A stretch of 64,000 nucleotides of DNA from positions 1 to 64,000 of the forward strand of contig JAFAKB010000081.1 of assembly GCA_019235885.1 (NCBI GenBank), in the 5' to 3' direction. This stretch comes from Candidatus Eremiobacterota bacterium. Its GTDB lineage: Bacteria > Vulcanimicrobiota > Vulcanimicrobiia > Vulcanimicrobiales > Vulcanimicrobiaceae. Under the pieces are notes generated by a model. That model made no database searches. It was given only the letters and a program-made list of their open reading frames with translations, and was not told the DNA's origin. The position numbers and the translations under genes were made by a program. Within the stretch, counting starts at the first letter, position 1; every line of letters starts with the position of its first letter. Positions 1 through 64,000 of this stretch are shown here, piece after piece.

Positions 1-1398
1 CGGATCGAGCGGCGCATCGACCACGCGCCGAGCCTGCGCTGGAAGCTCGCGCAGACGCCGTTCGACGTCGACCGGCCGAGCTGGGTCGAGGACGAGCAGT
101 TCGACGTGAACCGGCACGTGATGCGCGGCGCTCTTCCCGCGCCGCACGACCGCGCCACGGCGGAACGGCTGGCGGGCTGGCTGCACGCCAAAACGCTCAA
201 CCGCGCACGCCCGCTGTGGGAGATCTATGTCTTCGACGGGATGCCCGACGGCGAAGCGGCGATCTACTCGAAGATGCACCACGCGCTGATCGACGGCGGC
301 GCGGGCGCCGCGCTGACCGAGATTCTCTACGAGTCCTCGCCGCATCCGGTCGCGGACGACATCCCGCCGCCGTCCGCGGCGAAGCGCGGCGGGCCCAAGC
401 GCCAGGACGTGCGCGACGTCGCCTCGTCGATGTTCGCGGCGTACGCGGAGCTGTGGCGCGCGCCGCTGCAGGGCGCGCAGCAGCTGAAGGATATTGAGCT
501 GCCGCGGAGCGGCGGCACCGACCTCGCCTCGGTCCTGCTCGACGCGGCGATCCATCAGGTCGAGTGGCCGCTGCGCGTCGGCGCGAACCTGGGCGAGATC
601 GCAAACGCGTACGCGGCCGCGCTGGCGAACGCGTTCAAGCCGGAGTCGCTCAAGGCGCTCGACCTGCTCTCGGCGCCCTCAACGCCGCTCAACGCCGCGA
701 TCTCATCGGAGCGCAGCTTCTCGGGCGTCACCGTGCCGATGGCGCGCGTCAAAGCGGTCGCGGCAAAAGCCGGCGGCAAGGTCAACGACGTCGTGCTCGC
801 GCTTGCCAGCGGGATGCTGCGCCGCTACCTGCGCGAGGAAGAAGCGCTGCCGAAGAAGTCGCTCACCGCGTTCGTGCCGATCTCGGCGCGCGAGAAGGGC
901 GACGCCGAGCTGAAGAACCAGGTGTTCGGGATGGTCGTTCCGCTGGCGACCGACGTCGACGATCCGAAGGCGCGGCTCGAAGCGATCGTCGCCGGCGCCG
1001 CGACGTCGAAAGAGCTGGCGAACCCCTTCCGTTCGCTGGTGCCGTACCTCGCCGACGTCCCGACGTTCGGCACGCCGATGCTGCTGCAGCTGCTGGCGGT
1101 GTTCTACGGGCGCTCGCGGCTCGCCGACCGCATCCCGCCGCCGATGAACGTCGTGGTCTCGAACGTCTTCTTCTCGCGCACGCCGATCTACATCGCCGGC
1201 GCGCGGATCGTGCACGTGTACCCGATGTCGATCCCGGTGCACGGCCAAGCGCTGAACGTCACGGTGCACGGCTACGTCGACGGGTTGGACTTCGGGCTCA
1301 TCGCCGGCGCGAACGTCGTGCCGAACGTCGAGCGCCTGACCGACATGCTGCCGCTCGAGCTCGAGGCGTTGGAACGCGCGTACGGCTCGGTCGCATGA
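1..1398 (+). CDS. Wax ester synthase / diacylglycerol acyltransferase (WS/DGAT), 5' end outside window
   Basis: Esterifies acyl-CoA to fatty alcohol or diacylglycerol, making neutral storage lipid at the membrane. The frame is open from base 1 and the first codons (RRIDHAPSLRWKL, then PSWVEDEQFDVNRHV) match the family's N-terminal block, so the GTG at 106 is internal and the true start lies upstream. The active-site motif HHxxxDG is seen as HHALIDGG around bases 277-300. The C-terminal half contains the PLATDVDDPKARL and NVVVSNV blocks typical of the WSD1 C-domain. The stop overlaps the start of the P450 gene (ATGA), so the two are co-translated and probably act in one lipid pathway. Confidence 0.92.
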   Translation, partial: RIERRIDHAPSLRWKLAQTPFDVDRPSWVEDEQFDVNRHVMRGALPAPHDRATAERLAGWLHAKTLNRARPLWEIYVFDGMPDGEAAIYSKMHHALIDGGAGAALTEILYESSPHPVADDIPPPSAAKRGGPKRQDVRDVASSMFAAYAELWRAPLQGAQQLKDIELPRSGGTDLASVLLDAAIHQVEWPLRVGANLGEIANAYAAALANAFKPESLKALDLLSAPSTPLNAAISSERSFSGVTVPMARVKAVAAKAGGKVNDVVLALASGMLRRYLREEEALPKKSLTAFVPISAREKGDAELKNQVFGMVVPLATDVDDPKARLEAIVAGAATSKELANPFRSLVPYLADVPTFGTPMLLQLLAVFYGRSRLADRIPPPMNVVVSNVFFSRTPIYIAGARIVHVYPMSIPVHGQALNVTVHGYVDGLDFGLIAGANVVPNVERLTDMLPLELEALERAYGSVA

Positions 1399-4300
1399 CG
1401 GCGCGCGCCGCGCCGCCGGGCGGCTCGCTGGAGCCGATCCCGCACCCGCCCAAGAAGCCGTTCGTCGGGAACGTCTTTTCGGTCGGCGGAACGACGCCGG
1501 TGCAGGACCTGCTCCGGCTGGCGCGCGAGCTAGGGCCGATCTTCCAGCTCGACATCATGGGGAAGCCGATCACCGTCGTCTCGGGGTTCGAGCTGGCCGA
1601 CGAGCTGAGCGACGAGTCGCGCTTCGACAAGTCGGTCCGCGGCGCGCTCCACCGCGTGCGCGCGATCTCCGGCGACGGCCTGTTCACCGCGTACACCACC
1701 GAGCCGAACTGGTCGCGAGCGCACAACATCCTGCTCCCCAACTTCGGCGACCGGGCGATGCAGGGCTATCACCCGATGATGCTCGACGTCGCGGAGCAGC
1801 TCATGCTGAAGTGGGCGCGGCTCAACCCGGACGACGAGGTCGACGTCGTCCACGACATGACCGCGCTGACGCTCGACACGATCGGTATCTGCGGTTTCGG
1901 CTACCGCTTCAACTCGTTCTACCGTGAGGACAACCACCCGTTCGTCGACGCGATGGTCGACGCGCTCGAGATCGCGATGAGCGTGCGCGGCCTCCCGTTC
2001 GAGGACGTCTTCAACCGCGCGCGCAACGCGCGCCTGCGGAGCGACGCCGTCTATCTGAACGGTCTCGTCGACCGCATCATCCGCGACCGCAAGACGGAGC
2101 GCGCCGCCTCGGAAGAGACGCAGAAGACCGACCTGCTCGACTACATGCTCACCGGCGTCGACCGCAAGTCCGGCGAGCGGCTCGACGACACGAACATCCG
2201 CTATCAGATCATCACCTTCCTGATCGCGGGCCACGAGACGACGAGCGGGCTGCTCTCGTTCGCGACCTACTACCTGTTGAACAACCCCGACGTGCTGGCG
2301 CGCGCGTACGACGAGGTCGACCGCGTCTTCGGGACCGATCTCTCGGTGAAGCCGGCGATGAAGCAGGTCAGCGCGCTGACGTACGTGCAGCAGGTGCTCA
2401 AAGAGTCGCTGCGGCTGTGGCCGACCGCGCCGGCGTTCGGGCTGCTCTCGTACAAGGACGAGGTGGTCGGAGGGCGCTACCTGATCAAGGCGCGCTCGCA
2501 GGTGATGCTGCTCCTCCCCGCGCTCCACCGCGACCGCAGCGTGTGGGGCGAGCGCGCGGAGATTTTCGATCCGGACAACTTCGCGCCCGAGCGCGAGCGC
2601 GCGCGCCCGCTCAACGCGTACAAGCCGTTCGGCAACGGGCAGCGCGCCTGCATCGGGCGGCAGTTCGCGATGCAGGAAGCGACGCTCGTGATCGGGATGA
2701 TCCTGCAGCGCTTCCGGCTGATAGACCACGACCGCTACGCGCTGCGCGTCAAGGAGACGCTGACGCTCAAGCCCGAGGGGTTCAAGATCAAAGTGCGCCC
2801 GCGCGCGCACAAGAGCGCGTTCGCCGCCGCGGCCGCGCCGGCGCGCGTGCAGAGCAACGGCGCCGCGCGCGGTGCGGCCGCGCCGGTCGCCGGGCCGCCC
2901 GCGCAGGTTCCCGCGCACGGCACGCCGCTGCTGGTGCTGTTCGGCTCGAACCTCGGCACCTCGGAAGAGATCGCGCGCAGCATCGCCGACGCTGCGTCGG
3001 CGCAGGGATTTGCGGTGCGCGTCGGCTGGCTCGACGACTTCGCCGCGAAGCTGCCGACCGAAGGCGGCGTGCTGATCGTGTGCGCGTCGTACAACGGCGC
3101 GCCGCCCGACAACGCCGCGGCGTTCTACCGCTGGCTGCAAGACGGAATGGCGGCGGACGCGCTGGCGGGCGTGCGGTACACCGTGTTCGGCTGCGGAAAC
3201 CGCAACTGGGCCTCAACGTACCAAGCCGTTCCGCGCTTTCTCGACGAGAAGCTGGCGGAATACGGCGCGGAGCGGCTGTTCGAGCGCGGCGAAGGCGACG
3301 CGCAGGAAGACATCGACGCGCAGGCGCGCGCCTGGCGCTGGTCGCTTTGGCAGCACGTCGCCCAGGAGCTCGGCGTCGCGTTCGACGCCGGCGCCGAGTC
3401 CGCCGCGCAACCGCGCTACGCGCTCGAGGTCGTCGCCGGACCGCAAGCGAACCCGCTCGCCGCGGTGCACGGCGCCGGCGCGATGCGCGTGCTCGTCAAC
3501 CGCGAGCTGCAAACCGGCGCCGAGCGCTCGACGCGGCATCTCGAGCTCGAGCTTTCCGCCGGAACGGCATACCGCATCGGTGACCATCTCGGCGTCGTCG
3601 CCGAGAATCCGCCGGCGCTCGTCGCGCGCGCGCTGCGCCGGTTCGGCTTCGCGGAGGACACGTACGTGCGCTTGCGCGCGACGTCGGCGCGCACCGGAAC
3701 GCTGCCGGTCGACGCGCCGGTCGCGCTCGAACGGCTGCTCGCGCACCACGTCGAGCTGCAGCACACGGCGACCCGTAAGCAGGTTGGAACGCTAGCCGAG
3801 CACACACAGTGTCCCGTTACGAAGCCGAAGCTGCTCGCGCTCGCCGCGGACGACACGGAATCGGATGCGTACATGACCGAGGTGAAGCGCAAGCGGCGCT
3901 CGGTCCTCGACCTGCTCGACGAGCATCCGGCGTGCGAGCTCCCGTTCGAAGCGTTTCTCGACATGCTGCCGCCGATGACGCCGCGGTACTACTCGATCTC
4001 GTCCTCGCCGCTCGCGCGGCCGGACCGCTGCAGCATCACCGTCGGCGTCGTGAACGAGCCGGCGTGGTCGGGCCTCGGCACGTTCGAAGGTGTCTGCTCG
4101 ACGTACCTGAGCCGCCACGGCGCCGGCCAGACGATCGACGCGTTCGTAAAGGACTCGAAGAGCGGTTTCCGCCTGCCGGACGATCCGGCGCGGCCGATCG
4201 TCATGATCGGTCCGGGGACCGGCCTGGCGCCGTTCCGCGGCTTCTTGCAAGAGCGCGACGCGCTGCGGCGCGGCGGCGCAACGCTCGGCCGCGCGCTTCT

Positions 4301-4652
4301 GTTCTTCGGTTGCCGCCATCCCGACCAAGACTATATCTACCGCGACGAGCTGGAACGCTATGCCGCTGACGGGATCGTCGAAGTGCACGTCGCATTCTCG
4401 CGCCTCGGCGCGACGAAAACGTACGTGCAGCACCGAATCGCCGAACATGCCGACGACGTATGGTCGATCCTCCAAAACGACGGCGTAGTCTACGTCTGCG
4501 GCGACGGCAGCCGCATGGAACCCGACGTCCGCTCCGCGCTCGCGGAGCTCTACCGCGGGAAGACCGGCGCCGACGCGGCCGCCGCCGGCACATGGCTAGA
4601 GAAGCTTACTGCCGGCAAACGCTACAATCTCGACGTTTGGGGCTCAATTTAG
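1395..4652 (+). CDS. Self-sufficient cytochrome P450 / NADPH-P450 reductase fusion (CYP102, P450-BM3 type)
   Basis: A 1085-residue fusion close to the 1049 of Bacillus P450-BM3. CYP102 enzymes hydroxylate medium and long fatty acids with electrons from NADPH. The heme domain has the I-helix AGHETT (about 278-283), ExxR in KESLRLW, and the heme-ligand loop FGNGQRACIG with Cys at about 419. An Ala/Pro-rich linker (about 475-505) leads to the FMN flavodoxin domain (LFGSNLGTSEE, about 512), then the FAD/NADPH reductase part with RYYSISSSPL, GPGTGLAPFRGF and the C-terminal DVWGSI. The start is the ATG in the 4-base overlap with the wax ester synthase stop; a longer upstream frame is only a shadow of that gene. 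Its 3' end overlaps the convergent SDR gene by 4 bases. Confidence 0.95.
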   Translation: MTARAAPPGGSLEPIPHPPKKPFVGNVFSVGGTTPVQDLLRLARELGPIFQLDIMGKPITVVSGFELADELSDESRFDKSVRGALHRVRAISGDGLFTAYTTEPNWSRAHNILLPNFGDRAMQGYHPMMLDVAEQLMLKWARLNPDDEVDVVHDMTALTLDTIGICGFGYRFNSFYREDNHPFVDAMVDALEIAMSVRGLPFEDVFNRARNARLRSDAVYLNGLVDRIIRDRKTERAASEETQKTDLLDYMLTGVDRKSGERLDDTNIRYQIITFLIAGHETTSGLLSFATYYLLNNPDVLARAYDEVDRVFGTDLSVKPAMKQVSALTYVQQVLKESLRLWPTAPAFGLLSYKDEVVGGRYLIKARSQVMLLLPALHRDRSVWGERAEIFDPDNFAPERERARPLNAYKPFGNGQRACIGRQFAMQEATLVIGMILQRFRLIDHDRYALRVKETLTLKPEGFKIKVRPRAHKSAFAAAAAPARVQSNGAARGAAAPVAGPPAQVPAHGTPLLVLFGSNLGTSEEIARSIADAASAQGFAVRVGWLDDFAAKLPTEGGVLIVCASYNGAPPDNAAAFYRWLQDGMAADALAGVRYTVFGCGNRNWASTYQAVPRFLDEKLAEYGAERLFERGEGDAQEDIDAQARAWRWSLWQHVAQELGVAFDAGAESAAQPRYALEVVAGPQANPLAAVHGAGAMRVLVNRELQTGAERSTRHLELELSAGTAYRIGDHLGVVAENPPALVARALRRFGFAEDTYVRLRATSARTGTLPVDAPVALERLLAHHVELQHTATRKQVGTLAEHTQCPVTKPKLLALAADDTESDAYMTEVKRKRRSVLDLLDEHPACELPFEAFLDMLPPMTPRYYSISSSPLARPDRCSITVGVVNEPAWSGLGTFEGVCSTYLSRHGAGQTIDAFVKDSKSGFRLPDDPARPIVMIGPGTGLAPFRGFLQERDALRRGGATLGRALLFFGCRHPDQDYIYRDELERYAADGIVEVHVAFSRLGATKTYVQHRIAEHADDVWSILQNDGVVYVCGDGSRMEPDVRSALAELYRGKTGADAAAAGTWLEKLTAGKRYNLDVWGSI

Positions 4653-5407
4653 AGCGAGTTGATCGAGTGGCCGCCGTCGACGACGAGCGCGGCGCCGGTC
4701 ATGTACGCGCCGGCCTCCGAGGCGAGGAGCAGCAGCGGGCCGTCCAGGTCGCGCAGGTCGCCGATGCGGCGCTGCGGGACGCGCTTCAGCGAGGCTTGGA
4801 ACGTTTCGGTCGTGAGGAACTCCGTGTTAATCTCGGTCGCGAAGTAGCCGGGGCACAGCGCGTTGACGCGGATGCCGTAGCGCGCGAATTCGAACGCCAA
4901 GCTGCGGGTGAGATGGATCAGCCCGGCTTTGCTCGCCATGTACGGCGCGAGCGCGGGCGCGACGCGCAAGCCCAGGATCGAGGCGATGTTCACGATGCTC
5001 CCCGGCTTTTTCGCCGCGACCAGCCGGCGCGCGGCTTCGCGCGCGACCAAGAATGGCCCGCGCAAGTTCACCTCGACGACATCGTCCCACTCGGCGGTCT
5101 CCATCTGCAGGATCAAGCTGGAGCCGCTGATCCCCGCGTTGTTGACGACGACGTCGCACAGCACGCCGTCCGCCGCCAGCTGCTCGAACGCGCGCGCGAT
5201 CGAGGACTCGTCCGCAACGTCGAGCGGGAGCGCGCGGGCGCGCTCGCCGAGCCGGGCCGCTTCGGCTTCGATGCGGTCGAGGCGGCGCGCGCCGAGCACG
5301 ACCGTCGCACCGGCCTCGTGCAACAACCTTGCGAAATGGCGTCCCAAGCCGCTCGACGCGCCCGTGACGAGCGCGACGCGGCCGTCCATCGAAAACAGGT
5401 CGTCCAT
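4649..5407 (-). CDS. Short-chain dehydrogenase/reductase (SDR)
   Basis: A 252-residue classical SDR, the usual length, oxidising or reducing a hydroxyl or keto group with NAD(P)H. It has the cofactor motif TGASSGLG near residue 15, NNAG, the catalytic Ser in SIVNIAS and the YxxxK pair in YMASKAG, and the late CPGYF block. The start at MDDLFSMDGRVALVTG fits the family; 45 further in-frame codons upstream run through the promoter region of the phasin gene and look non-coding. Its neighbours in lipid and PHA metabolism make an acyl or ketoacyl substrate likely, but the substrate cannot be read from sequence. Confidence 0.9.
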   Translation of the reverse strand: MDDLFSMDGRVALVTGASSGLGRHFARLLHEAGATVVLGARRLDRIEAEAARLGERARALPLDVADESSIARAFEQLAADGVLCDVVVNNAGISGSSLILQMETAEWDDVVEVNLRGPFLVAREAARRLVAAKKPGSIVNIASILGLRVAPALAPYMASKAGLIHLTRSLAFEFARYGIRVNALCPGYFATEINTEFLTTETFQASLKRVPQRRIGDLRDLDGPLLLLASEAGAYMTGAALVVDGGHSINSL

Positions 5408-5469
5408 AGCGTCCACCTGTCGACCGCCTGCTCGGGTTCTCCTTCGGCGAAAATTCCGACCGAAGTCGC

Positions 5470-5500
5470 TTGACAGATGCAGCGTAGTGCTTGATATACT
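5470..5500 (+). promoter_or_regulatory. Sigma-70-like promoter of the phasin gene
   Basis: Perfect TTGACA at 5470-5475 and TATACT at 5495-5500, 19 bases apart, which is slightly long. It lies in the divergent gap between the SDR and the phasin-like gene, 53 bases before the GTG start. This is a call by eye on consensus alone. Confidence 0.6.
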
Positions 5501-5553
5501 TAGCACGCTCACCGCAAGCCCCGCCGCGCCGCCCGAGCGCAAGGAGAACCGCC

Positions 5554-5856
5554 GTGTACCAGTCCTACATCGAGACCCTCGAGAAGGTCCAGCAGCAGTC
5601 GCTGGAAGGCCTCAAGCAGGCCCAGGCCGCGCAGATCGCCGCCGTCAGCTCGTTCCGCGAGCTCATCGCCAACGCCGCCGGCAAGTTCCCGGTCGCGGAA
5701 GGCTTCCGCACCATCCCGACCATCGTCGGCCAGGTCAGCGAGCTCAACTCGGCGTTCGCCGTCAAGCTGATCGAGCAGCAGAACGAGTACGTGAACCAGC
5801 TCGTCAAGGTGCTCAAGTCGTCGGCCCAGACCGAGGAAACCGCCGCCAAGGCGTAA
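5554..5856 (+). CDS. Phasin-like protein (PHA granule-associated)
   Basis: A 100-residue, helix-rich protein (MYQSYIETLEKVQQQSLEGL...), rich in Gln, Ala and Leu and lacking Cys, with the pattern of small phasins that coat polyhydroxyalkanoate granules. The GTG at 5554 is chosen because AAGGAG lies 7 bases upstream; an in-frame ATG at 5491 falls on the -10 box. It has its own strong promoter, as expected for an abundant coat protein. PHA synthase genes lie 3 to 9 kb away, which supports the call. The similarity is one of composition and pattern; no diagnostic catalytic motif exists. Confidence 0.75.
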   Translation: MYQSYIETLEKVQQQSLEGLKQAQAAQIAAVSSFRELIANAAGKFPVAEGFRTIPTIVGQVSELNSAFAVKLIEQQNEYVNQLVKVLKSSAQTEETAAKA

Positions 5857-5860
5857 GCCC

Positions 5861-7117
5861 ATGATCTACGCGGGTGCAGGCGACCGACGCGCCCGCCTGC
5901 GGAAGATGAAGACGATCGCCACCACGCTGCTCGGCGTGATGGCGATTCTTTTCATTCTGGCCGCGCGCTTCAAGCCGGCGTATCCGCCGCTCGCGTGGCT
6001 CGAAGCGTTCAGCGAAGCGGCGCTCATCGGTGGGCTCGCCGACTGGTTCGCCGTCGTCGCGCTGTTCCGCCATCCCGCCGGCGTCCCGCTCCCGCACACG
6101 GCGATCGTGCCGAAGAACAAAGATCGCATCGCGGTGCAGCTGGGGATCTTCGTCGAGCAGAACTTTCTCACCCCGAGCAACATCGCCGCGCGGCTGCGCG
6201 GCCTCGACCTGGCCGAACATTTGCTGCGCTGGTTCGCGGTGCCCGCCAACGCGCGCAAGCTGTTCGGCGGCGCGCGCGCGCTGCTGCCGCGGCTGCTCGA
6301 TGCGGTCGACGATGCCGAGGTGCGCGCGATCGTGCGCCGTGTGGTCGTCGAGGAGGTCGAGCAGCTCGACGTCGCGCGCGCCGCCGGCTCGTTGCTGGCG
6401 ATCGTGACCGCGGACGGCGCGCACCAGCGCGTCCTGGCGCGCATTCTGCCGGTGGTCGCCCGCTGGGTCGACGGCCAGCGCGCCGAGATCAAGCGCCGCT
6501 TCGCGAAACGTTCGCTGCTCACGCCGGCGTTCGTCGACGCGTATATCGTGAACAAGTTCGTCGACGGGATGATCGACTTGATCGGCGAGATCGCGCAGAC
6601 GCCCGATCACCCGATCCGCCGTGAGCTCGACGCCTACGTGCGCGAGCTGATCGTGCGGCTGCACGAGGATCCCGAGACGGCGGCGCAGGCCGCGCGGCTC
6701 AAGACCGCGATCGTCCAGGGCTCGGAGCTCGATCAGCTCGTCGCGGCCGGCTGGAACGCGCTGCGCGCGCGGCTCGAGCGGCTGCCCACCGCAGCGGCGG
6801 ATGCCGAACCGTCGTCGTCACGGCTGGCGGAGATCGCGGCGAAGATCGCGCGCGGGATGCTCGACGATCCGGCGGTCGTCGAGCGCTTGAACGAGCGCAT
6901 CTGCGCGGCGGCGGAGTCGGTGCTGGCGCGCTTTCAGCAGCAGTTCTCGCTGCTCATCACCGAGGTCGTGCAGCGCTGGGACGCCGACGAAGTGACCGAC
7001 AAGATCGAGTCCGAGCTCGGACCCGACCTGCAGTTCATTCGCTTGAACGGCAGCCTCGTCGGCGGCGCCGCCGGCGTGGTGCTGCACGCCGCGCTGGTCG
7101 CTGGCGGCGCCGCTTAG
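5861..7117 (+). CDS. DUF445 (YjiN-family) membrane protein
   Basis: 418 residues with one N-terminal membrane segment (about 17-35), then the DUF445 signature block EAALIGGLADWFAVVALFRHP and the following PHTAIVPKNKDRI and VEQNFLTP. A long charged helical middle and a hydrophobic C-terminus (GSLVGGAAGVVLHAALVAGG) complete the family pattern. It starts 4 bases after the phasin stop and is probably co-transcribed. An alternative ATG at 5906 (MKTIATTLLG) would give a neater membrane start. The family's function is not established. Confidence 0.88.
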   Translation: MIYAGAGDRRARLRKMKTIATTLLGVMAILFILAARFKPAYPPLAWLEAFSEAALIGGLADWFAVVALFRHPAGVPLPHTAIVPKNKDRIAVQLGIFVEQNFLTPSNIAARLRGLDLAEHLLRWFAVPANARKLFGGARALLPRLLDAVDDAEVRAIVRRVVVEEVEQLDVARAAGSLLAIVTADGAHQRVLARILPVVARWVDGQRAEIKRRFAKRSLLTPAFVDAYIVNKFVDGMIDLIGEIAQTPDHPIRRELDAYVRELIVRLHEDPETAAQAARLKTAIVQGSELDQLVAAGWNALRARLERLPTAAADAEPSSSRLAEIAAKIARGMLDDPAVVERLNERICAAAESVLARFQQQFSLLITEVVQRWDADEVTDKIESELGPDLQFIRLNGSLVGGAAGVVLHAALVAGGAA

Positions 7118-7123
7118 ACGACG

Positions 7124-7948
7124 CTAAGCGCCCGCGCCGTACGCGAGCGCGAACGGACCGCCGCGCGCGAAGGGCGCGAACGTTCCGTCGGGCTGCGCGA
7201 GCCGGTCGGCGACCGCCCACAGCACCGCCGCGTTCGCGCCCAGCCCGATGTGGCTCGCGCCGATCACTTCGACGTTCTCGGTGCGCGCGTTGCTCTTCAA
7301 CACCGACGAGCTCCAGCTCACGACGCCGTCGACCTTCGACCAGATCGACGTCGAGGGCATCGGCAAATCGCCGGCGATGGCGTCGAACTCGTGCGTGTCC
7401 GGGTCCCACGGACCTTCGCCGCTGACGAGCTCGTAGACGTCGCTGATGTTGCTCGCGCGCGGGCTGCGGGTGAACGGGCTCCCGAGCGTGATCACGGAAC
7501 GCACCGCATTCGGCATCGCGAGCGCGAGATCGCGCGCGTACACGCCGCCCAAGCTCCAGCCGACCAGGCTGACCTTCTTGCCGGTGCGCTCGTGAATCTG
7601 CCGCAGCCGCTCGCGCAGCTTCGTGCGCATCCGCGCGACGCCGCCGAAGTTGCGGCCGAGCTCCCAGCCGTGTGCGTCGTAGCCGAGTAGCGCGAGATAG
7701 CGCCGCAGCAGCGTCGTGGAGAGGTCGCTGACGAGAAAGCCCGGCAGAACCAGCACGGGATGGCCGTCGCCGCGCGGCGCGCCGAGCAGCAGCGGCGCCG
7801 CGGTCAGCGAGAACCCGAGCTCCCACAGCGCGCGGTATTCCGCCAGCCAAAGCAGCTTCGAGGGAGGACGAAGCCCTCGGTGTCTACCGGCCGCTGAACC
7901 AGCGCTGTCCCAACTGGCTGTCGTCATGCGAAAAGATCGTCCTCCCAT
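7124..7948 (-). CDS. Alpha/beta-hydrolase, lipase/esterase type
   Basis: About 274 residues. The nucleophile elbow is GWSLGG, preceded by HPVLVLPGFLVSD (oxyanion strand) and followed by ITLGSPFTR, the order seen in lipases and PGAP1-like acyl hydrolases. The catalytic His is probably in IGASHIGLG near the C-terminus. Start is uncertain: ATG at 7948 has GGGGA about 8 bases upstream; ATG at 7927 has GGAGGA 12 bases upstream; a GTG at 7963 has no good site. It converges on the DUF445 gene with 6 bases between stops. Substrate unknown. Confidence 0.82.
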   Translation of the reverse strand: MGGRSFRMTTASWDSAGSAAGRHRGLRPPSKLLWLAEYRALWELGFSLTAAPLLLGAPRGDGHPVLVLPGFLVSDLSTTLLRRYLALLGYDAHGWELGRNFGGVARMRTKLRERLRQIHERTGKKVSLVGWSLGGVYARDLALAMPNAVRSVITLGSPFTRSPRASNISDVYELVSGEGPWDPDTHEFDAIAGDLPMPSTSIWSKVDGVVSWSSSVLKSNARTENVEVIGASHIGLGANAAVLWAVADRLAQPDGTFAPFARGGPFALAYGAGA

Positions 7949-8043
7949 GAGGTCATTCCCCACGCCGCGAGCTGCGAACCAAAGTTCGCACGACTGTAAT
8001 CTTCGCCAAGCGGGCGGGCGCGCACTCCTTTTTCGGAACGAAC

Positions 8044-8634
8044 CTACTCGCCCGTCAGTCCGTAGACGGCGGCCCGTGCGCGGAACCGCTCGACGTCCAA
8101 GCTCAGGATCACGAGGTCGTGCTTGACTCCGGCGGCGTCCTTAACGTGGTCGCGCAGCAGGGCTTCGGCCTTGTAGCCCACGGTCTCGAACACCGTCACC
8201 GCGCCGAGCTGGTCCGGCGTCAGCTTCGCGATCAGCTTCTCGACGCCGCTCGCGACCGCGAGCTCGCCGGCGTCCGCGCTCAGCACTCGGCCTAAACCGA
8301 CGCCGCGCGCGGCGCGCGCGACGACGACGCGCAGCTCGGCGACGTGCGGCGACCACGAGAGCGGATCGCGCACGATCGTCGCGCACCCGACGACCTCGCT
8401 ACTGCGAAAGGCGAGCAGGGTCGTCAGTGCGCCGCGCTCGATCTCGTGCGCCCACGCGGCGAGCACTTTCGGCTGCGTGATGTCGCGCGGCAGGAACAGC
8501 AAGTCATGCGTCGGCAATTCGCGCGCGAACGCCAGCACCGCCGCTTCGTCGCCGGCGCGCATGAACCGCAGCTCGACGTCGTCCTCGCCCAGGCGAACGG
8601 TGCGTGGATACGTGTGCGCCGTCGTGTGGTTCAT
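8044..8634 (-). CDS. GNAT-family N-acetyltransferase
   Basis: 196 residues with the GNAT fold order: an N-terminal beta strand block (VELRFMRAGDEAAVLAFARELP), the ELRVVVARAARGVGLGRVL stretch matching motif A for acetyl-CoA pyrophosphate binding, and the C-terminal VFETVGYKAEALL. Its ATG overlaps the stop of phaC (ATGA), so it is the last gene of the phaC transcript. Acceptor substrate unknown. Confidence 0.85.
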   Translation of the reverse strand: MNHTTAHTYPRTVRLGEDDVELRFMRAGDEAAVLAFARELPTHDLLFLPRDITQPKVLAAWAHEIERGALTTLLAFRSSEVVGCATIVRDPLSWSPHVAELRVVVARAARGVGLGRVLSADAGELAVASGVEKLIAKLTPDQLGAVTVFETVGYKAEALLRDHVKDAAGVKHDLVILSLDVERFRARAAVYGLTGE

Positions 8635-9686
8635 GTCGAGCGCACGCTCAGCCAGGCGTCGAGCCGCGGCCAGAGCCGCTTGACGGCGTTCGGCCCCGCG
8701 ACCAGACTGACGTGGCCGCCTTTGAGCACGATCTCTTCCTTGTCGCTCGAGCGTACGTGCCCGATCAGCGGCTTCGCCGCCTCGTACGGGACGATGTGGT
8801 CATGCTCGGCCATCGCGTGCAGCATCGGCACCGTGATCCCGGAGAGGTCGGCGTGCTTGCCGCCGACGACGAGCTCGTTCTTGTGCAAGCGGTTCTCCCA
8901 GAGCAGCTCTTTGATCGTCTCGCGAAAGTACTCGCCGGCGAGCGGAAGCGTGTCGGTCGACCAGCGCTCGAACGCGCGGTACGAGCGCACGAACTTCTCG
9001 TCCCACATGTTCTCCCAGAGCTGCGCCTGGCCGGCGAGCCGCGTGGCGGGGCGCAGCATCTCGAACGAGCTGAAGATCAGCTCCGAGGGAACGTTTCCGG
9101 TCGCGTCGACCAGCCGGTCGACGTCGAAGTAGCGCCGGTCCGACCACTTCGCGAACAACTCCATGCGGCTGAAGTCGACCGGCGTGGTGAAGCAGACCAG
9201 GTTCGTGAGCTCGTGCGGGTGCAGCGCGGCGTAGATCACCGCGAGCACGCCGCCCATGCAGTAGCCGATGATCGTGACGTCGTCGACGCCGCTGTCCTCG
9301 CGCACGCGCTGCACGCACTCCGGGATGAACCGCAGCGTGTAGTCCTCGAAGCGCAGCTCGCGGTCGGCCGCCGTCGGCGGGCTCCAGTCGATCAGATAGA
9401 CGTCGTAACCGCGGCCGATCAGGTACTCGACGAAGCTCTGCCCGGGCGCGAGGTCGAGGATGTAGCCGCGGTTGCTGGTCGCCATCACGATCAGGATCGG
9501 GACGCCGTAGATCTCCGCGGCGACCGGGACGTAGTGGTACAAGTGCAGCGTCCCGCGGTCGAGGATCACGTCCTTGGGCGTCGGCCCGACGGCGGGCGCG
9601 GGCGAGGCGAAGTAGTCCAGCCCTTTGATGCTGCGCCGGATCGCGCGCTCGATCTCGGTTTGGACGCGCTCCGCAATAGAGCTCAC
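8631..9686 (-). CDS. phaC: Poly(3-hydroxyalkanoate) synthase, class III-like PhaC
   Basis: Polymerises hydroxyacyl-CoA into PHA at the granule surface. It is 351 residues, the size of class III/IV PhaC. The lipase-like box GYCMGG gives nucleophile Cys143; Asp296 (AEHDHIVP) and His325 (KGGHVSL) complete the triad, and LIDWSPPT is conserved. The GTG start at 9686 sits in a GTGA overlap with a remnant phaE stop, exactly as in the second copy near 14400. A longer in-frame extension to 9896 runs through the remnant and into the island and is not native. The upstream neighbour is now the island protease gene, so this copy has lost its original phaE and promoter. Confidence 0.95.
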   Translation of the reverse strand: MSSIAERVQTEIERAIRRSIKGLDYFASPAPAVGPTPKDVILDRGTLHLYHYVPVAAEIYGVPILIVMATSNRGYILDLAPGQSFVEYLIGRGYDVYLIDWSPPTAADRELRFEDYTLRFIPECVQRVREDSGVDDVTIIGYCMGGVLAVIYAALHPHELTNLVCFTTPVDFSRMELFAKWSDRRYFDVDRLVDATGNVPSELIFSSFEMLRPATRLAGQAQLWENMWDEKFVRSYRAFERWSTDTLPLAGEYFRETIKELLWENRLHKNELVVGGKHADLSGITVPMLHAMAEHDHIVPYEAAKPLIGHVRSSDKEEIVLKGGHVSLVAGPNAVKRLWPRLDAWLSVRST

Positions 9687-9754
9687 GCGCTCGGTTCGGC
9701 GGCCGTCGGCCTCTTCGTGCGCGGCGGACGCGGTCGCTCGGGCGCCGTCGCCGG
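9481..9754. repeat. Left copy of 274-bp imperfect direct repeat (phaE end / phaC start)
   Basis: Aligns without gaps to 14195-14468 at a constant offset of 4714 bases, matching at roughly nine of ten positions by eye. It covers the first ~68 codons of phaC and the last ~23 of phaE. Weaker protein-level similarity continues to about 9790. Confidence 0.95.
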
Positions 9755-9790
9755 AATGGCGTTGGCCCCCTGCGCGTCGGCGATCCGCTG
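9683..9790 (-). pseudogene. Remnant phaE 3' end (last ~35 codons)
   Basis: Read in the phaE frame, the minus strand gives QRIADAQGANAIPATAPERP and then RPPRTKRPTAAEPSA stop. This aligns with the C-terminus of the intact phaE (QRISEEQRHDG, APATAHERPRPP, RTKKPPAAEPSA). It differs at several residues, so it is a diverged second copy and not a fresh duplicate. It is cut off at its 5' side by the island, whose last gene stops at 9814. Its stop overlaps the phaC GTG start. Confidence 0.85.
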
Positions 9791-9813
9791 AGATATCCGC
9801 CGCCTTGAACGCA

Positions 9814-10725
9814 TTAGGCGTCGAACGACCCGCTTCTCGCGACCCGCAGCACAACTGGAGTGCTGACCTGGCTTTGGAATATCTTGTAGGCATCAAGATC
9901 TGTGAGAGCCGCTATAGTTGCGTGATGCACGGTCAAAACTCGGTCTTGCAGTTCGGGGTCTCCCTCGAGCATCTCAATTTTGAGGCCCCAAGCCGCGGCC
10001 TTGTTAGGGCCAACGTGGCGTCGGTGGGCTTTCGTGTGCTCGAGCTCGGTGAAGTGAGAAATCACCGCTTTGGCTGCGTTCATCGGATCCTGTTCACCGC
10101 GCAACATGTCGCTAGAGAGCCAGGTGGTTACGATGTCTTCCGACCACTCAATGGCCCGTTGCGCCTCAGAAACAGAAGGTGCATAGTTATGAATAAGAGT
10201 GCTCCAGGCAATTGCGTCGTCTTGGTCCTTCTTAACAGAGTTTACGGCCTTCCAGAAATCATCGACGATCATTCGCGCAGAAATGCTCCCAATGAGAGGG
10301 TCAAAAGCGCCAAGGCAGGAGTGTTTACCCATCATGATACGGCTGCCGATGCATGCGAGCATGGTACCGGCAGAGAGAGCAAGCTGCGGAACGATTACGC
10401 GAATATCGCTAAAAAGTGACCGAAAATAATCGCCGATCGCCTCAGCTGCGGCGATGTCTCCCCCGGGCGTGTGCAAGATTAGGTCCAGCCCTCTGTCCCG
10501 CGGGAGCCCAGAGACGACAGACATGAACGAGTTCATGTCGACGTCATCTACCTCAAAAAGTAGAAAAGGAAGACCCAGACTGCTTTTTTGCAGCCAGCCC
10601 GAGTAATAGATTATCGTGTTCCTATTTGTGTACGCGAAAAGCTCCTTAAGTGCTTTCGTTCGCACTAGGTCGTAACTATCGGGGGTTTCCCGAATGTCTT
10701 TACAGACTGTGGCCCAATCACCCAA
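9814..10725 (-). CDS. Clp-fold serine protease, SDH/SppA-like (SDH_sah family)
   Basis: 303 residues. The core reads DLILHTPGGDIAAAEAIGDY (about 81-100) and then VIVPQLALSAGTMLAC, the crotonase/Clp-fold arrangement of the serine dehydrogenase proteinase and SppA families; Ser118 in LSAG is the likely nucleophile. There is no signal peptide or membrane segment, so it is cytoplasmic. The start is a TTG at 10725 with GGGAG 9 bases upstream; no ATG or GTG fits better. It lies downstream of the ImmA/IrrE gene after a 369-base gap and 127 bases before phaC, which may now be read through from it. In the island it could act as the proteolytic output of the Ubl module, but that is inference. Confidence 0.82.
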   Translation of the reverse strand: MGDWATVCKDIRETPDSYDLVRTKALKELFAYTNRNTIIYYSGWLQKSSLGLPFLLFEVDDVDMNSFMSVVSGLPRDRGLDLILHTPGGDIAAAEAIGDYFRSLFSDIRVIVPQLALSAGTMLACIGSRIMMGKHSCLGAFDPLIGSISARMIVDDFWKAVNSVKKDQDDAIAWSTLIHNYAPSVSEAQRAIEWSEDIVTTWLSSDMLRGEQDPMNAAKAVISHFTELEHTKAHRRHVGPNKAAAWGLKIEMLEGDPELQDRVLTVHHATIAALTDLDAYKIFQSQVSTPVVLRVARSGSFDA

Positions 10726-11094
10726 GCGGTCGTTCTCCCTTAGTCCTTGCTTGTTCGGTCAGATATGCGCAGCCTGAGCCGTGCTAAGCCCTTTTGCGTT
10801 GGAGGCAACCAACCCATTCGTTGAGGCATATCCGTTTCGTGTTCCGAGGTCGATGCGGGCGGCTCAGTCGGCTGAACTCGGTCGCGAAGATGCGAGGCGT
10901 TCTTCTGCGAGTGTTTCCCTTTCATTTTGCACCAACTCTGCGGCTTCTGCAGGTAGTTTTGCACGGGCGTTCGCGTTTGGTGACGACGCAGGGCTTGATC
11001 CGCCGATCCGGGGGCCCCATTTCGCTCAATGTTGATGTCCCGCGCCGGTCGGAAAATTGAACTGTTTTCGCCTCGCGCCTACTTTCCTTGCTGC
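10726..11094. other. Intergenic region with no supported gene
   Basis: 369 bases between the protease and ImmA/IrrE genes. The short frames on both strands show no recognisable protein and no ribosome-binding site; base composition is mixed. It may hold a separate promoter for the protease, but no convincing -35/-10 pair was found. Confidence 0.5.
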
Positions 11095-11688
11095 CTAGGC
11101 CCCCTTAGCCCAGCGATGCTGTTTGCTGGCGCTCGCCACTGAGGCTGCGGCGCGCGGGCGGGCACCAGTAATGTTTAGCCTATAGGATGCAAGCTGCGGA
11201 CTGACGGCATAGCGCATGCTGATCTCATCGACCGTCAATAAAAGGCGCGCGCAATGCAAACACGCCGCATCAGGAAGCAGTAACACGCCGGCGAGGTAAT
11301 CGGCCTCGTCTTCAAGATCTCGATTGACTCTCCGGCAGCCATGTGTGCCAAGGGCAGGACCAGGCGAGTGCATCAAAAGGGCATGAGCGATCTCATGAGC
11401 GATCGTGTTATTGACGCGACCCGGCGAATGGTAGTCGTTATAGATTATCATCCGCCGCGAACCCTCGAAGATCGTCAATCCGGAAACCGCCCTACCAGCG
11501 TTCCGAAGAATGCCCAGCGCTTCGTCACAACCTTTGATCTGATCGAACGAGATGACCGGAATATCAAGATACTTCGCTGCAACACGAGGTTCAAAGGGCG
11601 CAAGGTGGTCAAGCGACAACTCTGCGCGGAGATCCGCTGCGACCTTGTTCGCTTCCGATTTGAATCCGTGCCTTAGCGCCATGGTCAT
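11095..11688 (-). CDS. ImmA/IrrE-family metallopeptidase
   Basis: 197 residues with the zinc motif HEIAH (98-102) and the downstream glutamate in EDEADYLAGVLLLP, the signature of ImmA/IrrE (COG2856) proteases. Members cleave a partner XRE repressor in mobile elements (ImmA/ImmR) or in the Deinococcus stress response (IrrE/DdrO). The ATG overlaps the stop of the XRE gene by 4 bases, so the pair is translationally coupled, as in those systems. The natural reading is that this protease removes the neighbouring repressor upon a signal and opens the divergent Ubl operon. Confidence 0.9.
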   Translation of the reverse strand: MTMALRHGFKSEANKVAADLRAELSLDHLAPFEPRVAAKYLDIPVISFDQIKGCDEALGILRNAGRAVSGLTIFEGSRRMIIYNDYHSPGRVNNTIAHEIAHALLMHSPGPALGTHGCRRVNRDLEDEADYLAGVLLLPDAACLHCARLLLTVDEISMRYAVSPQLASYRLNITGARPRAAASVASASKQHRWAKGA

Positions 11689-12050
11689 CCGGACTTTCGG
11701 CGTCTCGCCGGGTTCACCAACTCGTACGCGTTACGGATCACCGTCGTGAGGGCGGCCGCTTGTTCCTCTGATAGGCTTGGATCGCCCCGAAGTAAGACGG
11801 ATATTTCCGTCAGGGCATCCTTATGGGACGGAGACGCCCCGAGATAATCATTCGCGTCTAGGCCCGACCATCTGACGAGCGCGGCCAAACCGTTTACGTC
11901 GGGGCGCTTTCCTTGTGCCATGCGAGTTAATGTTGAGGCGCTTATCCCGGCCTCCTTAGCGACTTGGCGCCATTGAAGTCCTCTGGTTCGCCGCGTCGCG
12001 TCAAGGGCGGCATACAGGCGGTCGGCGTCTAGGCCTGATCGATCAGGCAT
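11685..12050 (-). CDS. XRE-family HTH repressor
   Basis: 121 residues. A helix-turn-helix lies near residues 20-50 (WRQVAKEAGISASTLTRMA), followed by a helical C-terminal half that could hold the dimer interface and the cleavage target of ImmA/IrrE. The ATG at 12050 has GGAGGAGGG 8 bases upstream, which decides the start; an in-frame extension to 12482 is a shadow of the divergent Ubl gene. It is probably autorepressing, because its own -10 lies within the second of two palindromes in the 141-base divergent gap. Confidence 0.9.
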   Translation of the reverse strand: MPDRSGLDADRLYAALDATRRTRGLQWRQVAKEAGISASTLTRMAQGKRPDVNGLAALVRWSGLDANDYLGASPSHKDALTEISVLLRGDPSLSEEQAAALTTVIRNAYELVNPARRRKSG

Positions 12051-12070
12051 ACATCGGTCCCTCCTCCAAA

Positions 12071-12106
12071 CGTTTGACATTTCGAACACCGTTTGATATA
12101 TAGAAC
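12071..12106. promoter_or_regulatory. Tandem 16-bp palindromic operators, likely XRE sites
   Basis: Two copies of a GTTTGA...GAAC element, 12072-12087 and 12091-12106, repeat at a 19-bp period. Each 16-mer matches its own reverse complement at 12 of 16 positions. The first covers the -35 and the second covers the -10 of the Ubl promoter, an arrangement for direct repression. Confidence 0.75.
12074..12102 (+). promoter_or_regulatory. Promoter of the ubiquitin-like operon
   Basis: TTGACA (12074-12079), exactly 17 bases, TATATA (12097-12102). Transcription would start near 12109, giving a leader of about 83 bases before the Ubl ATG. It is overlapped by both palindromes. Confidence 0.75.
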
Positions 12107-12125
12107 AAAATGACTGGCGTTGCAA
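12097..12125 (-). promoter_or_regulatory. Promoter of the XRE-ImmA/IrrE operon
   Basis: On the minus strand TTGCAA (12125-12120), 17 bases, TATATA (12102-12097). The self-complementary TATATA serves as the -10 of both divergent promoters, so only one polymerase could occupy the site at a time. Confidence 0.6.
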
Positions 12126-12191
12126 GACTCGAATCTCGTTCTGCTTTCGCAACACCACCGACTTCGCTCCTTTTAGATGGAGGGCATCAAA

Positions 12192-12566
12192 ATGAATGAA
12201 ACGGGTGACGCGGAAAACGCTAGGCTGGAGGGCGAACTGAGCGAGGTCGACCGCGAGATCGCTGAAGATTCGGAGCGGCTTGAACACGACAAAGCGCGCA
12301 GGTCGGAAATCGAAGACCGACTCGAACATCGCCCACTCGTTATCTTCGTAAACACTCGCGAACGTCACGTGAACGGGCAAACAATTTCGTACGACGGTCT
12401 CGTGCGGCTTGCGTTCGATCCCGTGCCGACCGGGCCGAACGTTGCATTCACGATCACTTATCGGCGTGGGCCGCACGAGCATCCTGAAGGTATCGTCGCG
12501 CCGGGGCAGACCGTGCCGATCAAGGATGGTGAGATCTTCAATGTTACCCGAACTGATCGATCGTAG
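12192..12566 (+). CDS. Ubiquitin-like protein, multiubiquitin-type beta-grasp domain
   Basis: 124 residues. Residues 7-46 are a charged helix with coiled-coil character; residues 48-124 form one beta-grasp unit (LVIFVNTRERHVNGQTISY ... TYRRGPHEHPEG ... VPIKDGEIFNVTRTDRS), the pattern of the bacterial multiubiquitin family, which can have one to several repeats. The C-terminus is TDRS, without the diglycine of eukaryotic ubiquitin. GGAGGG 7 bases before the ATG at 12192 decides the start over the ATG at 12177. The E1-like gene begins inside its last 26 bases, so the two are translationally coupled. Its role is presumed to be that of a modifier or filament-forming Ubl; targets unknown. Confidence 0.87.
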   Translation: MNETGDAENARLEGELSEVDREIAEDSERLEHDKARRSEIEDRLEHRPLVIFVNTRERHVNGQTISYDGLVRLAFDPVPTGPNVAFTITYRRGPHEHPEGIVAPGQTVPIKDGEIFNVTRTDRS

Positions 12567-13722
12567 TCCCGATTTGCGGCGACTCCACGAGGACGGTTAC
12601 GAACTTGAGGTCCGTGGCGGCCATCTGCTTCTCCACAATATTCCGTACGTCAAGGCCGACCGAACAGTCGGACGAGGTGTGCTGGCAACGACCTTGCGGC
12701 TCGCTGGAGATGTAACGACGAGGCCCGATACGCACGTCGCGACGTTCGCCGGTGGCCACCCATGCGACGCAAACGGCATACCCTTGAATCATATCATTAG
12801 TAGCGGTCGGCAGCAGGTTGCCCCTGATTTCTGGATCGATCACACATTCTCGTCGAAACCACCCAACGGCTACGATGATTACTACGACAAGATGACGCAC
12901 TACGCCGCGCTCATCGCGGGGCCGGCACAGGTCCTTGATCCTCAAGCTACGCCGCGTCACCATGCGGTGTTGCGACCTTACGAGGACAATTCGCCCTTCG
13001 TCTACCTTGATAATGCCTCCGCACGTGCGGGAATCGAAGCAATCAATGCCAAGCTGGCCGGAGCTAAGGTCGCTATCATCGGCCTCGGTGGTAGTGGCTC
13101 ATACGTCCTTGACTTCATTGCGAAGACGCCGGTGTCGGAAATCCACCTCTACGATTCCGACGACTTTGTGCAGCACAATGCCTTTCGTGCTCCCGGTGCG
13201 CCGAGCGTCGAGGAATTGCGCGAGAAGCCGAAGAAAGTCGCCTTCCTTGCCGAGCGTTATTCTCGGATGCATCGCGGCATCAAAATGCACGAAGAAATGA
13301 TCAGCGAATCGAACGCTGGGCAACTCGCCGGGGTTGATGTTGCTTTTATTTGTGTTGATGAAGGCTCTGCTAAAGGTGGCATAATTTCTGTCTTGGAGTC
13401 GCTCCAAATCACGTTTATCGATGTCGGAATGGGCATCCAAGCTGAGGGGGGGACGCTTCACGGCATTCTTCGCGTCACTACCAGTACGCCGGAGCACCGA
13501 AACCACGTCCACGACCGGCAGCGGATACCCCTAGGAGCTGTCGAGCCGAACGACTACGCGAGTAATGTGCAGATCGCGGAATTAAACGCGCTCAACGCGG
13601 CGCTGGCGGTAATCAAGTGGAAAAAACTCCGAGGACTCTACGCAGATCTCGAACGTGAGTTTCACTGTCTCTATACGCTCGACGGCAACCACCTGTTGAA
13701 CGATGACTTCGGCTCGGACTAG
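12541..13722 (+). CDS. E1-like ThiF-fold adenylyltransferase with N-terminal DUF6791-type domain
   Basis: 393 residues. Residues about 10-140 (DGYELEVRGGHLLLHNIPYV ... GDVTTRPDTHVATFAGGHPCD) match the DUF6791 region that precedes ThiF domains in Ubl operons. Residues 165-390 are the E1 fold: ATP loop GLGGSGSYVLDF (181-192), the LYDSDDF acidic turn, and the HNAFR motif with its arginine. By family analogy it adenylates the Ubl C-terminus. Cys75 in GGHPCD is the best candidate thioester cysteine; Cys271 lies on the core strand. No JAB peptidase or separate E2 is encoded nearby. The start is the ATG at 12541 inside the Ubl gene; an extension to 12409 is not credible. Confidence 0.9.
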   Translation: MLPELIDRSPDLRRLHEDGYELEVRGGHLLLHNIPYVKADRTVGRGVLATTLRLAGDVTTRPDTHVATFAGGHPCDANGIPLNHIISSGRQQVAPDFWIDHTFSSKPPNGYDDYYDKMTHYAALIAGPAQVLDPQATPRHHAVLRPYEDNSPFVYLDNASARAGIEAINAKLAGAKVAIIGLGGSGSYVLDFIAKTPVSEIHLYDSDDFVQHNAFRAPGAPSVEELREKPKKVAFLAERYSRMHRGIKMHEEMISESNAGQLAGVDVAFICVDEGSAKGGIISVLESLQITFIDVGMGIQAEGGTLHGILRVTTSTPEHRNHVHDRQRIPLGAVEPNDYASNVQIAELNALNAALAVIKWKKLRGLYADLEREFHCLYTLDGNHLLNDDFGSD

Positions 13723-14104
13723 CCGTCGGGACGCGTTTGTCGTCGAGTTTACCCGCAGTGTCCCCGAACAACTCGCGGATGGCGTTCTTTACGTTTCGAT
13801 GGAGTTTGCAAGCGCTGTTCATCTCTGCGCATGCGGATGCGGAAACGAGGTCGTCACGCCGCTGTCACCGCGGAACGGGTGGAAGCTCCTCTACGATGGC
13901 GAGGCCGTGTCGTTGACGCCGTCCATCGGGAACTGGTCGTTCCCGTGCCGGTCGCACTATTTCATCGCAGAAAATCACGTAGTTTGGACACCGCGTATAC
14001 CAAGCCGATCGCCCACCGAAGTGAAGCCCCAAAACACCCGTAAGCGGGGAAAGCGGCGTCAGGGTTTTCTGGCGTCACTGCAATCCTTCTTCAAAATTCG
14101 ATAG
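13703..14104 (+). CDS. DUF6527-type zinc-binding partner of the ubiquitin-like cassette
   Basis: 133 residues. It carries a metal-ligand cluster H40-x-C42-x-C44-x-C46 (VHLCACGCG) and C82-x-x-H85 (PCRSH), with VTPLSP and SLTPSIGNWSFPC between, the pattern of DUF6527 proteins found with multiubiquitin and ThiF genes. A basic tail (about 108-133) follows. It starts within the last 20 bases of the E1-like gene, so all three genes form one coupled unit. Its biochemical role is unknown; a substrate adaptor or ligase-like part is possible. Confidence 0.87.
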   Translation: MTSARTSRRDAFVVEFTRSVPEQLADGVLYVSMEFASAVHLCACGCGNEVVTPLSPRNGWKLLYDGEAVSLTPSIGNWSFPCRSHYFIAENHVVWTPRIPSRSPTEVKPQNTRKRGKRRQGFLASLQSFFKIR

Positions 14105-14156
14105 CCCATAAGGGAATCGTGCTTCCTTGACAACGGCGGTTTACGGCAGGTCCCGC

Positions 14157-14400
14157 CGATCCACGTCGAAGTAGCGCCAGGGCGACGACTTCACGCCATC
14201 GCGATCAGGTTCGGGACGCGGTAGATCTCGTCGGCGACCGGGACGTAGTGGTAGAGGTGCAGCGTCCCGCGCTCGAGGATCACGTCCTTCGGCGTGGGCC
14301 CGACGGCGGGCGCGGGCGAGCCGAAGTAGTCCAGCCCTTTGATGCTGCGCTGGATCGCGCGCTCGATCTCGGTTTGGACGCGCTCCGCGGTAGAGCTCAC
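14157..14400 (-). pseudogene. Truncated phaC copy with internal deletion
   Basis: From the GTG at 14400 it matches the first ~69 codons of phaC (VSSTAERVQTEIER ... YHYVPVADEIY) and then meets TGA. In the next frame a short piece reads SSPWRYFDVDR, matching SDRRYFDVDR at residues 182-191 of the intact phaC. So about 110 codons have been lost by deletion and the rest of the gene by the island boundary. It keeps the GTGA overlap with the phaE stop. It cannot encode a working synthase because the Cys box is missing. Confidence 0.88.
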
Positions 14401-14468
14401 GCGCTCGGTTCGGCGGCCGGCGGCTTCTTCGTGCGCGGCGGACGCGGTCGCTCGTGCGCCGTCGCCGG
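14195..14468. repeat. Right copy of 274-bp imperfect direct repeat
   Basis: Partner of 9481-9754; here it joins an intact phaE to the broken phaC copy. No gaps are needed in the alignment. Confidence 0.95.
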
Positions 14469-14789
14469 CGCGCCGTCGTGGCGCTGCTCCTCGGAGATGC
14501 GCTGCAGCAGCGCGTTCATGCGGTCGAGCCGCGCCTCGATATCGCCCAAGCGCTCGCCGAGGGCGAGCACTTCGGCGCGGCTCGGCAGGTTCGTCGCCGC
14601 CAGGTACGCCGTCATGAACTGCTTGATCGTCTCCTGCATGCGCAGCGTGAGTCCCATCGCGCCGTGCATCGCGCTGCCGTACTCGTCCGACGCCATCGTC
14701 TTGTTCGCGAGCGCGTTCACGCTCGTCTCCCACTGCGAGAGCATCTCGCGCCACACTGCGAGCGGGTCGAAGTCCTTCGGGTGCGCCAC
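14397..14789 (-). CDS. phaE: PhaE-like PHA synthase subunit
   Basis: 130 residues. FDPLAVWREMLSQWETSVNALANKTM and the following helical stretch, ending in a coiled-coil (LALGERLGDIEARLDRMNALLQ) and a Pro/Arg-rich tail, fit the accessory subunit of class III synthases. It is much shorter than Allochromatium PhaE. The GTG start lies 1 base after the stop of the acyl-CoA ligase and the stop overlaps the start of a phaC copy, so the native order was ligase-phaE-phaC. The following phaC is broken; the working phaC is 4.7 kb away beyond the island. Confidence 0.8.
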   Translation of the reverse strand: MAHPKDFDPLAVWREMLSQWETSVNALANKTMASDEYGSAMHGAMGLTLRMQETIKQFMTAYLAATNLPSRAEVLALGERLGDIEARLDRMNALLQRISEEQRHDGAPATAHERPRPPRTKKPPAAEPSA

Positions 14790-14790
14790 C

Positions 14791-16488
14791 TCAGACCTGC
14801 GCCGTCTCGGTCGCGGCGCGCCGCCGCGCCTCTTCCTCGTAGAGCGCGTTCTTGAGGATCTTCCCGACCGGCGACTTCGGCAGCGCCTCGCGGAACTCCA
14901 CGACCTGCACCATCTCGTGCTTGCCGAGCCGGTCCTTGAGGAATTCCTTGAGCTCGTCGGCGGTGAACGGCGAGGCGCCGCTCTTCAGCACGATGTGCGC
15001 TTTCGGCGACTGGCCGCGGTACTCGTCCGGAATCCCGATCACGCACACTTCGGCGACGCCGGGATGGGTGTAGATCGCCTCTTCGATCGTGCGCGGGTAG
15101 ACGTTGTAGCCGCCGCACAGCAGCATGTCCTTGATGCGGTCCACGATGAACACGAAACCGTCCTCGTCCATGTAGGCGACGTCGCCGGTGCGCAAGTAGC
15201 CGTCGGCGGTCGTCACCTCGCGCGTCGCCTGCTGGTTCTTCCAGTACCCCTGCATCACGTTGGGGCCTTTGATGCAGATCTCGCCGCGCTCGCCGAGCGG
15301 AACGTACCGGGCGGGATCTTCGACGCTCGCGAGCTTGAGCATCACGCCCGGGACGGGGATGCCGCACGAGCCGGCCTTGCGCGGCCCGCGCATCGGCGTG
15401 AACGTGCCGGCCGGCGAGGTCTCGGTCATCCCCCAGCCCTCGTTGAGCTCCGAGCCGGTGACGGCTTTGAAACGCTCTTGCACCTCGAGCGGGAGCGGCG
15501 CGCCGCCCGAGCCGGTGAACTTGATCGAGGTCAAATCCAATTCACCGAGACCCGGATAGGCGAGCAGCGCGGTGAACATCGTCGGGACGCCCATGAAGAG
15601 CGTGATCTTCTTCGCGGCGAGATCCTTGGCGACGGCTTCGACCTCGAACCGCGCGTGCAGCACGATCTCCGCGCCGAGCCGGATCGCGAGCAGCATGCAC
15701 GAGGTGAGCGAGTAGATGTGGAAGAGCGGAAGCACCAGCAGCATCCGCTCTTCGCCGGGCGCGAGCACCGGCGGCTCCACGCGCGTCGTCTCGATGTACT
15801 GGCTGGTCGCGGCGGTGAGGTTGCCGTGCGTGAGCATCGCGCCCTTCGGGAGCCCGGTCGTGCCGCCGGTGTACTGCAGCACCGCCAGCGTCTGGGCCGG
15901 ATCACCGAACGGCGGCGACTCGTACGCGCCGTCGTTGGCGAGCAGCGCGCGAAACGGGATTCGCCCGACGGTGCTTGGCGCGAGGTCGTCGTGCGGGCCT
16001 TCGAAGCCGGGAAAGAGCGCCAGGTCTTCGAGGCCGCCGGCGACGAGCGTGAGAAACTTGCCGGTTCCGAGCAGCGGCTCGATCTGCGGCAGCAGCATCG
16101 GCAGGTCGAGCGTGACCAGGATCGAGGTCTCGCTGTCCTCGATCTTGTGCGCGAGCACGTGCGCCGCGTCGAGCGGCGAGTAGTTCACGACCGTTCCGCC
16201 CGCTTTGAGCACGCCGAAGAACGCGACCAGATAGTGCGGCGTGTTCGGCAGATAGAGCCCGACGTGGACGCCGGGCCGCACGCCGAGCTGCTGAAACCCT
16301 TTCGCGGCGCGGTTCGCGAGCGCGTGCAGCTCGCGGTACGTCGCGCGCTTGCCCATGAACTCGACCGCGGGCCGCTCACCGAAGCGCTCGGCGGCGGTGT
16401 CGAGGATCTCGTAGACGGGGCCGAGTGCGAGCGGAGCGTCCCAGCGCGCGGGCGAGGGATACGATTCGATCCAAGGCGTTTCGGTCAC
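14791..16488 (-). CDS. Long-chain fatty-acid-CoA ligase (FadD type)
   Basis: 565 residues. Activates fatty acids to acyl-CoA through an acyl-AMP. Seen are the P-loop motif QYTGGTTGLPKGAML, the GWGMTETSP block, LRTGDVAYMDEDGFVFIVDR and the C-terminal lysine motif SPVGKILKNALYEEE. The GTG at 16488 has GGAGGA 6 bases upstream, preferred over an in-frame codon at 16545. Being directly upstream of phaE, it may feed acyl-CoA into PHA synthesis. Confidence 0.93.
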   Translation of the reverse strand: MTETPWIESYPSPARWDAPLALGPVYEILDTAAERFGERPAVEFMGKRATYRELHALANRAAKGFQQLGVRPGVHVGLYLPNTPHYLVAFFGVLKAGGTVVNYSPLDAAHVLAHKIEDSETSILVTLDLPMLLPQIEPLLGTGKFLTLVAGGLEDLALFPGFEGPHDDLAPSTVGRIPFRALLANDGAYESPPFGDPAQTLAVLQYTGGTTGLPKGAMLTHGNLTAATSQYIETTRVEPPVLAPGEERMLLVLPLFHIYSLTSCMLLAIRLGAEIVLHARFEVEAVAKDLAAKKITLFMGVPTMFTALLAYPGLGELDLTSIKFTGSGGAPLPLEVQERFKAVTGSELNEGWGMTETSPAGTFTPMRGPRKAGSCGIPVPGVMLKLASVEDPARYVPLGERGEICIKGPNVMQGYWKNQQATREVTTADGYLRTGDVAYMDEDGFVFIVDRIKDMLLCGGYNVYPRTIEEAIYTHPGVAEVCVIGIPDEYRGQSPKAHIVLKSGASPFTADELKEFLKDRLGKHEMVQVVEFREALPKSPVGKILKNALYEEEARRRAATETAQV

Positions 16489-16501
16489 CGTGAGTCCTCC
16501 G

Positions 16502-17412
<911 letters not shown>

Positions 17413-17416
<4 letters not shown>

Positions 17417-17928
17417 CGCGTGTAGCGCGCGATCAGCGGGCCGAGGTGCGGGTAGGCCGCGGTCAGCATCGCGCGCGTGGTGAGGTGAAAGTCGGCGAAC
17501 TCGAAGCCGGGCGCCACGTCGCAGCCGACCAGCGCGTAGCCGTCGTTCGCGTCGACGTGCGCGGCGAAGTGGGCACCGGCGGCAATCGTCGTCTGCAGCA
17601 CGTCGTTCGCGCCGAGAACGCGCGACGCGTGCGCGCCGCTCGCTTCGATGATCTCGATCGTCACCGGATCGCCGCGGTAGAAGTGCCAGGTCTCGTCTGA
17701 GCTCAGCCGGTGAAACGCCGAGAACGCGCCGGCGGCGAGCAGAAAGTAGATCGACGTCATCGCGCTGCGCAGCGTTCCCTGCGAGGTCGTGACGCGCTCG
17801 GCGCTGCGGTACGTCTCGCGGTACCAGCCGCCCTCGGGATGCGGCTGCAGCTTGTGCGCGGCGATCAGCCGCTGCGCTTCGGGATGCACGCGCCGCTCTT
17901 CGCCGCCGGAGTGCCGAACCACCGCCAC
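17413..17928 (-). CDS. Cupin, DUF985 family
   Basis: 171 residues: LIAAHKLQPHPEGGWYRETYRS, then SIYFLLAAGAFSAFHRLSSDETWHFYRGDP and VGCDVAPGFEFADFHL are the DUF985 (Cupin_5) blocks. The fold is a single beta-barrel that may bind a metal or sugar; function unproven. It opens the minus-strand operon, with a GTG start at 17928 that is weakly supported, 53 bases from the divergent esterase. Confidence 0.88.
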
Positions 17929-17981
17929 CGCGCGAATTGGCTCTCGCCACCACTGCGCGCGCGGCGCTATAGTGGAACGGC

Positions 17982-19037
17982 ATGCTGCGCTCGGCGGCCC
18001 TAGTTGTGGCGCTCTCGCTCGGCGGCGCCGGCGCGCCCGCTGCGTCGGCGGCGGAACCCGCCGCGCCGGCGCGCACGGTGGCCGAGGCGATGCAGCGCTT
18101 CGCCGACGCTAAGCCGCGGATCGAAACCGAGCTGGGCGCGGAGGAAGCGGCGGCCTTCGGCCGGAGGCTGTTCGACGATCTGGAGCGGCAAGCAGAGCCC
18201 GCACCGGAGGGCTATGCCGCAGCCGACTGGTCCGAGACCGTCGCGAACGTCCTGAAGCTCGACATGGAGGCGGTCGATCAGCTCGCCGCCGGCACGCCTG
18301 CGCCGCTGCGGCTCGCACCGGGGCTGCACGAGCTGCTTGTCCCTTCGCGCGTCGACCGCACGTGGCAGCTCGTCGCGCTGTACGTTCCGCCGGCAGTGCA
18401 CGCGACGCGCGTTCCGCTCGCGATCGTGCTGCACGGCAACCCGCAAACAGAGTCGGAGCTGCTCGCGCAGCCGTCGCTGCGAAGGCTTGCCGACCGCACG
18501 GGCACGATCGTCGCGGTTCCGTACGGGCGCGGGCTCTACGACTACGCGGAACCCGCCGCGACCGACGTCTACGATCTGCTCGCGCTGCTGCAGAGCCAGT
18601 TGCCGATCGACCGCGGCCGTACGTATCTCGCCGGGTACTCGATGGGCGGGTTCAGCGTGTTCAAGATCGGGCCGCGCGGCGGAAGCCGCTGGGCCGGCGT
18701 GTTGTGCATTTCGGGTGCGATCCTGAACAGCGGCGTGCGCGCGGTAACGATCGCGTGGCGCACGACGCCGCTGTACGTCGTGACCGGCGCGCACGACGAG
18801 AGCATTCCGACGAAATACGGCGAGCAGACCGCAGGCTTTCTCGCTGGCCTCGGATTGCCGGTGAGCTTCTACGAAGAGCCGCGCGGCTCGCACACGCTGC
18901 GCACGCTGTGGCCGTCGCTCGAGCGCGCCTGGGACGACATGCACGCCGCCTTGACGCGGCCGGAAACCGTCCCGATCGCGCGCAGCGGCTTCGCGCTCCC
19001 GGCCGGCGCGCCAACCGCCGCCGTATTGCATCCCTGA
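17982..19037 (+). CDS. Secreted alpha/beta-hydrolase, esterase / PHB-depolymerase-like
   Basis: 351 residues with a signal peptide (MLRSAALVVALSLGGAGAPA, cleavage near ASA). The C-terminal two-thirds is a hydrolase: PLAIVLHGNPQTE (oxyanion), AGYSMGGFSVF (nucleophile), VTGAHDESIP (acid) and PRGSHTLRTL (His). The order and spacing resemble secreted esterases and polyhydroxybutyrate depolymerase-type enzymes, but no substrate-binding domain is present. Likely periplasmic or extracellular. Confidence 0.82.
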   Translation: MLRSAALVVALSLGGAGAPAASAAEPAAPARTVAEAMQRFADAKPRIETELGAEEAAAFGRRLFDDLERQAEPAPEGYAAADWSETVANVLKLDMEAVDQLAAGTPAPLRLAPGLHELLVPSRVDRTWQLVALYVPPAVHATRVPLAIVLHGNPQTESELLAQPSLRRLADRTGTIVAVPYGRGLYDYAEPAATDVYDLLALLQSQLPIDRGRTYLAGYSMGGFSVFKIGPRGGSRWAGVLCISGAILNSGVRAVTIAWRTTPLYVVTGAHDESIPTKYGEQTAGFLAGLGLPVSFYEEPRGSHTLRTLWPSLERAWDDMHAALTRPETVPIARSGFALPAGAPTAAVLHP

Positions 19038-19075
19038 CCGGCGCAGCGGCCACTACGAGACGAACGCGAAACAGC

Positions 19076-20191
19076 TCAGCAGAATGCGTACGGCGGCGGT
19101 CCCGACGGTCCGAGCGAACGCAATTTCAACTGCTGGCGATAGTAGTTCAGCCGGAAGTTCGTGTCGACGAAGTTGGGGTCGGCGGGCATGAAGTTCCGCC
19201 AGTAGAGCGTCCACGCGCTCGGCGTCAGGGTCGCGTTCGGATCACCTTGCACGCCTTTCCAGACCGCTTCGGTCACCGGCGTGGTGAAGAGCGAGGGGTC
19301 GATCACCATGTCCTGGCACGTGAAGAAACCGGTGCGCACGCAGAGCGTCGGCGCGACGTGCCAGCGCCAGTTCACGAAACAGGACGGATTGTTCTTCGTC
19401 GGAGTGTGGAGATTGCCATCGATCCAGATCTTCGACGGCGACGCGCCGGCGGCGATCATCAGCCGGCACATCTCGTGCGCGCGTGCCCAGCACCCGTCGT
19501 CGGGATAGAGAAACGGGATGCACGGCGGAGGCACGGTGAGCGGATTGCACGACGGCGCGGCGGCGATGTTGAAGTACTGTTGTGCCTGCGCGGGCGAGAT
19601 GCATCCGAAACACCAAAACGGCCATGGCCACGGCCAACGGAGGAACCCGCGCCGTTTCGGCCTCCGGCTCGGCGAACCGGCACCGGAAGCGGAAGCGGAA
19701 CCGGGACCGGGGCCGGTTTCGGGCGGCCACGGGCGAGCGTCGATGATTTCGTGCGCGTCGGTTTCGGTGACGACCAGCCGCTCACGCGATCCTGCCGCTG
19801 TGCGCAGCGTCTCGAGCAGGTTCTCGTAGTCGGCGGCTTCGCGTTTGAGCGTGTGGCGCGCGTGCGACTCTTCGAGCTCGACGTTCCAGCCGTCGCCACC
19901 GCGGTCCTCGAGCTTCGTTACGCGCGAGACCAGCGGAATGAGCAGCCGCGCGATCTCGCCGGTATCGGGGCGGACCTCGACGTACGCAGGGGCGTTCATC
20001 TGCCGCAGCTCCTCGAGGATGTCGAGCATCCCGGCGGCGAGGTGTCCCTGAACGACCCGTGCGGTTCGGTCCCGCTCGAACTCGACCGAGACGCCCGCGG
20101 GATTGACCCGCAGCAGTTCGGCGGCACCCGCCTTTTCGACGGGAGGAGTGATGCGGGCTATGCGCCCGACGATCGCGTTGGAACCCGGCAT
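19076..20191 (-). CDS. Protein-glutaminase-domain protein with novel N-terminal module
   Basis: 371 residues. The C-terminal part (about 222-360) carries the protein-glutaminase pattern: DDGCWARAHEM with Cys234, VNWRWHVAP with His278, VIDPSLF with Asp298, then PVTEAVW and FVDTNF, as in Chryseobacterium protein glutaminase, which deamidates glutamine side chains in proteins. The N-terminal ~150 residues are an unrecognised alpha/beta region. A Pro/Gly/Ser linker, a basic run and a Trp-rich hydrophobic stretch ending in AQAQQ (about 176-205) separate the two, resembling an internal membrane segment or cleavage site. ATG at 20191 has GGAGG 7 bases upstream. Confidence 0.82.
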   Translation of the reverse strand: MPGSNAIVGRIARITPPVEKAGAAELLRVNPAGVSVEFERDRTARVVQGHLAAGMLDILEELRQMNAPAYVEVRPDTGEIARLLIPLVSRVTKLEDRGGDGWNVELEESHARHTLKREAADYENLLETLRTAAGSRERLVVTETDAHEIIDARPWPPETGPGPGSASASGAGSPSRRPKRRGFLRWPWPWPFWCFGCISPAQAQQYFNIAAAPSCNPLTVPPPCIPFLYPDDGCWARAHEMCRLMIAAGASPSKIWIDGNLHTPTKNNPSCFVNWRWHVAPTLCVRTGFFTCQDMVIDPSLFTTPVTEAVWKGVQGDPNATLTPSAWTLYWRNFMPADPNFVDTNFRLNYYRQQLKLRSLGPSGPPPYAFC

Positions 20192-20279
20192 GATGGCGCC
20201 TCCAGGGAGACGGACGCTGAGGCCCTCATCGTAGCACCGCGCGCCCTTCCGTGGCACCACGAAGGGTCGTTCGAGCTCG

Positions 20280-21809
20280 CTACGCCGCGCGGGTGCGCTC
20301 GCCTCCGCGGTAGAGGAGCGCTTCGGCGACGTGCTCGCGCGCGATCTGCTCGGTGCCGGCGAGGTCGGCGATGGTGCGGGCGACGCGGGCGATGCGGTCG
20401 AAGGCGCGGGCGCTCAGCGTGCCGCGCGTGACGGCGGATTCAAGGAGGCGGAGCCCGTCGCCGTCGAGCCGGCAGAAACGGCGCACGTCGGAGGCCGTGA
20501 TGGCGGCATTCGTTGCGACGCCCGCGCCGCGCAAGCGCGCCGACTGGCGTTCGCGCGCGGCTTCGACGCGAGTGCGAATGGTCGCGGACGTTTCCGCCGT
20601 CGTATGGTGGACCAGTTCGTCGAAGGAAACCCGCGACACGGTGACGTGCAGGTCGATGCGGTCGAGCAGCGGTCCGGAGAGCTTCGCGAGATATTTCTGC
20701 ACCGCCGTGTCGTCGCAGCGGCAATCGGCGGCGCGGTCGCCGCGGTAGCCGCACGGACACGGGTTCATCGACGCGATCAGCGTGAAGCGCGCGGGAAACG
20801 TCAGCGTCCCGGCGGCGCGCGCGATCGTCACCGCGCCTTCCTCCAGCGGTTGGCGCAGCACCTCGAGCGTCGCGCGGCTGAACTCGCCGAGTTCGTCCAG
20901 ATAGAGCACGCCGTTGAGCGCAAGCGATATTTCTCCGGGGCGCGGGATCGCGCCGCCGCCGACCAGCGAGACGCGGCTTGCGGTGTGGTGCGGCGCGCGA
21001 AACGGACGCGTCGCGACGACGCGCGGGCGCGGACCGAGCAGCCCGGCGATGCTGTACACCTTGGTCACTTCGAGCGCTTCGGCGACCGTCATCGATGGCA
21101 GAATCGACGGCACGCGTCGCGCCAGCATCGTCTTGCCGCAGCCGGGCGGTCCGACCAGCACCACGTTGTGCCCGCCGGCCGCGGCGATCTCCAGCGCGCG
21201 CTTCGCGAGCACTTGTCCTTTCACGTCGCTGAAGTCGCCGCAGCTCGCGCGATCGCTCGGGTCGAGCACGGTCACGCCGCGGCGGCGGAACTTCGTGCCG
21301 TGGCCGAGGATCACGGCGATCGCGTCCGCGAGCGCCGGAACGGCGTACACGTCGATCCCGTCGACCAGCGCCGCTTCGTCGCGATTCGGCTCCGGCACGA
21401 CGATCCGCGCGAAGCCGGCGCGCTTCGCGGCGAGCGTCATCGCCAGCACGCCGGGAACCGCGCGCAGCCCGCCGTCGAGCGCGAGCTCGCCGCAGACGAC
21501 GTAGTCACGCAGTGCCGCGCGGTCGATCTGTTCGTCGGTCGCGAGCAGCGCCAGCGCGATCGCCAAGTCGAATCCCACACCGCGCTTTTGCATGTCGGCC
21601 GGTGCGAGGTTGACCAGCAGCCGGCCCGGCGGGAAGCCGAACCCGGAATTCACGATCGCGGCGCGGACGCGCTCGCGCGACTCGTTGAGCGCCTTGTCGG
21701 CGAGGCCGACCAGCGCGAAGTGGGGGACGCCGGCGGCCGAGTCGGTCTCGACGCGCACGACGTGCGCGTCGACTCCGGCAACCGCGGCGGAGAAAGCGAG
21801 GGCGAGCAT
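20280..21809 (-). CDS. comM: ComM/YifB-family Mg-chelatase-like AAA+ ATPase
   Basis: 509 residues. An N-terminal Lon-like domain (AVAGVDAHVVRVETD) precedes the AAA+ core with Walker A GPPGCGKTML, Walker B LYLDELGEF, and the Cys-rich insert MNPCPCGYRGD that marks the family. In naturally competent bacteria ComM drives branch migration of incoming DNA. ATG at 21809 (MLALAFSAAVAG) matches the usual start; a GTG 15 bases upstream is possible. It stands alone with no other competence genes in view. Confidence 0.95.
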   Translation of the reverse strand: MLALAFSAAVAGVDAHVVRVETDSAAGVPHFALVGLADKALNESRERVRAAIVNSGFGFPPGRLLVNLAPADMQKRGVGFDLAIALALLATDEQIDRAALRDYVVCGELALDGGLRAVPGVLAMTLAAKRAGFARIVVPEPNRDEAALVDGIDVYAVPALADAIAVILGHGTKFRRRGVTVLDPSDRASCGDFSDVKGQVLAKRALEIAAAGGHNVVLVGPPGCGKTMLARRVPSILPSMTVAEALEVTKVYSIAGLLGPRPRVVATRPFRAPHHTASRVSLVGGGAIPRPGEISLALNGVLYLDELGEFSRATLEVLRQPLEEGAVTIARAAGTLTFPARFTLIASMNPCPCGYRGDRAADCRCDDTAVQKYLAKLSGPLLDRIDLHVTVSRVSFDELVHHTTAETSATIRTRVEAARERQSARLRGAGVATNAAITASDVRRFCRLDGDGLRLLESAVTRGTLSARAFDRIARVARTIADLAGTEQIAREHVAEALLYRGGERTRAA

Positions 21810-21856
21810 GCATGGTTCGATCACGCGCTGCGCCGCTCGCCGCTAGTGCCCGGGCG

Positions 21857-24574
21857 CTAGGAGCTCGCAAGCGTTTCCGGGCTGGGCGTCTTGCGCCGCA
21901 GGTAGCCTTTCGGGTTGAGCGTCATGAGGAAGCGCTCGCAGCGCTCGTCGATCTCGAACTCGTCGTGGTAGGTCAAGAAGGTGCGCAGCGCTTCCATCGG
22001 GCCCGGGCCGAAGTCTCGGTACGCGGGATGCCCGTTGACGTTGGTGTCCTCGACGATCAGATAGTCACCGGGCGCAACGAGCGGACCGTACGCGAGCATC
22101 TCGTTGTAGACGTGCTCGGCGCGGTGATCCGAGTCGAGGATCACCATCGCGCGCTTTCCGCACGCGGCTTCGCGGACGTAAGCGACCGTCCGCGGGTCCG
22201 TGCTCGACGCGGTGACGTACTCGATCCGCGGATGGACCGGACGGCCGGGCCGGGCGTTGACGTCGATCGTGACGACCCGGCCGTGCCCGAGGCGGTCGAG
22301 CACCGTCGCCAAGAACAGCGCGCTCCCGCCGCACCACGTGCCGCACTCGATCACCATATCCGGCCGCGTCCGGACGAGCAGCTCTTGATACTGCCATAGA
22401 TCGAGCGGACACTTCAGCGTTTGGTAGCCGAACCAGCTCGCGTTGATCGTGTCGGCGCCGCCTTGCCAGCGCCCGTAATACAGCTCGTGAAAGCGCTCCA
22501 CGATCGTGGTTTCTTCCGTGCTCAGCGGCGGTTGATCGCGGTCGACGACGAAGGTCCCGCTCGCCGTGCCGTTGCGCGCGCTACCGTGCGCCGGCGCCTC
22601 GACGGAGGCATCTCCCGGGCGCTCCGGGAGCAGCGGCTCGACAGCCGCCCAGTCGTTCGCGACGACGTTCAACGCCGCTGCGCGGTCGCCGTCAACCGCG
22701 GAAAACGGCGCGCCGATGAACCGTGCGACCGCCTCGTCGTAGCAATCGACGAGAACCCGGTTCGCCGGATCGAGCCCGGCCACGATCGTAAGGCCGCTCG
22801 GCGGCGTCGCGATGGTCGCGATGCGCAGCTCGGGGCGGTAGTGTTTCAGGCACAGGATCGTCTTCCACACGTCGCCGGTGTGGAAATCCGTGCGTTGCTC
22901 GCGCCCTGACGTCTCTTCGTCCAGCGGTATCGTGTCGTGCAGCAAGATGACGGAACCCGGTCCGCACAGCGCTTCCAGATTGATGAAATCCCGGAGCGCC
23001 TGTTCGAACAGGTGCAGACCGTCGACGAAGCCGATCGAAAGCGCGCGGTCGCCGAGGAGCGCGCGCGCCCGCCCGTTCGCGAAGAACATGTCGCTCGCCT
23101 CGGCGAAGAGATGCGTCTCGGCCGCGAGCCTGTGAAGGATCCGGGGCGCCGGATCGACGCCGATCGCGATCGCCGGCGGGCGGACCAATCGCAGCGAGGC
23201 CCCTTCGAAGACGCCGATCTCGAGGACGCTCGCTGGAGCGCACGCCTGATACAGCCGGTCGATCCAGGCGAGGTAATCCTCGCCCGGCAGGCGCATCTGC
23301 GCCAGGGCAAGGCGCGCCGCCGTGACGTTCGGATCGTGCGCAAGCGCGCTCCGGAAGTGGGATTCGGCGCCGGCGTCGTGGCCGATGATGCGATGCGCCT
23401 CGCCCAGCGTCAAATGATACCGAACGACATCGTTCGGCGAAGCTCCCGAGCCGGTGACGGCGAGGATCCGCAACACGTCGGGATGGTCCGGCGCCAGCGC
23501 GCGCGCGAGGCGCGCAACGCCGCAGCTCGCCGCGGAGTGTCCCGCGCGCAACGCGTCCGCGGCAAGGGCGACGAGCCGGCCGACCGTGCCGTCCTGCTGC
23601 GTTGTCTGCGCGGGCGACCACGGCACGACGTCAAGAGTTTCGGCGAGCGGGGAAGAGCCCGGATGTACCGGATGAATCGCGGCGCGCACGAGGCGCGAGA
23701 GTGCCGCGCGCGGGAGCGTGCCGACGTACGTCGGCGTCGCGCGCGGAATTTCCCACGGACGCCCGCGCAGCCGCGCGTACTGCGCGCTCCAGCGCTCGTG
23801 GTTTTGGGCTTGCTCCACGGGTGAGGCGTTCGTGTTGACGCCCCCGTGCGTCTGGTGGAACGTCGCCTCGCCCAGCAGCAGCACGAGCTGCGCGCCGGGA
23901 AGCTCGAGCGCGCGCCGGAACGTGTCGAAGTTCAGCAGCCCGCCGCCGGGTTCCGCAAAGCGCTCGTCGGCGCCGCCCAGCTGCTCCCACGCCGAACGCC
24001 GCAGGAACAACGCGTTCGACTCGGAGATCGGGGCGAACCATCCGTCGACGGACGACTCGTCCATCGTGCCGATCTCGGACAGACGATAACCGTCCTCGGG
24101 CCAGCCGATCGACGCGAGCAGCGCGTCCTCGCGCGCCGCGTCGTATCCGCTTTCCACGGCCCAGCCCTGAACGTCGCTGCCGAGGTACCAGCCCAGCGTC
24201 GCAACGACCGCGGTTTCGTACAGCGCCGCGCCGTGGCGCGCGAAGTGCACCAGGCCCGGGGTGGCGAGGCGGGCGCCGTCGATCATCACGCCGACCACGT
24301 CGCCGCGCGCCTCCGCCAGGCCGCGGTTGATCGCCGCGGCGGGCGAAGACGGCGCCGGATCGAGCCGGATCACCCGCGCGTTGCACGCGATCTCGGCGAC
24401 GGCGTTCGCATCGAGCGGAACCGCCGATCCGTTGTCGACGACGATGATCTCGTAGTCGTCCGGCGCGACGTGCTGCTGGTACGCCGGCGAGAGCGAGCGC
24501 AGCGTGCGCGGCGCCTCGCGCGCCATGTCGTGCACGACGACGACGACCGTGACGGCCGGCGAGCGCGCGGTCAC
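21857..24574 (-). CDS. Three-module protein: GT2 glycosyltransferase, class I methyltransferase, CmcI-like methyltransferase
   Basis: 905 residues. Residues 1 to ~300 are a GT2 glycosyltransferase (VTVVVVVHDM, YEIIVVDNGS, a DG pair in VGVMIDGA, and the acceptor block LGGADERF). A TPR-like helical part follows (AEALAPDHPDVL region to FRSALAHDP). Next is a SAM methyltransferase (VLEIGVFEGASLRL, SIGFVDGLHLFE). The C-terminal ~220 residues match the CmcI / rhamnosyl O-methyltransferase family (VIECGTWCGGSALF, MVILDSDH, YLIVEDTNVNG). The GTG start overlaps the TylF gene stop (GTGA). It probably builds and methylates a surface or secreted glycan; the exact sugar is unknown. Confidence 0.88.
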   Translation of the reverse strand: MTARSPAVTVVVVVHDMAREAPRTLRSLSPAYQQHVAPDDYEIIVVDNGSAVPLDANAVAEIACNARVIRLDPAPSSPAAAINRGLAEARGDVVGVMIDGARLATPGLVHFARHGAALYETAVVATLGWYLGSDVQGWAVESGYDAAREDALLASIGWPEDGYRLSEIGTMDESSVDGWFAPISESNALFLRRSAWEQLGGADERFAEPGGGLLNFDTFRRALELPGAQLVLLLGEATFHQTHGGVNTNASPVEQAQNHERWSAQYARLRGRPWEIPRATPTYVGTLPRAALSRLVRAAIHPVHPGSSPLAETLDVVPWSPAQTTQQDGTVGRLVALAADALRAGHSAASCGVARLARALAPDHPDVLRILAVTGSGASPNDVVRYHLTLGEAHRIIGHDAGAESHFRSALAHDPNVTAARLALAQMRLPGEDYLAWIDRLYQACAPASVLEIGVFEGASLRLVRPPAIAIGVDPAPRILHRLAAETHLFAEASDMFFANGRARALLGDRALSIGFVDGLHLFEQALRDFINLEALCGPGSVILLHDTIPLDEETSGREQRTDFHTGDVWKTILCLKHYRPELRIATIATPPSGLTIVAGLDPANRVLVDCYDEAVARFIGAPFSAVDGDRAAALNVVANDWAAVEPLLPERPGDASVEAPAHGSARNGTASGTFVVDRDQPPLSTEETTIVERFHELYYGRWQGGADTINASWFGYQTLKCPLDLWQYQELLVRTRPDMVIECGTWCGGSALFLATVLDRLGHGRVVTIDVNARPGRPVHPRIEYVTASSTDPRTVAYVREAACGKRAMVILDSDHRAEHVYNEMLAYGPLVAPGDYLIVEDTNVNGHPAYRDFGPGPMEALRTFLTYHDEFEIDERCERFLMTLNPKGYLRRKTPSPETLASS

Positions 24575-25335
24575 GTCGATTTCCTCCAGTACACGCCGGT
24601 CCAGTCGATCGTCTCGATCGGTTCGTGCACCCCGTGGCGTTCTCGATAGGCGTGGACGGCGGCCGCGCACGCCGGCACGGCGCCGTAGTCGTCGACGATC
24701 GCGAACCCGCCGGGACTGAGCTTCGGATAGAGCGCCTCCAGCGTCTGCAGCGTCGATTCGTAGAGGTCGCCGTCGAGCCGGAGCAGCGCGAAGGCGTCCG
24801 CGTCGATCGTGGTCAGCGTCTCGGAGAACCAACCTTCGACGAAGCGCACGCTTTCGTCGAACAAGCCCAGCGCCTCGAAGTTCGCTTGCACGACGTCGCG
24901 CGGGACGGCGAGCACGGCGATCTCGCTCAAGTCGAGTCCGGCGTCGAGTGGATAGCGCTCGCCGTCCGGCGGCGGCAAGCCGCGGAACGAATCGGCGACC
25001 CAGACGCGGCGGTCGGTGACGCCGTGCGCGACGAGCACCGCGCGCATCATGATCGACGCGCCGCCGCGCCACACGCCGGCTTCCAGCAGGTCACCCGGAA
25101 TGCCGTCCGCGAGTACCTCTTCGACGCAGCGGCGGAGATGATGCAGCCGTTTTTCCCCGATCATCGTCAGCGCGCGCGTCGGCCACACCCGCCCCTCGGC
25201 ACGCGCGGCAGGATCGTACGGCTGCTCGCGGCCCTGGGAATCGACGCTGGCGTCGCGGTAGATCGTGTTCAGCAGGACACGTTCGATCGTGTCCAAGTAG
25301 AGCGCGCGCACGTCGACGGCGGCGGAGGACGTCAC
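24571..25335 (-). CDS. TylF/MycF-type macrocin O-methyltransferase family protein
   Basis: 254 residues. LEAGVWRGGASIMMRAVL (SAM loop), RVWVADSFRGLPPP, LRLDGDLYESTLQTLEALYPKL and IVDDYGA are the TylF family blocks, including the metal-binding Asp residues. These enzymes methylate sugar hydroxyls. GTG at 25335 begins 7 bases after the radical SAM stop; sequence upstream in frame belongs to that gene. With the downstream three-module protein, this gives three predicted methyltransferase domains in one operon. Confidence 0.88.
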   Translation of the reverse strand: MTSSAAVDVRALYLDTIERVLLNTIYRDASVDSQGREQPYDPAARAEGRVWPTRALTMIGEKRLHHLRRCVEEVLADGIPGDLLEAGVWRGGASIMMRAVLVAHGVTDRRVWVADSFRGLPPPDGERYPLDAGLDLSEIAVLAVPRDVVQANFEALGLFDESVRFVEGWFSETLTTIDADAFALLRLDGDLYESTLQTLEALYPKLSPGGFAIVDDYGAVPACAAAVHAYRERHGVHEPIETIDWTGVYWRKST

Positions 25336-25342
25336 GGCAAGC

Positions 25343-26236
25343 CTACGTGTAGCTTTGGCCGGCGACTTGGTACGTGCTGAAGTCGGAATCGGCGCCGAAC
25401 TCGCAGCCTGCGCACGTCGCCAGCGATGCGCGGTCGCGCTCGAGCGCGTCGAGGAAGCGACGCCGCAGCTCGCCGCGGTGGATCTCGCTCCACCGCATCG
25501 TCTGCAAGTTCCCGAAGTCACCGGCGCCAGGGTGCGCGCAGCACGGCACGACCGTCCCTGTCGAATCGACGTACGATGAGTCCGGGGGGCCGACGAACGG
25601 GCATTTGCCGCGGCCCGGTTGCACCTCGTGACCGGAAAGATTCTCCGCGGCGCCGACGAGATTGATCCAACGGCGGAACTCCGGACGCCAGCCCAGCGGC
25701 TCCAGCACCGCGCGCCACCGCGCCATGTCCGTCTCGTCGAAAATCACGGTGCGCGTCATCAGCTCCATCCCGGGGCAATGGCGGTCACGCAGCTCGCGCG
25801 CTCGCGTCAAGAACGCGACGAGCTTGTCCCAGCGAGCCGGCGGCCGCATGCGCTCGTAGGAGCCCGGCGTTCCGTCGCCGTCGCAGCTGACCACCAGCCG
25901 GTCGAGCACGCGCCGGCGCAGCACGTCTTCGAGCTGGTTCCAGCGCACGAACTGCGCGTTGGTCGAGAGCTCCAAATGGCGGATCGTAAACCCGCGGGCC
26001 CCTTCGAGCGCGTCGAAGATCGCAGGCAGGTCAGTGTGCAGCAGCGGCTCGCCGTAGTTGAACAACCGAAAGACGTCGACGTGATCGACGTCGATGTGCG
26101 CAAGGCACGTGGCGAAGACCGCCGGATCGATCTGCGTGACGGGGTTGCCGATCGTCGAGTTCGGACAGCCGACGCAGCGCAGCTGACAGCTTCCGACGAT
26201 GTCGAAGTGCAACGTGGCAAGCCCCGTAAATGCCAT
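25343..26236 (-). CDS. Radical SAM protein with SPASM-like C-terminal cluster
   Basis: About 297 residues. The [4Fe-4S]-SAM motif CxxxCxxC is C17, C21, C24 (CQLRCVGC), followed by NYGEPLLH and LSTNAQF typical of the partial TIM barrel. C-terminal cysteines (KCPFVG, VVPCCAHPG, CAGCEFG) fit a SPASM auxiliary cluster. It heads the glycosyl/methyl-transfer operon. The ATG at 26236 lacks a clear ribosome-binding site; a TTG at 26257 has GGGAGG 10 bases upstream and is an alternative. No small peptide precursor is evident beside it. Confidence 0.88.
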   Translation of the reverse strand: MAFTGLATLHFDIVGSCQLRCVGCPNSTIGNPVTQIDPAVFATCLAHIDVDHVDVFRLFNYGEPLLHTDLPAIFDALEGARGFTIRHLELSTNAQFVRWNQLEDVLRRRVLDRLVVSCDGDGTPGSYERMRPPARWDKLVAFLTRARELRDRHCPGMELMTRTVIFDETDMARWRAVLEPLGWRPEFRRWINLVGAAENLSGHEVQPGRGKCPFVGPPDSSYVDSTGTVVPCCAHPGAGDFGNLQTMRWSEIHRGELRRRFLDALERDRASLATCAGCEFGADSDFSTYQVAGQSYT

Positions 26237-26319
26237 TGTCACGAACGCGTTCGGCAAGCCGAAGTGGCCTCCCGCCGCAACAATGCGCGCAACGCCATAC
26301 GCCGTGTTACGATGACGCG

Positions 26320-26520
26320 GTGACGTACGTCGTCCAGGCGATCCCGTTCTTGCTGCTCGCGCTGCTTGGCGGCCTGGCCGTCGCCTCGCTGCTGCGCCGC
26401 CGGATTCCCCGCGAGCGGCCCGCGCGCGCACCTCGCCTGCCGAAGAAGTCGACGCTCCGGGTTACTCGCTCGCAGATCGACGAGGACCTCGCGGAACTGC
26501 TCCGCCGCCGCTCGCCCTGA
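26320..26520 (+). CDS. Small single-span membrane protein
   Basis: 66 residues from the GTG at 26320: a hydrophobic helix (AIPFLLLALLGGLAVASLL, about 7-25), then a basic linker and a charged tail (SQIDEDLAELLRRR). It is divergent from the radical SAM gene. Not recognised; composition and topology look like a real short membrane protein, but no homology supports it. Confidence 0.45.
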   Translation: MTYVVQAIPFLLLALLGGLAVASLLRRRIPRERPARAPRLPKKSTLRVTRSQIDEDLAELLRRRSP

Positions 26521-26812
26521 GCCGCCGAGTGAGATCGCGAATCGTTCTCCACACGGTACACAGGTGTGACGAACGATACTGTGGACAGGCTTCGCGAAGT
26601 GCGGGCACCTCTACGAAATGGGAGTTTTGTCCCCCGGCGGCGATGCGTCCGCAGCCTGCCTGTGGAGGACGACAGCGCCTCTCGTGCTCGGCAAGGCAAA
26701 CGGTCGGGTTGCTGTCAGCCTAGATGAGAACGCCTTGCAGCTACGTGGCAATGCGGAGGCTGCTCGCACTCGCAGGGGTTCGGGTGCCGCCTCCCGCATC
26801 CGGTGCGACGGT
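26521..26812. other. Long upstream region of the sugar ABC operon
   Basis: 292 bases without a supported gene. It contains an imperfect CACAC/GTGTG inverted repeat near 26551-26569 that could be an operator. Several G/C-rich helices could form in the leader, but no known riboswitch core was recognised. No ribosome-binding site of usual strength precedes the ATG at 26813. Confidence 0.4.
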
Positions 26813-27799
26813 ATGAAGAAGACCGTCCTTCTCGCGTGCGCGCTAGCGCTCGCCTTCACCGCCTGCGCGAAGTCGTCCGACACCTCGAGCACGACGACGA
26901 CCACGACGTCGACGGCGTCCAGCCCGGCGGCGGCGTCGAGCGCGGCGGCGCAGGGCGGCAAGACGATCGGGTTCTCCGTGCAGAACCGCGAGGCGCAGTT
27001 CTACCAGGACATGGAGCGCGGGATGAAGGCCGAGGCGGCCAAGTACGGCTACACGGTCAACGTCGTCGACGCGGCGCGCGACAACGCCAAGCAGCAGAGC
27101 CAAGTCGAAGACTTCATCTCGCAGAAGGTCGCGGCGATCATCCTCACGCCATACGACTCGCAGGCGATCGGCAGCGCCATCGTCGAGGCCAACAAGGCGA
27201 ACGTCCCGGTCTTCACCGCCGACATCGCGAACGCATCGAAAGACGGCAAGGTGGTCTCGCACATCGCCAGCGACAACGTGCAGGGCGGCATGCAAGCGGC
27301 GAAGCTGATGTGCGCGGCGCTCCCCGGACACGTCGGCACGATCGCGATCATCGACGAGCCCGAGGTCACCTCGGTGCAAGACCGCGTCAAAGGCTTCAAG
27401 CAAGGGATCGCGGCGAACTGCAACGGCGTGACGGTCGTCGCGGACATCGACGGCGGCGGCGAGCGCGCGAAGGCCTCGTCCGCGATGGAAGACATCCTGC
27501 AGTCGCACAAGGATCTCAAGGGCGTCTTCGGGATCAACGACGACTCGGCGCTCGGCGCGGCGAAGGCGATTCAGGCGGCCGGATTGCAAGGAAAGATCGC
27601 CGTCGTCGGCTACGACGCGGCGCCCGAGGCGCGCACGGCGATCAAGAACGGCGCGATGTACGGCGACGCGATCCAGCACCCCGACCAGATCGGTGCGAAG
27701 ACGATCGACGCGATCCACGACTACTTCAACGGCAAGACGCCGCCCGCGAAGATCGCCGTCCCGGTCGGCACCTTCACCAAGGCCGACGCCGGCAAATAG
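26813..27799 (+). CDS. Sugar ABC transporter substrate-binding lipoprotein (RbsB-like)
   Basis: 328 residues. A lipoprotein signal (MKKTVLLACALALAFTAC, lipobox FTAC) is followed by a Ser/Thr-rich tether and a type I periplasmic binding domain: KTIGFSVQNREAQFYQDMERG, IILTPYDSQAI, VPVFTADIAN, GVFGINDDSALGA and VVGYDAAPEA, as in ribose, allose and xylose binders. The next two genes complete an importer. Exact sugar unknown. Confidence 0.93.
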   Translation: MKKTVLLACALALAFTACAKSSDTSSTTTTTTSTASSPAAASSAAAQGGKTIGFSVQNREAQFYQDMERGMKAEAAKYGYTVNVVDAARDNAKQQSQVEDFISQKVAAIILTPYDSQAIGSAIVEANKANVPVFTADIANASKDGKVVSHIASDNVQGGMQAAKLMCAALPGHVGTIAIIDEPEVTSVQDRVKGFKQGIAANCNGVTVVADIDGGGERAKASSAMEDILQSHKDLKGVFGINDDSALGAAKAIQAAGLQGKIAVVGYDAAPEARTAIKNGAMYGDAIQHPDQIGAKTIDAIHDYFNGKTPPAKIAVPVGTFTKADAGK

Positions 27800-27800
27800 C

Positions 27801-29321
27801 GTGAGCGCCGCGGCGCCCGCCGGCGCGCCGTTGCTGGTGATGCGCGAGATCGTGAAGACGTTTCCGGGCGTGCGCGCGCTCGGCGGCGTCTCGTTCGATG
27901 TCGTCGCGGGCGAAGTCCACGCGCTGGTCGGCGAGAACGGCGCCGGCAAGTCGACGCTGATGAAGGTTCTGGCCGGCGCGTTGCAGGCCGACTCGGGCGA
28001 GATCGAGGTCGACGGCGCGCGGGTGACGATCGACGGCCCGAAGACCGCGGAGCGCCTGGGCATCGGGATGATCTACCAGGAGTTCAACCTCGTCCCGGAC
28101 CTGGGCGTGATCGAGAACGTCGTGCTCGGCGTCGAACCGCGCCAGGGAATGTTCCTCGACCGGCGCGCCGCCGCCGAGGAGACGTCGAAAGTGCTCGGCG
28201 AGCTGGGGATCGTGCTCCCGCTCGACCGTCCGGCGCGCCGCCTCTCGGTCGCCGAGCAGCAGCTCACCGAGATCGCGAAGTGCTTGGTGCGCCGCGCGCG
28301 GCTGATCGTGATGGACGAGCCGACCGCCGCCCTCACCGAGCGCGAGATCGCCGCGCTCTTCGCGCTGATCGAGAAGCTCAAGGCGCAGGGCGTCGCGTTC
28401 GTCTACATCTCGCACCGGCTCGAAGAGCTGCCGCGCATCGCCGACCGCGTGACGGTGCTGCGCGACGGCAAAGCGGTCGCGACGGGGACCATCGGCGAGA
28501 TGCCGCAAGACGAGGTGATCCGGCTGATGGTCGGACGGCCGCTCGAAGCGCACTTTCCCGATTTGCCGCCGGTGGATTCCGACGCCGACGTTGTCCTCGA
28601 CGTGCGCGGCATCAGCGCGGCGAGCGGGGTTCGGGTTCACGACGTGGCGTTCCAGGTGAAGGCCGGCGAGATCGTCGGGTTGGCCGGGCTCGTGGGCGCG
28701 GGCCGCACCGAGATCGTGCGCGCCATCGCCGGCGCGGACGTCCCGACCAGCGGCGAGATAGAGGTCGGCGGGGAGCGCGTGGTCATCCGCTCGCCGCGGA
28801 CCGCGATTCGCGCCGGGATCGCGCTGATCACCGAAGATCGCAAGGCGCAGGGGCTCGTGCTCGGGATGACGGTCCGCGAGAACACGACGCTCGCCCACTT
28901 GCAGCAGTTCGTCCGCCGCGAGCTGATCGACAAGCCGGCCGAGACGAAGGCGACCAACGAGGAGATCGCCGAGCTGCGGATTCGCACGCCGTCGAGCGAG
29001 CAGACCGTGCGCAATCTCTCGGGCGGGAACCAGCAGAAGGTCGTGCTGGCGAAGTGGCTGATCGGCCACGCGCGCGTGTTCCTGTTCGACGAGCCGACGC
29101 GCGGGATCGACGTCGGCGCGAAGGCGGAGATCTACGCGCTGATGGTCGAGCTGCTGAAGCAGGGCGCGGCGATCGTCATGGTCTCGAGCGAGCTGCCGGA
29201 AGTGATCGGGATGTCGCACCGCGTGCTGGTCGTGCGGGGCGGCACGATCCGCGCCGAGTTCGCGCGCGACGAGGTGACGCCCGACAAGGTGATCGCGGTC
29301 GCGACCGGAGCCGCCGCGTAA
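27801..29321 (+). CDS. Sugar ABC transporter ATP-binding protein (RbsA-like, two ATPase domains)
   Basis: 506 residues with tandem ABC domains. The first has Walker A GENGAGKST, signature LSVAEQQ and Walker B LIVMDEPTAAL. The second has the usual degenerate P-loop (GLVGAGRTE), signature LSGGNQQK and FLFDEPTRGIDVG. The GTG start is 1 base after the lipoprotein stop; the stop overlaps the permease start by 1 base (TAATG). This architecture is typical of monosaccharide importers. Confidence 0.95.
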   Translation: MSAAAPAGAPLLVMREIVKTFPGVRALGGVSFDVVAGEVHALVGENGAGKSTLMKVLAGALQADSGEIEVDGARVTIDGPKTAERLGIGMIYQEFNLVPDLGVIENVVLGVEPRQGMFLDRRAAAEETSKVLGELGIVLPLDRPARRLSVAEQQLTEIAKCLVRRARLIVMDEPTAALTEREIAALFALIEKLKAQGVAFVYISHRLEELPRIADRVTVLRDGKAVATGTIGEMPQDEVIRLMVGRPLEAHFPDLPPVDSDADVVLDVRGISAASGVRVHDVAFQVKAGEIVGLAGLVGAGRTEIVRAIAGADVPTSGEIEVGGERVVIRSPRTAIRAGIALITEDRKAQGLVLGMTVRENTTLAHLQQFVRRELIDKPAETKATNEEIAELRIRTPSSEQTVRNLSGGNQQKVVLAKWLIGHARVFLFDEPTRGIDVGAKAEIYALMVELLKQGAAIVMVSSELPEVIGMSHRVLVVRGGTIRAEFARDEVTPDKVIAVATGAAA

Positions 29322-30379
29322 TGGCGCAGACGAAGGCGCCCGCGGCGCAGGTCAAGGCCGAGCTGGACGCGCGCGCCGGCGAAGTCGCTGCGCAGCACAG
29401 GCGCACGCTGATCGTCCGTATCGCAGTCGCGGCCGTCTCTTTTTTCGTGCTGCTCTACGTCGTCAACAAGCTCGCGCACGGCGCTTTCCTCGAGCCCGAA
29501 AATCTCATCAACGTCCTGCGCCAAATCACGGTGAACACCATCATGGCGGTCGGCCAGACGTTCGTGATCATCACCGCCGGGATCGACTTGTCGGTCGGCT
29601 CGCTGGTCGCGCTCGCCGGCGTGGTGATGGCGCAGATCTCGAACGCGCTGCCCTTCGGCGGCCCGGGCAACTTCGTCGTCACGCTGCTGGTCGGCTTGGC
29701 CGTCGGCTGCGCCGCCGGCTGGGTGAACGCTATCCCGGTGGTGCGGCTGAACCTGCCGCCGTTCATTACGACGCTGGCGATGATGCAAATGGCGCGCGGG
29801 CTCGCGTTCATCCTCGCGCACGGCCAGCCGATTCCGCTCGCGAACAGCACGCCGTTCGACTGGCTCGGGACGGGCTATCTGTTTCCGGGACTGTTCGGGA
29901 TGCCGGGGATTCCGTACGCGGTGCTCGTGATGGCGGTCGTCGCCGTCGTCTTCGCGATCGTGCTCGGACGGACCGCGTACGGCCGGTACGTGCTCGCGCT
30001 CGGCGGCAACGAGGAAGCGGCGCGGCTGGCCGGGATCGACACCGGCCGGGTCAAGACGCTGGTCTACGTGATCTCCGGCGGGTGCGCGGCGCTGGCGGGG
30101 CTGCTGCTGGTCGCGCGCTTCGGCTCCGGCGCGCCGCAGAACGGCACCGGCTACGAGCTGCAGGCGATCGCGGCGGTCGTCGTCGGCGGCACCTCGCTGA
30201 TGGGCGGTCGCGGCACGATCGTGGGAACGTTCTTCGGCGCCCTCCTGATCGGCGTGCTGAACAACGTGATGAACCTGTTGCGCGTCGAGTCGTACACCCA
30301 GCTCATCGTCCTCGGCGCGGTGATCCTACTCGCGGTCGTGCTCGATCAGCTCCGGAAAGTGTATCTAGCCGCACGCTGA
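29321..30379 (+). CDS. Sugar ABC transporter permease (RbsC-like)
   Basis: 352 residues, about eight to ten membrane segments, with ITAGIDLSVGSLVALAGVV and AVVVGGTSLMGGRGTIVGT, the two hallmark blocks of RbsC/AraH permeases, and LGGNEEAARLAGI, the cytoplasmic loop contacting the ATPase. An N-terminal ~25-residue hydrophilic extension precedes the first segment. Confidence 0.95.
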   Translation: MAQTKAPAAQVKAELDARAGEVAAQHRRTLIVRIAVAAVSFFVLLYVVNKLAHGAFLEPENLINVLRQITVNTIMAVGQTFVIITAGIDLSVGSLVALAGVVMAQISNALPFGGPGNFVVTLLVGLAVGCAAGWVNAIPVVRLNLPPFITTLAMMQMARGLAFILAHGQPIPLANSTPFDWLGTGYLFPGLFGMPGIPYAVLVMAVVAVVFAIVLGRTAYGRYVLALGGNEEAARLAGIDTGRVKTLVYVISGGCAALAGLLLVARFGSGAPQNGTGYELQAIAAVVVGGTSLMGGRGTIVGTFFGALLIGVLNNVMNLLRVESYTQLIVLGAVILLAVVLDQLRKVYLAAR

Positions 30380-30381
30380 GC

Positions 30382-30757
30382 GGGACGCCGCCCTGGCCCG
30401 CGGAAACCGTTCCAAGCAACCGCTCGACGGCTCTTCCCGCCGCGCGGCCCGCGCCAGAGTTGCTCGGCAAGTACTTCCTCCCGCGCACGATCGACAAGCT
30501 GCGCGCGGACCTTCCCGGCGGCTCAATGGGCCGTACCTGAATGAGCCGCGGAATCAGCGCGTACCTCTGCCGCCCGCGGTGGAGCGGACATGGATGAGGT
30601 GCGAGCGGTGATCATCACCGCGGACGGGGATGACGTGGTGGCGTGGCTGCAGCAACGCGACGACCGGAAGAGGTTGAAAAGACGAACGCAAGCTGGAGTC
30701 GCTGACGATCCAGCGGTCGTCGCCAGGAGATCGCGAGACAGTGCGGCATCATGATCC
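30382..30757 (+). pseudogene. Decayed DUF5069-family gene
   Basis: No intact frame, but pieces in three frames follow DUF5069 order: TPPWPAETVP, then LGKYFLPRTIDKLRADLPGG, then (after a stop) GISAYLC, then in another frame MDEVRAVI, ADGDDVVAWLQQRDD, then EEVEKTN and KLESLTIQRSSPGDRE. At least three frame changes and one stop separate the pieces. It marks the edge of the lower-GC accessory region and suggests insertion or drift here. Confidence 0.65.
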
Positions 30758-30862
30758 GATCCTGGCTCGACGCCCGGAGCTCGTCATCTCTTTGGATATT
30801 TCCGGGCGGACGCCGTGGAAACTTACGAATCGTATCGGTAGCCCATTCATGCGGCGCACGGA

Positions 30863-30881
30863 GCTGTAACCGTGCTGTAAC
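30863..30881 (+). promoter_or_regulatory. Candidate SARP box upstream of the C39-like peptidase gene
   Basis: GCTGTAAC occurs twice, at 30863-30870 and 30874-30881, with an exact 11-bp period, the spacing bound by SARP regulators. A TATTAT at 30899 or TATCGT at 30893 could be the -10. The start codon is 55 bases downstream. Similar pairs stand before two other local transcripts. Confidence 0.6.
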
Positions 30882-30935
30882 GCACGTTCGTGTATCGTTA
30901 TTATTCGTTGTGGTTGCTTCCTGGAGGACGCGGAA

Positions 30936-32081
30936 ATGCCTTGGTCCACAAATCTCAGCGTTCGCTATCATCAGCAGAACACGGACAAGCTGTGCGGACC
31001 TGCTAGCGCGATGATGGTACTTCATTCGATCGATGGCCAGACCGTACAAGAAGATGAGCTTTGGGGCAAACTGAAGTCAAGCATCGGCGGTTGGAACACC
31101 AATCCGTGGAGTCTCGAGGCCGGGCTCAACCGCTATGCCCCTCAGCGGTTCGTGGGCCGCTTTCGCGCCGTACCGGGAAATAACCAGAATGATGCAAACT
31201 CGCGGGTCGTCGGAGCCTTGCTCGCGCAGGAGCCCGTACCACCCGTCGTTCTCGTTTTCGGAAAGGCGCACTGGGTGGTCGTTACCAATGTGAACCTAGC
31301 GGCGATGCCAAACGGTGACGCGCTGATGGTCCTCGGGTACTACATCCACTGCCCCACCGTGTCGCCGTTGAACCCGCCTAGGCTGCACGGCGATAACGAT
31401 CTGTGTGCCACGGGTTCCACCTTTGGTAGCACTGATGCCTATCAGTACGTCAGCTATCCGGCTTGGCAAGACGAATACTTCAACGGCTATTACGATGGTA
31501 GGGAATTTAAGTTCGTCACCGTTGCGATCGACGATAGTTCTGTGCTACCCGAAATCTCACGCCTCTCCGAACGCACTGAACGATTGCGTCTCTATGGCTA
31601 CGACGCTGCGTACCTTAGCGAATTCGTCAACCCCAAGGTCGCCGCGGACGACGCGCTAGCCGCGATCACTAGTCATGGTCTTGGCGACCATGGACCGTTG
31701 CAGAGCGCCCTTCATGACCTTACGGCAGCCGGCGAACCGGAACTCGTCACGCGTGTCGACGTGCTTAGGTGGACATACTATGTTGTCCCACTTCTTCGCG
31801 GCGACCGCGTCGTCGGAGTGGCGCGCATGAACGCGCTCACCAGTGCTTTCATGGGAGCGTCTGCGACCCCAGACGGAGTTTACCACATTCTTAGCTCTGC
31901 AACGCTCAAAAAGGAGTTGCCCGCCGGATACGTCGCAACCGGCCTTGTGTGGGCTCCGTGCCGCGAGTCAAGGTCGCAGTATCACCCGCTCCGCCGCATT
32001 CGCGGACCAGCCGGCTGCGGTTTTCTCGACCAGCGTGGCGTCTATCATGAGTCGCTCACGCCGCTGACGAGCGGCGGCTGA
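30936..32081 (+). CDS. C39-like papain-fold cysteine peptidase
   Basis: 381 residues. The N-terminal ~130 residues fit a C39-like papain fold: Gln in RYHQQNTDKLCGPASAMMVL with Cys20 as nucleophile, and His112 in GKAHWVVVTNV. The remaining ~250 residues are not recognised. There is no signal peptide and no ABC transporter fusion, so it is not a classical bacteriocin exporter. GGAGGA 7 bases upstream supports the ATG. Base composition is clearly lower in G+C than the flanks. It may process a secreted or modified peptide; this is inference. Confidence 0.7.
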   Translation: MPWSTNLSVRYHQQNTDKLCGPASAMMVLHSIDGQTVQEDELWGKLKSSIGGWNTNPWSLEAGLNRYAPQRFVGRFRAVPGNNQNDANSRVVGALLAQEPVPPVVLVFGKAHWVVVTNVNLAAMPNGDALMVLGYYIHCPTVSPLNPPRLHGDNDLCATGSTFGSTDAYQYVSYPAWQDEYFNGYYDGREFKFVTVAIDDSSVLPEISRLSERTERLRLYGYDAAYLSEFVNPKVAADDALAAITSHGLGDHGPLQSALHDLTAAGEPELVTRVDVLRWTYYVVPLLRGDRVVGVARMNALTSAFMGASATPDGVYHILSSATLKKELPAGYVATGLVWAPCRESRSQYHPLRRIRGPAGCGFLDQRGVYHESLTPLTSGG

Positions 32082-32692
32082 GTGATTGCGAAGCGCCGGT
32101 TCTCGGAGTCGTAGTCGCAGGCTCGAAGACGATTTCGCGCGTTGAACCGCATCTTAAGGGCAGTGTTTGGAATGTCGACCACGACGCTGCCGGCGACAAC
32201 GTGAGCTTCGACCCAGACGTAGGCGCAGTGCGCGGTTGCAAAGTTTGCCCTGCAATTGGGCGCCAGCGCGACGGCGTTAAGTGGCCGTCGAAAACTGGTT
32301 GCGTTGACGGTTGCAGATTGGAGCAGTCCGAATACAGCGATGCGTTCACATTCATTTCGAACGTCGTACTGACCTGGCGGTAGGCGGTCGTCGGTTTGCG
32401 GTGGACCGAAGCCGTAGTCCCCGTACGAGTAGAGATGCCGGTGTGCCGCCGGGTACACGGTGTGCCTCGGTTCGATAATCGCGTCAGCTCGAAGCGGCGT
32501 CTCCGATGCGAATAGGCCGTAGGTATCGGTCCATTTGATCCAAATGGCCGCCAGCGGCGGTAGCACGATCCAGGCCAGGTTGGGACGACGAGCCCCCACG
32601 GGCCTCGCTATGACGATCGAGGAGCCGGTCTCTGAAAGCTTTGCGCGGCCTTCGGGATCGGTCCTAATCGTAAGGCTGTACGTGCATGCCAT
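32045..32692 (-). CDS. Unrecognised protein, probably beta-rich
   Basis: 215 residues (MACTYSLTIRTDPEGRAKLS ...). Alternating short hydrophobic stretches, FGLLQSATVNATSF and CAYVWVEAHVVAGSVVVDIP suggest a beta sandwich of about 190 residues. No signal peptide. Its 3' end overlaps the convergent peptidase gene by 37 bases. The ATG at 32692 has no ribosome-binding site, and a putative -10 (CATTAT) lies only about 9 bases upstream, so the message could be leaderless. Function unknown. Confidence 0.6.
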   Translation of the reverse strand: MACTYSLTIRTDPEGRAKLSETGSSIVIARPVGARRPNLAWIVLPPLAAIWIKWTDTYGLFASETPLRADAIIEPRHTVYPAAHRHLYSYGDYGFGPPQTDDRLPPGQYDVRNECERIAVFGLLQSATVNATSFRRPLNAVALAPNCRANFATAHCAYVWVEAHVVAGSVVVDIPNTALKMRFNARNRLRACDYDSENRRFAITQPPLVSGVSDS

Positions 32693-32715
32693 GGCTAGGA
32701 TAATGCGTCAACCGC

Positions 32716-32733
32716 GTTACGGGCTGGTTAATC
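32716..32733 (-). promoter_or_regulatory. Candidate SARP box upstream of the beta-rich protein gene
   Basis: On the minus strand GATTAAC (32733-32727) and CCGTAAC (32722-32716) repeat at an 11-bp period, sharing TAAC with the pairs at 30863 and 37650. It is 23 bases before the start codon. Confidence 0.5.
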
Positions 32734-32816
32734 GGCCCGGAACGAGAACGGTTATCGGTAACCGTCCGTCGTACAGAGCAGAATGGTGCTTAGTCCGGAG
32801 CGGAGTGACTACAGCA

Positions 32817-34889
32817 ATGGTGCATTCGGGTGGTCCGAAACTGATGGAGACGATCGCCGAACGTTCTCCGCGTATTCTCGCGGTCTGGGGGCCGGCCGGG
32901 TACCGCAAAAACGCGCTGCTGCGCGGGCTTGCGGCTCGAATGGATCGCCTCGTAATATGTACGGTTCCGGCGCCCGCCGAGGGACAGGATCTAAGCCGCG
33001 CGGTACTGGAAGCGCTCGTATCCCGTAGTCGTACCCGCGCCGCGCGCTGGGCTGCGGGGCGACTGGCGCAGCCCAGAGAGTTCGCGTCGATGGCAGCCCG
33101 GGAAGCGTTGCGCCGAGAATGGCCGCTTGTCGACGGGTCTGAGCTCTTCGTGTTGCGCGACGTCGGGGGCTCCATCGCAACGCCGGCCGGGTTGGACCTT
33201 GTCGAAGAACTCGTCGCTTCGCTACCCGCGGGTCGCACGTTGGCCGTGACGACCCGAATTTCGCTGCCGCCGGCGCTCACCCAGATCGTCGACGCGCACC
33301 GTTCGCTAACGATTACGCCAGCCGAGTTGGCACTCTCGCGCAATGCGGTGGACGACCTAGCGCGTCAGGCGGGTCTCTCGCAACCGAGTGCGGAGCAGAT
33401 TTATGAAATTGCTCACGGCTGGCCACTCGTTTCCCGCCTCTTGATCCGTTTGGTGGCCGCCGAGCCGTCCTTAAAATTGGAGATGGCGCGTAGCCTTACG
33501 GCCGCCGCGCTCCTCGCATTCGCGGCGCACCGAACGGTGGCATCATTGGAGGACAGCGTTCGGGATGCGGTTGCCGTCTCGGCGGTGCTCCATGGCGCGA
33601 CACAATTGGAACTGATGCGAGTCTTGGGCGGAAACTGCGATGATGTTGTCTTTAGCCAGCTACTCGCTCTTCCGTTCGTCGAGCTAGAAGCGGAACGTGC
33701 GATCATACACCCTGAGATCGCTTGCTTGATGCTGCAGAGGTTCAGGTCCGTCGTCATACCGCTCTATGAACAGGTCCTTCACGCCCTGAGCGGTGACGGC
33801 GCGTATGCGGAGGCTGCTCGAATCGCGGTCGATGGCGGTGATATCATTCGCGCAGCTGCAATCCTGGACGCTGCGCCGCCTTACACTGCCGCTCGCGTTC
33901 CGCTCGAGGATTACGAACGAGTATTGGACCGCCTCGATCGTGATCTGGTCACCCGCTTTCCGAATGTTTGGCTCGCTACGATTCCGTATCGAGCGTTTTC
34001 CGTTGACCGTGCAACTTACATCCGCGAGGCGGAGACGGTGTACTATTGCTTGCCGCGAACGGCGACCGACGAGCAGCGCGCCGTGGTATTGATTCACCTC
34101 GCGTCCGCATATGCCAACGTCGGTCGGGCCTCGGAGAGTGACCAGCTTCTGGAAGAGGCATTGAACGGATTTGCCCACGAGCCGTCATCGGCCCGCGCGA
34201 CGCTGCTGACGTTCAGCGCAACGCTCCGCGGTATCGAGGGGCGTTTCGTCCTGGCTCGTGCTCAGGCAGCTGAAGCGGCATCCATTTCGGCTCCAGACTT
34301 CGTCTTCGGCGAGAACCAGACGCTGCATTATATCGAGGCCCATGAAGCAGCGTTTCGCGGGCGCTACGGGCGCTCACTCGTCATGTTTGATGAGCTGATG
34401 CGGAGAATGACACGCGAGGATCTGCCGCTTTATTTGGCATACGCGGCGACCAACGGTGCCTTCATCGCCTGGATAAGCGGCGACGACGAGCGGTTCGAGC
34501 GGTACGTCTCAATCCTCGAGGACCGCCTCACGCCAGGGATCGAACGCGGTTTTGCTCCGATGGTAGACGCGGCGCGCGGCCGTGTGCCGCAAATCGACGA
34601 GCGCTATCCTTGGCCGGTCTTGGCCGCCATAGCTCACCTCTATCGAGTCGGCGAGGCATCGGTCGAGTCCGACGCCCTTTCATCGGCATGGGCAGCGGTG
34701 CATGCCGCCGACGAACGACGCGATCCATACGCGCAGATCTTCGCGCATACGGCGGTGTTCGTACTCGACAGAGCTTCACGGGCTGAGCAGAGCGCGAAGC
34801 TTCTCACCATCGCTAACTCCGTAGAAAGCCCCGAGTTGCAATTCGCAATTCGCGAGTTAATTGCCGAGAAAGGCCAGCGGGGATTTTAG
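32817..34889 (+). CDS. STAND/MalT-like NTPase regulator, N-terminal part of a frame-split SARP activator
   Basis: 690 residues. It begins with a MalT-type NTPase (PRILAVWGPAGYRKNALLRG; LFVLRDVG; RTLAVTTRISLPPAL) and continues with helical TPR-like repeats (LLEEALNGFAHEPSSARATLL). The P-loop reads GPAGYRKN, with Asn replacing the usual Ser/Thr after Lys, so nucleotide binding may be weak. There is no DNA-binding domain before the stop at 34887. The winged-helix/BTAD part follows in another frame, 20 bases on. ATG at 32817 chosen; GTG at 32805 is possible. Likely controls the surrounding accessory genes. Confidence 0.75.
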   Translation: MVHSGGPKLMETIAERSPRILAVWGPAGYRKNALLRGLAARMDRLVICTVPAPAEGQDLSRAVLEALVSRSRTRAARWAAGRLAQPREFASMAAREALRREWPLVDGSELFVLRDVGGSIATPAGLDLVEELVASLPAGRTLAVTTRISLPPALTQIVDAHRSLTITPAELALSRNAVDDLARQAGLSQPSAEQIYEIAHGWPLVSRLLIRLVAAEPSLKLEMARSLTAAALLAFAAHRTVASLEDSVRDAVAVSAVLHGATQLELMRVLGGNCDDVVFSQLLALPFVELEAERAIIHPEIACLMLQRFRSVVIPLYEQVLHALSGDGAYAEAARIAVDGGDIIRAAAILDAAPPYTAARVPLEDYERVLDRLDRDLVTRFPNVWLATIPYRAFSVDRATYIREAETVYYCLPRTATDEQRAVVLIHLASAYANVGRASESDQLLEEALNGFAHEPSSARATLLTFSATLRGIEGRFVLARAQAAEAASISAPDFVFGENQTLHYIEAHEAAFRGRYGRSLVMFDELMRRMTREDLPLYLAYAATNGAFIAWISGDDERFERYVSILEDRLTPGIERGFAPMVDAARGRVPQIDERYPWPVLAAIAHLYRVGEASVESDALSSAWAAVHAADERRDPYAQIFAHTAVFVLDRASRAEQSAKLLTIANSVESPELQFAIRELIAEKGQRGF

Positions 34890-34909
34890 AACCCTTCATT
34901 CGGCTGCGA

Positions 34910-35731
34910 GTGCTGCGTGATCGTCAGTTGCGTGATCCGCGGCTAGTCGTCGAGCTGATTGGGGCCCGTGTCACGCGAGATCGCCAGCCGCTCAAGCTCA
35001 CCGACAAGGAACTCGAATTTCTGACGTTGCTTGGTTCAGCTCACGGATCGATATCGCGCGACCGCATCGGCGAGACTCTTTGGGGTCATCTTGACCCTGA
35101 GGAGTGGCCAAATAATATCAAGGTGACTCTTTCTCGGCTTCGCACAAAGCTGGGAGTACGTGACGCCGTCCTTTCTTCGAACGGAGGATATCGGCTCGGG
35201 CCGAAGATTGAAGTCGATCTTCGCCGAGCCGAAGCCCTCGTTAGAGATACTGCGAGCGCGCTTCTCGACGAGGCCGGTCGAGACGCGCTTAGACGCATTG
35301 TCATGGCGTATAGGAGTGGTTCCGCCGCGCGATACGAGCGCTTCCCGTGGGCACAGTCTTTTTTGGTTCGCATCCAGGATGTGGTCTGTACCGCCGGCCT
35401 GATGCTCGCGAAGGATGCTCTGCGCCGAAGCTCGATCCACGAGGCTCTCACGGAAGCAAGGGCGGTTACTGACGTGGACTCCTTAAATGAAAGCGCTTGT
35501 GAGCTCACGATTCGCGCTTACCTTACGCTCGATGATGTTGACGCCGCCCGCCGCGAGTTCAGGCGCTACGCTGCCGTCCTCGAGTCTGAGCTGGCAACCG
35601 CGCCCGCTCCACATTTGGCCGCGCTCGCGCAAGAGCCCCTGCGGAACCCGAAACTAGTCGGGTCTTACGGACCGCTCGGCGGAACGACACCGGAGCCGAT
35701 CGGTCCTGCGAGGCTTCCCCCATTGCCGTAG
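34910..35731 (+). CDS. SARP-type winged-helix/BTAD transcriptional regulator (C-terminal part)
   Basis: 273 residues from a GTG at 34910 without a ribosome-binding site. LTDKELEFLTLLGSAHGSISRDRI and NNIKVTLSRLRTKLGVRDAV are an OmpR-like winged helix, followed by YRLGP and the BTAD helical domain (about 95-240). The frame is open upstream through GILEPFIRLRVLRD, which looks like the usual linker joining the STAND part to this domain. So this is probably the C-terminus of one ~970-residue activator, interrupted by a -1 (or +2) frame change just before 34887. Confidence 0.8.
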   Translation: MLRDRQLRDPRLVVELIGARVTRDRQPLKLTDKELEFLTLLGSAHGSISRDRIGETLWGHLDPEEWPNNIKVTLSRLRTKLGVRDAVLSSNGGYRLGPKIEVDLRRAEALVRDTASALLDEAGRDALRRIVMAYRSGSAARYERFPWAQSFLVRIQDVVCTAGLMLAKDALRRSSIHEALTEARAVTDVDSLNESACELTIRAYLTLDDVDAARREFRRYAAVLESELATAPAPHLAALAQEPLRNPKLVGSYGPLGGTTPEPIGPARLPPLP

Positions 35732-36234
35732 TAGATTGTCATCGCATCGAAGTCGAGGTACTTCTTCCCAAGCGGAACGTCGACGAAGTAACCGCGTACC
35801 GATCCATCCGCAGTCACCTTCGAACCCAAGATAACGAGACCGAGCTGGCCATCGTTCGTATTTACGTACTTGTCCGCCGGCTGTTCCAGAACCAACGTCG
35901 CCGACGATAAATCGCTTGCCAGGGCTAACGAATATCCAATCCGCGCACCTTTGTACTGGGCTCCGATCGGAGTGAACGTCAATTTTTGCGTGCCATCTAA
36001 TGTCCCTAGGACGGTGATAGAACTGATCGTACCGGGGGTCTTAGTGTACGTGCTCGGCGCAAAGAAATCGAAGAGGACCTCGATCTTTCCGCTCCCTGGC
36101 GGATTTTCGTCAGCGTGGCAGAACAAAGGGTTCCCGTCGTAGGTCGTGATGTTCGAGGTTCCACCGAAGGAGTCGTTGGTGAACCCGTCGAGATGAATCT
36201 GATTCAGCTTGATTTGCAACGGCAACTGGGCCAT
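35665..36234 (-). CDS. Unrecognised beta-rich protein
   Basis: 189 residues (MAQLPLQIKLNQIHLDGF ...), rich in Gly, Thr and Ser with alternating strands, no signal peptide, one Cys, and a proline-rich end (GVVPPSGP). AAGGA lies about 10 bases before the ATG. Its 3' end overlaps the regulator gene by 67 bases, convergently. It is the last gene of the minus-strand radical SAM operon. No family recognised; it could be the secreted or structural product of the locus. Confidence 0.6.
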   Translation of the reverse strand: MAQLPLQIKLNQIHLDGFTNDSFGGTSNITTYDGNPLFCHADENPPGSGKIEVLFDFFAPSTYTKTPGTISSITVLGTLDGTQKLTFTPIGAQYKGARIGYSLALASDLSSATLVLEQPADKYVNTNDGQLGLVILGSKVTADGSVRGYFVDVPLGKKYLDFDAMTIYYGNGGSLAGPIGSGVVPPSGP

Positions 36235-36314
36235 GATAAAATATCCTTTTCGCGAACAGCGAGTGTGAATTGTACATCGATCGGGGAGGTGTTAGTGTCA
36301 GCCCGCGGAACTGA

Positions 36315-37310
36315 CTACCGGTGAAGTTGGAGAAATCTCGTTGCGATTGATGCCGCGACATCGTTTCCGTGGGTAGCGATTACGGCCATCGCGACCTTAT
36401 CGCGCTGCAGCGCTATGCAGGCCTGACAAATGGAGGCAGACGGCGGCAGGCGGTATCCGGGGAGATGCTTGGCGACGAACTCTGAGATGCCGGCAGGACC
36501 GGCGACGTGGAGCCAGGCGTGAAGAAGGTCCGTGGGCGCGGACGTCATGACTTCGTCCAGCGGACGGTTCGCCACCGAACCGATCTCCAGTAGCGGCAAC
36601 TCCTCCAACGGGAAGCCGCAACACGCCGTCAGTCGTTGGTCGGGTGTGACCGAGATAATCGTCAAGATTTGTGGACACCCGCCATGTTGATAGCCCGCGT
36701 CGTGCATTAGGATTCGATTATGGCTGAGCCGCGCATTTCCGCGGCCGCCGGCATCGGAGATCCATGGATCATGTGCGATGGCCACGACCCCTTCAGTGAT
36801 CTGTTGCGCGAGTTCTGTGCGGATGATCGAATCATCGAAGTCGGACTGGTCGCATCGTTCGACCGAAATACGGGTTGAAATCCCGGCGGCCGACGCTGCT
36901 CGGGCGGCGTGTATGACTCGCTCAACCGGAATGAACTGCTGATGAAACGTCCCGGTTGAGAGCATTAGCTCATCGAGCCCCGATGTGGCGAGGCGGGTGG
37001 CGCGCTTTGCGGCAGCGTACGCGTTGACCGCCCAATATCCGTTACTGATTGCACGCGTATCGAACTCGACTTGATGTGCATGTGCGATCAGGGCGTCAAG
37101 ATCGTTGCCGAGTAGAAAGCACTCGCCGCCGGTGAACACAACGCGCTCGATCGTTGGTAGTCGCTTCGCCTCTTCGATGAGAGCATGAATTCTCGGTACG
37201 GGAATGGATGTGGTCGCTTTGGGGCTTGCGCCAATGCAGCAGTGGTCGCACGCTGCAGTGCAGCGGCGCGTTGTCAAGATCGACAGGATGCGGGGAGACG
37301 CGATCATCAT
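36315..37310 (-). CDS. Radical SAM protein
   Basis: 331 residues from the ATG at 37310. The SAM cluster is C17, C21, C24 (RRCTAACDHCC), followed by VVFTGGECFLLG and AISNGYW. C-terminal cysteines (GGCPQIL, TACCGFP, CQACIAL) suggest an auxiliary cluster of SPASM or twitch type. It begins 1 base after the stop of the 98-residue gene, so the two are coupled; this is how many peptide-modifying radical SAM enzymes are arranged with their substrate or binding partner. An extension upstream to 37394 shadows that gene. Confidence 0.85.
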   Translation of the reverse strand: MMIASPRILSILTTRRCTAACDHCCIGASPKATTSIPVPRIHALIEEAKRLPTIERVVFTGGECFLLGNDLDALIAHAHQVEFDTRAISNGYWAVNAYAAAKRATRLATSGLDELMLSTGTFHQQFIPVERVIHAARAASAAGISTRISVERCDQSDFDDSIIRTELAQQITEGVVAIAHDPWISDAGGRGNARLSHNRILMHDAGYQHGGCPQILTIISVTPDQRLTACCGFPLEELPLLEIGSVANRPLDEVMTSAPTDLLHAWLHVAGPAGISEFVAKHLPGYRLPPSASICQACIALQRDKVAMAVIATHGNDVAASIATRFLQLHR

Positions 37311-37311
37311 G

Positions 37312-37608
37312 CTATTGGGCTGCTTCGATGTCCGCGCCGAGCGCCTCTTCATCTGTGATGAGTATGTCCAGCGGACCCGCGATCGATCGGTCACCGTCCG
37401 AGTGCTCCGGCAGGAAGTAAAGCACGATCGGCTTGTCCTTAGTGTAAGGCGTCGACAAAGCGATGGTTCCGTAGTGGACGCCCCCGAAAACGAACGTCAT
37501 TGACCTCAGGACGTTGTCATAACGCCGTCGACTTTCAAGATGTGTGACGGTTGCTGAAGTGCGCGAGCATTCCGATGCGGTGCGATTGAGGTTCGCGTTG
37601 TCGGTCAT
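37312..37608 (-). CDS. 98-residue protein coupled to radical SAM enzyme; possible precursor or partner
   Basis: MTDNANLNRTASECSRTSAT at the N-terminus, a central stretch RSMTFVFGGVHYGTIALSTPY, and an acidic tail (LDILITDEEALGADIEAAQ). AGGGGG lies about 10 bases upstream of the ATG at 37608. The size, position and coupling to the enzyme allow a RiPP precursor or a recognition protein, but no leader motif (such as GG or GA cleavage site) or core repeat is clear. Not a known family to me. Confidence 0.6.
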   Translation of the reverse strand: MTDNANLNRTASECSRTSATVTHLESRRRYDNVLRSMTFVFGGVHYGTIALSTPYTKDKPIVLYFLPEHSDGDRSIAGPLDILITDEEALGADIEAAQ

Positions 37609-37649
37609 CGTGTGTACCCCCTGATCCACGATGAGCTTCGGCCATGGCG

Positions 37650-37667
37650 GTTACAAGCAGGTTACTG
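37650..37667 (-). promoter_or_regulatory. Candidate SARP box upstream of the radical SAM operon
   Basis: On the minus strand CAGTAAC (37667-37661) and TTGTAAC (37656-37650) repeat at an 11-bp period. It lies at the very end of the MATE gene and 41 bases before the 98-residue gene. Confidence 0.55.
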
Positions 37668-39012
37668 TATGCGACAGCCTGCGGCGCTCCCAGTCGCCGT
37701 TGTTGAGCCGCAGGGTCGTGATCGCCGCGCGCACCAACCAGCCTGCGGTCCAGCCGAGCGGCACGGCCCAGAGTCCCAGGTGCAGCAGGCGGATGCCAGA
37801 CGCGGTTCCGCCGACGGCGACGAGCGTCGTCACGATCCCCATCGCCATGACGAACCTCGTGTCGCCGGCGCCGCGGATCGGCGCGAGAGCCGTCATCGCA
37901 TAGCCTTTCAGCGGCAGCGTTATCCCGACGTGCGCGGCGAGCGGCGCCGCGGCGATTGAGGCCAGCTTGGGGCTCAGCGTGCAGATCGCCGCTAACGGCC
38001 AAGCGAGCGCCGCGACCAGCGCGCCGACGGCTAGGCATACCAGCACCGCGATCCGCGTCGCGGCGCGCTGGAATGCCTTCCCACCCGCGTAGTCGCGCGC
38101 GCCGATCCGCTGGCCCAGCACCACCTCGGAGGCGTCCCCGAGGGCGCCCGGCAGCGCCCACGTGATGTCGCTGACGAGGCTCAGCGCGCGGAACGCCGCG
38201 ACCGTCTCCGTCCCGGCCGGCGCCAGCAGCGCGATCGTCGCCGGCTCCGGCGCGATCTGCAGCACCAGGAAGACGAACTCCGGCCAACTCAGCGCCGCGG
38301 TCAGCGCGACCAGCCCGCGGTCGATCGACCACGACGCGAAGATCCCCAGCTCCGGGTGCTTGCGCGCTTGGCCGATCATGTACGCCAGCCCGACGATTTC
38401 CGCGATCAGCGACGAGACGCCCGCGCCAGTCAGCCCGAACGGCCGGTGGGTCCCGAAGCCGAGCGCCAGCACGAACACCAACGGCACGTGCACCGCGTTG
38501 ATTGCCAACAGCAGCCGCAGCGTCGGCTTCGAGTCGCCGGCCGTCGCGAACGCCACCGCGATCATCCCGCTGCACACCATCGGGATCAGGCACGCGCACC
38601 GCAGCATCAGGTAGTGCGCCGACGCCGCCAGCGGCGCCCCGCCGGGAAGCAGCGCGTGCAGCAGCGGCTTCGCGGCGACCAAGGAAGCCAGCGCCGCGGC
38701 CGCCGCGATCGCCAGCGGGACGACGGTCGCCGCGCGGACGATCGCGCCGTAGCGCTCGCTCTCCCCCGCGCCGATCGCCTGCGCGCCGACCACGCGCACC
38801 CCGGTGCTGAACGCGAAGAGCCCGATCCCGAGCACCATGAACACTGCCGTCGCGCCGGTGATCCCGGCCAGCGCCGCCGTCCCCAGCGAGCCGATCGCGA
38901 TCGTGTCCACGATCCCCAGCAGCTGGTCGCTGACGAGCGCCAGGGCGTTCGGCGTCGCGAGGCGCCGCAGCGCCGCGCCGGCGTCGCGGTGCTCGATCGC
39001 GGCGATCGCCAT
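37651..39012 (-). CDS. MATE-family efflux transporter
   Basis: 453 residues, about 12 membrane segments in two halves. GSLGTAALAGITGATAVF, TGVRVVGAQAIGAGE, FGTHRPFGLTGAGVSSLIAE and PIRGAGDTRFVMA are MATE blocks. It would export drugs or metabolites with Na+ or H+. It lies upstream of the radical SAM operon on the same strand with normal G+C, so it is more likely core genome than part of that locus, although it could export a product. Confidence 0.92.
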   Translation of the reverse strand: MAIAAIEHRDAGAALRRLATPNALALVSDQLLGIVDTIAIGSLGTAALAGITGATAVFMVLGIGLFAFSTGVRVVGAQAIGAGESERYGAIVRAATVVPLAIAAAAALASLVAAKPLLHALLPGGAPLAASAHYLMLRCACLIPMVCSGMIAVAFATAGDSKPTLRLLLAINAVHVPLVFVLALGFGTHRPFGLTGAGVSSLIAEIVGLAYMIGQARKHPELGIFASWSIDRGLVALTAALSWPEFVFLVLQIAPEPATIALLAPAGTETVAAFRALSLVSDITWALPGALGDASEVVLGQRIGARDYAGGKAFQRAATRIAVLVCLAVGALVAALAWPLAAICTLSPKLASIAAAPLAAHVGITLPLKGYAMTALAPIRGAGDTRFVMAMGIVTTLVAVGGTASGIRLLHLGLWAVPLGWTAGWLVRAAITTLRLNNGDWERRRLSHTVTCL

Positions 39013-39018
39013 GCGGCG

Positions 39019-39642
39019 CTAGGCGGACGGCGCGCCAGCGCCGGCGGCGTTCCGTTCGACGGTCAGCATCCGCCCGTGCGGGCCCGGGACGCCGATCAGC
39101 ACGTCGCACTGCGCACCCGAAGCGATCGCCTCGATCGCGCGGCCGAGCGGCGCGCCGGTGTACTTCCCTTCGCGGTACGAACCGAGCACGATCAGGTTCG
39201 TCTGCTCGCGCTTCGCCAGGTCGAGCACCGCCGGCGCGATCTGGCGCGCGTGGATCAGCTCGGTGTGGATGTTCACGCCGCGGTGGTGCGCGATCACCTC
39301 CGCGGTCGCCAGCGCGTCGTAACCGCGGCGGTCCTCGTCGGGCATCGGAGCGTCCTGGGCGAGGATCAGCGGCACCTCGATCACGTACACCGCCAGCAGG
39401 TCGGCGCGCTCGCGCCGAGCCAGCCGCGCCGCCAGCGCCATCATGTGCTCGGAGTGAATCTCCTCCGCGAAGACGACGATGATCCGGCCGACCATTGCCT
39501 CGAGCGCGGCTTCGGCGCGCTCCGCCACGACGTCGGCGGGTGATGCCGGCGGGTGCAGCATCCAGTAGATCGTCGCCGCGACGACGAGGACGATCGCGAT
39601 CCCGACCAGCGCGCCGAGCGGGTGGACGGCGATCGGCGTCAC
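39019..39642 (-). CDS. Membrane-anchored universal stress protein (UspA domain)
   Basis: 207 residues. One N-terminal membrane segment (ALVGIAIVLVVAATIYWML) then a Usp domain: IIVVFAEEIHSEHMMALAARLA, LLAVYVIEVP, LIVLGSYREGKYTGAPLGRAIEAIA (the G-2x-G-9x-G[ST] nucleotide loop region). It follows the amino-acid permease and a small membrane protein with ATGA overlap, so it probably regulates or supports that permease. Confidence 0.85.
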   Translation of the reverse strand: MTPIAVHPLGALVGIAIVLVVAATIYWMLHPPASPADVVAERAEAALEAMVGRIIVVFAEEIHSEHMMALAARLARRERADLLAVYVIEVPLILAQDAPMPDEDRRGYDALATAEVIAHHRGVNIHTELIHARQIAPAVLDLAKREQTNLIVLGSYREGKYTGAPLGRAIEAIASGAQCDVLIGVPGPHGRMLTVERNAAGAGAPSA

Positions 39643-39851
39643 GGAGCGCGCTCGCGCTTCCAGCGCGCGTACTGCACCAGCCGCACCACCCCGAGCGCGA
39701 TCATCGCCAGCGCGAGCAGCCCGCCGAGGACTTTGTTGCCGAACGGCGCGTCGACGACGCCGACGCGGTACAGCGTCACCGCGCCCAGGACGAGAAACCC
39801 GAACCCGAACACCGCGCGGTAGCGGTAGACGATCCGGCGGTCGTTACGCAT
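39639..39851 (-). CDS. Small two-span membrane protein
   Basis: 70 residues with two hydrophobic helices (AVFGFGFLVLGAVTLYRVGV and VLGGLLALAMIALGVVRLV) and a basic C-terminus. It overlaps the permease stop by 8 bases and the Usp start by 4, so it is a coupled part of this three-gene unit. Not recognised. Confidence 0.75.
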   Translation of the reverse strand: MRNDRRIVYRYRAVFGFGFLVLGAVTLYRVGVVDAPFGNKVLGGLLALAMIALGVVRLVQYARWKRERAP

Positions 39852-41475
39852 CGCTGCTCACCTCCGCGGCGGCCGCCGCAGGCAGCTTGCCGCGCGCCCG
39901 CAGCTTCTCGATCAGCTCGTCCATCAGCTCCAGCTCGCCCGCGTCTTTGAGGATGTTCACCTGCTGAGATTCCCAGTCGACCGGGCGCGAGCGCAGCAGC
40001 GGCAGCCTCTTGCGCGTGCGGTAGACGAGATAGCCGCCGAAGCCGGCGGCGAGCCACAGCGGTCCGGCGACGCGGCCGATCGGATGCGTCAGCATCGTGA
40101 AGATCAGGATCGAGAAGATGCCGGTGAACCCGAGTACGGCGATCACCGGAAAGTCGACCCGCTCGCCGCGAAAGCGCAGCGGGACGTTGATCGGAATCTT
40201 GAACTTGCGCGGGCTCAGCGGGTCTTTCAAGCGCAGCGCGATCAGCGCGACGAAGACGAACGAGTAGCTCGTCGCGGCGCCGAACGCGTACAAGTCGGCG
40301 AGCACGTCGAGCCCGGCCTCACCGTGGAAGAACCGGTTGTAGACCGCCTCGGCGCCGGGATCGAGCGAGGGCAGCGCGGCGAAGCACAGCACCAGCAGCG
40401 CGACGCCGCAGAACGAGACAATCGAGACCGCGGGCGTGCGGTAGCGCGGATGGACGCGCTCGAAGAGCGAGGGCAGGAGCCGCGCGCGGCTCATCGCGTA
40501 CGCGATCCGCGACGATCCGAACACGCCCGAGTTCGAGCTGATCAGCAGCAAGATTGCGCCGAGCACCGGAACGTAGAGCGCGGCGAGCGCGCCGAAGTAC
40601 GGCACGTTCGCGGCCAGCACGGCCACCGCCGAGCCTTGGTTCTCCTTGTTGCCGAGGTACTGGAAGAACGTCTGCGCGTGCCCGTGCGCGTCGGGCGGAA
40701 CGGGGTGCGCCGGCGTCATCCCGAGCGCGAGGTTCGCGTACGCCAGCGCGTAGACCAAGATCGTGAGGATCAGCGCGATCGAGGTGCGCGGGATGATCGA
40801 GGCCGGGCGCTGCGTCTCCTGCGCCGCCTGCGAGATCGACTCCAAGCCGACGAACGAGATGATCGCCAGCGAAGCGCCGAGCAGGAGATGCTCGCTGCTC
40901 GGCCAGTAGGCCGTCATCGCGTGCACCAGCAGATCGGGGTTGAACGCGAACAGGAAGCCGAAGAAGAGGATCGACGTCTCGCTGACGACGTCGAGCGCCG
41001 AGACCACGCCGTTGAACGTCGTCGACTCGCGCACGCCGATCACGTTCAGCATGCACAGCCCGGCGATCAGCGAGAACGCGACCAGAAAATGCACCCACGG
41101 ATGCGCGGTCAGGGCGAGCACCGGAACGAGCTGGCCGAGATAGTCGACGCACGACCAGGCGAAGAGCGCGATGTCGATGGTGAAGTCCAGCAGCACCGCC
41201 CAGCCGGCGATGAACCCGAAGACGTCGCCGAGCCCGCGCATGACGAAGTACTGCCCGCCGCCTGCGACCGGATACGTCGCCGCGAGCTCGGTGTACGCCA
41301 ATCCGATGCAGATGTAGACCAGTCCGGCGAACAGGAACGCGACGTTCGAGCCGCCCGCCGCCGCGCCCAGCACCAGCCCCAATCCGACGAAGATGTCGGC
41401 GCCGACGTCGCTGTAGCCCCACGAGAACGAGCCCCAAGGCGTGACGGCGCGGCGCAGCGTCGGTTTCGCCGGCAT
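39844..41475 (-). CDS. APC-superfamily amino-acid permease
   Basis: 543 residues, about 12 membrane segments. The first helix contains GSFSWGYSDVGADIFVGLGL, followed by YTELAATYPVAGGGQYFVMRG and SFVGLESISQAAQET, the conserved APC blocks for substrate binding. A ~60-residue cytoplasmic C-terminal tail is predicted. It forms an operon with the small membrane protein and membrane Usp. Substrate unknown. Confidence 0.9.
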   Translation of the reverse strand: MPAKPTLRRAVTPWGSFSWGYSDVGADIFVGLGLVLGAAAGGSNVAFLFAGLVYICIGLAYTELAATYPVAGGGQYFVMRGLGDVFGFIAGWAVLLDFTIDIALFAWSCVDYLGQLVPVLALTAHPWVHFLVAFSLIAGLCMLNVIGVRESTTFNGVVSALDVVSETSILFFGFLFAFNPDLLVHAMTAYWPSSEHLLLGASLAIISFVGLESISQAAQETQRPASIIPRTSIALILTILVYALAYANLALGMTPAHPVPPDAHGHAQTFFQYLGNKENQGSAVAVLAANVPYFGALAALYVPVLGAILLLISSNSGVFGSSRIAYAMSRARLLPSLFERVHPRYRTPAVSIVSFCGVALLVLCFAALPSLDPGAEAVYNRFFHGEAGLDVLADLYAFGAATSYSFVFVALIALRLKDPLSPRKFKIPINVPLRFRGERVDFPVIAVLGFTGIFSILIFTMLTHPIGRVAGPLWLAAGFGGYLVYRTRKRLPLLRSRPVDWESQQVNILKDAGELELMDELIEKLRARGKLPAAAAAEVSSDA

Positions 41476-41479
41476 GGCC

Positions 41480-42808
41480 TCAGCGGGTTCTGATCAGCGT
41501 TCGCTGCAGCGTGTAGAGCAGCCGCTCACCGTCTTCGAGCTCTTTGAGCATCCCGCGCCCACGGAAGGTCGGCAGCGCCTCGCTCAGCACGTCGGCCGCG
41601 TCGGAGAGCTCGCGCCGGTTCACGAGCGCGCCGGTGGTCTCCCCTTCGTTGCACTTCTGCATCACCATCGTGGCGAACTTGAGCGCGGTCTTCGCGTGCT
41701 CCGCCTCGTTGTTCGCTTCGCGGAACGCCTTGAGCGCCGCGCGGTACGCGCGCGTCGCCTCGGTGTAGTCGTGCTTGCGCGTCGCGAGCATCCCGGCCAG
41801 CGTCTCGGAGTAACCGACGTCGACCGCCTTCGAGCGCCCGAACGTTCGCGCGAGCACCGCGCGCGCGTCGGCCTCGATCGTCCGGTTGCGCTCGCCTTCG
41901 CCGGGCGGCGACGCGCTCGAGCGCGCCGCGGAGCGTTCTGCGGCGGCCGGCGCGGGGGGCTGCTGCATCGCCTCGCTCGGCGCCGGCGCGGGGCCGAGCA
42001 GCGAGCGCAGGTCCGCCATCACCTCGTGCGCCGTCTGGTAGCGGCGGTCCGGCTCTTTCTCGAGCAGCTTGAGGATGATCAGCTCGATCTCGCGCGGGAC
42101 CGCACGATTGACGGTGCGCGGCGGCGGCGGCGGCTCGTTGACGTGGCCGAAGATCACCGCCACCAAGTCGTCGGTGTCGCTCTTGAACGGCAGCGCGCCG
42201 GTGAACGTCTCGTAGAGCATCACGCCGACCGAGTAGAGGTCGCTGCGCGCGTCGGCGGCTTTGCCGAGAAACCGTTCCGGCGGCAGGTACGCGATCGTGC
42301 CGACGATCTCGCCGGCGGTCGAGGCGCTCGACATGTCGCTCGTGCGCCGCGCCAGGCCGAAGTCCATCACCTTGACCGCACCGCTCGGCAGCACCATCAC
42401 GTTGGCCGGCTTCACGTCGCGGTGGACGACGCCGCTCTCGTGCGCGTACGCGAGCGCTTCGAGGATCTCGATGTAGTGCCGGATCGCGCCGTGCACGGTC
42501 AGCTCGTGCGCCGGAACCGAGCCCAGCGTGCGCCCTTCGACGAGCTCCATCACGATGTACGACCAGCCTTCGTCGCGCCCGGCGTCGTACACCGCGACGA
42601 TGTTGCGGTGGTTGAGACGCGCCATCGAGCGCGCTTCGCGCAGGAAGCGGTCGCGCTCGCCGTCGTCACGCTCGGTGAGCACCTTGATCGCGACAAGCCG
42701 GTCGAGGACGATGTCGGCGCCGCGGTAGACGTCGGCCATCCCGCCGCGCCCGATCAGCGCGTCGACGCGGTAGCGGTTGGCGAGCGTCTGCCCGGCGAGC
42801 GTCGTCAT
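41480..42808 (-). CDS. Serine/threonine protein kinase (PknB type)
   Basis: 442 residues. N-terminal kinase domain: GRGGMADVYRG (P-loop), VAIKVL (Lys), HRDVKPANVMV (catalytic loop), DFGLARR (Mg), GTIAYLPPERF (activation segment) and DLYSVGVMLYE. A Pro/Ala linker (about 275-320) is followed by a helical, TPR-like region. There is no transmembrane helix or PASTA repeat, so it is soluble. ATG overlaps the YraN stop by 4 bases. Confidence 0.93.
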   Translation of the reverse strand: MTTLAGQTLANRYRVDALIGRGGMADVYRGADIVLDRLVAIKVLTERDDGERDRFLREARSMARLNHRNIVAVYDAGRDEGWSYIVMELVEGRTLGSVPAHELTVHGAIRHYIEILEALAYAHESGVVHRDVKPANVMVLPSGAVKVMDFGLARRTSDMSSASTAGEIVGTIAYLPPERFLGKAADARSDLYSVGVMLYETFTGALPFKSDTDDLVAVIFGHVNEPPPPPRTVNRAVPREIELIILKLLEKEPDRRYQTAHEVMADLRSLLGPAPAPSEAMQQPPAPAAAERSAARSSASPPGEGERNRTIEADARAVLARTFGRSKAVDVGYSETLAGMLATRKHDYTEATRAYRAALKAFREANNEAEHAKTALKFATMVMQKCNEGETTGALVNRRELSDAADVLSEALPTFRGRGMLKELEDGERLLYTLQRTLIRTR

Positions 42809-43143
42809 CGGAAGGCTCCGCGGTGCAGCTGCGCGCGCCCCTCGTCGAACGTGACGACGTCGAAGCGCGCCTGCGCGCGCGGCGCGGCGATCTGCAGCCA
42901 GTCGCTCGCGAGCGCGCGCAACGTCGCGCGCTTCCGCGCGTCGACCGCGCGCACCGCGCTCCCGTACGCCGCGTTCGCGCGCGCCTTCACCTCGACGAAG
43001 ACGACCGTGTCGCCGTCGCGCGCGATGATGTCCAGCTCGCCGCCGGGGAGGCGCACGTTGCGCCCGACGATGCGGTAGCCGTGCGCCTCGAGCAACGCCG
43101 CGGCGGCGTCCTCGCCGGCGCGCCCGCGCTGCGCGCGGTTCAC
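42805..43143 (-). CDS. yraN: YraN-family (UPF0102) endonuclease-like protein
   Basis: 112 residues. GRAGEDAAAALLEAHGYRIVGRN then GGELDIIARDGDTVVFVEVKAR is the restriction-endonuclease-fold core (E, D, ExK residues) of the family. It is commonly next to rnhB, as here. GTG at 43143 sits in a GTGA overlap with the rnhB stop; a much longer frame upstream shadows rnhB. Function in bacteria is not settled, perhaps in DNA repair or recombination. Confidence 0.9.
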   Translation of the reverse strand: MNRAQRGRAGEDAAAALLEAHGYRIVGRNVRLPGGELDIIARDGDTVVFVEVKARANAAYGSAVRAVDARKRATLRALASDWLQIAAPRAQARFDVVTFDEGRAQLHRGAFR

Positions 43144-43886
43144 GTCGCGAAGATCTCCGGCTCGACGGTCTCCGCCGCGGCGGCCAGCTCGTCGGCGACG
43201 AACTCTTCCATCCCCGGCAGCGCGTCCCACGCCGCGCGCACGCGCCAGAACGCGCGCCGGTGCTCGGCGCACGGGCCGTGCGCGTTCAGCGCCGCGATGT
43301 GCTGCGGAGACGCGTAGCCTTTGTGCTGGTGGAACCCGTACTGCGGGTACTGATCGTGCAGCGCGACCAGCAGCGCGTCGCGGTGAACCTTCGCGACGAT
43401 CGACGCCGCCGCGACCGTCGCGCACTTCGCGTCGCCCTTGATCACCGGCTCCTGCGCCCCGCACCACGACCTGATCCGCACCGCGTCGGTCAGCAGGTAC
43501 TCCGGAGCGACCTGCAGCGCCGCCAGCGCGCGTTCCATCGCGAGGATGCTCGCCCAGTAGATGTTGAGCCGGTTGATCTCCTCGACGCACGCTTCGCCGA
43601 CCGCCCACGCCACGCACTTCGCCTTGATCTCGACCGCCAGCGTTTGGCGCACTTCCGGCAGCACTTGCTTGGAGTCGTTGAGCCCGCGCAGTTTCAGCGG
43701 ACCGTCCGTGACGACGCACGCGGCGACGACCGGTCCCGCGAGCGGCCCGCGCCCGACCTCGTCGATGCCGCCGACGAGCCGGTAGCCCGAGGCGCGCGCG
43801 CGCTCTTCGAACGCGTGCAGCCGGTCGAGCCGCCGGCGCTCGCGCTGCGCGGCGTTGCGCTTCTTGCGGCGCTGCGCTTCGGTCAC
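43140..43886 (-). CDS. rnhB: Ribonuclease HII
   Basis: 248 residues; removes ribonucleotides from DNA and RNA/DNA hybrids. GIDEVGRGPLAGPVVAACVV contains the catalytic DE pair, LLTDAVRI the third acid, and KGDAKCATVAAASIVAKVHRD the GDxx...SIxAK block; HKGYAS follows. A ~35-residue basic N-terminal extension precedes the domain. GTG at 43886 lies in a GTGA overlap with the ylqF stop. Confidence 0.94.
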   Translation of the reverse strand: MTEAQRRKKRNAAQRERRRLDRLHAFEERARASGYRLVGGIDEVGRGPLAGPVVAACVVTDGPLKLRGLNDSKQVLPEVRQTLAVEIKAKCVAWAVGEACVEEINRLNIYWASILAMERALAALQVAPEYLLTDAVRIRSWCGAQEPVIKGDAKCATVAAASIVAKVHRDALLVALHDQYPQYGFHQHKGYASPQHIAALNAHGPCAEHRRAFWRVRAAWDALPGMEEFVADELAAAAETVEPEIFAT

Positions 43887-44692
43887 GCGGACGCCTCCGG
43901 CAGCTCGAAGGTGATCCGCCCGAACTTGCCGTCGTTGAAGTCTTTCAGGTACGCGCCGGCGGCATTGTGCAGGTCGACCTCGCCGCCGCGCCGGGCGAAG
44001 CCGCGGGCGCGCGCGAACGCGTCGAGCTCGGGGACGTTCAGCTTCGGGCGCTCGGCGTGCGCCCAGCGCGCGAAGCGCTCGACGATCTCTTCGGGATCGA
44101 ACCGCTCGCGCGGCAGCGCGCCGGTCAGCGCGAGCTGCCACTGCGCTTCCGGCGAGGCGATCTTCGGAACCAGGATTCCCGGCGTGTCCATCACTTCGAG
44201 TTTCGGCTGGACGCGGAACCACTGCAGCGACCGCGTCACCCCGGCCTTGTCCTCGGTCTTCGCCGCCGTCCGGCGGAGCAGACCGTTGATGATCGAGGAT
44301 TTGCCGGTGTTCGGGATGCCCACCACCATCGCCCGCGTCGTGCCGGCGCCGGCGGCGAGCGCGCCGAGCGCCGCCGCGATTCGCTTCACCGAACTTTGAT
44401 CCTTTCCGTTGACGGCGACCACCGTTCGGCCGTGCCGCTGGTGCCACGCCGTCCATTCACGCGTCGCGTGCGGGTCGGCAAGGTCCTCGCGCCCCAGCAC
44501 CACCAGCCGCGGCTTGTGCGCCGCCAGCCGGTCGAGCCCGGGGTTCGCGGAGGCGCGCGGCAGCCGCGCGTCGAGCACCTCGATCACCACGTCGACGATC
44601 TTCAGGCGCTCGCCGAGCTTCCGCATCGCGCTCGCCATGTGGCCGGGGTACCACTGAATCTGCGCTGCTTGGACCCCGCCGCCGCTCGGCAC
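43883..44692 (-). CDS. ylqF: Ribosome biogenesis GTPase YlqF/RbgA
   Basis: 269 residues with circularly permuted G motifs: the N-terminal QWYPGHMASAMRKL, DVVIEVLDARLPRAS, then G4-like region, G1 GIPNTGKSSIINGL, and G3 MDTPGILVP. The family assists late assembly of the large ribosomal subunit. GTG at 44692 starts 5 bases after the signal peptidase stop. It sits between lepB and rnhB as in Bacillus. Confidence 0.93.
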   Translation of the reverse strand: MPSGGGVQAAQIQWYPGHMASAMRKLGERLKIVDVVIEVLDARLPRASANPGLDRLAAHKPRLVVLGREDLADPHATREWTAWHQRHGRTVVAVNGKDQSSVKRIAAALGALAAGAGTTRAMVVGIPNTGKSSIINGLLRRTAAKTEDKAGVTRSLQWFRVQPKLEVMDTPGILVPKIASPEAQWQLALTGALPRERFDPEEIVERFARWAHAERPKLNVPELDAFARARGFARRGGEVDLHNAAGAYLKDFNDGKFGRITFELPEASA

Positions 44693-44697
44693 GGCGA

Positions 44698-45189
44698 TCA
44701 GATCCGCCGCGGCGGCCAAATGCCGACCAGCGCCTTGCCGACGATCGCGTCGTCGTGCAGCACGCCCCAGTTGCGCGAGTCGTCGCTGTCGGCGCGGTTG
44801 TCGCCGAGGACGTAGTACGCGTGCGGCGGGACGAGTACCGGCGGCGCGCTGCGGCGGTCGCGGAACCGCACGTACGGTTCCGCGAGCACGCGCCCGTCGA
44901 CGGAGACCTCGCCGTCGCGCACCTCGACGCGCTCGCCGGGAAGCCCGACGACGCGCTTGATGTAGGTCTCCGTCGTCGGCGCGTCGTGCCGGAACGCGAC
45001 GACGTCGCCGCGCTGCACCGGACCGAACCGGTAGGCGAGCGTGTTGATGAGCACCAGCTCGCCGGCGTGCACGCGCGGCTCCATCGAGAGCCCGTCGACC
45101 GGCGAGGTCCGCATGAAGAACGCCGTCACGATCAGCGCCAGAACCACGACCTGCGCGGAGAGCGAAACCACCGTTCGGGTTCGCAGCAT
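44698..45189 (-). CDS. lepB: Signal peptidase I (second copy)
   Basis: 163 residues. One N-terminal membrane helix (VVVLALIVTAFFM), Ser in GLSMEP, Lys in YIKRVVGLPGE, and the GDNRADSDDSRNWG box: complete Ser/Lys dyad enzyme. It is shorter than the neighbouring copy but intact. The pair lies in the rplS-lepB-lepB-ylqF-rnhB block. Confidence 0.94.
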   Translation of the reverse strand: MLRTRTVVSLSAQVVVLALIVTAFFMRTSPVDGLSMEPRVHAGELVLINTLAYRFGPVQRGDVVAFRHDAPTTETYIKRVVGLPGERVEVRDGEVSVDGRVLAEPYVRFRDRRSAPPVLVPPHAYYVLGDNRADSDDSRNWGVLHDDAIVGKALVGIWPPRRI

Positions 45190-45255
45190 TGGCAGTCCAC
45201 GTTCGCAATCGCGGCGCGGACTTCATTCTGCCCGCAGGCTGTCGGCCGGCGCGAT

Positions 45256-46035
45256 TTAGTGGAGGATGCGGATGCGGTTCAGCGGCCAGAAGATCAGGAA
45301 GGCGTGGCCGGTGAAGCCGGCCTTTTCGCCTTTGCGCGGGCCGCTCATGAACGTGCCGCCGGCCTGCGCGAAGCCCCACACGTGCGAGTCTTCCGAGTTG
45401 GTGCGGAAGTCGCCGAACATCATGTAGCAGCCGTCGGGGATGCGGTCGGGCGCGCTCCATCGCTCGCGCGGCGGGATGTTCGCCTGTCCGGGGTCGAGCG
45501 GCGTGCCGTCGACGTAGATGCCGTAGTTCTTGATCTCCAGCTCGTAGTTCGGCTTGTCCTCGATGTACGGCTCGCGCATCGCGACGCCGTTGCGGTAGAC
45601 CACCCCGTTGTGCACGCGGATGTTGTCGCCGGGCAGCCCGATGGTGCGCTTGATGAAGTCGTTCGGGTTCGGGATCGGCGGCGGGAAGACGACGATGTCA
45701 CCTTCGTGCGGCTTGGTGAAGCGGTACTCGAACTCGTTGACGAGCAGCACGTCGTGCACGAGCAGCGTCGGCTCCATCGACTCGCTCGGGATGAAGAACG
45801 TGCGCACCACGAACGTGATCAGGAAGAGCGCGACCAAGCCCGCCACGATGAAGGCGTCGAGGTACTCGCGGATGACCGTGCGCGTCGAGGGGCCGGTGCG
45901 CGGCTGGTCCTCCGGCGCGGCGCCGATCCCGGACGACTCGGCGTCGAAGCCGGCCGGCGTGCGGGGGCGGATGCTGATTGCGACGCGGACGATCGCGAAG
46001 ACCGCGATGAGCGCCAGAAGTTCGAGCGGGGTCAC
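45256..46035 (-). CDS. lepB: Signal peptidase I (first copy)
   Basis: 259 residues. Two membrane helices (ELLALIAVFAIVRVAI and AFIVAGLVALFLITFVV), catalytic Ser in SESMEPT and Lys in FIKRTIGLPGD. The usual GDNR box is altered to FGDFRTNSEDSHVWG, keeping the S-D-S-x-x-W part. An insert of about 40 residues separates the Lys block from this box. It starts 15 bases after the rplS stop. Confidence 0.93.
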   Translation of the reverse strand: MTPLELLALIAVFAIVRVAISIRPRTPAGFDAESSGIGAAPEDQPRTGPSTRTVIREYLDAFIVAGLVALFLITFVVRTFFIPSESMEPTLLVHDVLLVNEFEYRFTKPHEGDIVVFPPPIPNPNDFIKRTIGLPGDNIRVHNGVVYRNGVAMREPYIEDKPNYELEIKNYGIYVDGTPLDPGQANIPPRERWSAPDRIPDGCYMMFGDFRTNSEDSHVWGFAQAGGTFMSGPRKGEKAGFTGHAFLIFWPLNRIRILH

Positions 46036-46050
46036 CAGGAAGACCGGCTA

Positions 46051-46413
46051 CTACTTGGCGGTCTTGCGGTCCGGCTTGCGTTCTCTGATGCGCGCGCCCT
46101 TCCCGACCTTCTCGCTCAAGTAGTACAACCGCGAGCGGCGGACGATGCCGCGCTTGGACACTTCGATCCGCTCGAGGCGCGGGCTGTGCAGCAGGAACGA
46201 GCGCTCGACGCCGACGCCGTGGGCGACGCGGCGAACGGTGATCGTCTCGCCGAGGCCGCCGTTCTTGCGGACCGTCACCACGCCCTCGAACATCTGGGTG
46301 CGTTCCTTGCCGCCCTCGACGACTTTCGAGTACACCTTGACGGTGTCGCCCGGGCGGAAATCCGGGACGGTCGGCTTCTCCTGTTCCTTTTGGATCAGGT
46401 CGAGTACGTTCAT
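46051..46413 (-). CDS. rplS: 50S ribosomal protein L19
   Basis: 120 residues. [41 protein letters not shown] and [20 protein letters not shown] are the L19 blocks, ending in a basic tail. Start at ATG 46413. It follows trmD on the same strand, the standard order. Confidence 0.97.
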
Positions 46414-46488
46414 GACAACTCTCTGACGAACAGCGAAAACGCCGCACGGGCGCGCGGCGGGCAACCTCGGTAGTGTATCACGGACCCC

Positions 46489-47268
46489 CTACTCCGGCAA
46501 GCCGAATCCGGTTTCCGGTAGTGGGTCGGTTTGCGTCCGGGGCTCGCTCGGCTCGACCTGCCAAGGGGCAGGCGAACGACCGTCATCCAGCCGGCGGCGA
46601 TTGCGGGCGGTGGCGCGCTCTCGCGACTGGTCGCGGCGCCACTCAGCGATCTTTGCGTGGTCGCCACTGAGCAGGACGGGCGGGACCTCGATGCCGCGGT
46701 AGGTTGGCGGGCGGGTGTAGGCGGGATGGTCCGGATCGGCGCCGGTCCACGACTCTGATGTGGCAGACGCTTCGTCGATGACGCCGGGAACGAGACGGAC
46801 CGTCGCATCGAGGAAAGCCATGGCCGGGATCTCGCCGCCGGTCAGGACGAATTCGCCCAGGGAGAATTCTTCGATCGGATACAGGGCTGAAAGGCGCTCG
46901 TCGATGCCTTCGTAGTGGCCGCAGATCAGGATCAGGCGGTCCAGCGAGGAGCACTCCGCGGCGTCGGCTTGGCGGAAGACCGGGCCGCTTGCGGAGGTCA
47001 GGACGATGCGACGGCGCTCGCCCGCCGGCGCCGCCGCCAGGACCGCATCCAGGGTGCGGGCGATCGGCTCGATGCGGAGCACCATGCCGGGGCCGCCGCC
47101 GTAGGGGCGCTCGTCGGCGCGTTCGTTGCCCTCGAGGGCGTCGAGCAGGTGGTGCAGGCGGACCTCGACCAGACCGCGCTCGACCGCGCGCCCGACGATC
47201 GACAGCCCGATCACCGGAGCGAACATCTCCGGGAAGAGCGTGACGACGTCGACGTGCAAGACCCCCAC
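46489..47268 (-). CDS. trmD: tRNA (guanine-N1)-methyltransferase TrmD
   Basis: 259 residues; makes m1G37 in tRNA. VDVVTLFPEMFAPV, the trefoil-knot motifs YGGGPGMVLR, LILICGHYEGIDER and EFSLGEFVLTGGEIPA, and the Asp in the ESWTGADPDHPAYTRPP block are present. GTG at 47268 gives the canonical N-terminus plus four residues; TTG at 47259 is an alternative. A ~55-residue in-frame extension upstream shadows the divergent TPR gene. The tail after YRGIEVPPVLLSGDH is normal. Confidence 0.93.
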   Translation of the reverse strand: MGVLHVDVVTLFPEMFAPVIGLSIVGRAVERGLVEVRLHHLLDALEGNERADERPYGGGPGMVLRIEPIARTLDAVLAAAPAGERRRIVLTSASGPVFRQADAAECSSLDRLILICGHYEGIDERLSALYPIEEFSLGEFVLTGGEIPAMAFLDATVRLVPGVIDEASATSESWTGADPDHPAYTRPPTYRGIEVPPVLLSGDHAKIAEWRRDQSRERATARNRRRLDDGRSPAPWQVEPSEPRTQTDPLPETGFGLPE

Positions 47269-47742
47269 GTGGCGTTCTTCGACCGTCTGCGCCGGTTGCT
47301 TCCCGGGGCCGCGCCGTCCGGGCCGTTCGAACGCGCGGCGCGGGCGCTCGAGCGCGGGCGGCTCGAGGAAGCCGAGACCGAGCTGGCCGCGGCGCTGGGC
47401 GCGGCGCGCACCGCGGCAGAAGTCGCCGCAGTCCACAACAAGCGGGCCGTCCTAGCGGTTCACCGGCACGACCTGCGGCGCGCGGTCGACGCGCTCGTCG
47501 AGGCGCTCGAAGCCGATCCGCGCTCGGCGGCCGCGATCACCACGCTGGGAAACCTGCTGCTCGAGCACGGCGACGTCGCGGAGGCGATCGCGCACTTCGA
47601 GTACGCGCTGCTGATCGACGATCAGTACGCGCCGGCGTATCACAACCTCGGCGTCGCCTTGCACCGCAGCGGCCGGCGCGGCGAAGCGGTGCGGATGCTG
47701 CGGAAGGCGACGCGGCTCGAAAGTCGCATCAGACGCACGTGA
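47269..47742 (+). CDS. TPR-repeat protein
   Basis: 157 residues. At least three TPR units are seen (NKRAVLAVHRHDLRRAVDAL, AAITTLGNLLLEHGDVAEAI, APAYHNLGVALHRSGRRGEA). GTG at 47269 (MAFFDRLRRLLPG) abuts the trmD start head to head, so the promoters must lie inside each other's gene; GTG at 47254 is an alternative. Its stop overlaps the next gene (GTGA). Function unknown; a protein-protein scaffold. Confidence 0.75.
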   Translation: MAFFDRLRRLLPGAAPSGPFERAARALERGRLEEAETELAAALGAARTAAEVAAVHNKRAVLAVHRHDLRRAVDALVEALEADPRSAAAITTLGNLLLEHGDVAEAIAHFEYALLIDDQYAPAYHNLGVALHRSGRRGEAVRMLRKATRLESRIRRT

Positions 47743-48236
47743 CCGACAGCGACCAGATCCGGCTCGGTGACGATCTGCTCGGCGTGATGCGCACCGCCGT
47801 GACGATCGCGATCTGGCACGGCGCGGAGTTCGTCGCGCCGCCGCACCTGCTGTTGGCGCTGCTCACCGATTCGCGCGTCGGTCCGGCGATCGATCCGCTC
47901 GTTCCGCGCGAACGTATCGACAAAGCGGCCGAAGATGCGGCGAAAAAGCTTCCCGAAGTGCTCGAAATTCCGGAAGGCGCGCTGCCTGGCGACGAACAGC
48001 CGCCGTTCGCGCGTTACGACACGCTGGCGTTTCGCTCGCAGGACGGAGAGCGCACGTTGTACCTCGACGCCGAAGCGCAGCGCGTTTTCGTCGAAGGCGC
48101 GCGCCGCGCGGGCGAGGTCTACCACGCCAAGCATCTCGTCTACGGCTTCACCGCGGAAGCCGTCAAAGAGCGCGATCTGCTCGACCTGTTCGGCAGCGAC
48201 CCGCAAGGCGTCGCCGCGGCGGTCGACGGCTTATAG
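47739..48236 (+). CDS. Clp-N-like domain protein
   Basis: 165 residues. The N-terminal part (LGVMRTAVTIAIWHGAEFVAPPHLLLALLTD) and the C-terminal part (VFVEGARRAGEVYHAKHLVYGFTAE) each resemble one half of the Clp R (ClpA/ClpC N-terminal) repeat, which binds substrates or adaptors. There is no ATPase domain. It is coupled to the TPR gene. Identification rests on the repeat pattern. Confidence 0.6.
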   Translation: MTDSDQIRLGDDLLGVMRTAVTIAIWHGAEFVAPPHLLLALLTDSRVGPAIDPLVPRERIDKAAEDAAKKLPEVLEIPEGALPGDEQPPFARYDTLAFRSQDGERTLYLDAEAQRVFVEGARRAGEVYHAKHLVYGFTAEAVKERDLLDLFGSDPQGVAAAVDGL

Positions 48237-48710
48237 CGTCTTCGTCGAGATGATGTCGGGCGCGGTGATCTCTTCCAGGTACTCGAAGAGCTGCGGAAGG
48301 GTGATCTTCTCGAGCGCGGTGCGCTCCTTGATCCCGTCGCCCTCTTCGCCTTCGTCGCGCAGGTAGCAGCGCGACTCGACCCCTTCCGCGCCTTCGCTCA
48401 GGAACGAGACGGCGAAGCCTTTGCCGAGCGTGTCGTCGTAGATTCGCATCGCGGCGGGGTTCAGGATCTCGATCGAGTGGGAGGCGTTGTTCGCGTCGAA
48501 GATCGTGATCGTCAGGTAGTCGCGGTTGACGATCTCGATCGAGCCGACCACGAACGTGTTCTTGGCAGAGAAGAACTCGTGCCCTCGCTTGTTGCGCGAG
48601 CTCACTTCGTAGAACACGCGGTGCGCGACGAACCGGTTCAAAATCTTCCGCAGCGTGGCGATCGACGCCAGCGTCTCGGTCCGGTTGCCGCGGGTGTAGA
48701 TGATCTTCAG
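48231..48710 (-). CDS. Unrecognised protein, start codon unclear
   Basis: About 159 residues, starting around KIIYTRGNRTETLASIATL and ending ITAPDIISTKTL. Composition and codon use look coding throughout, with FFSAKNTFVVGSIEIVNRDY and LPQLFEYLEEITAP. No ATG, GTG or TTG lies in frame between 48710 and about 48809, which is inside the divergent tat gene; a CTG at 48710 is the nearest plausible start. The 3' end overlaps the convergent Clp-N-like gene by 6 bases. Function unknown. Confidence 0.6.
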   Translation of the reverse strand: MKIIYTRGNRTETLASIATLRKILNRFVAHRVFYEVSSRNKRGHEFFSAKNTFVVGSIEIVNRDYLTITIFDANNASHSIEILNPAAMRIYDDTLGKGFAVSFLSEGAEGVESRCYLRDEGEEGDGIKERTALEKITLPQLFEYLEEITAPDIISTKTL

Positions 48711-48792
48711 GGCGAGGGGGCCGGCCTTCGGTGATCTCCGCGCGGAGCGCGGGGCATGACGCGTTGCACGGGACCGGGAAGAAACCCTCCGG

Positions 48793-49269
48793 ATGCTCTC
48801 GATTCCGGACATGGCCATTCTCGGCGCGGCGGCGCTCTTGTTCTTCGGCCCCGAACAGCTCCCCAAGGTCGCGCGCAAGGCGGGTCACGTGATGCGCGAG
48901 ATCCAGAACACGTCGCAGTCCTTCATCCGCGAGATGGAGCGCGCCGCCGACATCGCCGACGAGTCGGCGGCAAAGCCGTACGAGCCTCCGCCCTACGAAC
49001 CGGCCCCCTACGACGCTCCCACATACGACCCGGCGGCGTGGGAAGAGACCCCGACCGCGCCGTTCCCGGCGGTGGACCCGCCGGCGCCCGAGCCCGACCC
49101 GGTCGGCGAACAGCTGGCCGAACCGCGGCCGGCACCCGGTTTGACCGCGGCTGCATCTGGGGGCATGACGCAGGACGCGGCGTTGCCGATCGACGTCGAC
49201 GGGCTGCATCCCGAGAGCCTAGACCCCGCAGAGCCGGCGCCAGAGCGCGATCACGCGGCGCACCTCTAG
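48793..49269 (+). CDS. Sec-independent translocase protein TatA/TatB
   Basis: 158 residues. The short helix and hinge (MLSIPDMAILGAAALLFFGP, then EQLPKVARKAG) and the amphipathic helix are the TatA/B signature. The remaining ~100 residues are a Pro/Glu/Ala-rich tail, long for TatA and closer to TatB. No tatC is in view. Its 3' end overlaps the convergent transglycosylase gene by 51 bases. Confidence 0.88.
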   Translation: MLSIPDMAILGAAALLFFGPEQLPKVARKAGHVMREIQNTSQSFIREMERAADIADESAAKPYEPPPYEPAPYDAPTYDPAAWEETPTAPFPAVDPPAPEPDPVGEQLAEPRPAPGLTAAASGGMTQDAALPIDVDGLHPESLDPAEPAPERDHAAHL

Positions 49270-49746
49270 CTGCGTCTCCGCGTACGGCGGGACGCCGCCG
49301 TACCGGTCGACCGCGCCGGCGCCGGCGTTGTACGCCGCGATCGCCCGCACGTACCGCTCTTGAGGCGGCAGCGCGCGGTACCGGGCCAGCAACCCGGCCA
49401 GGTGCACCACGGTGCCGTGCAAGTTCGCCTCGGCGTCGTCCGGGTCGACGCCTAGTCCGGCCGCCGTCCCCGGCATGAGCTGCCCGAGCCCGCGCGCGCC
49501 GGCCGGCGAGACCGCGCCGGGATCCCATGCCGACTCGACGGCGACCAGCGCCACGACCAGCCGCGCGTCGATCCGCGCCGCATCCGCTTCCGAGACGACG
49601 CGCCCGGCAAGCCGGAGCGCGTGCGCGTCGTCGAGCGCCGGATGAAACGCGCGCAGCGCGGACGCGTACGCGAGCAGCGCCGAAGCGAAGAAAGAGCGGA
49701 CCACACCGAATGCGTGCCCGCCCTTGTCTGGCCTTAATTGCAACAT
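49219..49746 (-). CDS. Lytic transglycosylase (SLT domain)
   Basis: 175 residues. A short N-terminal hydrophobic segment (VVRSFFASALLAYASAL) is followed by the SLT domain: VALVAVESAWDPGAVS with catalytic Glu, GARGLGQLMPGTA, and AIAAYNAGAGAVDRYGGVPPY. It cleaves peptidoglycan in the envelope. ATG at 49746 is the nearest to the domain with room for the export segment; the longer frame upstream is in the hairpin region. Confidence 0.88.
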   Translation of the reverse strand: MLQLRPDKGGHAFGVVRSFFASALLAYASALRAFHPALDDAHALRLAGRVVSEADAARIDARLVVALVAVESAWDPGAVSPAGARGLGQLMPGTAAGLGVDPDDAEANLHGTVVHLAGLLARYRALPPQERYVRAIAAYNAGAGAVDRYGGVPPYAETQLEVRRVIALWRRLCGV

Positions 49747-49763
49747 GGTCGCGGACCGAGCGC

Positions 49764-49831
49764 AGGAACATCGTGCCGATCCACGATGTTCCTTGCGAGG
49801 TCGGACCGGGGGCCCCACGCAACGCGTGGGG
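49764..49831. terminator. Two consecutive hairpins between small membrane gene and lytic transglycosylase
   Basis: A perfect 12-bp stem (AGGAACATCGTG, 6-base loop, CACGATGTTCCT) at 49764-49793 and a perfect 8-bp stem (CCCCACGC, AAC loop, GCGTGGGG) at 49813-49831. Neither is followed by a U run on the minus strand, so a rho-independent role is uncertain; a REP-like or RNA-stability element is equally possible. Confidence 0.45.
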
Positions 49832-49857
49832 GGCGCGCAGCCCGGGGCGGAGCGCCT

Positions 49858-50097
49858 TTAGATGTTGAAGTTCTGCCGGAGCTCGCTGATGCGCTGCTCC
49901 AGGACGCCGCGGACTTGGCGGTGCAGCCGGTCCTTCTGCTCGTCGGGGAGGCGCTGGTAGACCAGGTAGCCGGCAGCCGAGATGATTCCGCCGAGCACCC
50001 CCACGAGGATGGTGCGTCCGGCATCGGTGTTCGCGCCGCCGGGCTGGCCGGCGCCGGGCTGAATCTCGCCGTTGAGAGGTTTGCTCGCTTCGGTCAT
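49858..50097 (-). CDS. Small single-span protein
   Basis: 79 residues. Gly/Pro-rich N-terminus, one hydrophobic segment (TILVGVLGGIISAAGYLVYQ, about 29-48) and a basic helix (DRLHRQVRGVLEQRISELRQ). AAGGAA lies 9 bases before the ATG. It occupies the place after prp where rpmA (L27) is usually found, but it is not L27. Confidence 0.75.
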   Translation of the reverse strand: MTEASKPLNGEIQPGAGQPGGANTDAGRTILVGVLGGIISAAGYLVYQRLPDEQKDRLHRQVRGVLEQRISELRQNFNI

Positions 50098-50143
50098 CGT
50101 GGGGTTCCTTTCGACGCCGGTGTACCCGGTTTCTGCACCCCGG

Positions 50144-50494
50144 CTACTCGCTCGCGCCGGCAGGCTCGGATTCGCGCACGCAGCGCACGAAGCGCCGGTA
50201 CTCTTCCTGGCTGGCGATCTGCTCGATCGCCAGCTCCGCCGTGGCAACGATCGCCCGGACGTCGTCACGGCCGCGGACGTCGACCGGCCAGCGCATCAGG
50301 AAGTCGGCCTCCTCGCGGTGGCCGCTCACCGGGACGTGGGCGACGTCGGTCAGCCCGACCCAGGCCGCCTGCAGCAGCGCCGAGACCGCCGCGCAGACGA
50401 CGTCCTCACCGTGCTCGGCCTGCCCCGCGTGCCCGCTGGAAAAAATCGAGGACAGCCGGTCACGGCTGTCCCTGCGAAAGCGAACTTCGATCAT
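50144..50494 (-). CDS. prp: Ribosomal-processing cysteine protease Prp
   Basis: 116 residues. GHAGQAEHGEDVVCAAVSALLQ holds the catalytic His and Cys of Prp, which trims the N-terminal extension of L27 in Firmicutes and relatives. It follows rplU by 22 bases, the standard order. The usual third gene rpmA is missing here. The region after the core is more divergent than in Bacillus Prp. Confidence 0.85.
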   Translation of the reverse strand: MIEVRFRRDSRDRLSSIFSSGHAGQAEHGEDVVCAAVSALLQAAWVGLTDVAHVPVSGHREEADFLMRWPVDVRGRDDVRAIVATAELAIEQIASQEEYRRFVRCVRESEPAGASE

Positions 50495-50516
50495 GCGCGC
50501 GCGGACCGCGAACCCA

Positions 50517-50831
50517 CTAAGGGAGCGCGATCTTGTCGATCCGGACCTCGGCGTAGCGCTGGCGGTGGCCGTTCAGCTTGCGGACACGCTTCTTCGGCTT
50601 GTACTTGAAGACCAGGATCTTCTTGTCTTTGGCTTGGCGGAGCACCGTGCCGGTCACCGTCGCGCCGCTCACGAGCGGGCTGCCGATCGACACGTCGTCC
50701 CCGTTCGCCGCCAGGACGATGCGGTCGAAGGTGACCGAGGAGCCGACTTCGGTCTCGATGAGATCGGTCCGGATGACGTCGCCTTCGGACACGCGGAACT
50801 GCTTGCCGCCGGTCTCAACGATCGCGTACAT
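50517..50831 (-). CDS. rplU: 50S ribosomal protein L21
   Basis: 104 residues. MYAIVETGGKQFRVSEGD, then AKDKKILVFKYKPKKRVRKLNGHRQ, are L21 hallmarks. ATG at 50831 is the canonical start. It is divergent from the molybdenum hydroxylase operon with 130 bases between. Confidence 0.97.
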   Translation of the reverse strand: MYAIVETGGKQFRVSEGDVIRTDLIETEVGSSVTFDRIVLAANGDDVSIGSPLVSGATVTGTVLRQAKDKKILVFKYKPKKRVRKLNGHRQRYAEVRIDKIALP

Positions 50832-50961
50832 AACCACGGAACTTTATCACGCGCCGGGCGGCCCGTCAACGCGCTAGGTCGCTCCGGGTGCATCCACGGT
50901 CGTGCGCGGCTTGTCTGGTCTAGCGCAACCCGTCCCTGCCCTTCCCAGTGAGGAGAGCATC

Positions 50962-51462
50962 GTGCGATCTACCGGCAGCTCGCCTGCGCAGCCGCCCTCG
51001 GCGATCCCCCTGACGCTGCGGCTGAACGGCCGCGAGGCGGCCTTCGCCGTCGAGCCGGAGGTCACGCTGCTCGATTTGCTGCGCGAGCGCGCCGGTCTGA
51101 CCGGGACGAAGAAAGGCTGCGACCGCGGCCAGTGCGGCGCGTGCACGGTGCTGGTGAACGGCCGGCGGATGCTGTCCTGCCTCGCGCTGGCCGTCGCGCA
51201 CGCCGGCGACGAGATCACCACGATCGAAGGGCTGTCGCAGAACGGCGCGCTGCACGCCGTGCAGGCCGCGTTCGTCGAGCACGACGCGTTCCAATGCGGG
51301 TTCTGCACGTCCGGACAGATTCTCTCGGCGGTCGCGGTGATCGCCGAGGGGCGCGCGCAGACCGAAAACGAGATCCGCGAGGCGATGAGCGGGAACATCT
51401 GCCGGTGCGGAGCGTACGCGAACATCGTCGCGGCGGTGCGCGCGCTCGCGGGTGCGCGCTGA
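50962..51462 (+). CDS. Molybdenum hydroxylase small subunit, two [2Fe-2S] clusters (YagT/PaoA-like)
   Basis: 166 residues. The plant-type ferredoxin domain has CDRGQCGACTVLVNGRRMLSC; the helical domain has CGFCTSGQ and CRCGAY. It passes electrons from the Mo site to FAD. AGGAGAG ahead of the GTG at 50962 decides the start. No Tat signal, unlike E. coli PaoA, so the complex is probably cytoplasmic. Stop overlaps the next ATG. Confidence 0.93.
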   Translation: MRSTGSSPAQPPSAIPLTLRLNGREAAFAVEPEVTLLDLLRERAGLTGTKKGCDRGQCGACTVLVNGRRMLSCLALAVAHAGDEITTIEGLSQNGALHAVQAAFVEHDAFQCGFCTSGQILSAVAVIAEGRAQTENEIREAMSGNICRCGAYANIVAAVRALAGAR

Positions 51463-52448
51463 TGCGCGCCTTCGAATACGTCGTCGCGGACTCGGCGGCG
51501 TCCGCGCGCGCCCTCGCGCAGGAAGTGGACGGCGCGCGCTTCTACGCCGGCGGCACGACGCTCGTCGACCTGATGAAAGGCGACGTCGAACGGCCGCCGC
51601 GCGTGGTCGACATCTCGCGGCTTCCGCTCACGGCGATCGAGCTGCGCGACGGCGTGCTGCGGATCGGCGCGCTGGCGCGCAACAGCGACGTCGCGAACCA
51701 CCCGCTCGTCAAGCGGCACTTTCCCGCGCTTTCGGAAGCGCTCCTGAGCGGGGCGTCGGGACAGATTCGCAACGCGGCGACGATCGGCGGCAACCTGCTG
51801 CAGCGCACGCGCTGCCCGTACTTCCGCGAGACGCGCTGGCGCTGCAACAAGCGCGAGCCCGGGAGCGGCTGCGACGCGCTCGACGGGTTCAACCGCACGC
51901 ACGCCGTGCTCGGGACCAGCGAAGCGTGCATCGCGACCTATCCCGGCGACCTTTCGGTCGCGCTGAGTGCGCTCTCGGCCGCGATCGTCATCGCCGGCGA
52001 GGGCGGCGAGCGGAACGTCTCGCTCGACGAGTTCTACTATCTTCCCGGCGATTCGCCGCAGATCGAAACCGCGCTCGCACCGGGCGAGCTGATTACCGGC
52101 GTCGAGCTGTTGGCCGACCCGATGCACGAGCGCTCGCACTATCTCAAAGTGCGCGACCGCGCGTCGTACGAGTTCGCGCTGGTCTCGGTGGCGTGCGCGG
52201 TCGAGCTCGACGGTCCGCGCATCGTGACGGCGCGGCTCGCGCTCGGCGGCGTCGCGACCGTGCCGTGGCCGGCATACGAGGCGACGCGCGTGCTGAAGGG
52301 CGCGGTGGCGGACGAGGCGACCTTCCGGCGCGCCGCGGAGGCCGCGCTCTCCGGCGCGGTGCCGCGGCGGCACAACGCGTTCAAGATCGAGCTTGCGCAG
52401 CGCGCGATCGTGCGCGCGCTGCGGACCGTGTGCGGAGGTGCGCGATGA
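51462..52448 (+). CDS. Molybdenum hydroxylase FAD subunit with extra Fe-S cysteines (YagS/PaoB-like)
   Basis: 328 residues. FYAGGTTLVDLMKGDV and the FAD block ASGQIRNAATIGGNLLQRTRC are present. The insertion RCPYFRETRWRCNKREPGSGC carries the cysteines that bind a [4Fe-4S] cluster in E. coli PaoB. Middle gene of the operon; 1-base overlap upstream and 4-base overlap downstream. Confidence 0.93.
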   Translation: MRAFEYVVADSAASARALAQEVDGARFYAGGTTLVDLMKGDVERPPRVVDISRLPLTAIELRDGVLRIGALARNSDVANHPLVKRHFPALSEALLSGASGQIRNAATIGGNLLQRTRCPYFRETRWRCNKREPGSGCDALDGFNRTHAVLGTSEACIATYPGDLSVALSALSAAIVIAGEGGERNVSLDEFYYLPGDSPQIETALAPGELITGVELLADPMHERSHYLKVRDRASYEFALVSVACAVELDGPRIVTARLALGGVATVPWPAYEATRVLKGAVADEATFRRAAEAALSGAVPRRHNAFKIELAQRAIVRALRTVCGGAR

Positions 52449-54694
52449 GCACGACCCTCGAGCGCCCGCTGCGCCGCGGCGTGATCGGGCTCCCGGTCGA
52501 CCGCGTCGACGGGCCGGCGAAGGTGAGCGGCGCGGCGCGCTACGCGGCCGACGCGCCCGTCGCCGAGCCGCTGCACGCGGTGATCGTGCAGTCGACGATC
52601 CCCAGCGGGCGCATCGCCTCGATCGACGAGGACGAAGCGCGCGCTGTTCCCGGCGTCGTCGACGTGATGACCTACCGCAACGCGCCGCGGGTGGTCGCGC
52701 TGCCGTTCGAGTTCACGGTTCCGTTCGCCGAAGAGCTCGCGCCGCTGCAGAGCGAGAAGATCTTCTACGACGGCCAGCACGTCGCGGTCGTCGTGGGGCG
52801 CACGCTCGAGGCGGCGCGCGAAGGCGCGAGGGCGCTGCGCATCGCGTACGAGCGCGGACCGGCGCAGAACGCGCTCGACGACGCGCGCGAGGTCGAGCGG
52901 CCGGCGCAGGCGTTCGGGGGCGATCTGCAGCCGCGGCGCGGTGATCCGGAGACGGCCTTCGCGCAGAGCGAGGTGAAGATCGACGCGACCTACGAGACGC
53001 CGGTCGAGCACAACAGCCCGATGGAGCCGTCGGCGACCGTCGGCGAGTGGCGCAACGGCGAGATCGTCGTGCACGACGCGACGCAGTGGGTGCGCGGGAC
53101 GCGCGCGTGCCTCGCCAAAGCGTTCGGAATCGCCGAAGAGCGGGTGCGCGTCATCTCGCCGTTCGTCGGCGGCGGCTTCGGCTGCAAGGGGTTCTTCTGG
53201 GCGCACACGCTGCTCGCGGTGATGGCCTCGAAGGTGACCGGCAAGCCGGTGAAGCTGGCGCTCACGCGCGAGCAGATGTTCACCTCGTGCGGCTACCGCA
53301 GCCTCACCCGCCAGCACTTGCAGCTCGGCGCTTCACGCGACGGCTTCTTGCGCGCGGTGCTCCACGACGTCTCGGTGGTGAGCTCGCGCGTCGGAACGTT
53401 CGTCGAAGCGGCCGGCGGCGTCACCGAGATGCTGTACGACGTGCCGAACCTCGCGGTGACGCACCGGCTGGCGCGGCTCGACGTGCCGACGCCGAACGCG
53501 ATGCGCGCGCCCGGCGAGACGCCCGGCTCGTTCGCGCTCGGCAGCGCGATGGACGAGCTCGCCGCAGCTTGCAACCTCGACCCGCTGGAGGTCCTGCGCC
53601 GCAATCACGCCGGCGTTGATCCTTCGAGCGGGTTGCCGTGGTCGTCGAAGCACCTGCTCGAATGCTACGAGCGCGGTGCGGAAGCGTTCGGCTGGAGCCG
53701 GCGTCCGCCCAGGCCGCGCGCGACGCGCGAGGGCGACGAGCTGATCGGGTGGGGTGTCGCGAGCGCGACGTATCCGGCGATGCGCTCGCCGAGCGCGGCG
53801 CGCGTGACGCTCGCCGCCGACGGCTCGATCGAGGTGGCCAGCGCGACCCACGATCTCGGCACCGGACAGTACACGATCCTCGCGCAGATCGCCGCCGAGG
53901 TGCTCGGCGCGGAACCGCGTGCGGTCCGCGTGCTGATCGGCGACTCGTCGCTTCCGCCCGCGCCGGTCGCCGGCGGCTCGATGAGCGCGGCTTCCGTCGG
54001 GCCGGCGGTGCTCGACGGCGCGACGCGCGTGCTGCACGCGCTCAAGCGCATCGCGGCGTCGTCCGCCGAATCGCCGCTGCACGGGCTCGGCGAGGACGCG
54101 ATCGAGCTGCGCGACGGCGTGCTGCGCGCCGCCGGCGATCCGGCGCGCGCGATCGCGCTCGGCGAGGTGGTGCGGCTCTCCGGCGCGGAGACGATCGAAG
54201 CCTTGGGCCAAGCGGCGTCGGGCGACGAAGAGGAGCGTTATTCCTTCCACTCGTTCGGCGCGCAGTTCGTCGAAGTCCGTGTCGACGCGGACTTCGGCCG
54301 CGTCCGCGTCACGCGCGCGCTCGGCGCCTTCGACTGCGGGCGCATTCTGAACGTGAAAACCGCGCGCTCGCAGATTCACGGCGGGATCGTGATGGGAATC
54401 GGGATGGCGCTACTCGAGGAGACGGTGCGCGACCCGCGCTACGGCGCGGTCGTGACGAACAACTTTGCCGACTACCACGTGCCGGTGAACGCCGACGTGC
54501 CGAACATCGAGGTGCTGTTCGTCGAAGAGCCGGACTACACGTTCAACCCGCTCGGCGCGCGCGGGATCGGCGAGATCGGAATTACCGGCGTCGCCGCGGC
54601 GATCGCGAACGCCGTCTACCACGCGACCGGCGTGCGCGTGCGCGACCTGCCGATCGTCCCCGAGAAGCTCCTGCGAACGGCGGCGCCGGTCTGA
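52445..54694 (+). CDS. Molybdenum hydroxylase large (Mo-cofactor) subunit (YagR/PaoC-like)
   Basis: 749 residues. The a/b-hammerhead and Mo-binding domains are visible: VDRVDGPAKVSGAARYAAD, VGGGFGCKGFFWAHTLLA, RAPGETPGSFAL, and GARGIGEIG near the C-terminus with the catalytic Glu. PaoC-type enzymes oxidise aldehydes and use the cytosine-dinucleotide cofactor, consistent with the cytidylyltransferase gene that follows. Confidence 0.93.
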   Translation: MSTTLERPLRRGVIGLPVDRVDGPAKVSGAARYAADAPVAEPLHAVIVQSTIPSGRIASIDEDEARAVPGVVDVMTYRNAPRVVALPFEFTVPFAEELAPLQSEKIFYDGQHVAVVVGRTLEAAREGARALRIAYERGPAQNALDDAREVERPAQAFGGDLQPRRGDPETAFAQSEVKIDATYETPVEHNSPMEPSATVGEWRNGEIVVHDATQWVRGTRACLAKAFGIAEERVRVISPFVGGGFGCKGFFWAHTLLAVMASKVTGKPVKLALTREQMFTSCGYRSLTRQHLQLGASRDGFLRAVLHDVSVVSSRVGTFVEAAGGVTEMLYDVPNLAVTHRLARLDVPTPNAMRAPGETPGSFALGSAMDELAAACNLDPLEVLRRNHAGVDPSSGLPWSSKHLLECYERGAEAFGWSRRPPRPRATREGDELIGWGVASATYPAMRSPSAARVTLAADGSIEVASATHDLGTGQYTILAQIAAEVLGAEPRAVRVLIGDSSLPPAPVAGGSMSAASVGPAVLDGATRVLHALKRIAASSAESPLHGLGEDAIELRDGVLRAAGDPARAIALGEVVRLSGAETIEALGQAASGDEEERYSFHSFGAQFVEVRVDADFGRVRVTRALGAFDCGRILNVKTARSQIHGGIVMGIGMALLEETVRDPRYGAVVTNNFADYHVPVNADVPNIEVLFVEEPDYTFNPLGARGIGEIGITGVAAAIANAVYHATGVRVRDLPIVPEKLLRTAAPV

Positions 54695-54696
54695 AC

Positions 54697-55281
54697 TTGC
54701 GCATCGAACGCGTGCGTGTCGTCGTGCTTGCCGGCGGGCGTTCGCAGCGCATGGGTTTCGACAAGCTGACCGCGCCGTTCGCGGGCGAGCCGCTCGCGCG
54801 CCGCGTGGCGTGCGCGCTGCTCGAGCTGCGGCCGCTGTTCGTCGCCACGCCGCCGGTCGCCGACGCGATCTCCGATTTGAACGGCGTCGGCATCATCGTG
54901 ACCGAGCCGACCGCCGGCCCGAGCGAGACGCTCGCGCTCGCGAACGCCGCGGTGTTCGCGGAGGCGTACCTGGCGGTGCTGCCGTGCGATCTGCCCTTTC
55001 TCGACGCTGCGCGCGTTCGCACGTTCGTCGCGCGCGTCCCGGACGATGCGGACCTCGCGTGGCCGGTCATCGGCGAGACGCCGGGCCATCCGGTCGTGTG
55101 GTCGCCCAACGCGCGCGCCCGCATCGAGACGCTGCGCGCCGACGAACCGCCGATGCGGGTGCGGCGTGATACGTCGCTGCGCGCGGTCGCGCTCGCGGCG
55201 GATGACGACGCTTATGTCAGCGACGTCGACACGGCCGAAGCATGGCAAGCCGCGCAACTCCGCGCCACGTCGTCAGGGTAA
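54697..55281 (+). CDS. MocA/MobA-like molybdenum-cofactor nucleotidyltransferase
   Basis: 194 residues. VVVLAGGRSQRMGFDKLTAP is the nucleotide-binding motif; VLPCDLPFLDAARV holds the metal-binding Asp; GHPVVWS follows. MocA makes the cytosine dinucleotide form used by the upstream enzyme family; MobA makes the guanine form. Context favours MocA. TTG at 54697 starts 2 bases after the previous stop; GTG at 54712 would trim the protein to the motif. The TTG fits the operon spacing. Confidence 0.85.
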   Translation: MRIERVRVVVLAGGRSQRMGFDKLTAPFAGEPLARRVACALLELRPLFVATPPVADAISDLNGVGIIVTEPTAGPSETLALANAAVFAEAYLAVLPCDLPFLDAARVRTFVARVPDDADLAWPVIGETPGHPVVWSPNARARIETLRADEPPMRVRRDTSLRAVALAADDDAYVSDVDTAEAWQAAQLRATSSG

Positions 55282-55364
55282 TCGAGAGGCTCGGGGGCGG
55301 GTTCGTTCGACAAACGGTGCGGCCGTGGCGAGGCAGGGCGCGGGTTCGTGGGTACGGCGAGCGT

Positions 55365-55625
55365 ATGGAACGCGAGACCAGACACGTCGAGCAACAGGGC
55401 GACTACAAGAACGCGCTGCCCTCGGAGGTGGACGATCATCAAGACTCCGGGATGCCGCGCCAGCTTCGCACGCAAGCCGACGACGAGCCCCCGCTGAGCC
55501 GCCGTGAAGCCGACGTCCAAGGAATTTCGCCGACCCCCGAGGTCGTCTACGCCGACACCGACGAGGACCAGAACCGCGAGGACCGGCGCGACGCGCACCA
55601 CGCCGAACCCGACGAGCACGTCTAG
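55365..55625 (+). CDS. Small acidic hydrophilic protein
   Basis: 86 residues (MERETRHVEQQGDYKNALPS ...), rich in Asp, Glu, Arg and Gln with almost no hydrophobic core, so it is probably disordered. ATG at 55365 without a strong ribosome-binding site. Not recognised; coding is supported only by open frame and composition. Confidence 0.45.
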   Translation: MERETRHVEQQGDYKNALPSEVDDHQDSGMPRQLRTQADDEPPLSRREADVQGISPTPEVVYADTDEDQNREDRRDAHHAEPDEHV

Positions 55626-55633
55626 CTTCCCCG

Positions 55634-55660
55634 TGTCATCCTGAGCTTGTCGAAGGATCA
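55634..55660. repeat. Dispersed-type intergenic repeat with short stem
   Basis: The 27 bases contain GTCATCCTGAGCTTGTCGAA, then GGATCA, a sequence I recognise as recurring between genes in many bacterial genomes. ATCCT (55638-55642) and AGGAT (55654-55658) form a 5-bp stem. It lies between two convergent genes and supplies the Rieske gene's stop codon. Only one copy is in this window. Confidence 0.55.
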
Positions 55661-55963
55661 CACCTCGACGTAGACGTCGTCGCCGTCGATGCGGACGGTG
55701 TAGGTCGGGAGCGGGATGATGGCCGGCATGGTCAGCGCGGCGCCGGTGGTGACGTCGAAGATCGCGCCGTGGCGCGGGCACATGATCTTGCAGCCCATGA
55801 GCTGTCCTTGGTCGAGCGGGCCGCCGTCGTGCGTGCACACGTCCTCGACGGCATAGATCTCGCCGTCGTAATTGCACAGCAACACCTCGACGCCGTCGAC
55901 TACGACCTTTTTCGCCGTTCCCGGCGGGATGTCACCACGTTTCGCAGCGGGCTTTTTCGACAC
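55658..55963 (-). CDS. Rieske [2Fe-2S] ferredoxin
   Basis: 101 residues. CTHDGGPLDQG and CPRHGAIFDVTTG are the two CxH / CxxH boxes that hold the cluster. The size and lack of a signal match soluble ferredoxin components of dioxygenases or NirD-like proteins. GTG at 55963 (MSKKPAAKRGDIPPG); the long frame upstream shadows the FKBP gene. The partner oxygenase is not in the window. Confidence 0.9.
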   Translation of the reverse strand: MSKKPAAKRGDIPPGTAKKVVVDGVEVLLCNYDGEIYAVEDVCTHDGGPLDQGQLMGCKIMCPRHGAIFDVTTGAALTMPAIIPLPTYTVRIDGDDVYVEV

Positions 55964-56011
55964 GCCGCGGAGTTCGCCGGGGTCTGCTGGACGGCCCGCG
56001 AATGCGCCCGC

Positions 56012-56464
56012 ATGCAACGTCCGCACGCTATCCTGCTCGCTCTCTTGCTCGCCGTGCCGCTTCCCGTGATGGCCGCGACGAGCGCCTCGTACAAGACCAA
56101 GCCCGCGAAGACCGCCGCCGCGAAGACCGTCAGGCTGCCCGACGGGCTGATCTACACGGATCTCAAGATCGGCAAGGGCCGGACGCCGAAACCGGGACAG
56201 ACCGCGATCGTTCACTACACCGGCACCTTCCCGGACGGGCGAAAGTTCGACAGCTCGCGCGACCGCGGGCAGCCGTTCGAGTTTGCGCTCGGACAGCATC
56301 GCGTGATTCCGTGCTGGGACGAAGGCGTCGCGACTATGCGCGTCGGCGGCCGCCGCAAGCTCGTCTGTCCGCCGCAGCTCGCCTACGGCGAACGCGGCGC
56401 GGGCGGCGTCATTCCGCCGAACGCGACGCTGGACTTCGACGTCGAACTGCTCGGAGTGCGCTAG
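56012..56464 (+). CDS. FKBP-type peptidyl-prolyl cis-trans isomerase, exported
   Basis: 150 residues. Signal peptide (LLALLLAVPLPVMAATSA), then the FKBP domain: GQTAIVHYTGTFPDGRKFDSS, FALGQHRVIPCWDEGVATMRVG, LAYGERGAGGVIPPNATLDFDVELL. It folds proteins in the periplasm. It overlaps the convergent gene's stop by 4 bases. Confidence 0.94.
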   Translation: MQRPHAILLALLLAVPLPVMAATSASYKTKPAKTAAAKTVRLPDGLIYTDLKIGKGRTPKPGQTAIVHYTGTFPDGRKFDSSRDRGQPFEFALGQHRVIPCWDEGVATMRVGGRRKLVCPPQLAYGERGAGGVIPPNATLDFDVELLGVR

Positions 56465-57012
56465 CAGATCGGTCCGTGCGCGAGATTTTCTATCGGCAGC
56501 ACGGTGAACGAGAAGCCCGGGCCGAGGGTGATGTTGCGGCCCCAGCGCACGGTGTTGACGCCGGTCATGATCAGGCCCGGAACGGGCAGCGGGACGTGCG
56601 AGGCGGCCTTGTTGAGCAACGGCTCGGAGGGTGACCAGATCACCGGCAGCGTCGGGTTCATCGTGACGGGTACCCGCGATGTCCCGCCCTTTCCGTTCGC
56701 GACGTCGAGGTAGCGCGGCTCGAGCGCGAGCATCCCGTCGTGGTTGTGGCGGCTGGCCGCGCTCGCGGCGCGAATGACGCCGTACCCCATCGTACCGGCC
56801 GGCACTTTCATCCCGGTGTCGAGCACGGTGTCGGCGGTGATGCGGAACCGAAACGGCTCGCCCGCTCGTGCGGTGCCGGAATAGACCTTGTCGACCATCT
56901 CCGAGGGCAGCGCGAACGCGCAAATCTTCCCTGCCCGTGCGGGCGGCGGCGCGAGCAGGCCCGCGGCAGCGGCCGCCAGCGTTGCCAGGACGCAAAGGGA
57001 GCGAGGGTTCAC
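56461..57012 (-). CDS. Exported protein of unknown function
   Basis: 183 residues from the GTG at 57012. Signal peptide (LCVLATLAAAAAGLLAPPPA, cleavage ARAGK). The mature part is beta-rich (EPFRFRITADTVLDTGMKVPAG, NITLGPGFSFTVLPI), with two Cys that could pair. No family recognised. It lies 88 bases downstream of sufB, from which it is separated by a terminator. Confidence 0.75.
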   Translation of the reverse strand: MNPRSLCVLATLAAAAAGLLAPPPARAGKICAFALPSEMVDKVYSGTARAGEPFRFRITADTVLDTGMKVPAGTMGYGVIRAASAASRHNHDGMLALEPRYLDVANGKGGTSRVPVTMNPTLPVIWSPSEPLLNKAASHVPLPVPGLIMTGVNTVRWGRNITLGPGFSFTVLPIENLAHGPIC

Positions 57013-57027
57013 GCTGCGATCATCCCC

Positions 57028-57064
57028 AAAAACAAAGGGCACCGTTCGTTCAACGGCGCCCTTT
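57028..57064 (-). terminator. Rho-independent terminator of sufB
   Basis: A 13-position stem with one mismatch, AAAGGGCGCCGTT pairing AACGGTGCCCTTT around a 5-base loop, followed on the minus strand by GTTTTTGG. It lies 36 bases after the sufB stop, before the exported-protein gene. Confidence 0.85.
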
Positions 57065-57100
57065 CAACGGAATCCCTGGGACGAGCGGTTCCGGCGGCGT

Positions 57101-58510
57101 TCAGCCGACTGAACCCTCCATCTCGAGCTTGATCAGGCGGTTCAGCTCGACGGCGTACTCCATCGGGAGCTCCTTGACGAAGAAGTCGAAGAAGCCGTTG
57201 ACGATCATCGCGGTCGCGTCCGCTTCGCTCAGGCCGCGGCTCATCGCGTAGAAAAGCTGCTCCTCGCCGATCTTCGAGACCGAGGCTTCGTGCTCGACCG
57301 TCGAGCGCTGCTCGTCGATCTTCATCGTCGGCTTCGTGTCGCTCGACGACTTGTCGTCCATGATCAGCGCGTCGCACTTCACCCGCGTCTTCGCGCCGGC
57401 CGCGCCCGGGTGGATTTCCACCAGACCGCGGTACGTCGTCTTGCCGCCGTGCGCGGTGACCGACTTGTTCGTGACCACCGAGGTCGTGTTCGGCGCAGCG
57501 TGGATCACCTTCGCGCCGGCGTCCTGGTGCTGGCCTTCGCCGGCGAACGCCGCGGAAAGGATCTCGCCGCGCGCGCCTTCGCCCATCAGATAGATCGCCG
57601 GATACTTCATCGTCAGGCGACTGCCGATGTTGCCGTCGACCCACTCGACGGTCGCGTTGCGCATCGCCTTGGCGCGCTTGGTGACGAGGTTGAAGATGTT
57701 GCGGTACCAGTTCTGAATCGTCGTGTAGCGGATCGAGGCACCGTCCATCGCGATCAGCTCGACCACCGCCGAGTGCAGCGACGAGGTGGAGAACTGCGGG
57801 GCGGTGCAGCCCTCGATGTAGTGCACCTTCGAGCCTTCGTCGGCGATGATCAGCGTGCGCTCGAACTGGCCCATGTTCTCGGTGTTGATCCGGAAGTAGG
57901 CCTGGAGCGGCATCTTCACCTCGACGCCCTTCGGCACGTAGACGAACGAGCCGCCGGACCACACCGCCGAGTTGAGCGCGGCGAACTTGTTGTCTTCGAT
58001 CGGGATGACGGTCGAGATGTACTTGCGCACGAGGTCGGGGTGCTCGCGCAGCGCGGTGTCCATGTCGCAGAAGAGCACGCCGTCCTTCTCGAGCTCCTCG
58101 ATGACGGAGTGGTAGACGACCTCGGACTCGTACTGCGCCGAGACGCCGCTGAGGAACTTGCGCTCGGCCTCGGGGATCCCGAGCCGGTCGAAGGTGCGCT
58201 TGATGTCCTCCGGGACGTCGTCCCAGCTCTGCTCGGTGCGCTCGCCGGCTTTGACGAAGTAGCGGATGTTGTCGAAGTCGATCTCGTTCAGGAGCGCGGT
58301 GTCGCCCCACGTCGGCATCGGCTTGGCCGAGAACACCTCGAAGGCGCGCAGCCGGAACTCGCGCATCCATTCGGGCTCGTTCTTCATCGACGAGATGCGC
58401 TCGACGATCTCGCGGTTCAGGCCCTTGTCGGACTTGAAGGCGTAGTTTTCTTCGGGATCGTGGAATCCGTGTCGGTATTCCTGGATCAAGGCATCAGTCG
58501 TGGCGGCCAT
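57101..58510 (-). CDS. sufB: Fe-S cluster assembly protein SufB
   Basis: 469 residues, normal length. [66 protein letters not shown] and [14 protein letters not shown] are SufB blocks. It is the scaffold on which [4Fe-4S] clusters are built with SufC and SufD. GGGAGA 3 bases before the ATG at 58510 sets the start. It is followed at once by a terminator, and sufC and sufD are not in the window, so it is transcribed alone. Confidence 0.97.
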
Positions 58511-58548
58511 CGGTCTCCCAGCGTACCGGTCCCGGCCGGGACGGTCAA

Positions 58549-58574
58549 GATAGTGCAGGGGTTTCTGCACTATC
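58549..58574. promoter_or_regulatory. Perfect 10-bp inverted repeat upstream of sufB
   Basis: GATAGTGCAG, 6-base spacer, CTGCACTATC, immediately upstream (on the minus strand) of a TTGACC / 17 bases / TACGCT promoter-like pair. It overlaps the stop codon of the preceding gene. It could be a regulator site for sufB or the terminator stem of the preceding operon; there is no U run, which favours an operator. Confidence 0.5.
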
Positions 58575-59115
58575 CTCCATGACCCATTCCGCCTCCCGAA
58601 GGTCGCAGGCGGAGCAGCGAGGCGTCCCCGCCGGCGGTGACCCGCAGCTCGGCGACCGCCTGGTGATCGTTCAGCGCGGGGCCGAGCGCCTGCACCTGAT
58701 CGCGGTCGGCGTACCAGGCGTCAGGCGTCACCATGAGGGCGCGGCAACCGGGGCATTGACTGGTACCGATCAGGTAGCGCGCTCGCATGACGACCTCGTT
58801 GCGGCCGGCATCGGCCGGCGAACGCGCCAAGCGCACGGGACGTGCCGGCTCGTCCGGGCGGCTGACGTCCAGCACGACCCAGACGGGCGCTCCGTTGCGG
58901 GCGCGCTCGTCGAAGCCGCGCAGGTCCGGGACCATGCCGCGATAGGTGAACCGGGCGTAGTAGCCGCGGACCGGATTGTACGGGTCGACCGGGTCGACCG
59001 CCACGGTGACCTCCCGCCCGGTGGCGCGAATCCAGCTTTCGTGGAGCGGGATCGCCGCGACGAGAACGGCCTGCACGCCGAGCGCCGCGACGACGGCGAG
59101 CGCGCTACGCTGCAC
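58570..59115 (-). CDS. GDYXXLXY-family exported protein
   Basis: 181 residues. An N-terminal membrane or signal segment ([20 protein letters not shown]), then [19 protein letters not shown], which is the family's DP-x-D-x-x-x-GDYxxLxY block with Asn-Pro-Val-Arg in place of part of it. It overlaps the DUF2157 gene by 11 bases; the two families are found together widely. Function unknown. Confidence 0.85.
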
Positions 59116-60400
59116 GAGCCCGCACCGGGCGCGCGTCGCGCTCGAACAGCAGCGCCGCGGCGATGAACGCGATGCCGACCACGACGAACGCGAGCGCTTT
59201 CGCGGTCAGGTTCTGGTCGTACTCGGCGAAGCGCAGGAACCCGTCGACCGCGCAGACGGCGGTCCCGCACAGGAACGCGGCGCGGTCCCGCACGTTGATG
59301 CCGCGCGCGATCAGCAGTGCCGCCGGAACGAGAACGAGCGCGTTCGCGAGCAGCACGGCAGCCACGGGCGGAAGCGGTCCGACGTGCGGCAAGACGATCG
59401 CGAGCGCGACGGCGATTCCGGCCGGAACGAATGGCACGATCTTGCGGCCGTGGACGAGGAAGCTCGCCGCCGCAGCGAGGGCGAGCAGCAGAAACGCGAG
59501 CGGTTCGTACGCGCCGCCTCGCGCGAGATCCGTATCGTACGGTGCATATGGTCCCCAGAACGTCGACGGCGCGGCGACGAGTAAGGCGGCGACGATCGCG
59601 GCGCCGCGCAGCGTCTTCGAGCGCGAGATGCCGGCAGCCAGCAGCAGCGCCGCCATGATTCCGACGACGAACGTGCGCGAGAGGAACGGCCATTGAAAGA
59701 CCGCCGGCAGAAGCCCGAGCGCGACCACCGCGAGCGCGAGCTCCCGGAACCACAGCACGCGCAGCCGCACGGTCAGCAACGCGGCGCCGAGCGCGATCAC
59801 CGCAAGTTGCGCCAACAGCAGCACGCTGAACTGGCCGCTGTTTTGGTCGAAGCTGCGGCCGGTATCGAAGAGGCGCAGCGGCAACGAGAGCGCCGCCGCG
59901 GCGAGCGCGACGGTCGCGACCGGAACGCTGCGCAGCGCGAACGCCAGCGGAACGAGCCCGGCCGCGCAGACCGCGTAGATGACCCAGTCGCTCACCGCGA
60001 CGTTGTACTGCTGCATGCCGAGCGCGAGCGAACCCCCGAAGCCGAGCGCGCCGCAAACGAACGCCGCCTCGGCGAGTGCGCCGCGGTCGCGAGCGCGGAG
60101 TGCGAGGCCGGCGCCGTAGGCGGCGATCGTCGCGCCGAACACGATCGCGAACCGCCCGCCGGAGCCCAGCGCGGCCCAGTTCGCCGCGACGAAGCTTATG
60201 ATGCCGGCGCCGATCGCGACCGCGCCGAGGATCGCGAACGCCGTCGTGACCCAGCCGCGCTGCGGTTCGCCGACGCGGTCGAGCGCGTAGCGCGCGGTCA
60301 GCGTCTGCGCGGCGGACTCGCCGATCACGCCGTCGGCTTGCCAAGCCGGAAGCTCGCGCGCGAGCACGCGCCGGAATCCGATCGGAACCTCGTTGCTCAT
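59105..60400 (-). CDS. DUF2157 multi-pass membrane protein
   Basis: 431 residues. A soluble N-terminal ~45 residues (RVLARELPAWQADGVIGESA) is followed by about 12 membrane helices; FAILGAVAIGAGIISFVAANW is the DUF2157 block. It pairs with the downstream GDYXXLXY gene. Function unknown. Confidence 0.88.
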   Translation of the reverse strand: MSNEVPIGFRRVLARELPAWQADGVIGESAAQTLTARYALDRVGEPQRGWVTTAFAILGAVAIGAGIISFVAANWAALGSGGRFAIVFGATIAAYGAGLALRARDRGALAEAAFVCGALGFGGSLALGMQQYNVAVSDWVIYAVCAAGLVPLAFALRSVPVATVALAAAALSLPLRLFDTGRSFDQNSGQFSVLLLAQLAVIALGAALLTVRLRVLWFRELALAVVALGLLPAVFQWPFLSRTFVVGIMAALLLAAGISRSKTLRGAAIVAALLVAAPSTFWGPYAPYDTDLARGGAYEPLAFLLLALAAAASFLVHGRKIVPFVPAGIAVALAIVLPHVGPLPPVAAVLLANALVLVPAALLIARGINVRDRAAFLCGTAVCAVDGFLRFAEYDQNLTAKALAFVVVGIAFIAAALLFERDARPVRARAA

Positions 60401-60444
60401 ACCGTCAGCATACCGCCTCGCCCGGCGGCCTCATATCGGTAGTT

Positions 60445-61290
60445 CTACTGATTCGGGCGCGGGGTGGCCGCGGCGTAGCGCAGCGGGATCCCGGCCAGCG
60501 CGCCCAGGATCGCTGCCGCCGACGCGCGCTGGCTCGTCGCGCCGGCGGCTTCCGCGAGGACCGCATCCGCGATGGCGGAGGGATCGGCACGTCGCAGCGC
60601 GAGCGCCGAGAGCGCGGCTTGGAGCGCCGGCAGGCTGGGATTGAACGCGGCGCATTCGGCGTAACGGCCGCTGACGATCGTCCCGTCGCGCAAGCGCAGC
60701 GCGACGCCGGCGTACGCGCGCGTGTACGGCGCGTACGACGCGTTGGCCGCGGCGAGCGCCGCGTCGAGCAACGCGTCTGCCGTCGCGTCGCCCGAACGTT
60801 CGTCGGCGCGCAGTCCGTGATCGGCGCGATTCAGCAAGCCGGCTTCGACGCCGAGGTCTCCAGGCCCGAACGGCGCGGGCAGCAGTGCGGCCAGCGTCGC
60901 CGCCGTCGCCCGGGGGACGAGGATGCGAAGCGCGCTCGCGCCGTGCAGCTCGTTCACAAATTGACGGCACGCTCCGCACGGTTCCGCGTTCACGGCGAGC
61001 GCGTCGATTCCAACTTCGCCGTGCAGCCACGCGTTCGAAACCGCAGCCTGCTCCGCGTGCACGCTGGTGGACAGCGGCAGGCCTGCGAATTCGAGGTTCG
61101 CGCCTGCGTACAGCGCGCCGGAGCGTCCGAGCACGACCGCACCGACCTCGAAGCCGGAGACCGGTACGCGCGCGAACGACGTCGCCCACGGGAGCAGCTC
61201 GATCATCAGCGCGTCGCGGTCGCCGCCCGCGGCGGCGCCGCGCGCTGCGGCTTCGGGCGCCGCGATCGTCGCGGAATGTGGAGATTTCAT
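60445..61290 (-). CDS. cdd: Cytidine deaminase, two-domain type
   Basis: 281 residues, like E. coli Cdd (294) with an active N-terminal and an inactive C-terminal deaminase domain. The active part has STSVHAEQAAVSNAW and EPCGACRQFVNE (His, Glu, two Cys for Zn). The second domain (SYAPYTRAYAGVAL ... YAECAAFNPSLPA) keeps the fold but lacks the PCxxC zinc site. ATG at 61290 overlaps the decarboxylase stop by 4 bases. Confidence 0.93.
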   Translation of the reverse strand: MKSPHSATIAAPEAAARGAAAGGDRDALMIELLPWATSFARVPVSGFEVGAVVLGRSGALYAGANLEFAGLPLSTSVHAEQAAVSNAWLHGEVGIDALAVNAEPCGACRQFVNELHGASALRILVPRATAATLAALLPAPFGPGDLGVEAGLLNRADHGLRADERSGDATADALLDAALAAANASYAPYTRAYAGVALRLRDGTIVSGRYAECAAFNPSLPALQAALSALALRRADPSAIADAVLAEAAGATSQRASAAAILGALAGIPLRYAAATPRPNQ

Positions 61291-62738
61291 CGATGTGCCG
61301 CGCCGGCGTCGCGCGCGGCGGTTCGCACGGTGGCGATCACGACGTCGAGGTCCGCTTCGACCGTGCGGTGGTTGACGATGCACGCGCGCAGCGCGCGCTT
61401 CCCCGCGACGCGCGTCGTGCTGAGCACGGCGGCGCCGCTCTCCTGAACCGCGATCGCGACCGCCTCGTTCAGCCGGTCCAGCGCCGCCTCGTCGTCGATC
61501 TGCGCCGGGTGCGCGCGAAAGCAGACGACGTTCAGCGTGACGGGCGCCAGTAGCTCCAGCTCGTCGCAGTCGCGAACGCGCGCGGCCAGCGTTGTGGCGA
61601 GATCGCAGGTGCGCGCGATCGACGCGCCGAGCGCGTCGATGCCGTAGTGCCGCAGCGCGAACCACACCTTGAGCGCGCGAAACTCGCGCGAGAGCTCCAG
61701 CCCGTAGTCGGCGTACCACGGCGCGCCGGCCGCGGTGCCGCGCGCCGACCGGCCGAGATACTCGGGCGAGGAGACGAACGCGGCGCGGTGCGCGCGCTCG
61801 TCACGAAAGAGCGCGCAGCCAACGGCGTACGGCGCGTGCAGCCACTTGTGCGCGTCGAACGCGAGCGAGTCGGCGCGCTCGATGCCCGCCACGAGGTGCG
61901 CGTGCTTGGGGCTCGCGATCGCGAGCGCGCCGAAGGCGCCGTCGACGTGCAGCCACAGCTCGTGCCCGGCGCACAGATCTGCCAGAGCCTCGAGCTGGTC
62001 GAACCGGCCGGTGTCGACGCTGCCCGCCGTCGCGACGACCAAGAACGGGCGCTCGCCGGCGGCACGGTCGGCTTCGATGCGCGCGCGCAGCGCGTCCGCG
62101 TCGATCCCCGATACGGCGTTCGCGGCGATCAACCGCAGCGCGCCTTCGCCGAGGCCGGCGATGCGCAGCGCTTTCGCCACCGAGTCGTGCACCCCGCGGC
62201 CGGCGTACGCGACCAGCTTCGCGCCGGCGATTCCGCGCTCGCGCGCACCGTCCCCGAGCGCAGCGTCGCGCGCCGCGACGACGGCGAGCAGGTTTCCCAT
62301 CGACGTTCCGCTGGTCAGAATGCCACTGGCGCCCGGCGGAAACCCGAACAGCTCCGCGAACCACGCCACGACTTCGCGCTCGACGTACACCGCGGCGTGC
62401 TCGCGCCCGCCGACGTTCGCGTTCATCCCGGCGGCGAGCAGCTCGGCGAGTACGCCCGGCGCGTTCCCCGCGCCGTGCACCCAGCCGAAGAAACGCGGGT
62501 GGCGGTTGCCGGTCGGATACGGCCGGATTAGCTCGCCGAACCGCGCGAGCGTCGTCTCGAGCGGCTCGCCGCCGCGCGGCAGCGGCTCGCGCAGCGCCGC
62601 TTTGACACGCTGCGGAACCGGGCGCCATGCGGGCTTTTCGCGCACGCCGGCCAGATCGTCGACCACGCCGTCGACGGCGTCGTGCAGCAGCCGCCGGAAG
62701 CGCTCCCAATCCGCGGGGTCGAGCGACGTCTCGCTCAC
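61287..62738 (-). CDS. PLP-dependent decarboxylase (group II, aromatic-amino-acid/tyrosine type)
   Basis: 483 residues. HPRFFGWVHGAGNAPGVLAE, the SGTSMGNLLAVVAARD phosphate region, LWLHVDGAFGALA with the cofactor Asp, and DAHKWLHAPYAVG with the Schiff-base Lys are the family blocks. Members decarboxylate aromatic or acidic amino acids; some act as aldehyde synthases. GTG at 62738 overlaps the ATP-grasp gene's stop (GTGA). Confidence 0.93.
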   Translation of the reverse strand: MSETSLDPADWERFRRLLHDAVDGVVDDLAGVREKPAWRPVPQRVKAALREPLPRGGEPLETTLARFGELIRPYPTGNRHPRFFGWVHGAGNAPGVLAELLAAGMNANVGGREHAAVYVEREVVAWFAELFGFPPGASGILTSGTSMGNLLAVVAARDAALGDGARERGIAGAKLVAYAGRGVHDSVAKALRIAGLGEGALRLIAANAVSGIDADALRARIEADRAAGERPFLVVATAGSVDTGRFDQLEALADLCAGHELWLHVDGAFGALAIASPKHAHLVAGIERADSLAFDAHKWLHAPYAVGCALFRDERAHRAAFVSSPEYLGRSARGTAAGAPWYADYGLELSREFRALKVWFALRHYGIDALGASIARTCDLATTLAARVRDCDELELLAPVTLNVVCFRAHPAQIDDEAALDRLNEAVAIAVQESGAAVLSTTRVAGKRALRACIVNHRTVEADLDVVIATVRTAARDAGAAHR

Positions 62739-63946
62739 CGCGCGTCCCGCGCCGGTTGCGCCGCGATGCGGCGGCGCACCATCGCGTCGAGCGCGTCGAG
62801 AATGCGCGGCACGTAACGGTGCTTGTAGCCGTAGAGCTGCGGGTCGTCGAGCAGGTGGATGATCAGCGCGTTGTCGGCTTCGAAGATCAGCAGCTTGCCG
62901 TCGGGGCCGATCGCGCAGTCGATCCCGACGTAGTCGAGCCGCAGCAGTTGCGCCGTCTCGCGCAGCGCCTCGCCCAGCTCGCCGCAAAACACCGAACCGA
63001 TGTCCGCCAGAAACGCGTGCTCCTCGTCGCGCATCCAGCGGTGCTCGCTCATCGGCGCGTTGTAGTAGTGCACCATCCAGTGCGGCGAGATCGCCAGGTG
63101 GAACGGGAACGGTTCGCCGTCGACGAAGACGATGCGGTACTTGCGGAAGAAACCGTCGGCGCTGCGGTAGTCGACGTACGGTGCGGCGTACAGCGCCGCG
63201 TCCGGCGTCGTCTCGAGGTACGCGATGCGCTGCACGTCGTCGTCGATGCGGGTGAGCCCGTGACCGCCGTGCGAGCCGACCGGCCGCACGATGTGCGGCA
63301 TCGGGAAACCGCCCGTGGCGTACGCGTCGCGCGTGAGACGCGTCGTGGCGACGACGCGGCAGTGCTCCGCCCGCGCGAACGTTTCGGCGAGCGGCACGCG
63401 CCCGAGCCGCGCGATCAGCTCCGGCCGGTTCAGCACCGGACGGCTGCTTCCGGCGGAGAACCGCTCGACGGCCGCCAGCAGCGGAGCCGCCTCGTCGGAT
63501 TCGCCGATTGCGACGAACGTCGCATCGTGCGGCGGGAGCGGCGGCGGCTCGCCCTCGGGGTCGACGTACCAGCGGTGGAGCGTCACGCGGCGCGCGTCGA
63601 ACAGCAGGTCCGCCGGCGTGTTCGCGGTGTAGGGACCGGGCGCGCACGGGACGAGCAGCGCGTAGTCTTGGTGTTCGCTAGCAGGCGTCGACTGCACGGG
63701 CGCGAGCGCGATCGCGGCCGCCTGGTGGGCCAGCGCCAGCTCCGGACGGCGCAGGATTTGCGCCACCTCGTAGATCCCCAGGTGCGCGTCGAGGACGCGG
63801 TGGTCGAGCTCGACGGCGTCGAGGAACGCCGCCAGCGCCGCGTCGAGCCGTCCGGCACGGGCCAGCTCGCGGCCGCGGGCGGTCGCCTCGAGCGCTTCCG
63901 CTGCGGGCGTCGTTCCTTTGGGGAGCCTGGGGCCGGGAGAGCGCAT
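62735..63946 (-). CDS. TPR / ATP-grasp-like protein
   Basis: 403 residues. Residues ~10-85 are TPR-like helices (ARAGRLDAALAAFLDAVELD, ELALAHQAAAIALAP). The C-terminal half is RimK/ATP-grasp-like: HIVRPVGSHGGHGL (ATP Lys region lacking a clear Lys), FFRKYRIVFVDGEPFPFHLAIS and LRLDYVGIDCAIGPDGKLLIFEADNA (metal-binding acids). ATP-grasp ligases join a carboxylate to an amine. ATG at 63946 with GGGAGA 4 bases upstream. It is the first gene of the operon as far as the window shows; the last 54 bases hold nothing supportable. Confidence 0.8.
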   Translation of the reverse strand: MRSPGPRLPKGTTPAAEALEATARGRELARAGRLDAALAAFLDAVELDHRVLDAHLGIYEVAQILRRPELALAHQAAAIALAPVQSTPASEHQDYALLVPCAPGPYTANTPADLLFDARRVTLHRWYVDPEGEPPPLPPHDATFVAIGESDEAAPLLAAVERFSAGSSRPVLNRPELIARLGRVPLAETFARAEHCRVVATTRLTRDAYATGGFPMPHIVRPVGSHGGHGLTRIDDDVQRIAYLETTPDAALYAAPYVDYRSADGFFRKYRIVFVDGEPFPFHLAISPHWMVHYYNAPMSEHRWMRDEEHAFLADIGSVFCGELGEALRETAQLLRLDYVGIDCAIGPDGKLLIFEADNALIIHLLDDPQLYGYKHRYVPRILDALDAMVRRRIAAQPARDAR

Positions 63947-64000
63947 CTGGTTTCTCTCGTTCGGCGCCGAGCGCGGGCCTCCACGCCTCGGCCGCGGAAA

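Follow-up and report, generated by a model that had tools for sequence, protein, structure and literature searches.

Which genes of a compact six-gene island belong to one system, and what might that system do? The question arises from a 64,000-nucleotide stretch of bacterial DNA (the window), in which an earlier note had read the six genes as a ubiquitin-like (Ubl) cassette joined, in one mobile block, with a repressor switch and a dedicated serine protease. The data presented below point to a narrower answer. The island probably holds a repressor-controlled Ubl conjugation cassette, with an unrelated protease gene beside it, and the cassette may serve a stress or anti-phage response.

The island and its borders

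All six genes were present and intact within ~4.4 kb, and the arrangement previously described was confirmed by Pfam matches and unbroken frames (Table 1). The borders were placed at ~9791 and ~14151. The GC content of the island was 0.56 compared to 0.69 in the flanks, and the GC3 of its genes was 0.60-0.66 compared to 0.91-0.95. A 300-nt direct duplication of the local phaE/phaC junction was found on both sides. In four congeners the phaE-phaC junction was uninterrupted, providing an empty site in which the island is absent, and the phaC gene at the left border was also continuous in congeners. At the right border, an extra phaC scrap at 14152-14195, next to the right copy of the duplication, points to an internally deleted phaC. 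The label "mobile" is owed to the composition and the empty sites, which uphold it, and draws no support from an integrase or transposase, as none was seen within the island. It was concluded that the island is an imported stretch of DNA holding a Ubl operon, a repressor/protease switch and an unrelated protease gene.

A 74-aa ORF (10740-10964) lies upstream of the protease gene, and relatives have small ORFs at the same place. It was not called as a gene because the sequences show no mutual resemblance.

Table 1. Features of the island and its flanks (positions in the window)
Feature	Position	Strand	Evidence
phaC (PHA synthase), intact copy, left border	8631..9686	-	PhaC_N and abhydrolase matches
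Left copy of flanking duplication, spanning the 3' end of phaE and the 5' end of phaC	9480..9779		
ClpP-like serine protease of the SDH type, regarded as a passenger	9814..10725	-	PF01972, E 4.2e-19
M78 metallopeptidase of the ImmA/IrrE family (CapP/ImmA-like; short form, 197 aa)	11095..11688	-	Peptidase_M78 PF06114, E 2e-15
XRE-family repressor (CapH/ImmR-like), ATG start at 12050	11685..12050	-	HTH_31 PF13560, E 2.3e-6; PF01381, E 1.4e-5
Putative operator-like pair of 16-nt sites in the gap separating the divergent XRE and Ubl genes: GTTTGACATTTCGAAC (12072-12087) and GTTTGATATATAGAAC (12091-12106), with a spacing of 19 bp	12072..12106		Predicted function
Ubl (BubA-like) with a single beta-grasp domain (Multi_ubiq) after a charged N-terminal stretch that is probably coiled; ends in TDRS	12192..12566	+	PF14452, E 1.4e-12
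E1-like adenylyltransferase: DUF6791 (~residues 10-157) and ThiF module (~165-392)	12541..13722	+	Pfam DUF6791, E 5.8e-51; ThiF, E 2.4e-9
DUF6527 protein, predicted metal-binding, candidate deconjugating protease	13703..14104	+	PF20137, E 2.9e-24
Right copy of flanking duplication, 91% identical to the left	14194..14493		
phaE-like PHA synthase subunit, right border	14397..14789	-	PF09712, E 4.8e-5, just under the cut-off

Neighbors of the trio in related loci

The survey comprised 80 related trio loci from many phyla. The trio was kept together almost always, with Ubl, E1 and DUF6527 present in 79, 80 and 78 of the 80 loci, respectively. Together with published operons (PMC1779556), this bears out the view that the trio forms a unit already recognized in comparative genomics and related to Bub. 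In the island, the reading frames of Ubl and E1 share 26 nt and those of E1 and DUF6527 share 20 nt, and the trio therefore looks like one operon.

Among the 50 loci of one class, ~33 have an M78 (ImmA-type) gene just upstream of the trio, in most cases accompanied by an XRE gene. By Pfam, M78 was detected in 33 of 147 upstream genes, whereas the 107 genes taken from far away on those contigs contained none (Fisher p 3e-9); for HTH_3 the counts were 23/147 and 0/107. These counts rest on Pfam because the first M78/XRE profiles, made from whole hits, drifted to long fusion proteins. PADLOC matches among the upstream genes were to capP (31) and capH (9). In a second class (class B), M78 with HExxH was fused to a UvrD helicase/PD-(D/E)XK nuclease in 24/24 loci. 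WYL (CapW-like) and HATPase/DUF4325 (CapK/CapS-like) genes occupied the XRE/ImmA position in a few loci. The suspected union of the pair with the trio was thereby supported, and as far as sequence can tell, the XRE/ImmA pair belongs with the trio.

Within the island, the HExxH of ImmA is HEIAH at residue 98, and the protein matched PADLOC capP (E 6.7e-14). The XRE match to the capH model was weak (E 0.012), though its HTH is clear. The pair is divergent from the trio and, as in the majority of relatives, lies on its promoter side. The two operator-like copies between XRE and Ubl match at 15/19 positions, a score equalled by 1/300 shuffles and by 1/100 in a second run. No sigma-70 promoter was found in a consensus scan between the two genes. 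The short ImmA lacks an additional region that the ~300-aa versions carry, so its signal may not be ssDNA.

In a reading dating from 2016, XRE/ImmA would be a toxin-antitoxin (TA) pair that stabilizes the cassette by addiction without regulating it. XRE/DUF955 pairs adjoin 70% of multiubiquitin genes and were called TA loci by Kopfmann et al. (PMC4963859), and the 4-nt overlap of XRE and ImmA is as in many TA operons. This reading was deemed unlikely because the HExxH peptidase site of ImmA is intact and the protein matches CapP, because the pair is on the Ubl promoter side, and because its replacement elsewhere by WYL, CapK/CapS-like or M78-helicase/sigma genes fits a control function.

The trio proteins

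The Ubl profile matched the solved structure 9cd2 (E 3.5e-24), and the C-terminal Ser was conserved in 30/30 sequences. For E1, an AlphaFold2 model was obtained with pLDDT 89.5, and the best solved fold for residues 165-392 was BubCD (Z 24.5, rmsd 2.5, 221 aligned), supported by the sequence profile (E 1.3e-9). The adenylation residues (GxGGxG, Asp205, Arg216, Lys232 and Asp273) were invariant in 55 sequences, while the same alignment gave no conserved catalytic (thioester) cysteine in the E1 module. No relatives of E1 were found in the phage collection. Because of the missing conserved cysteine, and because the island has no separate E2, E3 or JAB gene, conjugation is a step that we infer.

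The ThiF module was also found to resemble ThiF (Z 23.4) and MccB (Z 21.8), almost as well as BubCD. This likeness and the nonconserved thioester cysteine would be consistent with a ThiF/MoeB/MccB-like role without protein conjugation, in which the Ubl C-terminus is activated for sulphur transfer or for a small-molecule/peptide product. Such a role is distinctly unlikely, as no metabolic or rhodanese family recurred beside the trio in the neighborhood survey, the Ubl ends in Ser rather than Gly-Gly, and among solved structures the nearest relatives are those of the Bub E1 and of a multi-ubiquitin protein.

In the DUF6791 domain of E1, Cys75 was kept in 53/55 sequences and His65 in 55/55. The His65-x9-Cys75 spacing and the helix-strand order resemble E2s. 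In hhalign comparisons with five approximate E2 sequences the probability was 2.8%, but the comparison has little power, as the one Prok-E2_B domain used as positive control itself reached only 15.6%; searches for Prok-E2_B domains found too few members for a better profile. A Pfam search for even a weak link of DUF6791 to E2 found none, and the matches listed in the fold search of the E1 model cover mostly the ThiF half. For DUF6527, the residues His40, Cys42, Cys44, Cys46, Cys82 and His85, plus Ser74, were invariant in 54 sequences, including all four residues of the signature C42-x3-C46-x35-C82-x2-H85. One relative carries the RefSeq name 'ubiquitination-like system serine protease family protein', and the DUF6527 model gave no match above chance to solved structures.

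A more far-reaching and rather doubtful proposal combines these observations. DUF6791 would be an unrecognized E2-like transfer domain, the Ubl would be used with its C-terminal Ser unprocessed, and DUF6527 would be a serine-type deconjugase. The result would be a minimal three-protein pathway without separate E2, E3 or JAB, its expression tied to DNA-damage sensing via XRE/ImmA or, in the second class, via an M78-UvrD-nuclease fusion on a sigma/anti-sigma pair.

The Clp-fold protease

The SAG nucleophile motif was found in the SDH protease. Searches near the trio with single-sequence and seven-sequence profiles gave nothing significant (0/80 loci, best E 0.024). In 50 trio-bearing genomes, close relatives of the protease sit on other contigs or far from the trio, and relatives also occur in Mu-like phages and on plasmids, without the trio. 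No AAA+ partner was found in the island. A single six-gene system with the protease degrading or processing proteins tagged by the Ubl is thus highly improbable, even though physical linkage, similar GC3 and catalytic motifs that look intact in the alignment would suit it. From the sequence evidence, the protease was judged to be a passenger outside the system. Hence, of the co-occurrence expected for the six families, that of the trio with M78/XRE was recovered, while the protease of the earlier note had to be given up as a dedicated component, on that note's own criterion. With it, the proposed function in tagging for degradation loses its main basis.

Proposed working of the cassette

In the preferred reading, a repressor-controlled conjugation cassette, XRE would repress the Ubl operon. 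DNA damage or phage-derived single-stranded DNA, as the most likely signal, would activate ImmA, which would cleave XRE and turn the operon on. E1 would adenylate the C-terminal carboxylate of the Ubl, always on serine, and the Ubl would go to amines of target proteins, either directly or via Cys75 of DUF6791. Its removal or processing would probably be by DUF6527. The outcome may be a stress or anti-phage response, not degradation tagging.

The case tells members of a widespread, uncharacterized Ubl pathway from travelling companions. Across many bacterial phyla, the DUF6791-type trio is often accompanied by M78, either in a CapP/ImmA-like gene or in a helicase-nuclease fusion. Protein tagging switched by DNA damage thereby becomes directly testable in prokaryotes, and the mono-Ubl version of the island is small enough for transfer to a laboratory strain.

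Comparison with known systems

Earlier work described the type 6e trio in 2006, its XRE/DUF955 neighbor in 2016 and the control of Bub operons by CapH+CapP in 2026, and the pairing of the trio with XRE/ImmA is not new. Among the operon types of Iyer et al. (2006), the trio fits the JAB-less subset of type 6e, which is related to Bub. Most type 6e operons have JAB fused to E1 (PMC1779556), whereas subset b shares with the island a Ubl, an E1 with an uncharacterized N-domain replacing JAB, a small metal-binding protein and a sporadic, mobile distribution. The island differs in that its Ubl has just one domain, preceded by a probably coiled N-terminus, and in having no RWD/E2-like gene. The DUF6527 signature is close to the C-x3-C-x35-38-H-x2-C of PMC1779556 but has the last pair reversed. 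From the description in that paper, we infer that DUF6791 is its 'domain X'.

The Citrobacter Bub proteins BubA/BubB/BubCD (PDB 9ea4, 9ea8, 9eav) share the fold of the E1 module (Z 24.5). BubCD has a different N-terminal part and Bub has a BubB partner, whereas the island has DUF6791 and no gene for such an E2/RWD-like partner. Pfam gave no JAB match in the E1 N-domain, which is DUF6791, so there is no BubCD-type fusion. Bub operons are reportedly controlled by CapH+CapP or CapW, found with 219/544 of them (PMC13373217), and the island likewise has XRE/M78. The same paper states that phage protection by Bub operons is undemonstrated.

The Synechocystis pSYSX cassette with Slr6056-Slr6057 (PMC4963859) also has multiubiquitin, E1 and a metal-binding protein beside an XRE/DUF955 pair, but it has a separate E2-like gene and its pair was read as toxin-antitoxin. 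With regard to type II CBASS, no nucleotidyltransferase (CD-NTase) gene was found in the island, and the E1-E2 models matched E1 weakly, in the ThiF part. With regard to Bil, neither a separate E2 nor a JAB gene was found there. The island protease is 39% identical over 91% of its length to p15 (SDH/ClpP-like) of Shewanella phage MuM16-1; such proteases of Mu-like phages and plasmids were not found beside the Ubl trio elsewhere, and the island protease would be cargo. Compared to CapH+CapP of CBASS, ImmR-ImmA and DdrO-PprI, the ImmA of the island is a short form, the capH match is weak and cleavage is only predicted. Shared with all three is an XRE protein, here a predicted repressor, with an adjoining M78 metallopeptidase beside the operon that it would control, and PprI and CapP are activated by ssDNA (PMC10904395).

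Co-occurrence of the island genes

All six genes that the earlier note had described in the island were confirmed at their positions, each scoring above the curated Pfam cut-off. The frames of the Ubl-E1-DUF6527 trio overlap by 26 nt (Ubl/E1, an overlap also present in most related loci) and by 20 nt (E1/DUF6527), and the trio is divergent from XRE and ImmA, which overlap each other by 4 nt.

Locations of island features and of features in comparison loci (L-numbers)
Feature	Location	Strand	Remarks
SDH-type Clp-fold protease	9814-10725	-	Pfam; 370 nt beyond ImmA
Small ORF before protease	10740-10964; L131 7914-8150; L132 5686-5925; L141 3819-4025
ImmA	11095-11688	-	Pfam
XRE	11685-12050	-	Pfam
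Putative operator pair	12072-12106
Ubl	12192-12566	+	One Multi_ubiq domain behind a charged, probably coiled N-terminal stretch
E1	12541-13722	+	Pfam
DUF6527	13703-14104	+	Pfam
Second lower-GC stretch	31000-38000		GC 0.58-0.62
Class B examples	L058 2455-9643; L127 576-8643		24 loci in all
Swapped controllers	L073 6599-7642; L125 4582-5463; L056 upstream genes
E. coli Ubl operons	L149 4817-10184; L150 1341-7177

The reading of these six genes as one tagging and degradation system was upheld only in part. E1 relatives were sought in 84,980 species genomes. The scan yielded 80 loci (45-55% identity), drawn from many bacterial phyla and from two archaea; they represent only the closest relatives, include some near-duplicates and had their genes called by a simple ORF rule. 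Profile searches of the ORFs found E1 in 80/80, Ubl in 79/80 and DUF6527 in 78/80. The three nearest upstream genes were scanned with Pfam at 50 loci, truncated contigs and the 24 class B loci being excluded. M78 (ImmA/IrrE, formerly named DUF955) was found in 33 of the 147 upstream genes and HTH_3 in 23, versus 0 of 107 trio-distant genes on the same contigs (Fisher p 3e-9 and 2e-6, respectively), so that XRE/ImmA are supported as partners of the trio. M78 was upstream in about 33 of the 50 loci, and PADLOC assigned 31 of the 147 genes to capP and 9 to capH.

No significant hit to the protease was obtained at the 80 trio loci, whether it was searched as a single sequence or as a seven-sequence profile (best E 0.024). 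Close relatives (E below 1e-30) occurred in 3 of 50 trio-bearing genomes, always far off or on another contig, while relatives elsewhere were in Mu-like phages and plasmids. In the window's phylum, E1 was present in 4/149 genomes, and, the window's own genome aside, the genomes with the closest protease relatives differed from those bearing E1. The co-occurrence that the earlier note asked for is thus missing for the protease. With no relatives beside the trio in these loci and with phage and plasmid contexts of its own, the protease is, judged from these sequences, unrelated cargo of the island. A small ORF (68-79 aa) lies 5' of this protease type in several contexts, chromosomal and plasmid, the sequences being mutually unlike.

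Exchange of the controller

In class B, a protein of about 1,130 aa lies directly upstream of the trio; the one member scanned comprised an M78 domain, a UvrD helicase and a PD-(D/E)XK nuclease, and HExxH was kept in 24/24. The gene order is a gene labelled sigma-70 factor by RefSeq (in the Acinetobacter plasmid copy, L127, two steps upstream), a 190-aa protein without family, the fusion and finally the Ubl-E1-DUF6527 trio, with a three-domain Ubl in L058. This architecture could be a sigma/anti-sigma damage switch, and the fusion of M78 to a helicase-nuclease deserves specialist attention. WYL (CapW-like) genes occupy the XRE/ImmA place in some loci, and CapK/CapS-like pairs (HATPase and DUF4325 matches) probably do so in two. 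The controller thus appears to have been exchanged between loci while the trio stayed constant. The trio is also present in two archaeal records, where XRE/ImmA give way to a TrmB-like regulator in L040 and to different genes in L100.

Features of the proteins

The E1 structure was predicted with a pLDDT of 89.5, and its C-terminal module was closest to Citrobacter BubCD (Z 24.5, rmsd 2.5, 221 residues), followed by ThiF. The adenylation residues (GxGGxG, Asp205, Arg216, Lys232, Asp273) were invariant across 55 sequences, and no invariant cysteine was found in this module among them. E1 has a single nearly invariant cysteine, Cys75 (53/55), which lies in the DUF6791 domain ten residues past the invariant His65; this His-Cys spacing recalls that of E2 enzymes. 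Profile comparison did not support DUF6791 as an E2, and the E1 fold match covers the C-terminal module; the pairing of this domain with a cysteine-free E1 module deserves specialist attention.

Ubl ends in TDRS. Since the C-terminal serine was present in 30/30 sequences and in the solved structure 9cd2, it was deduced that the system uses no Gly-Gly and that trimming is probably unneeded. DUF6527 keeps His40, Cys42/44/46/82 and His85, with Ser74 invariant, and its model matched no solved fold. RefSeq labels a relative from E. coli as a 'ubiquitination-like system serine protease family protein', a name suggestive of a deconjugating role; no NCBIfam model was found behind it. ImmA is of a short form (197 aa) with HEIAH intact.

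Origin of the island

The island has a GC content of 0.56 versus 0.69 outside, and a GC3 of 0.60-0.66 versus 0.91-0.95 in flanking genes. At its site, the phaE-phaC junction is unbroken in four congeners. At its borders, 300 nt of the phaE 3'/phaC 5' region are present as direct repeats (91% identical), and a scrap of internal phaC behind the right copy indicates that this copy is the remnant of a deleted phaC. The copies are closer to each other than the surrounding genes are to their congener counterparts (about 80-85%), which fits a scenario in which homologous recombination with DNA of a near relative brought in both the island and a second copy of phaC. No integrase or transposase was seen within the island. 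The window holds a second lower-GC stretch, whose ORFs by eye resemble a large ATPase-type regulator, a transcriptional activator and a radical-SAM protein.

Elsewhere, the Ubl operon was found in 3/5426 complete E. coli genomes; in strain ES2 it lies beside an integrase at a tRNA-Leu gene, its upstream part replaced by IS1. E1 relatives were present on five virus-labelled metagenome contigs (L134-L138) and were not found among isolate phage records.

Proposed mechanism

The stretch between XRE and Ubl, in which no sigma-70 consensus was found, contains a 16-nt site and, at a spacing of 19 bp, a similar second one; the similarity of the two was reached by 1/300 shuffles, and such a pair fits putative repressor operators. 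An equivalent signal was clear in two Nostoc loci, and most others gave none that was clear. The operon would be repressed by XRE, which activated ImmA would cut; Ubl would then be adenylated, joined to targets and later taken off by DUF6527. The activating signal is most likely DNA damage, by analogy with the activation of PprI and CapP by ssDNA (PMC10904395) and with the damage sensors that act as controllers at the equivalent place (PMC13373217). Tagging for degradation, as proposed earlier, found no support in any result here.

Relation to known systems

The Ubl cassette belongs to an already known kind of operon. Type 6e of Iyer et al. 2006 comprises Ubl repeats, a usually JAB-fused E1 and a metal-binding protein, with an uncharacterised domain in JAB's place in a subset (PMC1779556); the trio fits this JAB-less subset, and DUF6791 fits the replacing domain. 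According to Kopfmann et al. 2016, an XRE/DUF955 pair adjoins 70% of multiubiquitin genes (PMC4963859), which agrees with the M78 frequency found here, counting the fused M78 of class B. Chambers et al. 2026 reported CapW or CapH+CapP in 219/544 Bub operons and stated that Bub operons lack demonstrated phage protection (PMC13373217). The window contributes a further member, which has a single Ubl domain and a short ImmA, comes from a new host and shares its island with a protease that is unrelated cargo.

Follow-up and report, generated by a model that had tools for sequence, protein, structure and literature searches.

A conserved GTAACC-N5-GTAAC operator and a predicted SARP-like regulon in Candidatus Eremiobacterota

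Genes and paired repeats at the locus

The window, i.e. the whole stretch of 64,000 nucleotides (64 kb) of a Candidatus Eremiobacterota bacterium that was analysed here, holds a gene cluster with three operators, P1 to P3, each located 5' of a different transcript, and with a regulator gene between the predicted targets (Table 1). An earlier note on this DNA had described paired TAAC heptamers at 30863/30874, 32733/32722 and 37667/37656, and all three pairs were found at these positions. TAAC was indeed part of the half-site; however, the conserved unit was longer than TAAC alone, namely GTAACC-N5-GTAAC, with GTAAC(C) as the half-site. The P3 operator shares bases with the stop codon of a MATE transporter gene that lies upstream of it (37651-39012, minus strand). 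Conservation of coding sequence was rejected as the cause of the P3 repeats, because this stop codon sits in the repeats in different frames in the window and in the relative G096. None of the sites faces the regulator gene.

Table 1. Positions of the operators, the -10-like hexamers and the genes of the cluster in the window
Feature	Position	Strand	Remarks
P1 operator	30863..30881	+	GCTGTAACcgtGCTGTAAC; GTAACC-N5-GTAAC direct repeat, 11-bp period; 5' of the C39-like gene
P1 -10-like hexamer	30893-30898	+	TATCGT; one base further out than at the other sites
Peptidase_C39-like protein, 381 aa	30936..32081	+	P1 transcript; weak, sub-threshold Pfam match (E 1.1e-3)
215-aa protein	32045..32692	-	P2 transcript; no family; conserved in G096 and G092
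P2 -10-like hexamer	32705-32700	-	CATTAT; ATG 7 nt downstream of the hexamer
P2 operator	32716..32733	-	GATTAACcagCCCGTAAC; TTAACC-N5-GTAAC; 5' of the 215-aa gene
Regulator, N-terminal part	32817..34889	+	MalT-like STAND NTPase and TPR, 690 aa
Regulator, C-terminal part	34910..35731	+	OmpR-type wHTH and BTAD (SARP module); frame open upstream to ~34874
189-aa protein	35665..36234	-	Last gene of the P3 transcript; no family
Radical SAM protein	36315..37310	-	Nearest named model is the YydG-type peptide epimerase
98-aa protein	37312..37608	-	First gene of the P3 transcript; no family; conserved in G096 and G092
P3 -10-like hexamer	37639-37634	-	GAAGCT
P3 operator	37650..37667	-	CAGTAACctgcTTGTAAC; GTAACC-N5-GTAAC; 5' of the 98-aa/radical SAM/189-aa transcript

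The YydG-type radical SAM peptide epimerase systems are the nearest named ones, but the radical SAM protein stayed far below the cut-off of the YydG model TIGR04078 (82.7 vs 300 bits) and no YydF-like precursor was identified here. The closest named records were Candidatus Eremiobacterota MAGs, and the window's own genome (G000) also holds a radical SAM paralogue. Beyond Eremiobacterota, tblastn searches detected no BTAD neighbour at the radical SAM homologues of Thermogemmatispora, Saccharopolyspora and others. The 98-aa protein may be the substrate of the radical SAM enzyme or its partner, and the cluster genes together suggest a RiPP-like peptide-modification island. Elsewhere in the window (9814-13722), a low-GC islet (0.56) carries a ClpP-like SDH protease, an IrrE-type peptidase, an HTH gene and a DUF6791-ThiF (E1-like) protein; it looks like an acquired module and is possibly defence-related.

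In relatives with complete sequence, the regulator is a single ORF of ~930 aa with a STAND-type NTPase, TPR, an OmpR-type wHTH and BTAD. Only in the window is it split, between the TPR and wHTH-BTAD halves, by a frame change near 34,880 (34870-34910), which may be either an assembly error or a real split. The earlier note had listed a BTAD gene at 34910-35731; the BTAD assignment held but its status as a separate gene did not, for it forms the C-terminal third of the larger regulator. The domains that mark the SARP family were both above cut-off in the window protein (Trans_reg_C 28.3 bits, BTAD 44.1 bits). A search of the PDB with the wHTH-BTAD sequence gave a response regulator as the sole match, and it took fold comparison to see the likeness to AfsR: the best matches of the wHTH-BTAD model (pLDDT 82) were AfsR (8k60, Z 18.1, 235 residues) and EmbR (Z 16.9). 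In a full-length model of lower confidence (pTM 0.46), the N-terminal half resembled a STAND-TPR protein and MalT (8bob, among the best matches). In effect, the regulator is a MalT-like sensor that carries a SARP module where MalT has its LuxR HTH. The recognition helix is identical over NNIKVTLSRLR between the window and G096 proteins. Walker A is degenerate in both of them (GPAGYRKNA in the window, 32817-32960; GYRKNA in G096, L017) and intact in G088 (GYGKSS, L024), and nucleotide control may thus be altered in the window and G096 proteins. The SARP module is N-terminal in the SARP family, whereas it lies C-terminal to the STAND-TPR half in the relatives, so the regulator is classed as SARP-like, working like a SARP, and not as a SARP proper. 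SARPs are found in Actinobacteria and known chiefly from Streptomyces, while the closest named relatives here are Candidatus Eremiobacterota MAGs; being found in Actinobacteria is, in our view, more a matter of where SARPs turn up than of what defines them.

Conservation of the operators and promoter geometry

TAAC-N7-TAAC occurred three times in the 64 kb window, each time at one of P1-P3 (shuffle mean 0.11; three reached by 0 of 100 shuffles). In the 6.9 kb region, no other gap length between TAAC pairs recurred, and 0 of 2000 dinucleotide shuffles gave three pairs. Scanning the whole 4.5 Mb genome, a check proposed in the earlier note, favoured its claim: 3 of the 10 sites (15 when the pattern was read backwards) fall into the 6.8 kb of this cluster, or 0.15% of the genome, although these figures taken alone are generous since the pattern was picked after inspecting the window. 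The other seven genomic sites were scattered, without common gene context, and were rejected as regulon members and taken as background; those of them that were inspected by eye lacked the A/T pair described below.

Close homologues of the cluster's radical SAM gene were found in five further genomes of the genus and in one of the family. In G096 (locus L017) all cluster genes are present and fully syntenic with 38-63% protein identity, and the MATE gene flanking the cluster reaches 80%. GTAACC-N5-GTAAC was found 5' of the same three transcripts (L017 8634 +, 13538 +, 15396 -), with the DNA flanking the operators just 21-44% identical to that of the window. The arrangement pointed out before, pairs 11 bp apart in front of three different cluster transcripts, is therefore repeated at the orthologous promoters of G096. 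G092 has the operator at two of its three orthologous promoters, the C39 promoter being without a clear one, as is the radical SAM promoter of G090. In G093 the operator stands 5' of the radical SAM gene, and a phage-tail-collar-domain gene (L019 11866-12487), 3' of the C39-like gene, is preceded by a separate operator (one change) and a -10-like hexamer. G088 showed an operator with one change 5' of a neighbouring gene and with two changes 5' of the radical SAM gene. Over all promoter comparisons among relatives, 9-11 of the 11 core bases were kept while the flanks were 19-47% identical. A motif-free scan of 13 upstream regions, which assumed merely some identical 5-mer pair at some spacing, returned such a pair at 11 bp in 9 of them (1000 shuffles: mean of maxima 4.5, largest 8). 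No operator of the GTAAC-repeat sequence was found in the paralogous cluster C68 of the window's own genome or in G029, and by eye no alternative repeat was identified in them. The C68 locus (L022, G000:C68, 6032-10536) represents a second, diverged regulator and radical SAM cluster.

When the cluster sites were aligned on their repeats, positions +12 and +16, with the final base of the 3' GTAAC as reference, were A and T in 11 of 12 sites, a match obtained by 0 of 20,000 shuffles (shuffle maximum 6/12). A -10 hexamer, NANNNT, has this pair as its key bases; here it lies 8 bp past the 7-bp half-site GTAACNN and is predicted to serve as the -10. The exception is P1 of the window, with TATCGT 9 bp away. 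In SARP-dependent promoters, direct repeats lie at 11 or 22 bp and the 3' repeat is 8 bp from the -10 element (PMC10936776). The match to SARP sites claimed in the earlier note thus agrees with the published rule in two respects, the 11-bp period and the 8-bp distance to a -10-like hexamer, the latter at all cluster sites other than P1. With the hexamer set at -12 to -7, the GTAAC cores fall at -38 to -34 and -27 to -23, coinciding within about one base with T-38 and T-27, which are read by AfsR. At three promoters, those of the 215-aa gene in the window (32690-32705) and in G096 (L017 13565-13578) and of the radical SAM gene in G093 (L019 9003-9015), the start codon lies 6-7 nt past the hexamer, so their messages are predicted to be leaderless or nearly so; the N-termini align at these starts.

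The operators are far beyond chance, and a chance reading is ruled out by the relatives. The shortness of TAAC, the post hoc choice of the pattern and the lack of genome-wide enrichment of its loose form over the reversed control would speak for chance matches selected by eye, but the probability of this is negligible given the conservation at orthologous promoters in diverged genomes and a fixed hexamer that played no part in choosing the pattern.

The regulator and other candidate binders

We take the paired repeats to be the operators at which a SARP-type activator acts, most probably the regulator whose gene lies between the targets, with a probability of roughly 0.82; both binding by this regulator and activation, rather than repression, are what we infer. 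The cluster's own regulator is favoured as the binder because of its location, the 8-bp SARP geometry and the co-occurrence of operator and regulator. Among 11 genomes scanned, perfect 13-position operators (the repeats plus A/T) numbered 13 in the six genomes with a regulator orthologue (about 50% identity or more) and 1 in the five genomes without, the count of 13 including four G096 sites taken from separate scans. Furthermore, operators surround the regulator gene in several genomes. Speaking against the cluster regulator is the one perfect operator in G094 (C382), a genome without the regulator. It is the counterpart of a G096 operator outside the cluster (L120 1501-2214; G096:C6:906620), located 5' of a papain-like Peptidase_C70/C39 gene, which, like the C39-like gene at P1, could plausibly belong to the regulon. 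The P1 hexamer out of register by one base, the two promoters in G092 and G090 that lack a clear operator, and the split of the regulator gene in the window also weigh against the proposed reading. Since the window genome has eight BTAD matches, a different BTAD protein could also bind. Further perfect operators in G093, G092 and G090 stand 5' of membrane, secreted or unassigned genes, which are candidates only.

An OmpR-family response regulator (MtrA/GlnR/PhoB-like), rather than a BTAD protein, is the main rival as the binder of the GTAAC repeats. The MtrA consensus in Streptomyces is GTAACCNNNNNGTAACC (PMC12323332), i.e. GTAACCN5GTAACC, and the operator equals it, so that the sequence of the site alone does not name its binder. 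The operator is also close to the GlnR box, GTnAC-n6-GTnAC (PMC10704036), and several OmpR-type response regulators are encoded in each genome of the genus. However, such regulators are present in 11 of 11 genomes, whereas nearly all perfect operators belong to the six genomes that also have the cluster regulator, with a concentration in the regulator's own cluster. The response regulators all stay below the cut-off of the MtrA family model (NF040689, 300 bits), the best in the genus reaching 234 bits. Moreover, a global regulator would have many sites, while G000 has one perfect site and a few near ones. Taken together, we regard binding by a response regulator as unlikely. MtrA, unlike the regulator here, is a two-component response regulator without BTAD, and the BTAD protein in turn scored 20.5 bits against NF040689, below the 300-bit cut-off. 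Even less probable, by a wide measure, is that the repeats serve an alternative (ECF-type) sigma factor as promoter elements, a reading rejected for misfit of spacing: GTAAC resembles the ECF -35 core GGAAC, but its distance to the hexamer is 10 or about 21 bp vs an ECF spacer of 16-17 bp, an exact direct repeat would be unexpected, and the downstream NANNNT is the -10 type for the housekeeping sigma.

If the operators are bound by the cluster's SARP-like regulator, a pair of wHTH-BTAD modules would occupy GTAACC-N5-GTAAC next to each other, offset by one helical turn and at the usual position of the -35 box, and would hold sigma region 4 over a promoter having just a -10 element, 8 bp downstream. 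The activator, a MalT-like STAND-TPR protein with a C-terminal SARP output in place of the LuxR HTH, would switch on the C39-like gene, the 215-aa gene and the 98-aa/radical SAM/189-aa operon together. One neighbouring regulator thus probably turns on the whole cluster, and the proposal that these genes form one regulon gains support, as a prediction, from the shared operators kept at orthologous promoters, the fixed hexamer and the co-occurrence with an AfsR-like regulator. The isolated SARP domain of AfsR is constitutively active in vitro. It is conceivable, though rather doubtful, that the frame change in the window is real and that the freed SARP module acts constitutively, signal control being lost and the operators kept.

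Comparison with known systems and significance

A close known counterpart is AfsR, the large SARP of Streptomyces coelicolor, with its afs box. Both regulators combine a wHTH and BTAD module with a STAND-type NTPase and TPR, and in the afs box, too, two direct repeats with an 11-bp period cover the -35 region, the 3' one standing 8 bp from the -10. However, the SARP module is N-terminal in AfsR and C-terminal here, the afs repeat is CGTT(T/C)ATCG instead of GTAACC, and the host here belongs to Candidatus Eremiobacterota instead of Actinobacteria. SARP-LAL regulators such as PimR are also cluster-situated, join a SARP module to a LuxR-family ATP-binding half and use heptamer repeats with 4-bp spacers, but their domain order is the reverse of that seen here, their repeat is CGGCAAG, often in three copies, and the main operator of PimR does not overlap the -35 box. 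MalT shares the N-terminal STAND and TPR and a C-terminal DNA-binding domain, which is a LuxR HTH in MalT and wHTH-BTAD here.

Most of what is known about SARP activators and their operators comes from antibiotic clusters of actinomycetes, and our literature search returned only two passing mentions of BTAD regulation in Eremiobacterota. Our comparison of sequences points to an operator that is real and conserved, and to a SARP-like regulon beyond the Actinobacteria. The coincidence of its consensus with that of MtrA is a warning when reading such sites. The same promoter geometry is legible, with phylogenetic footprints, in an uncultured soil phylum, and it is tied here to a regulator of reversed domain order, with a MalT-like sensor and a SARP output. 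The operator consensus GTAACC-N5-GTAAC-N11-ANNNT predicts further members of the regulon, and the operator offers a handle for switching on the peptide-modification cluster.
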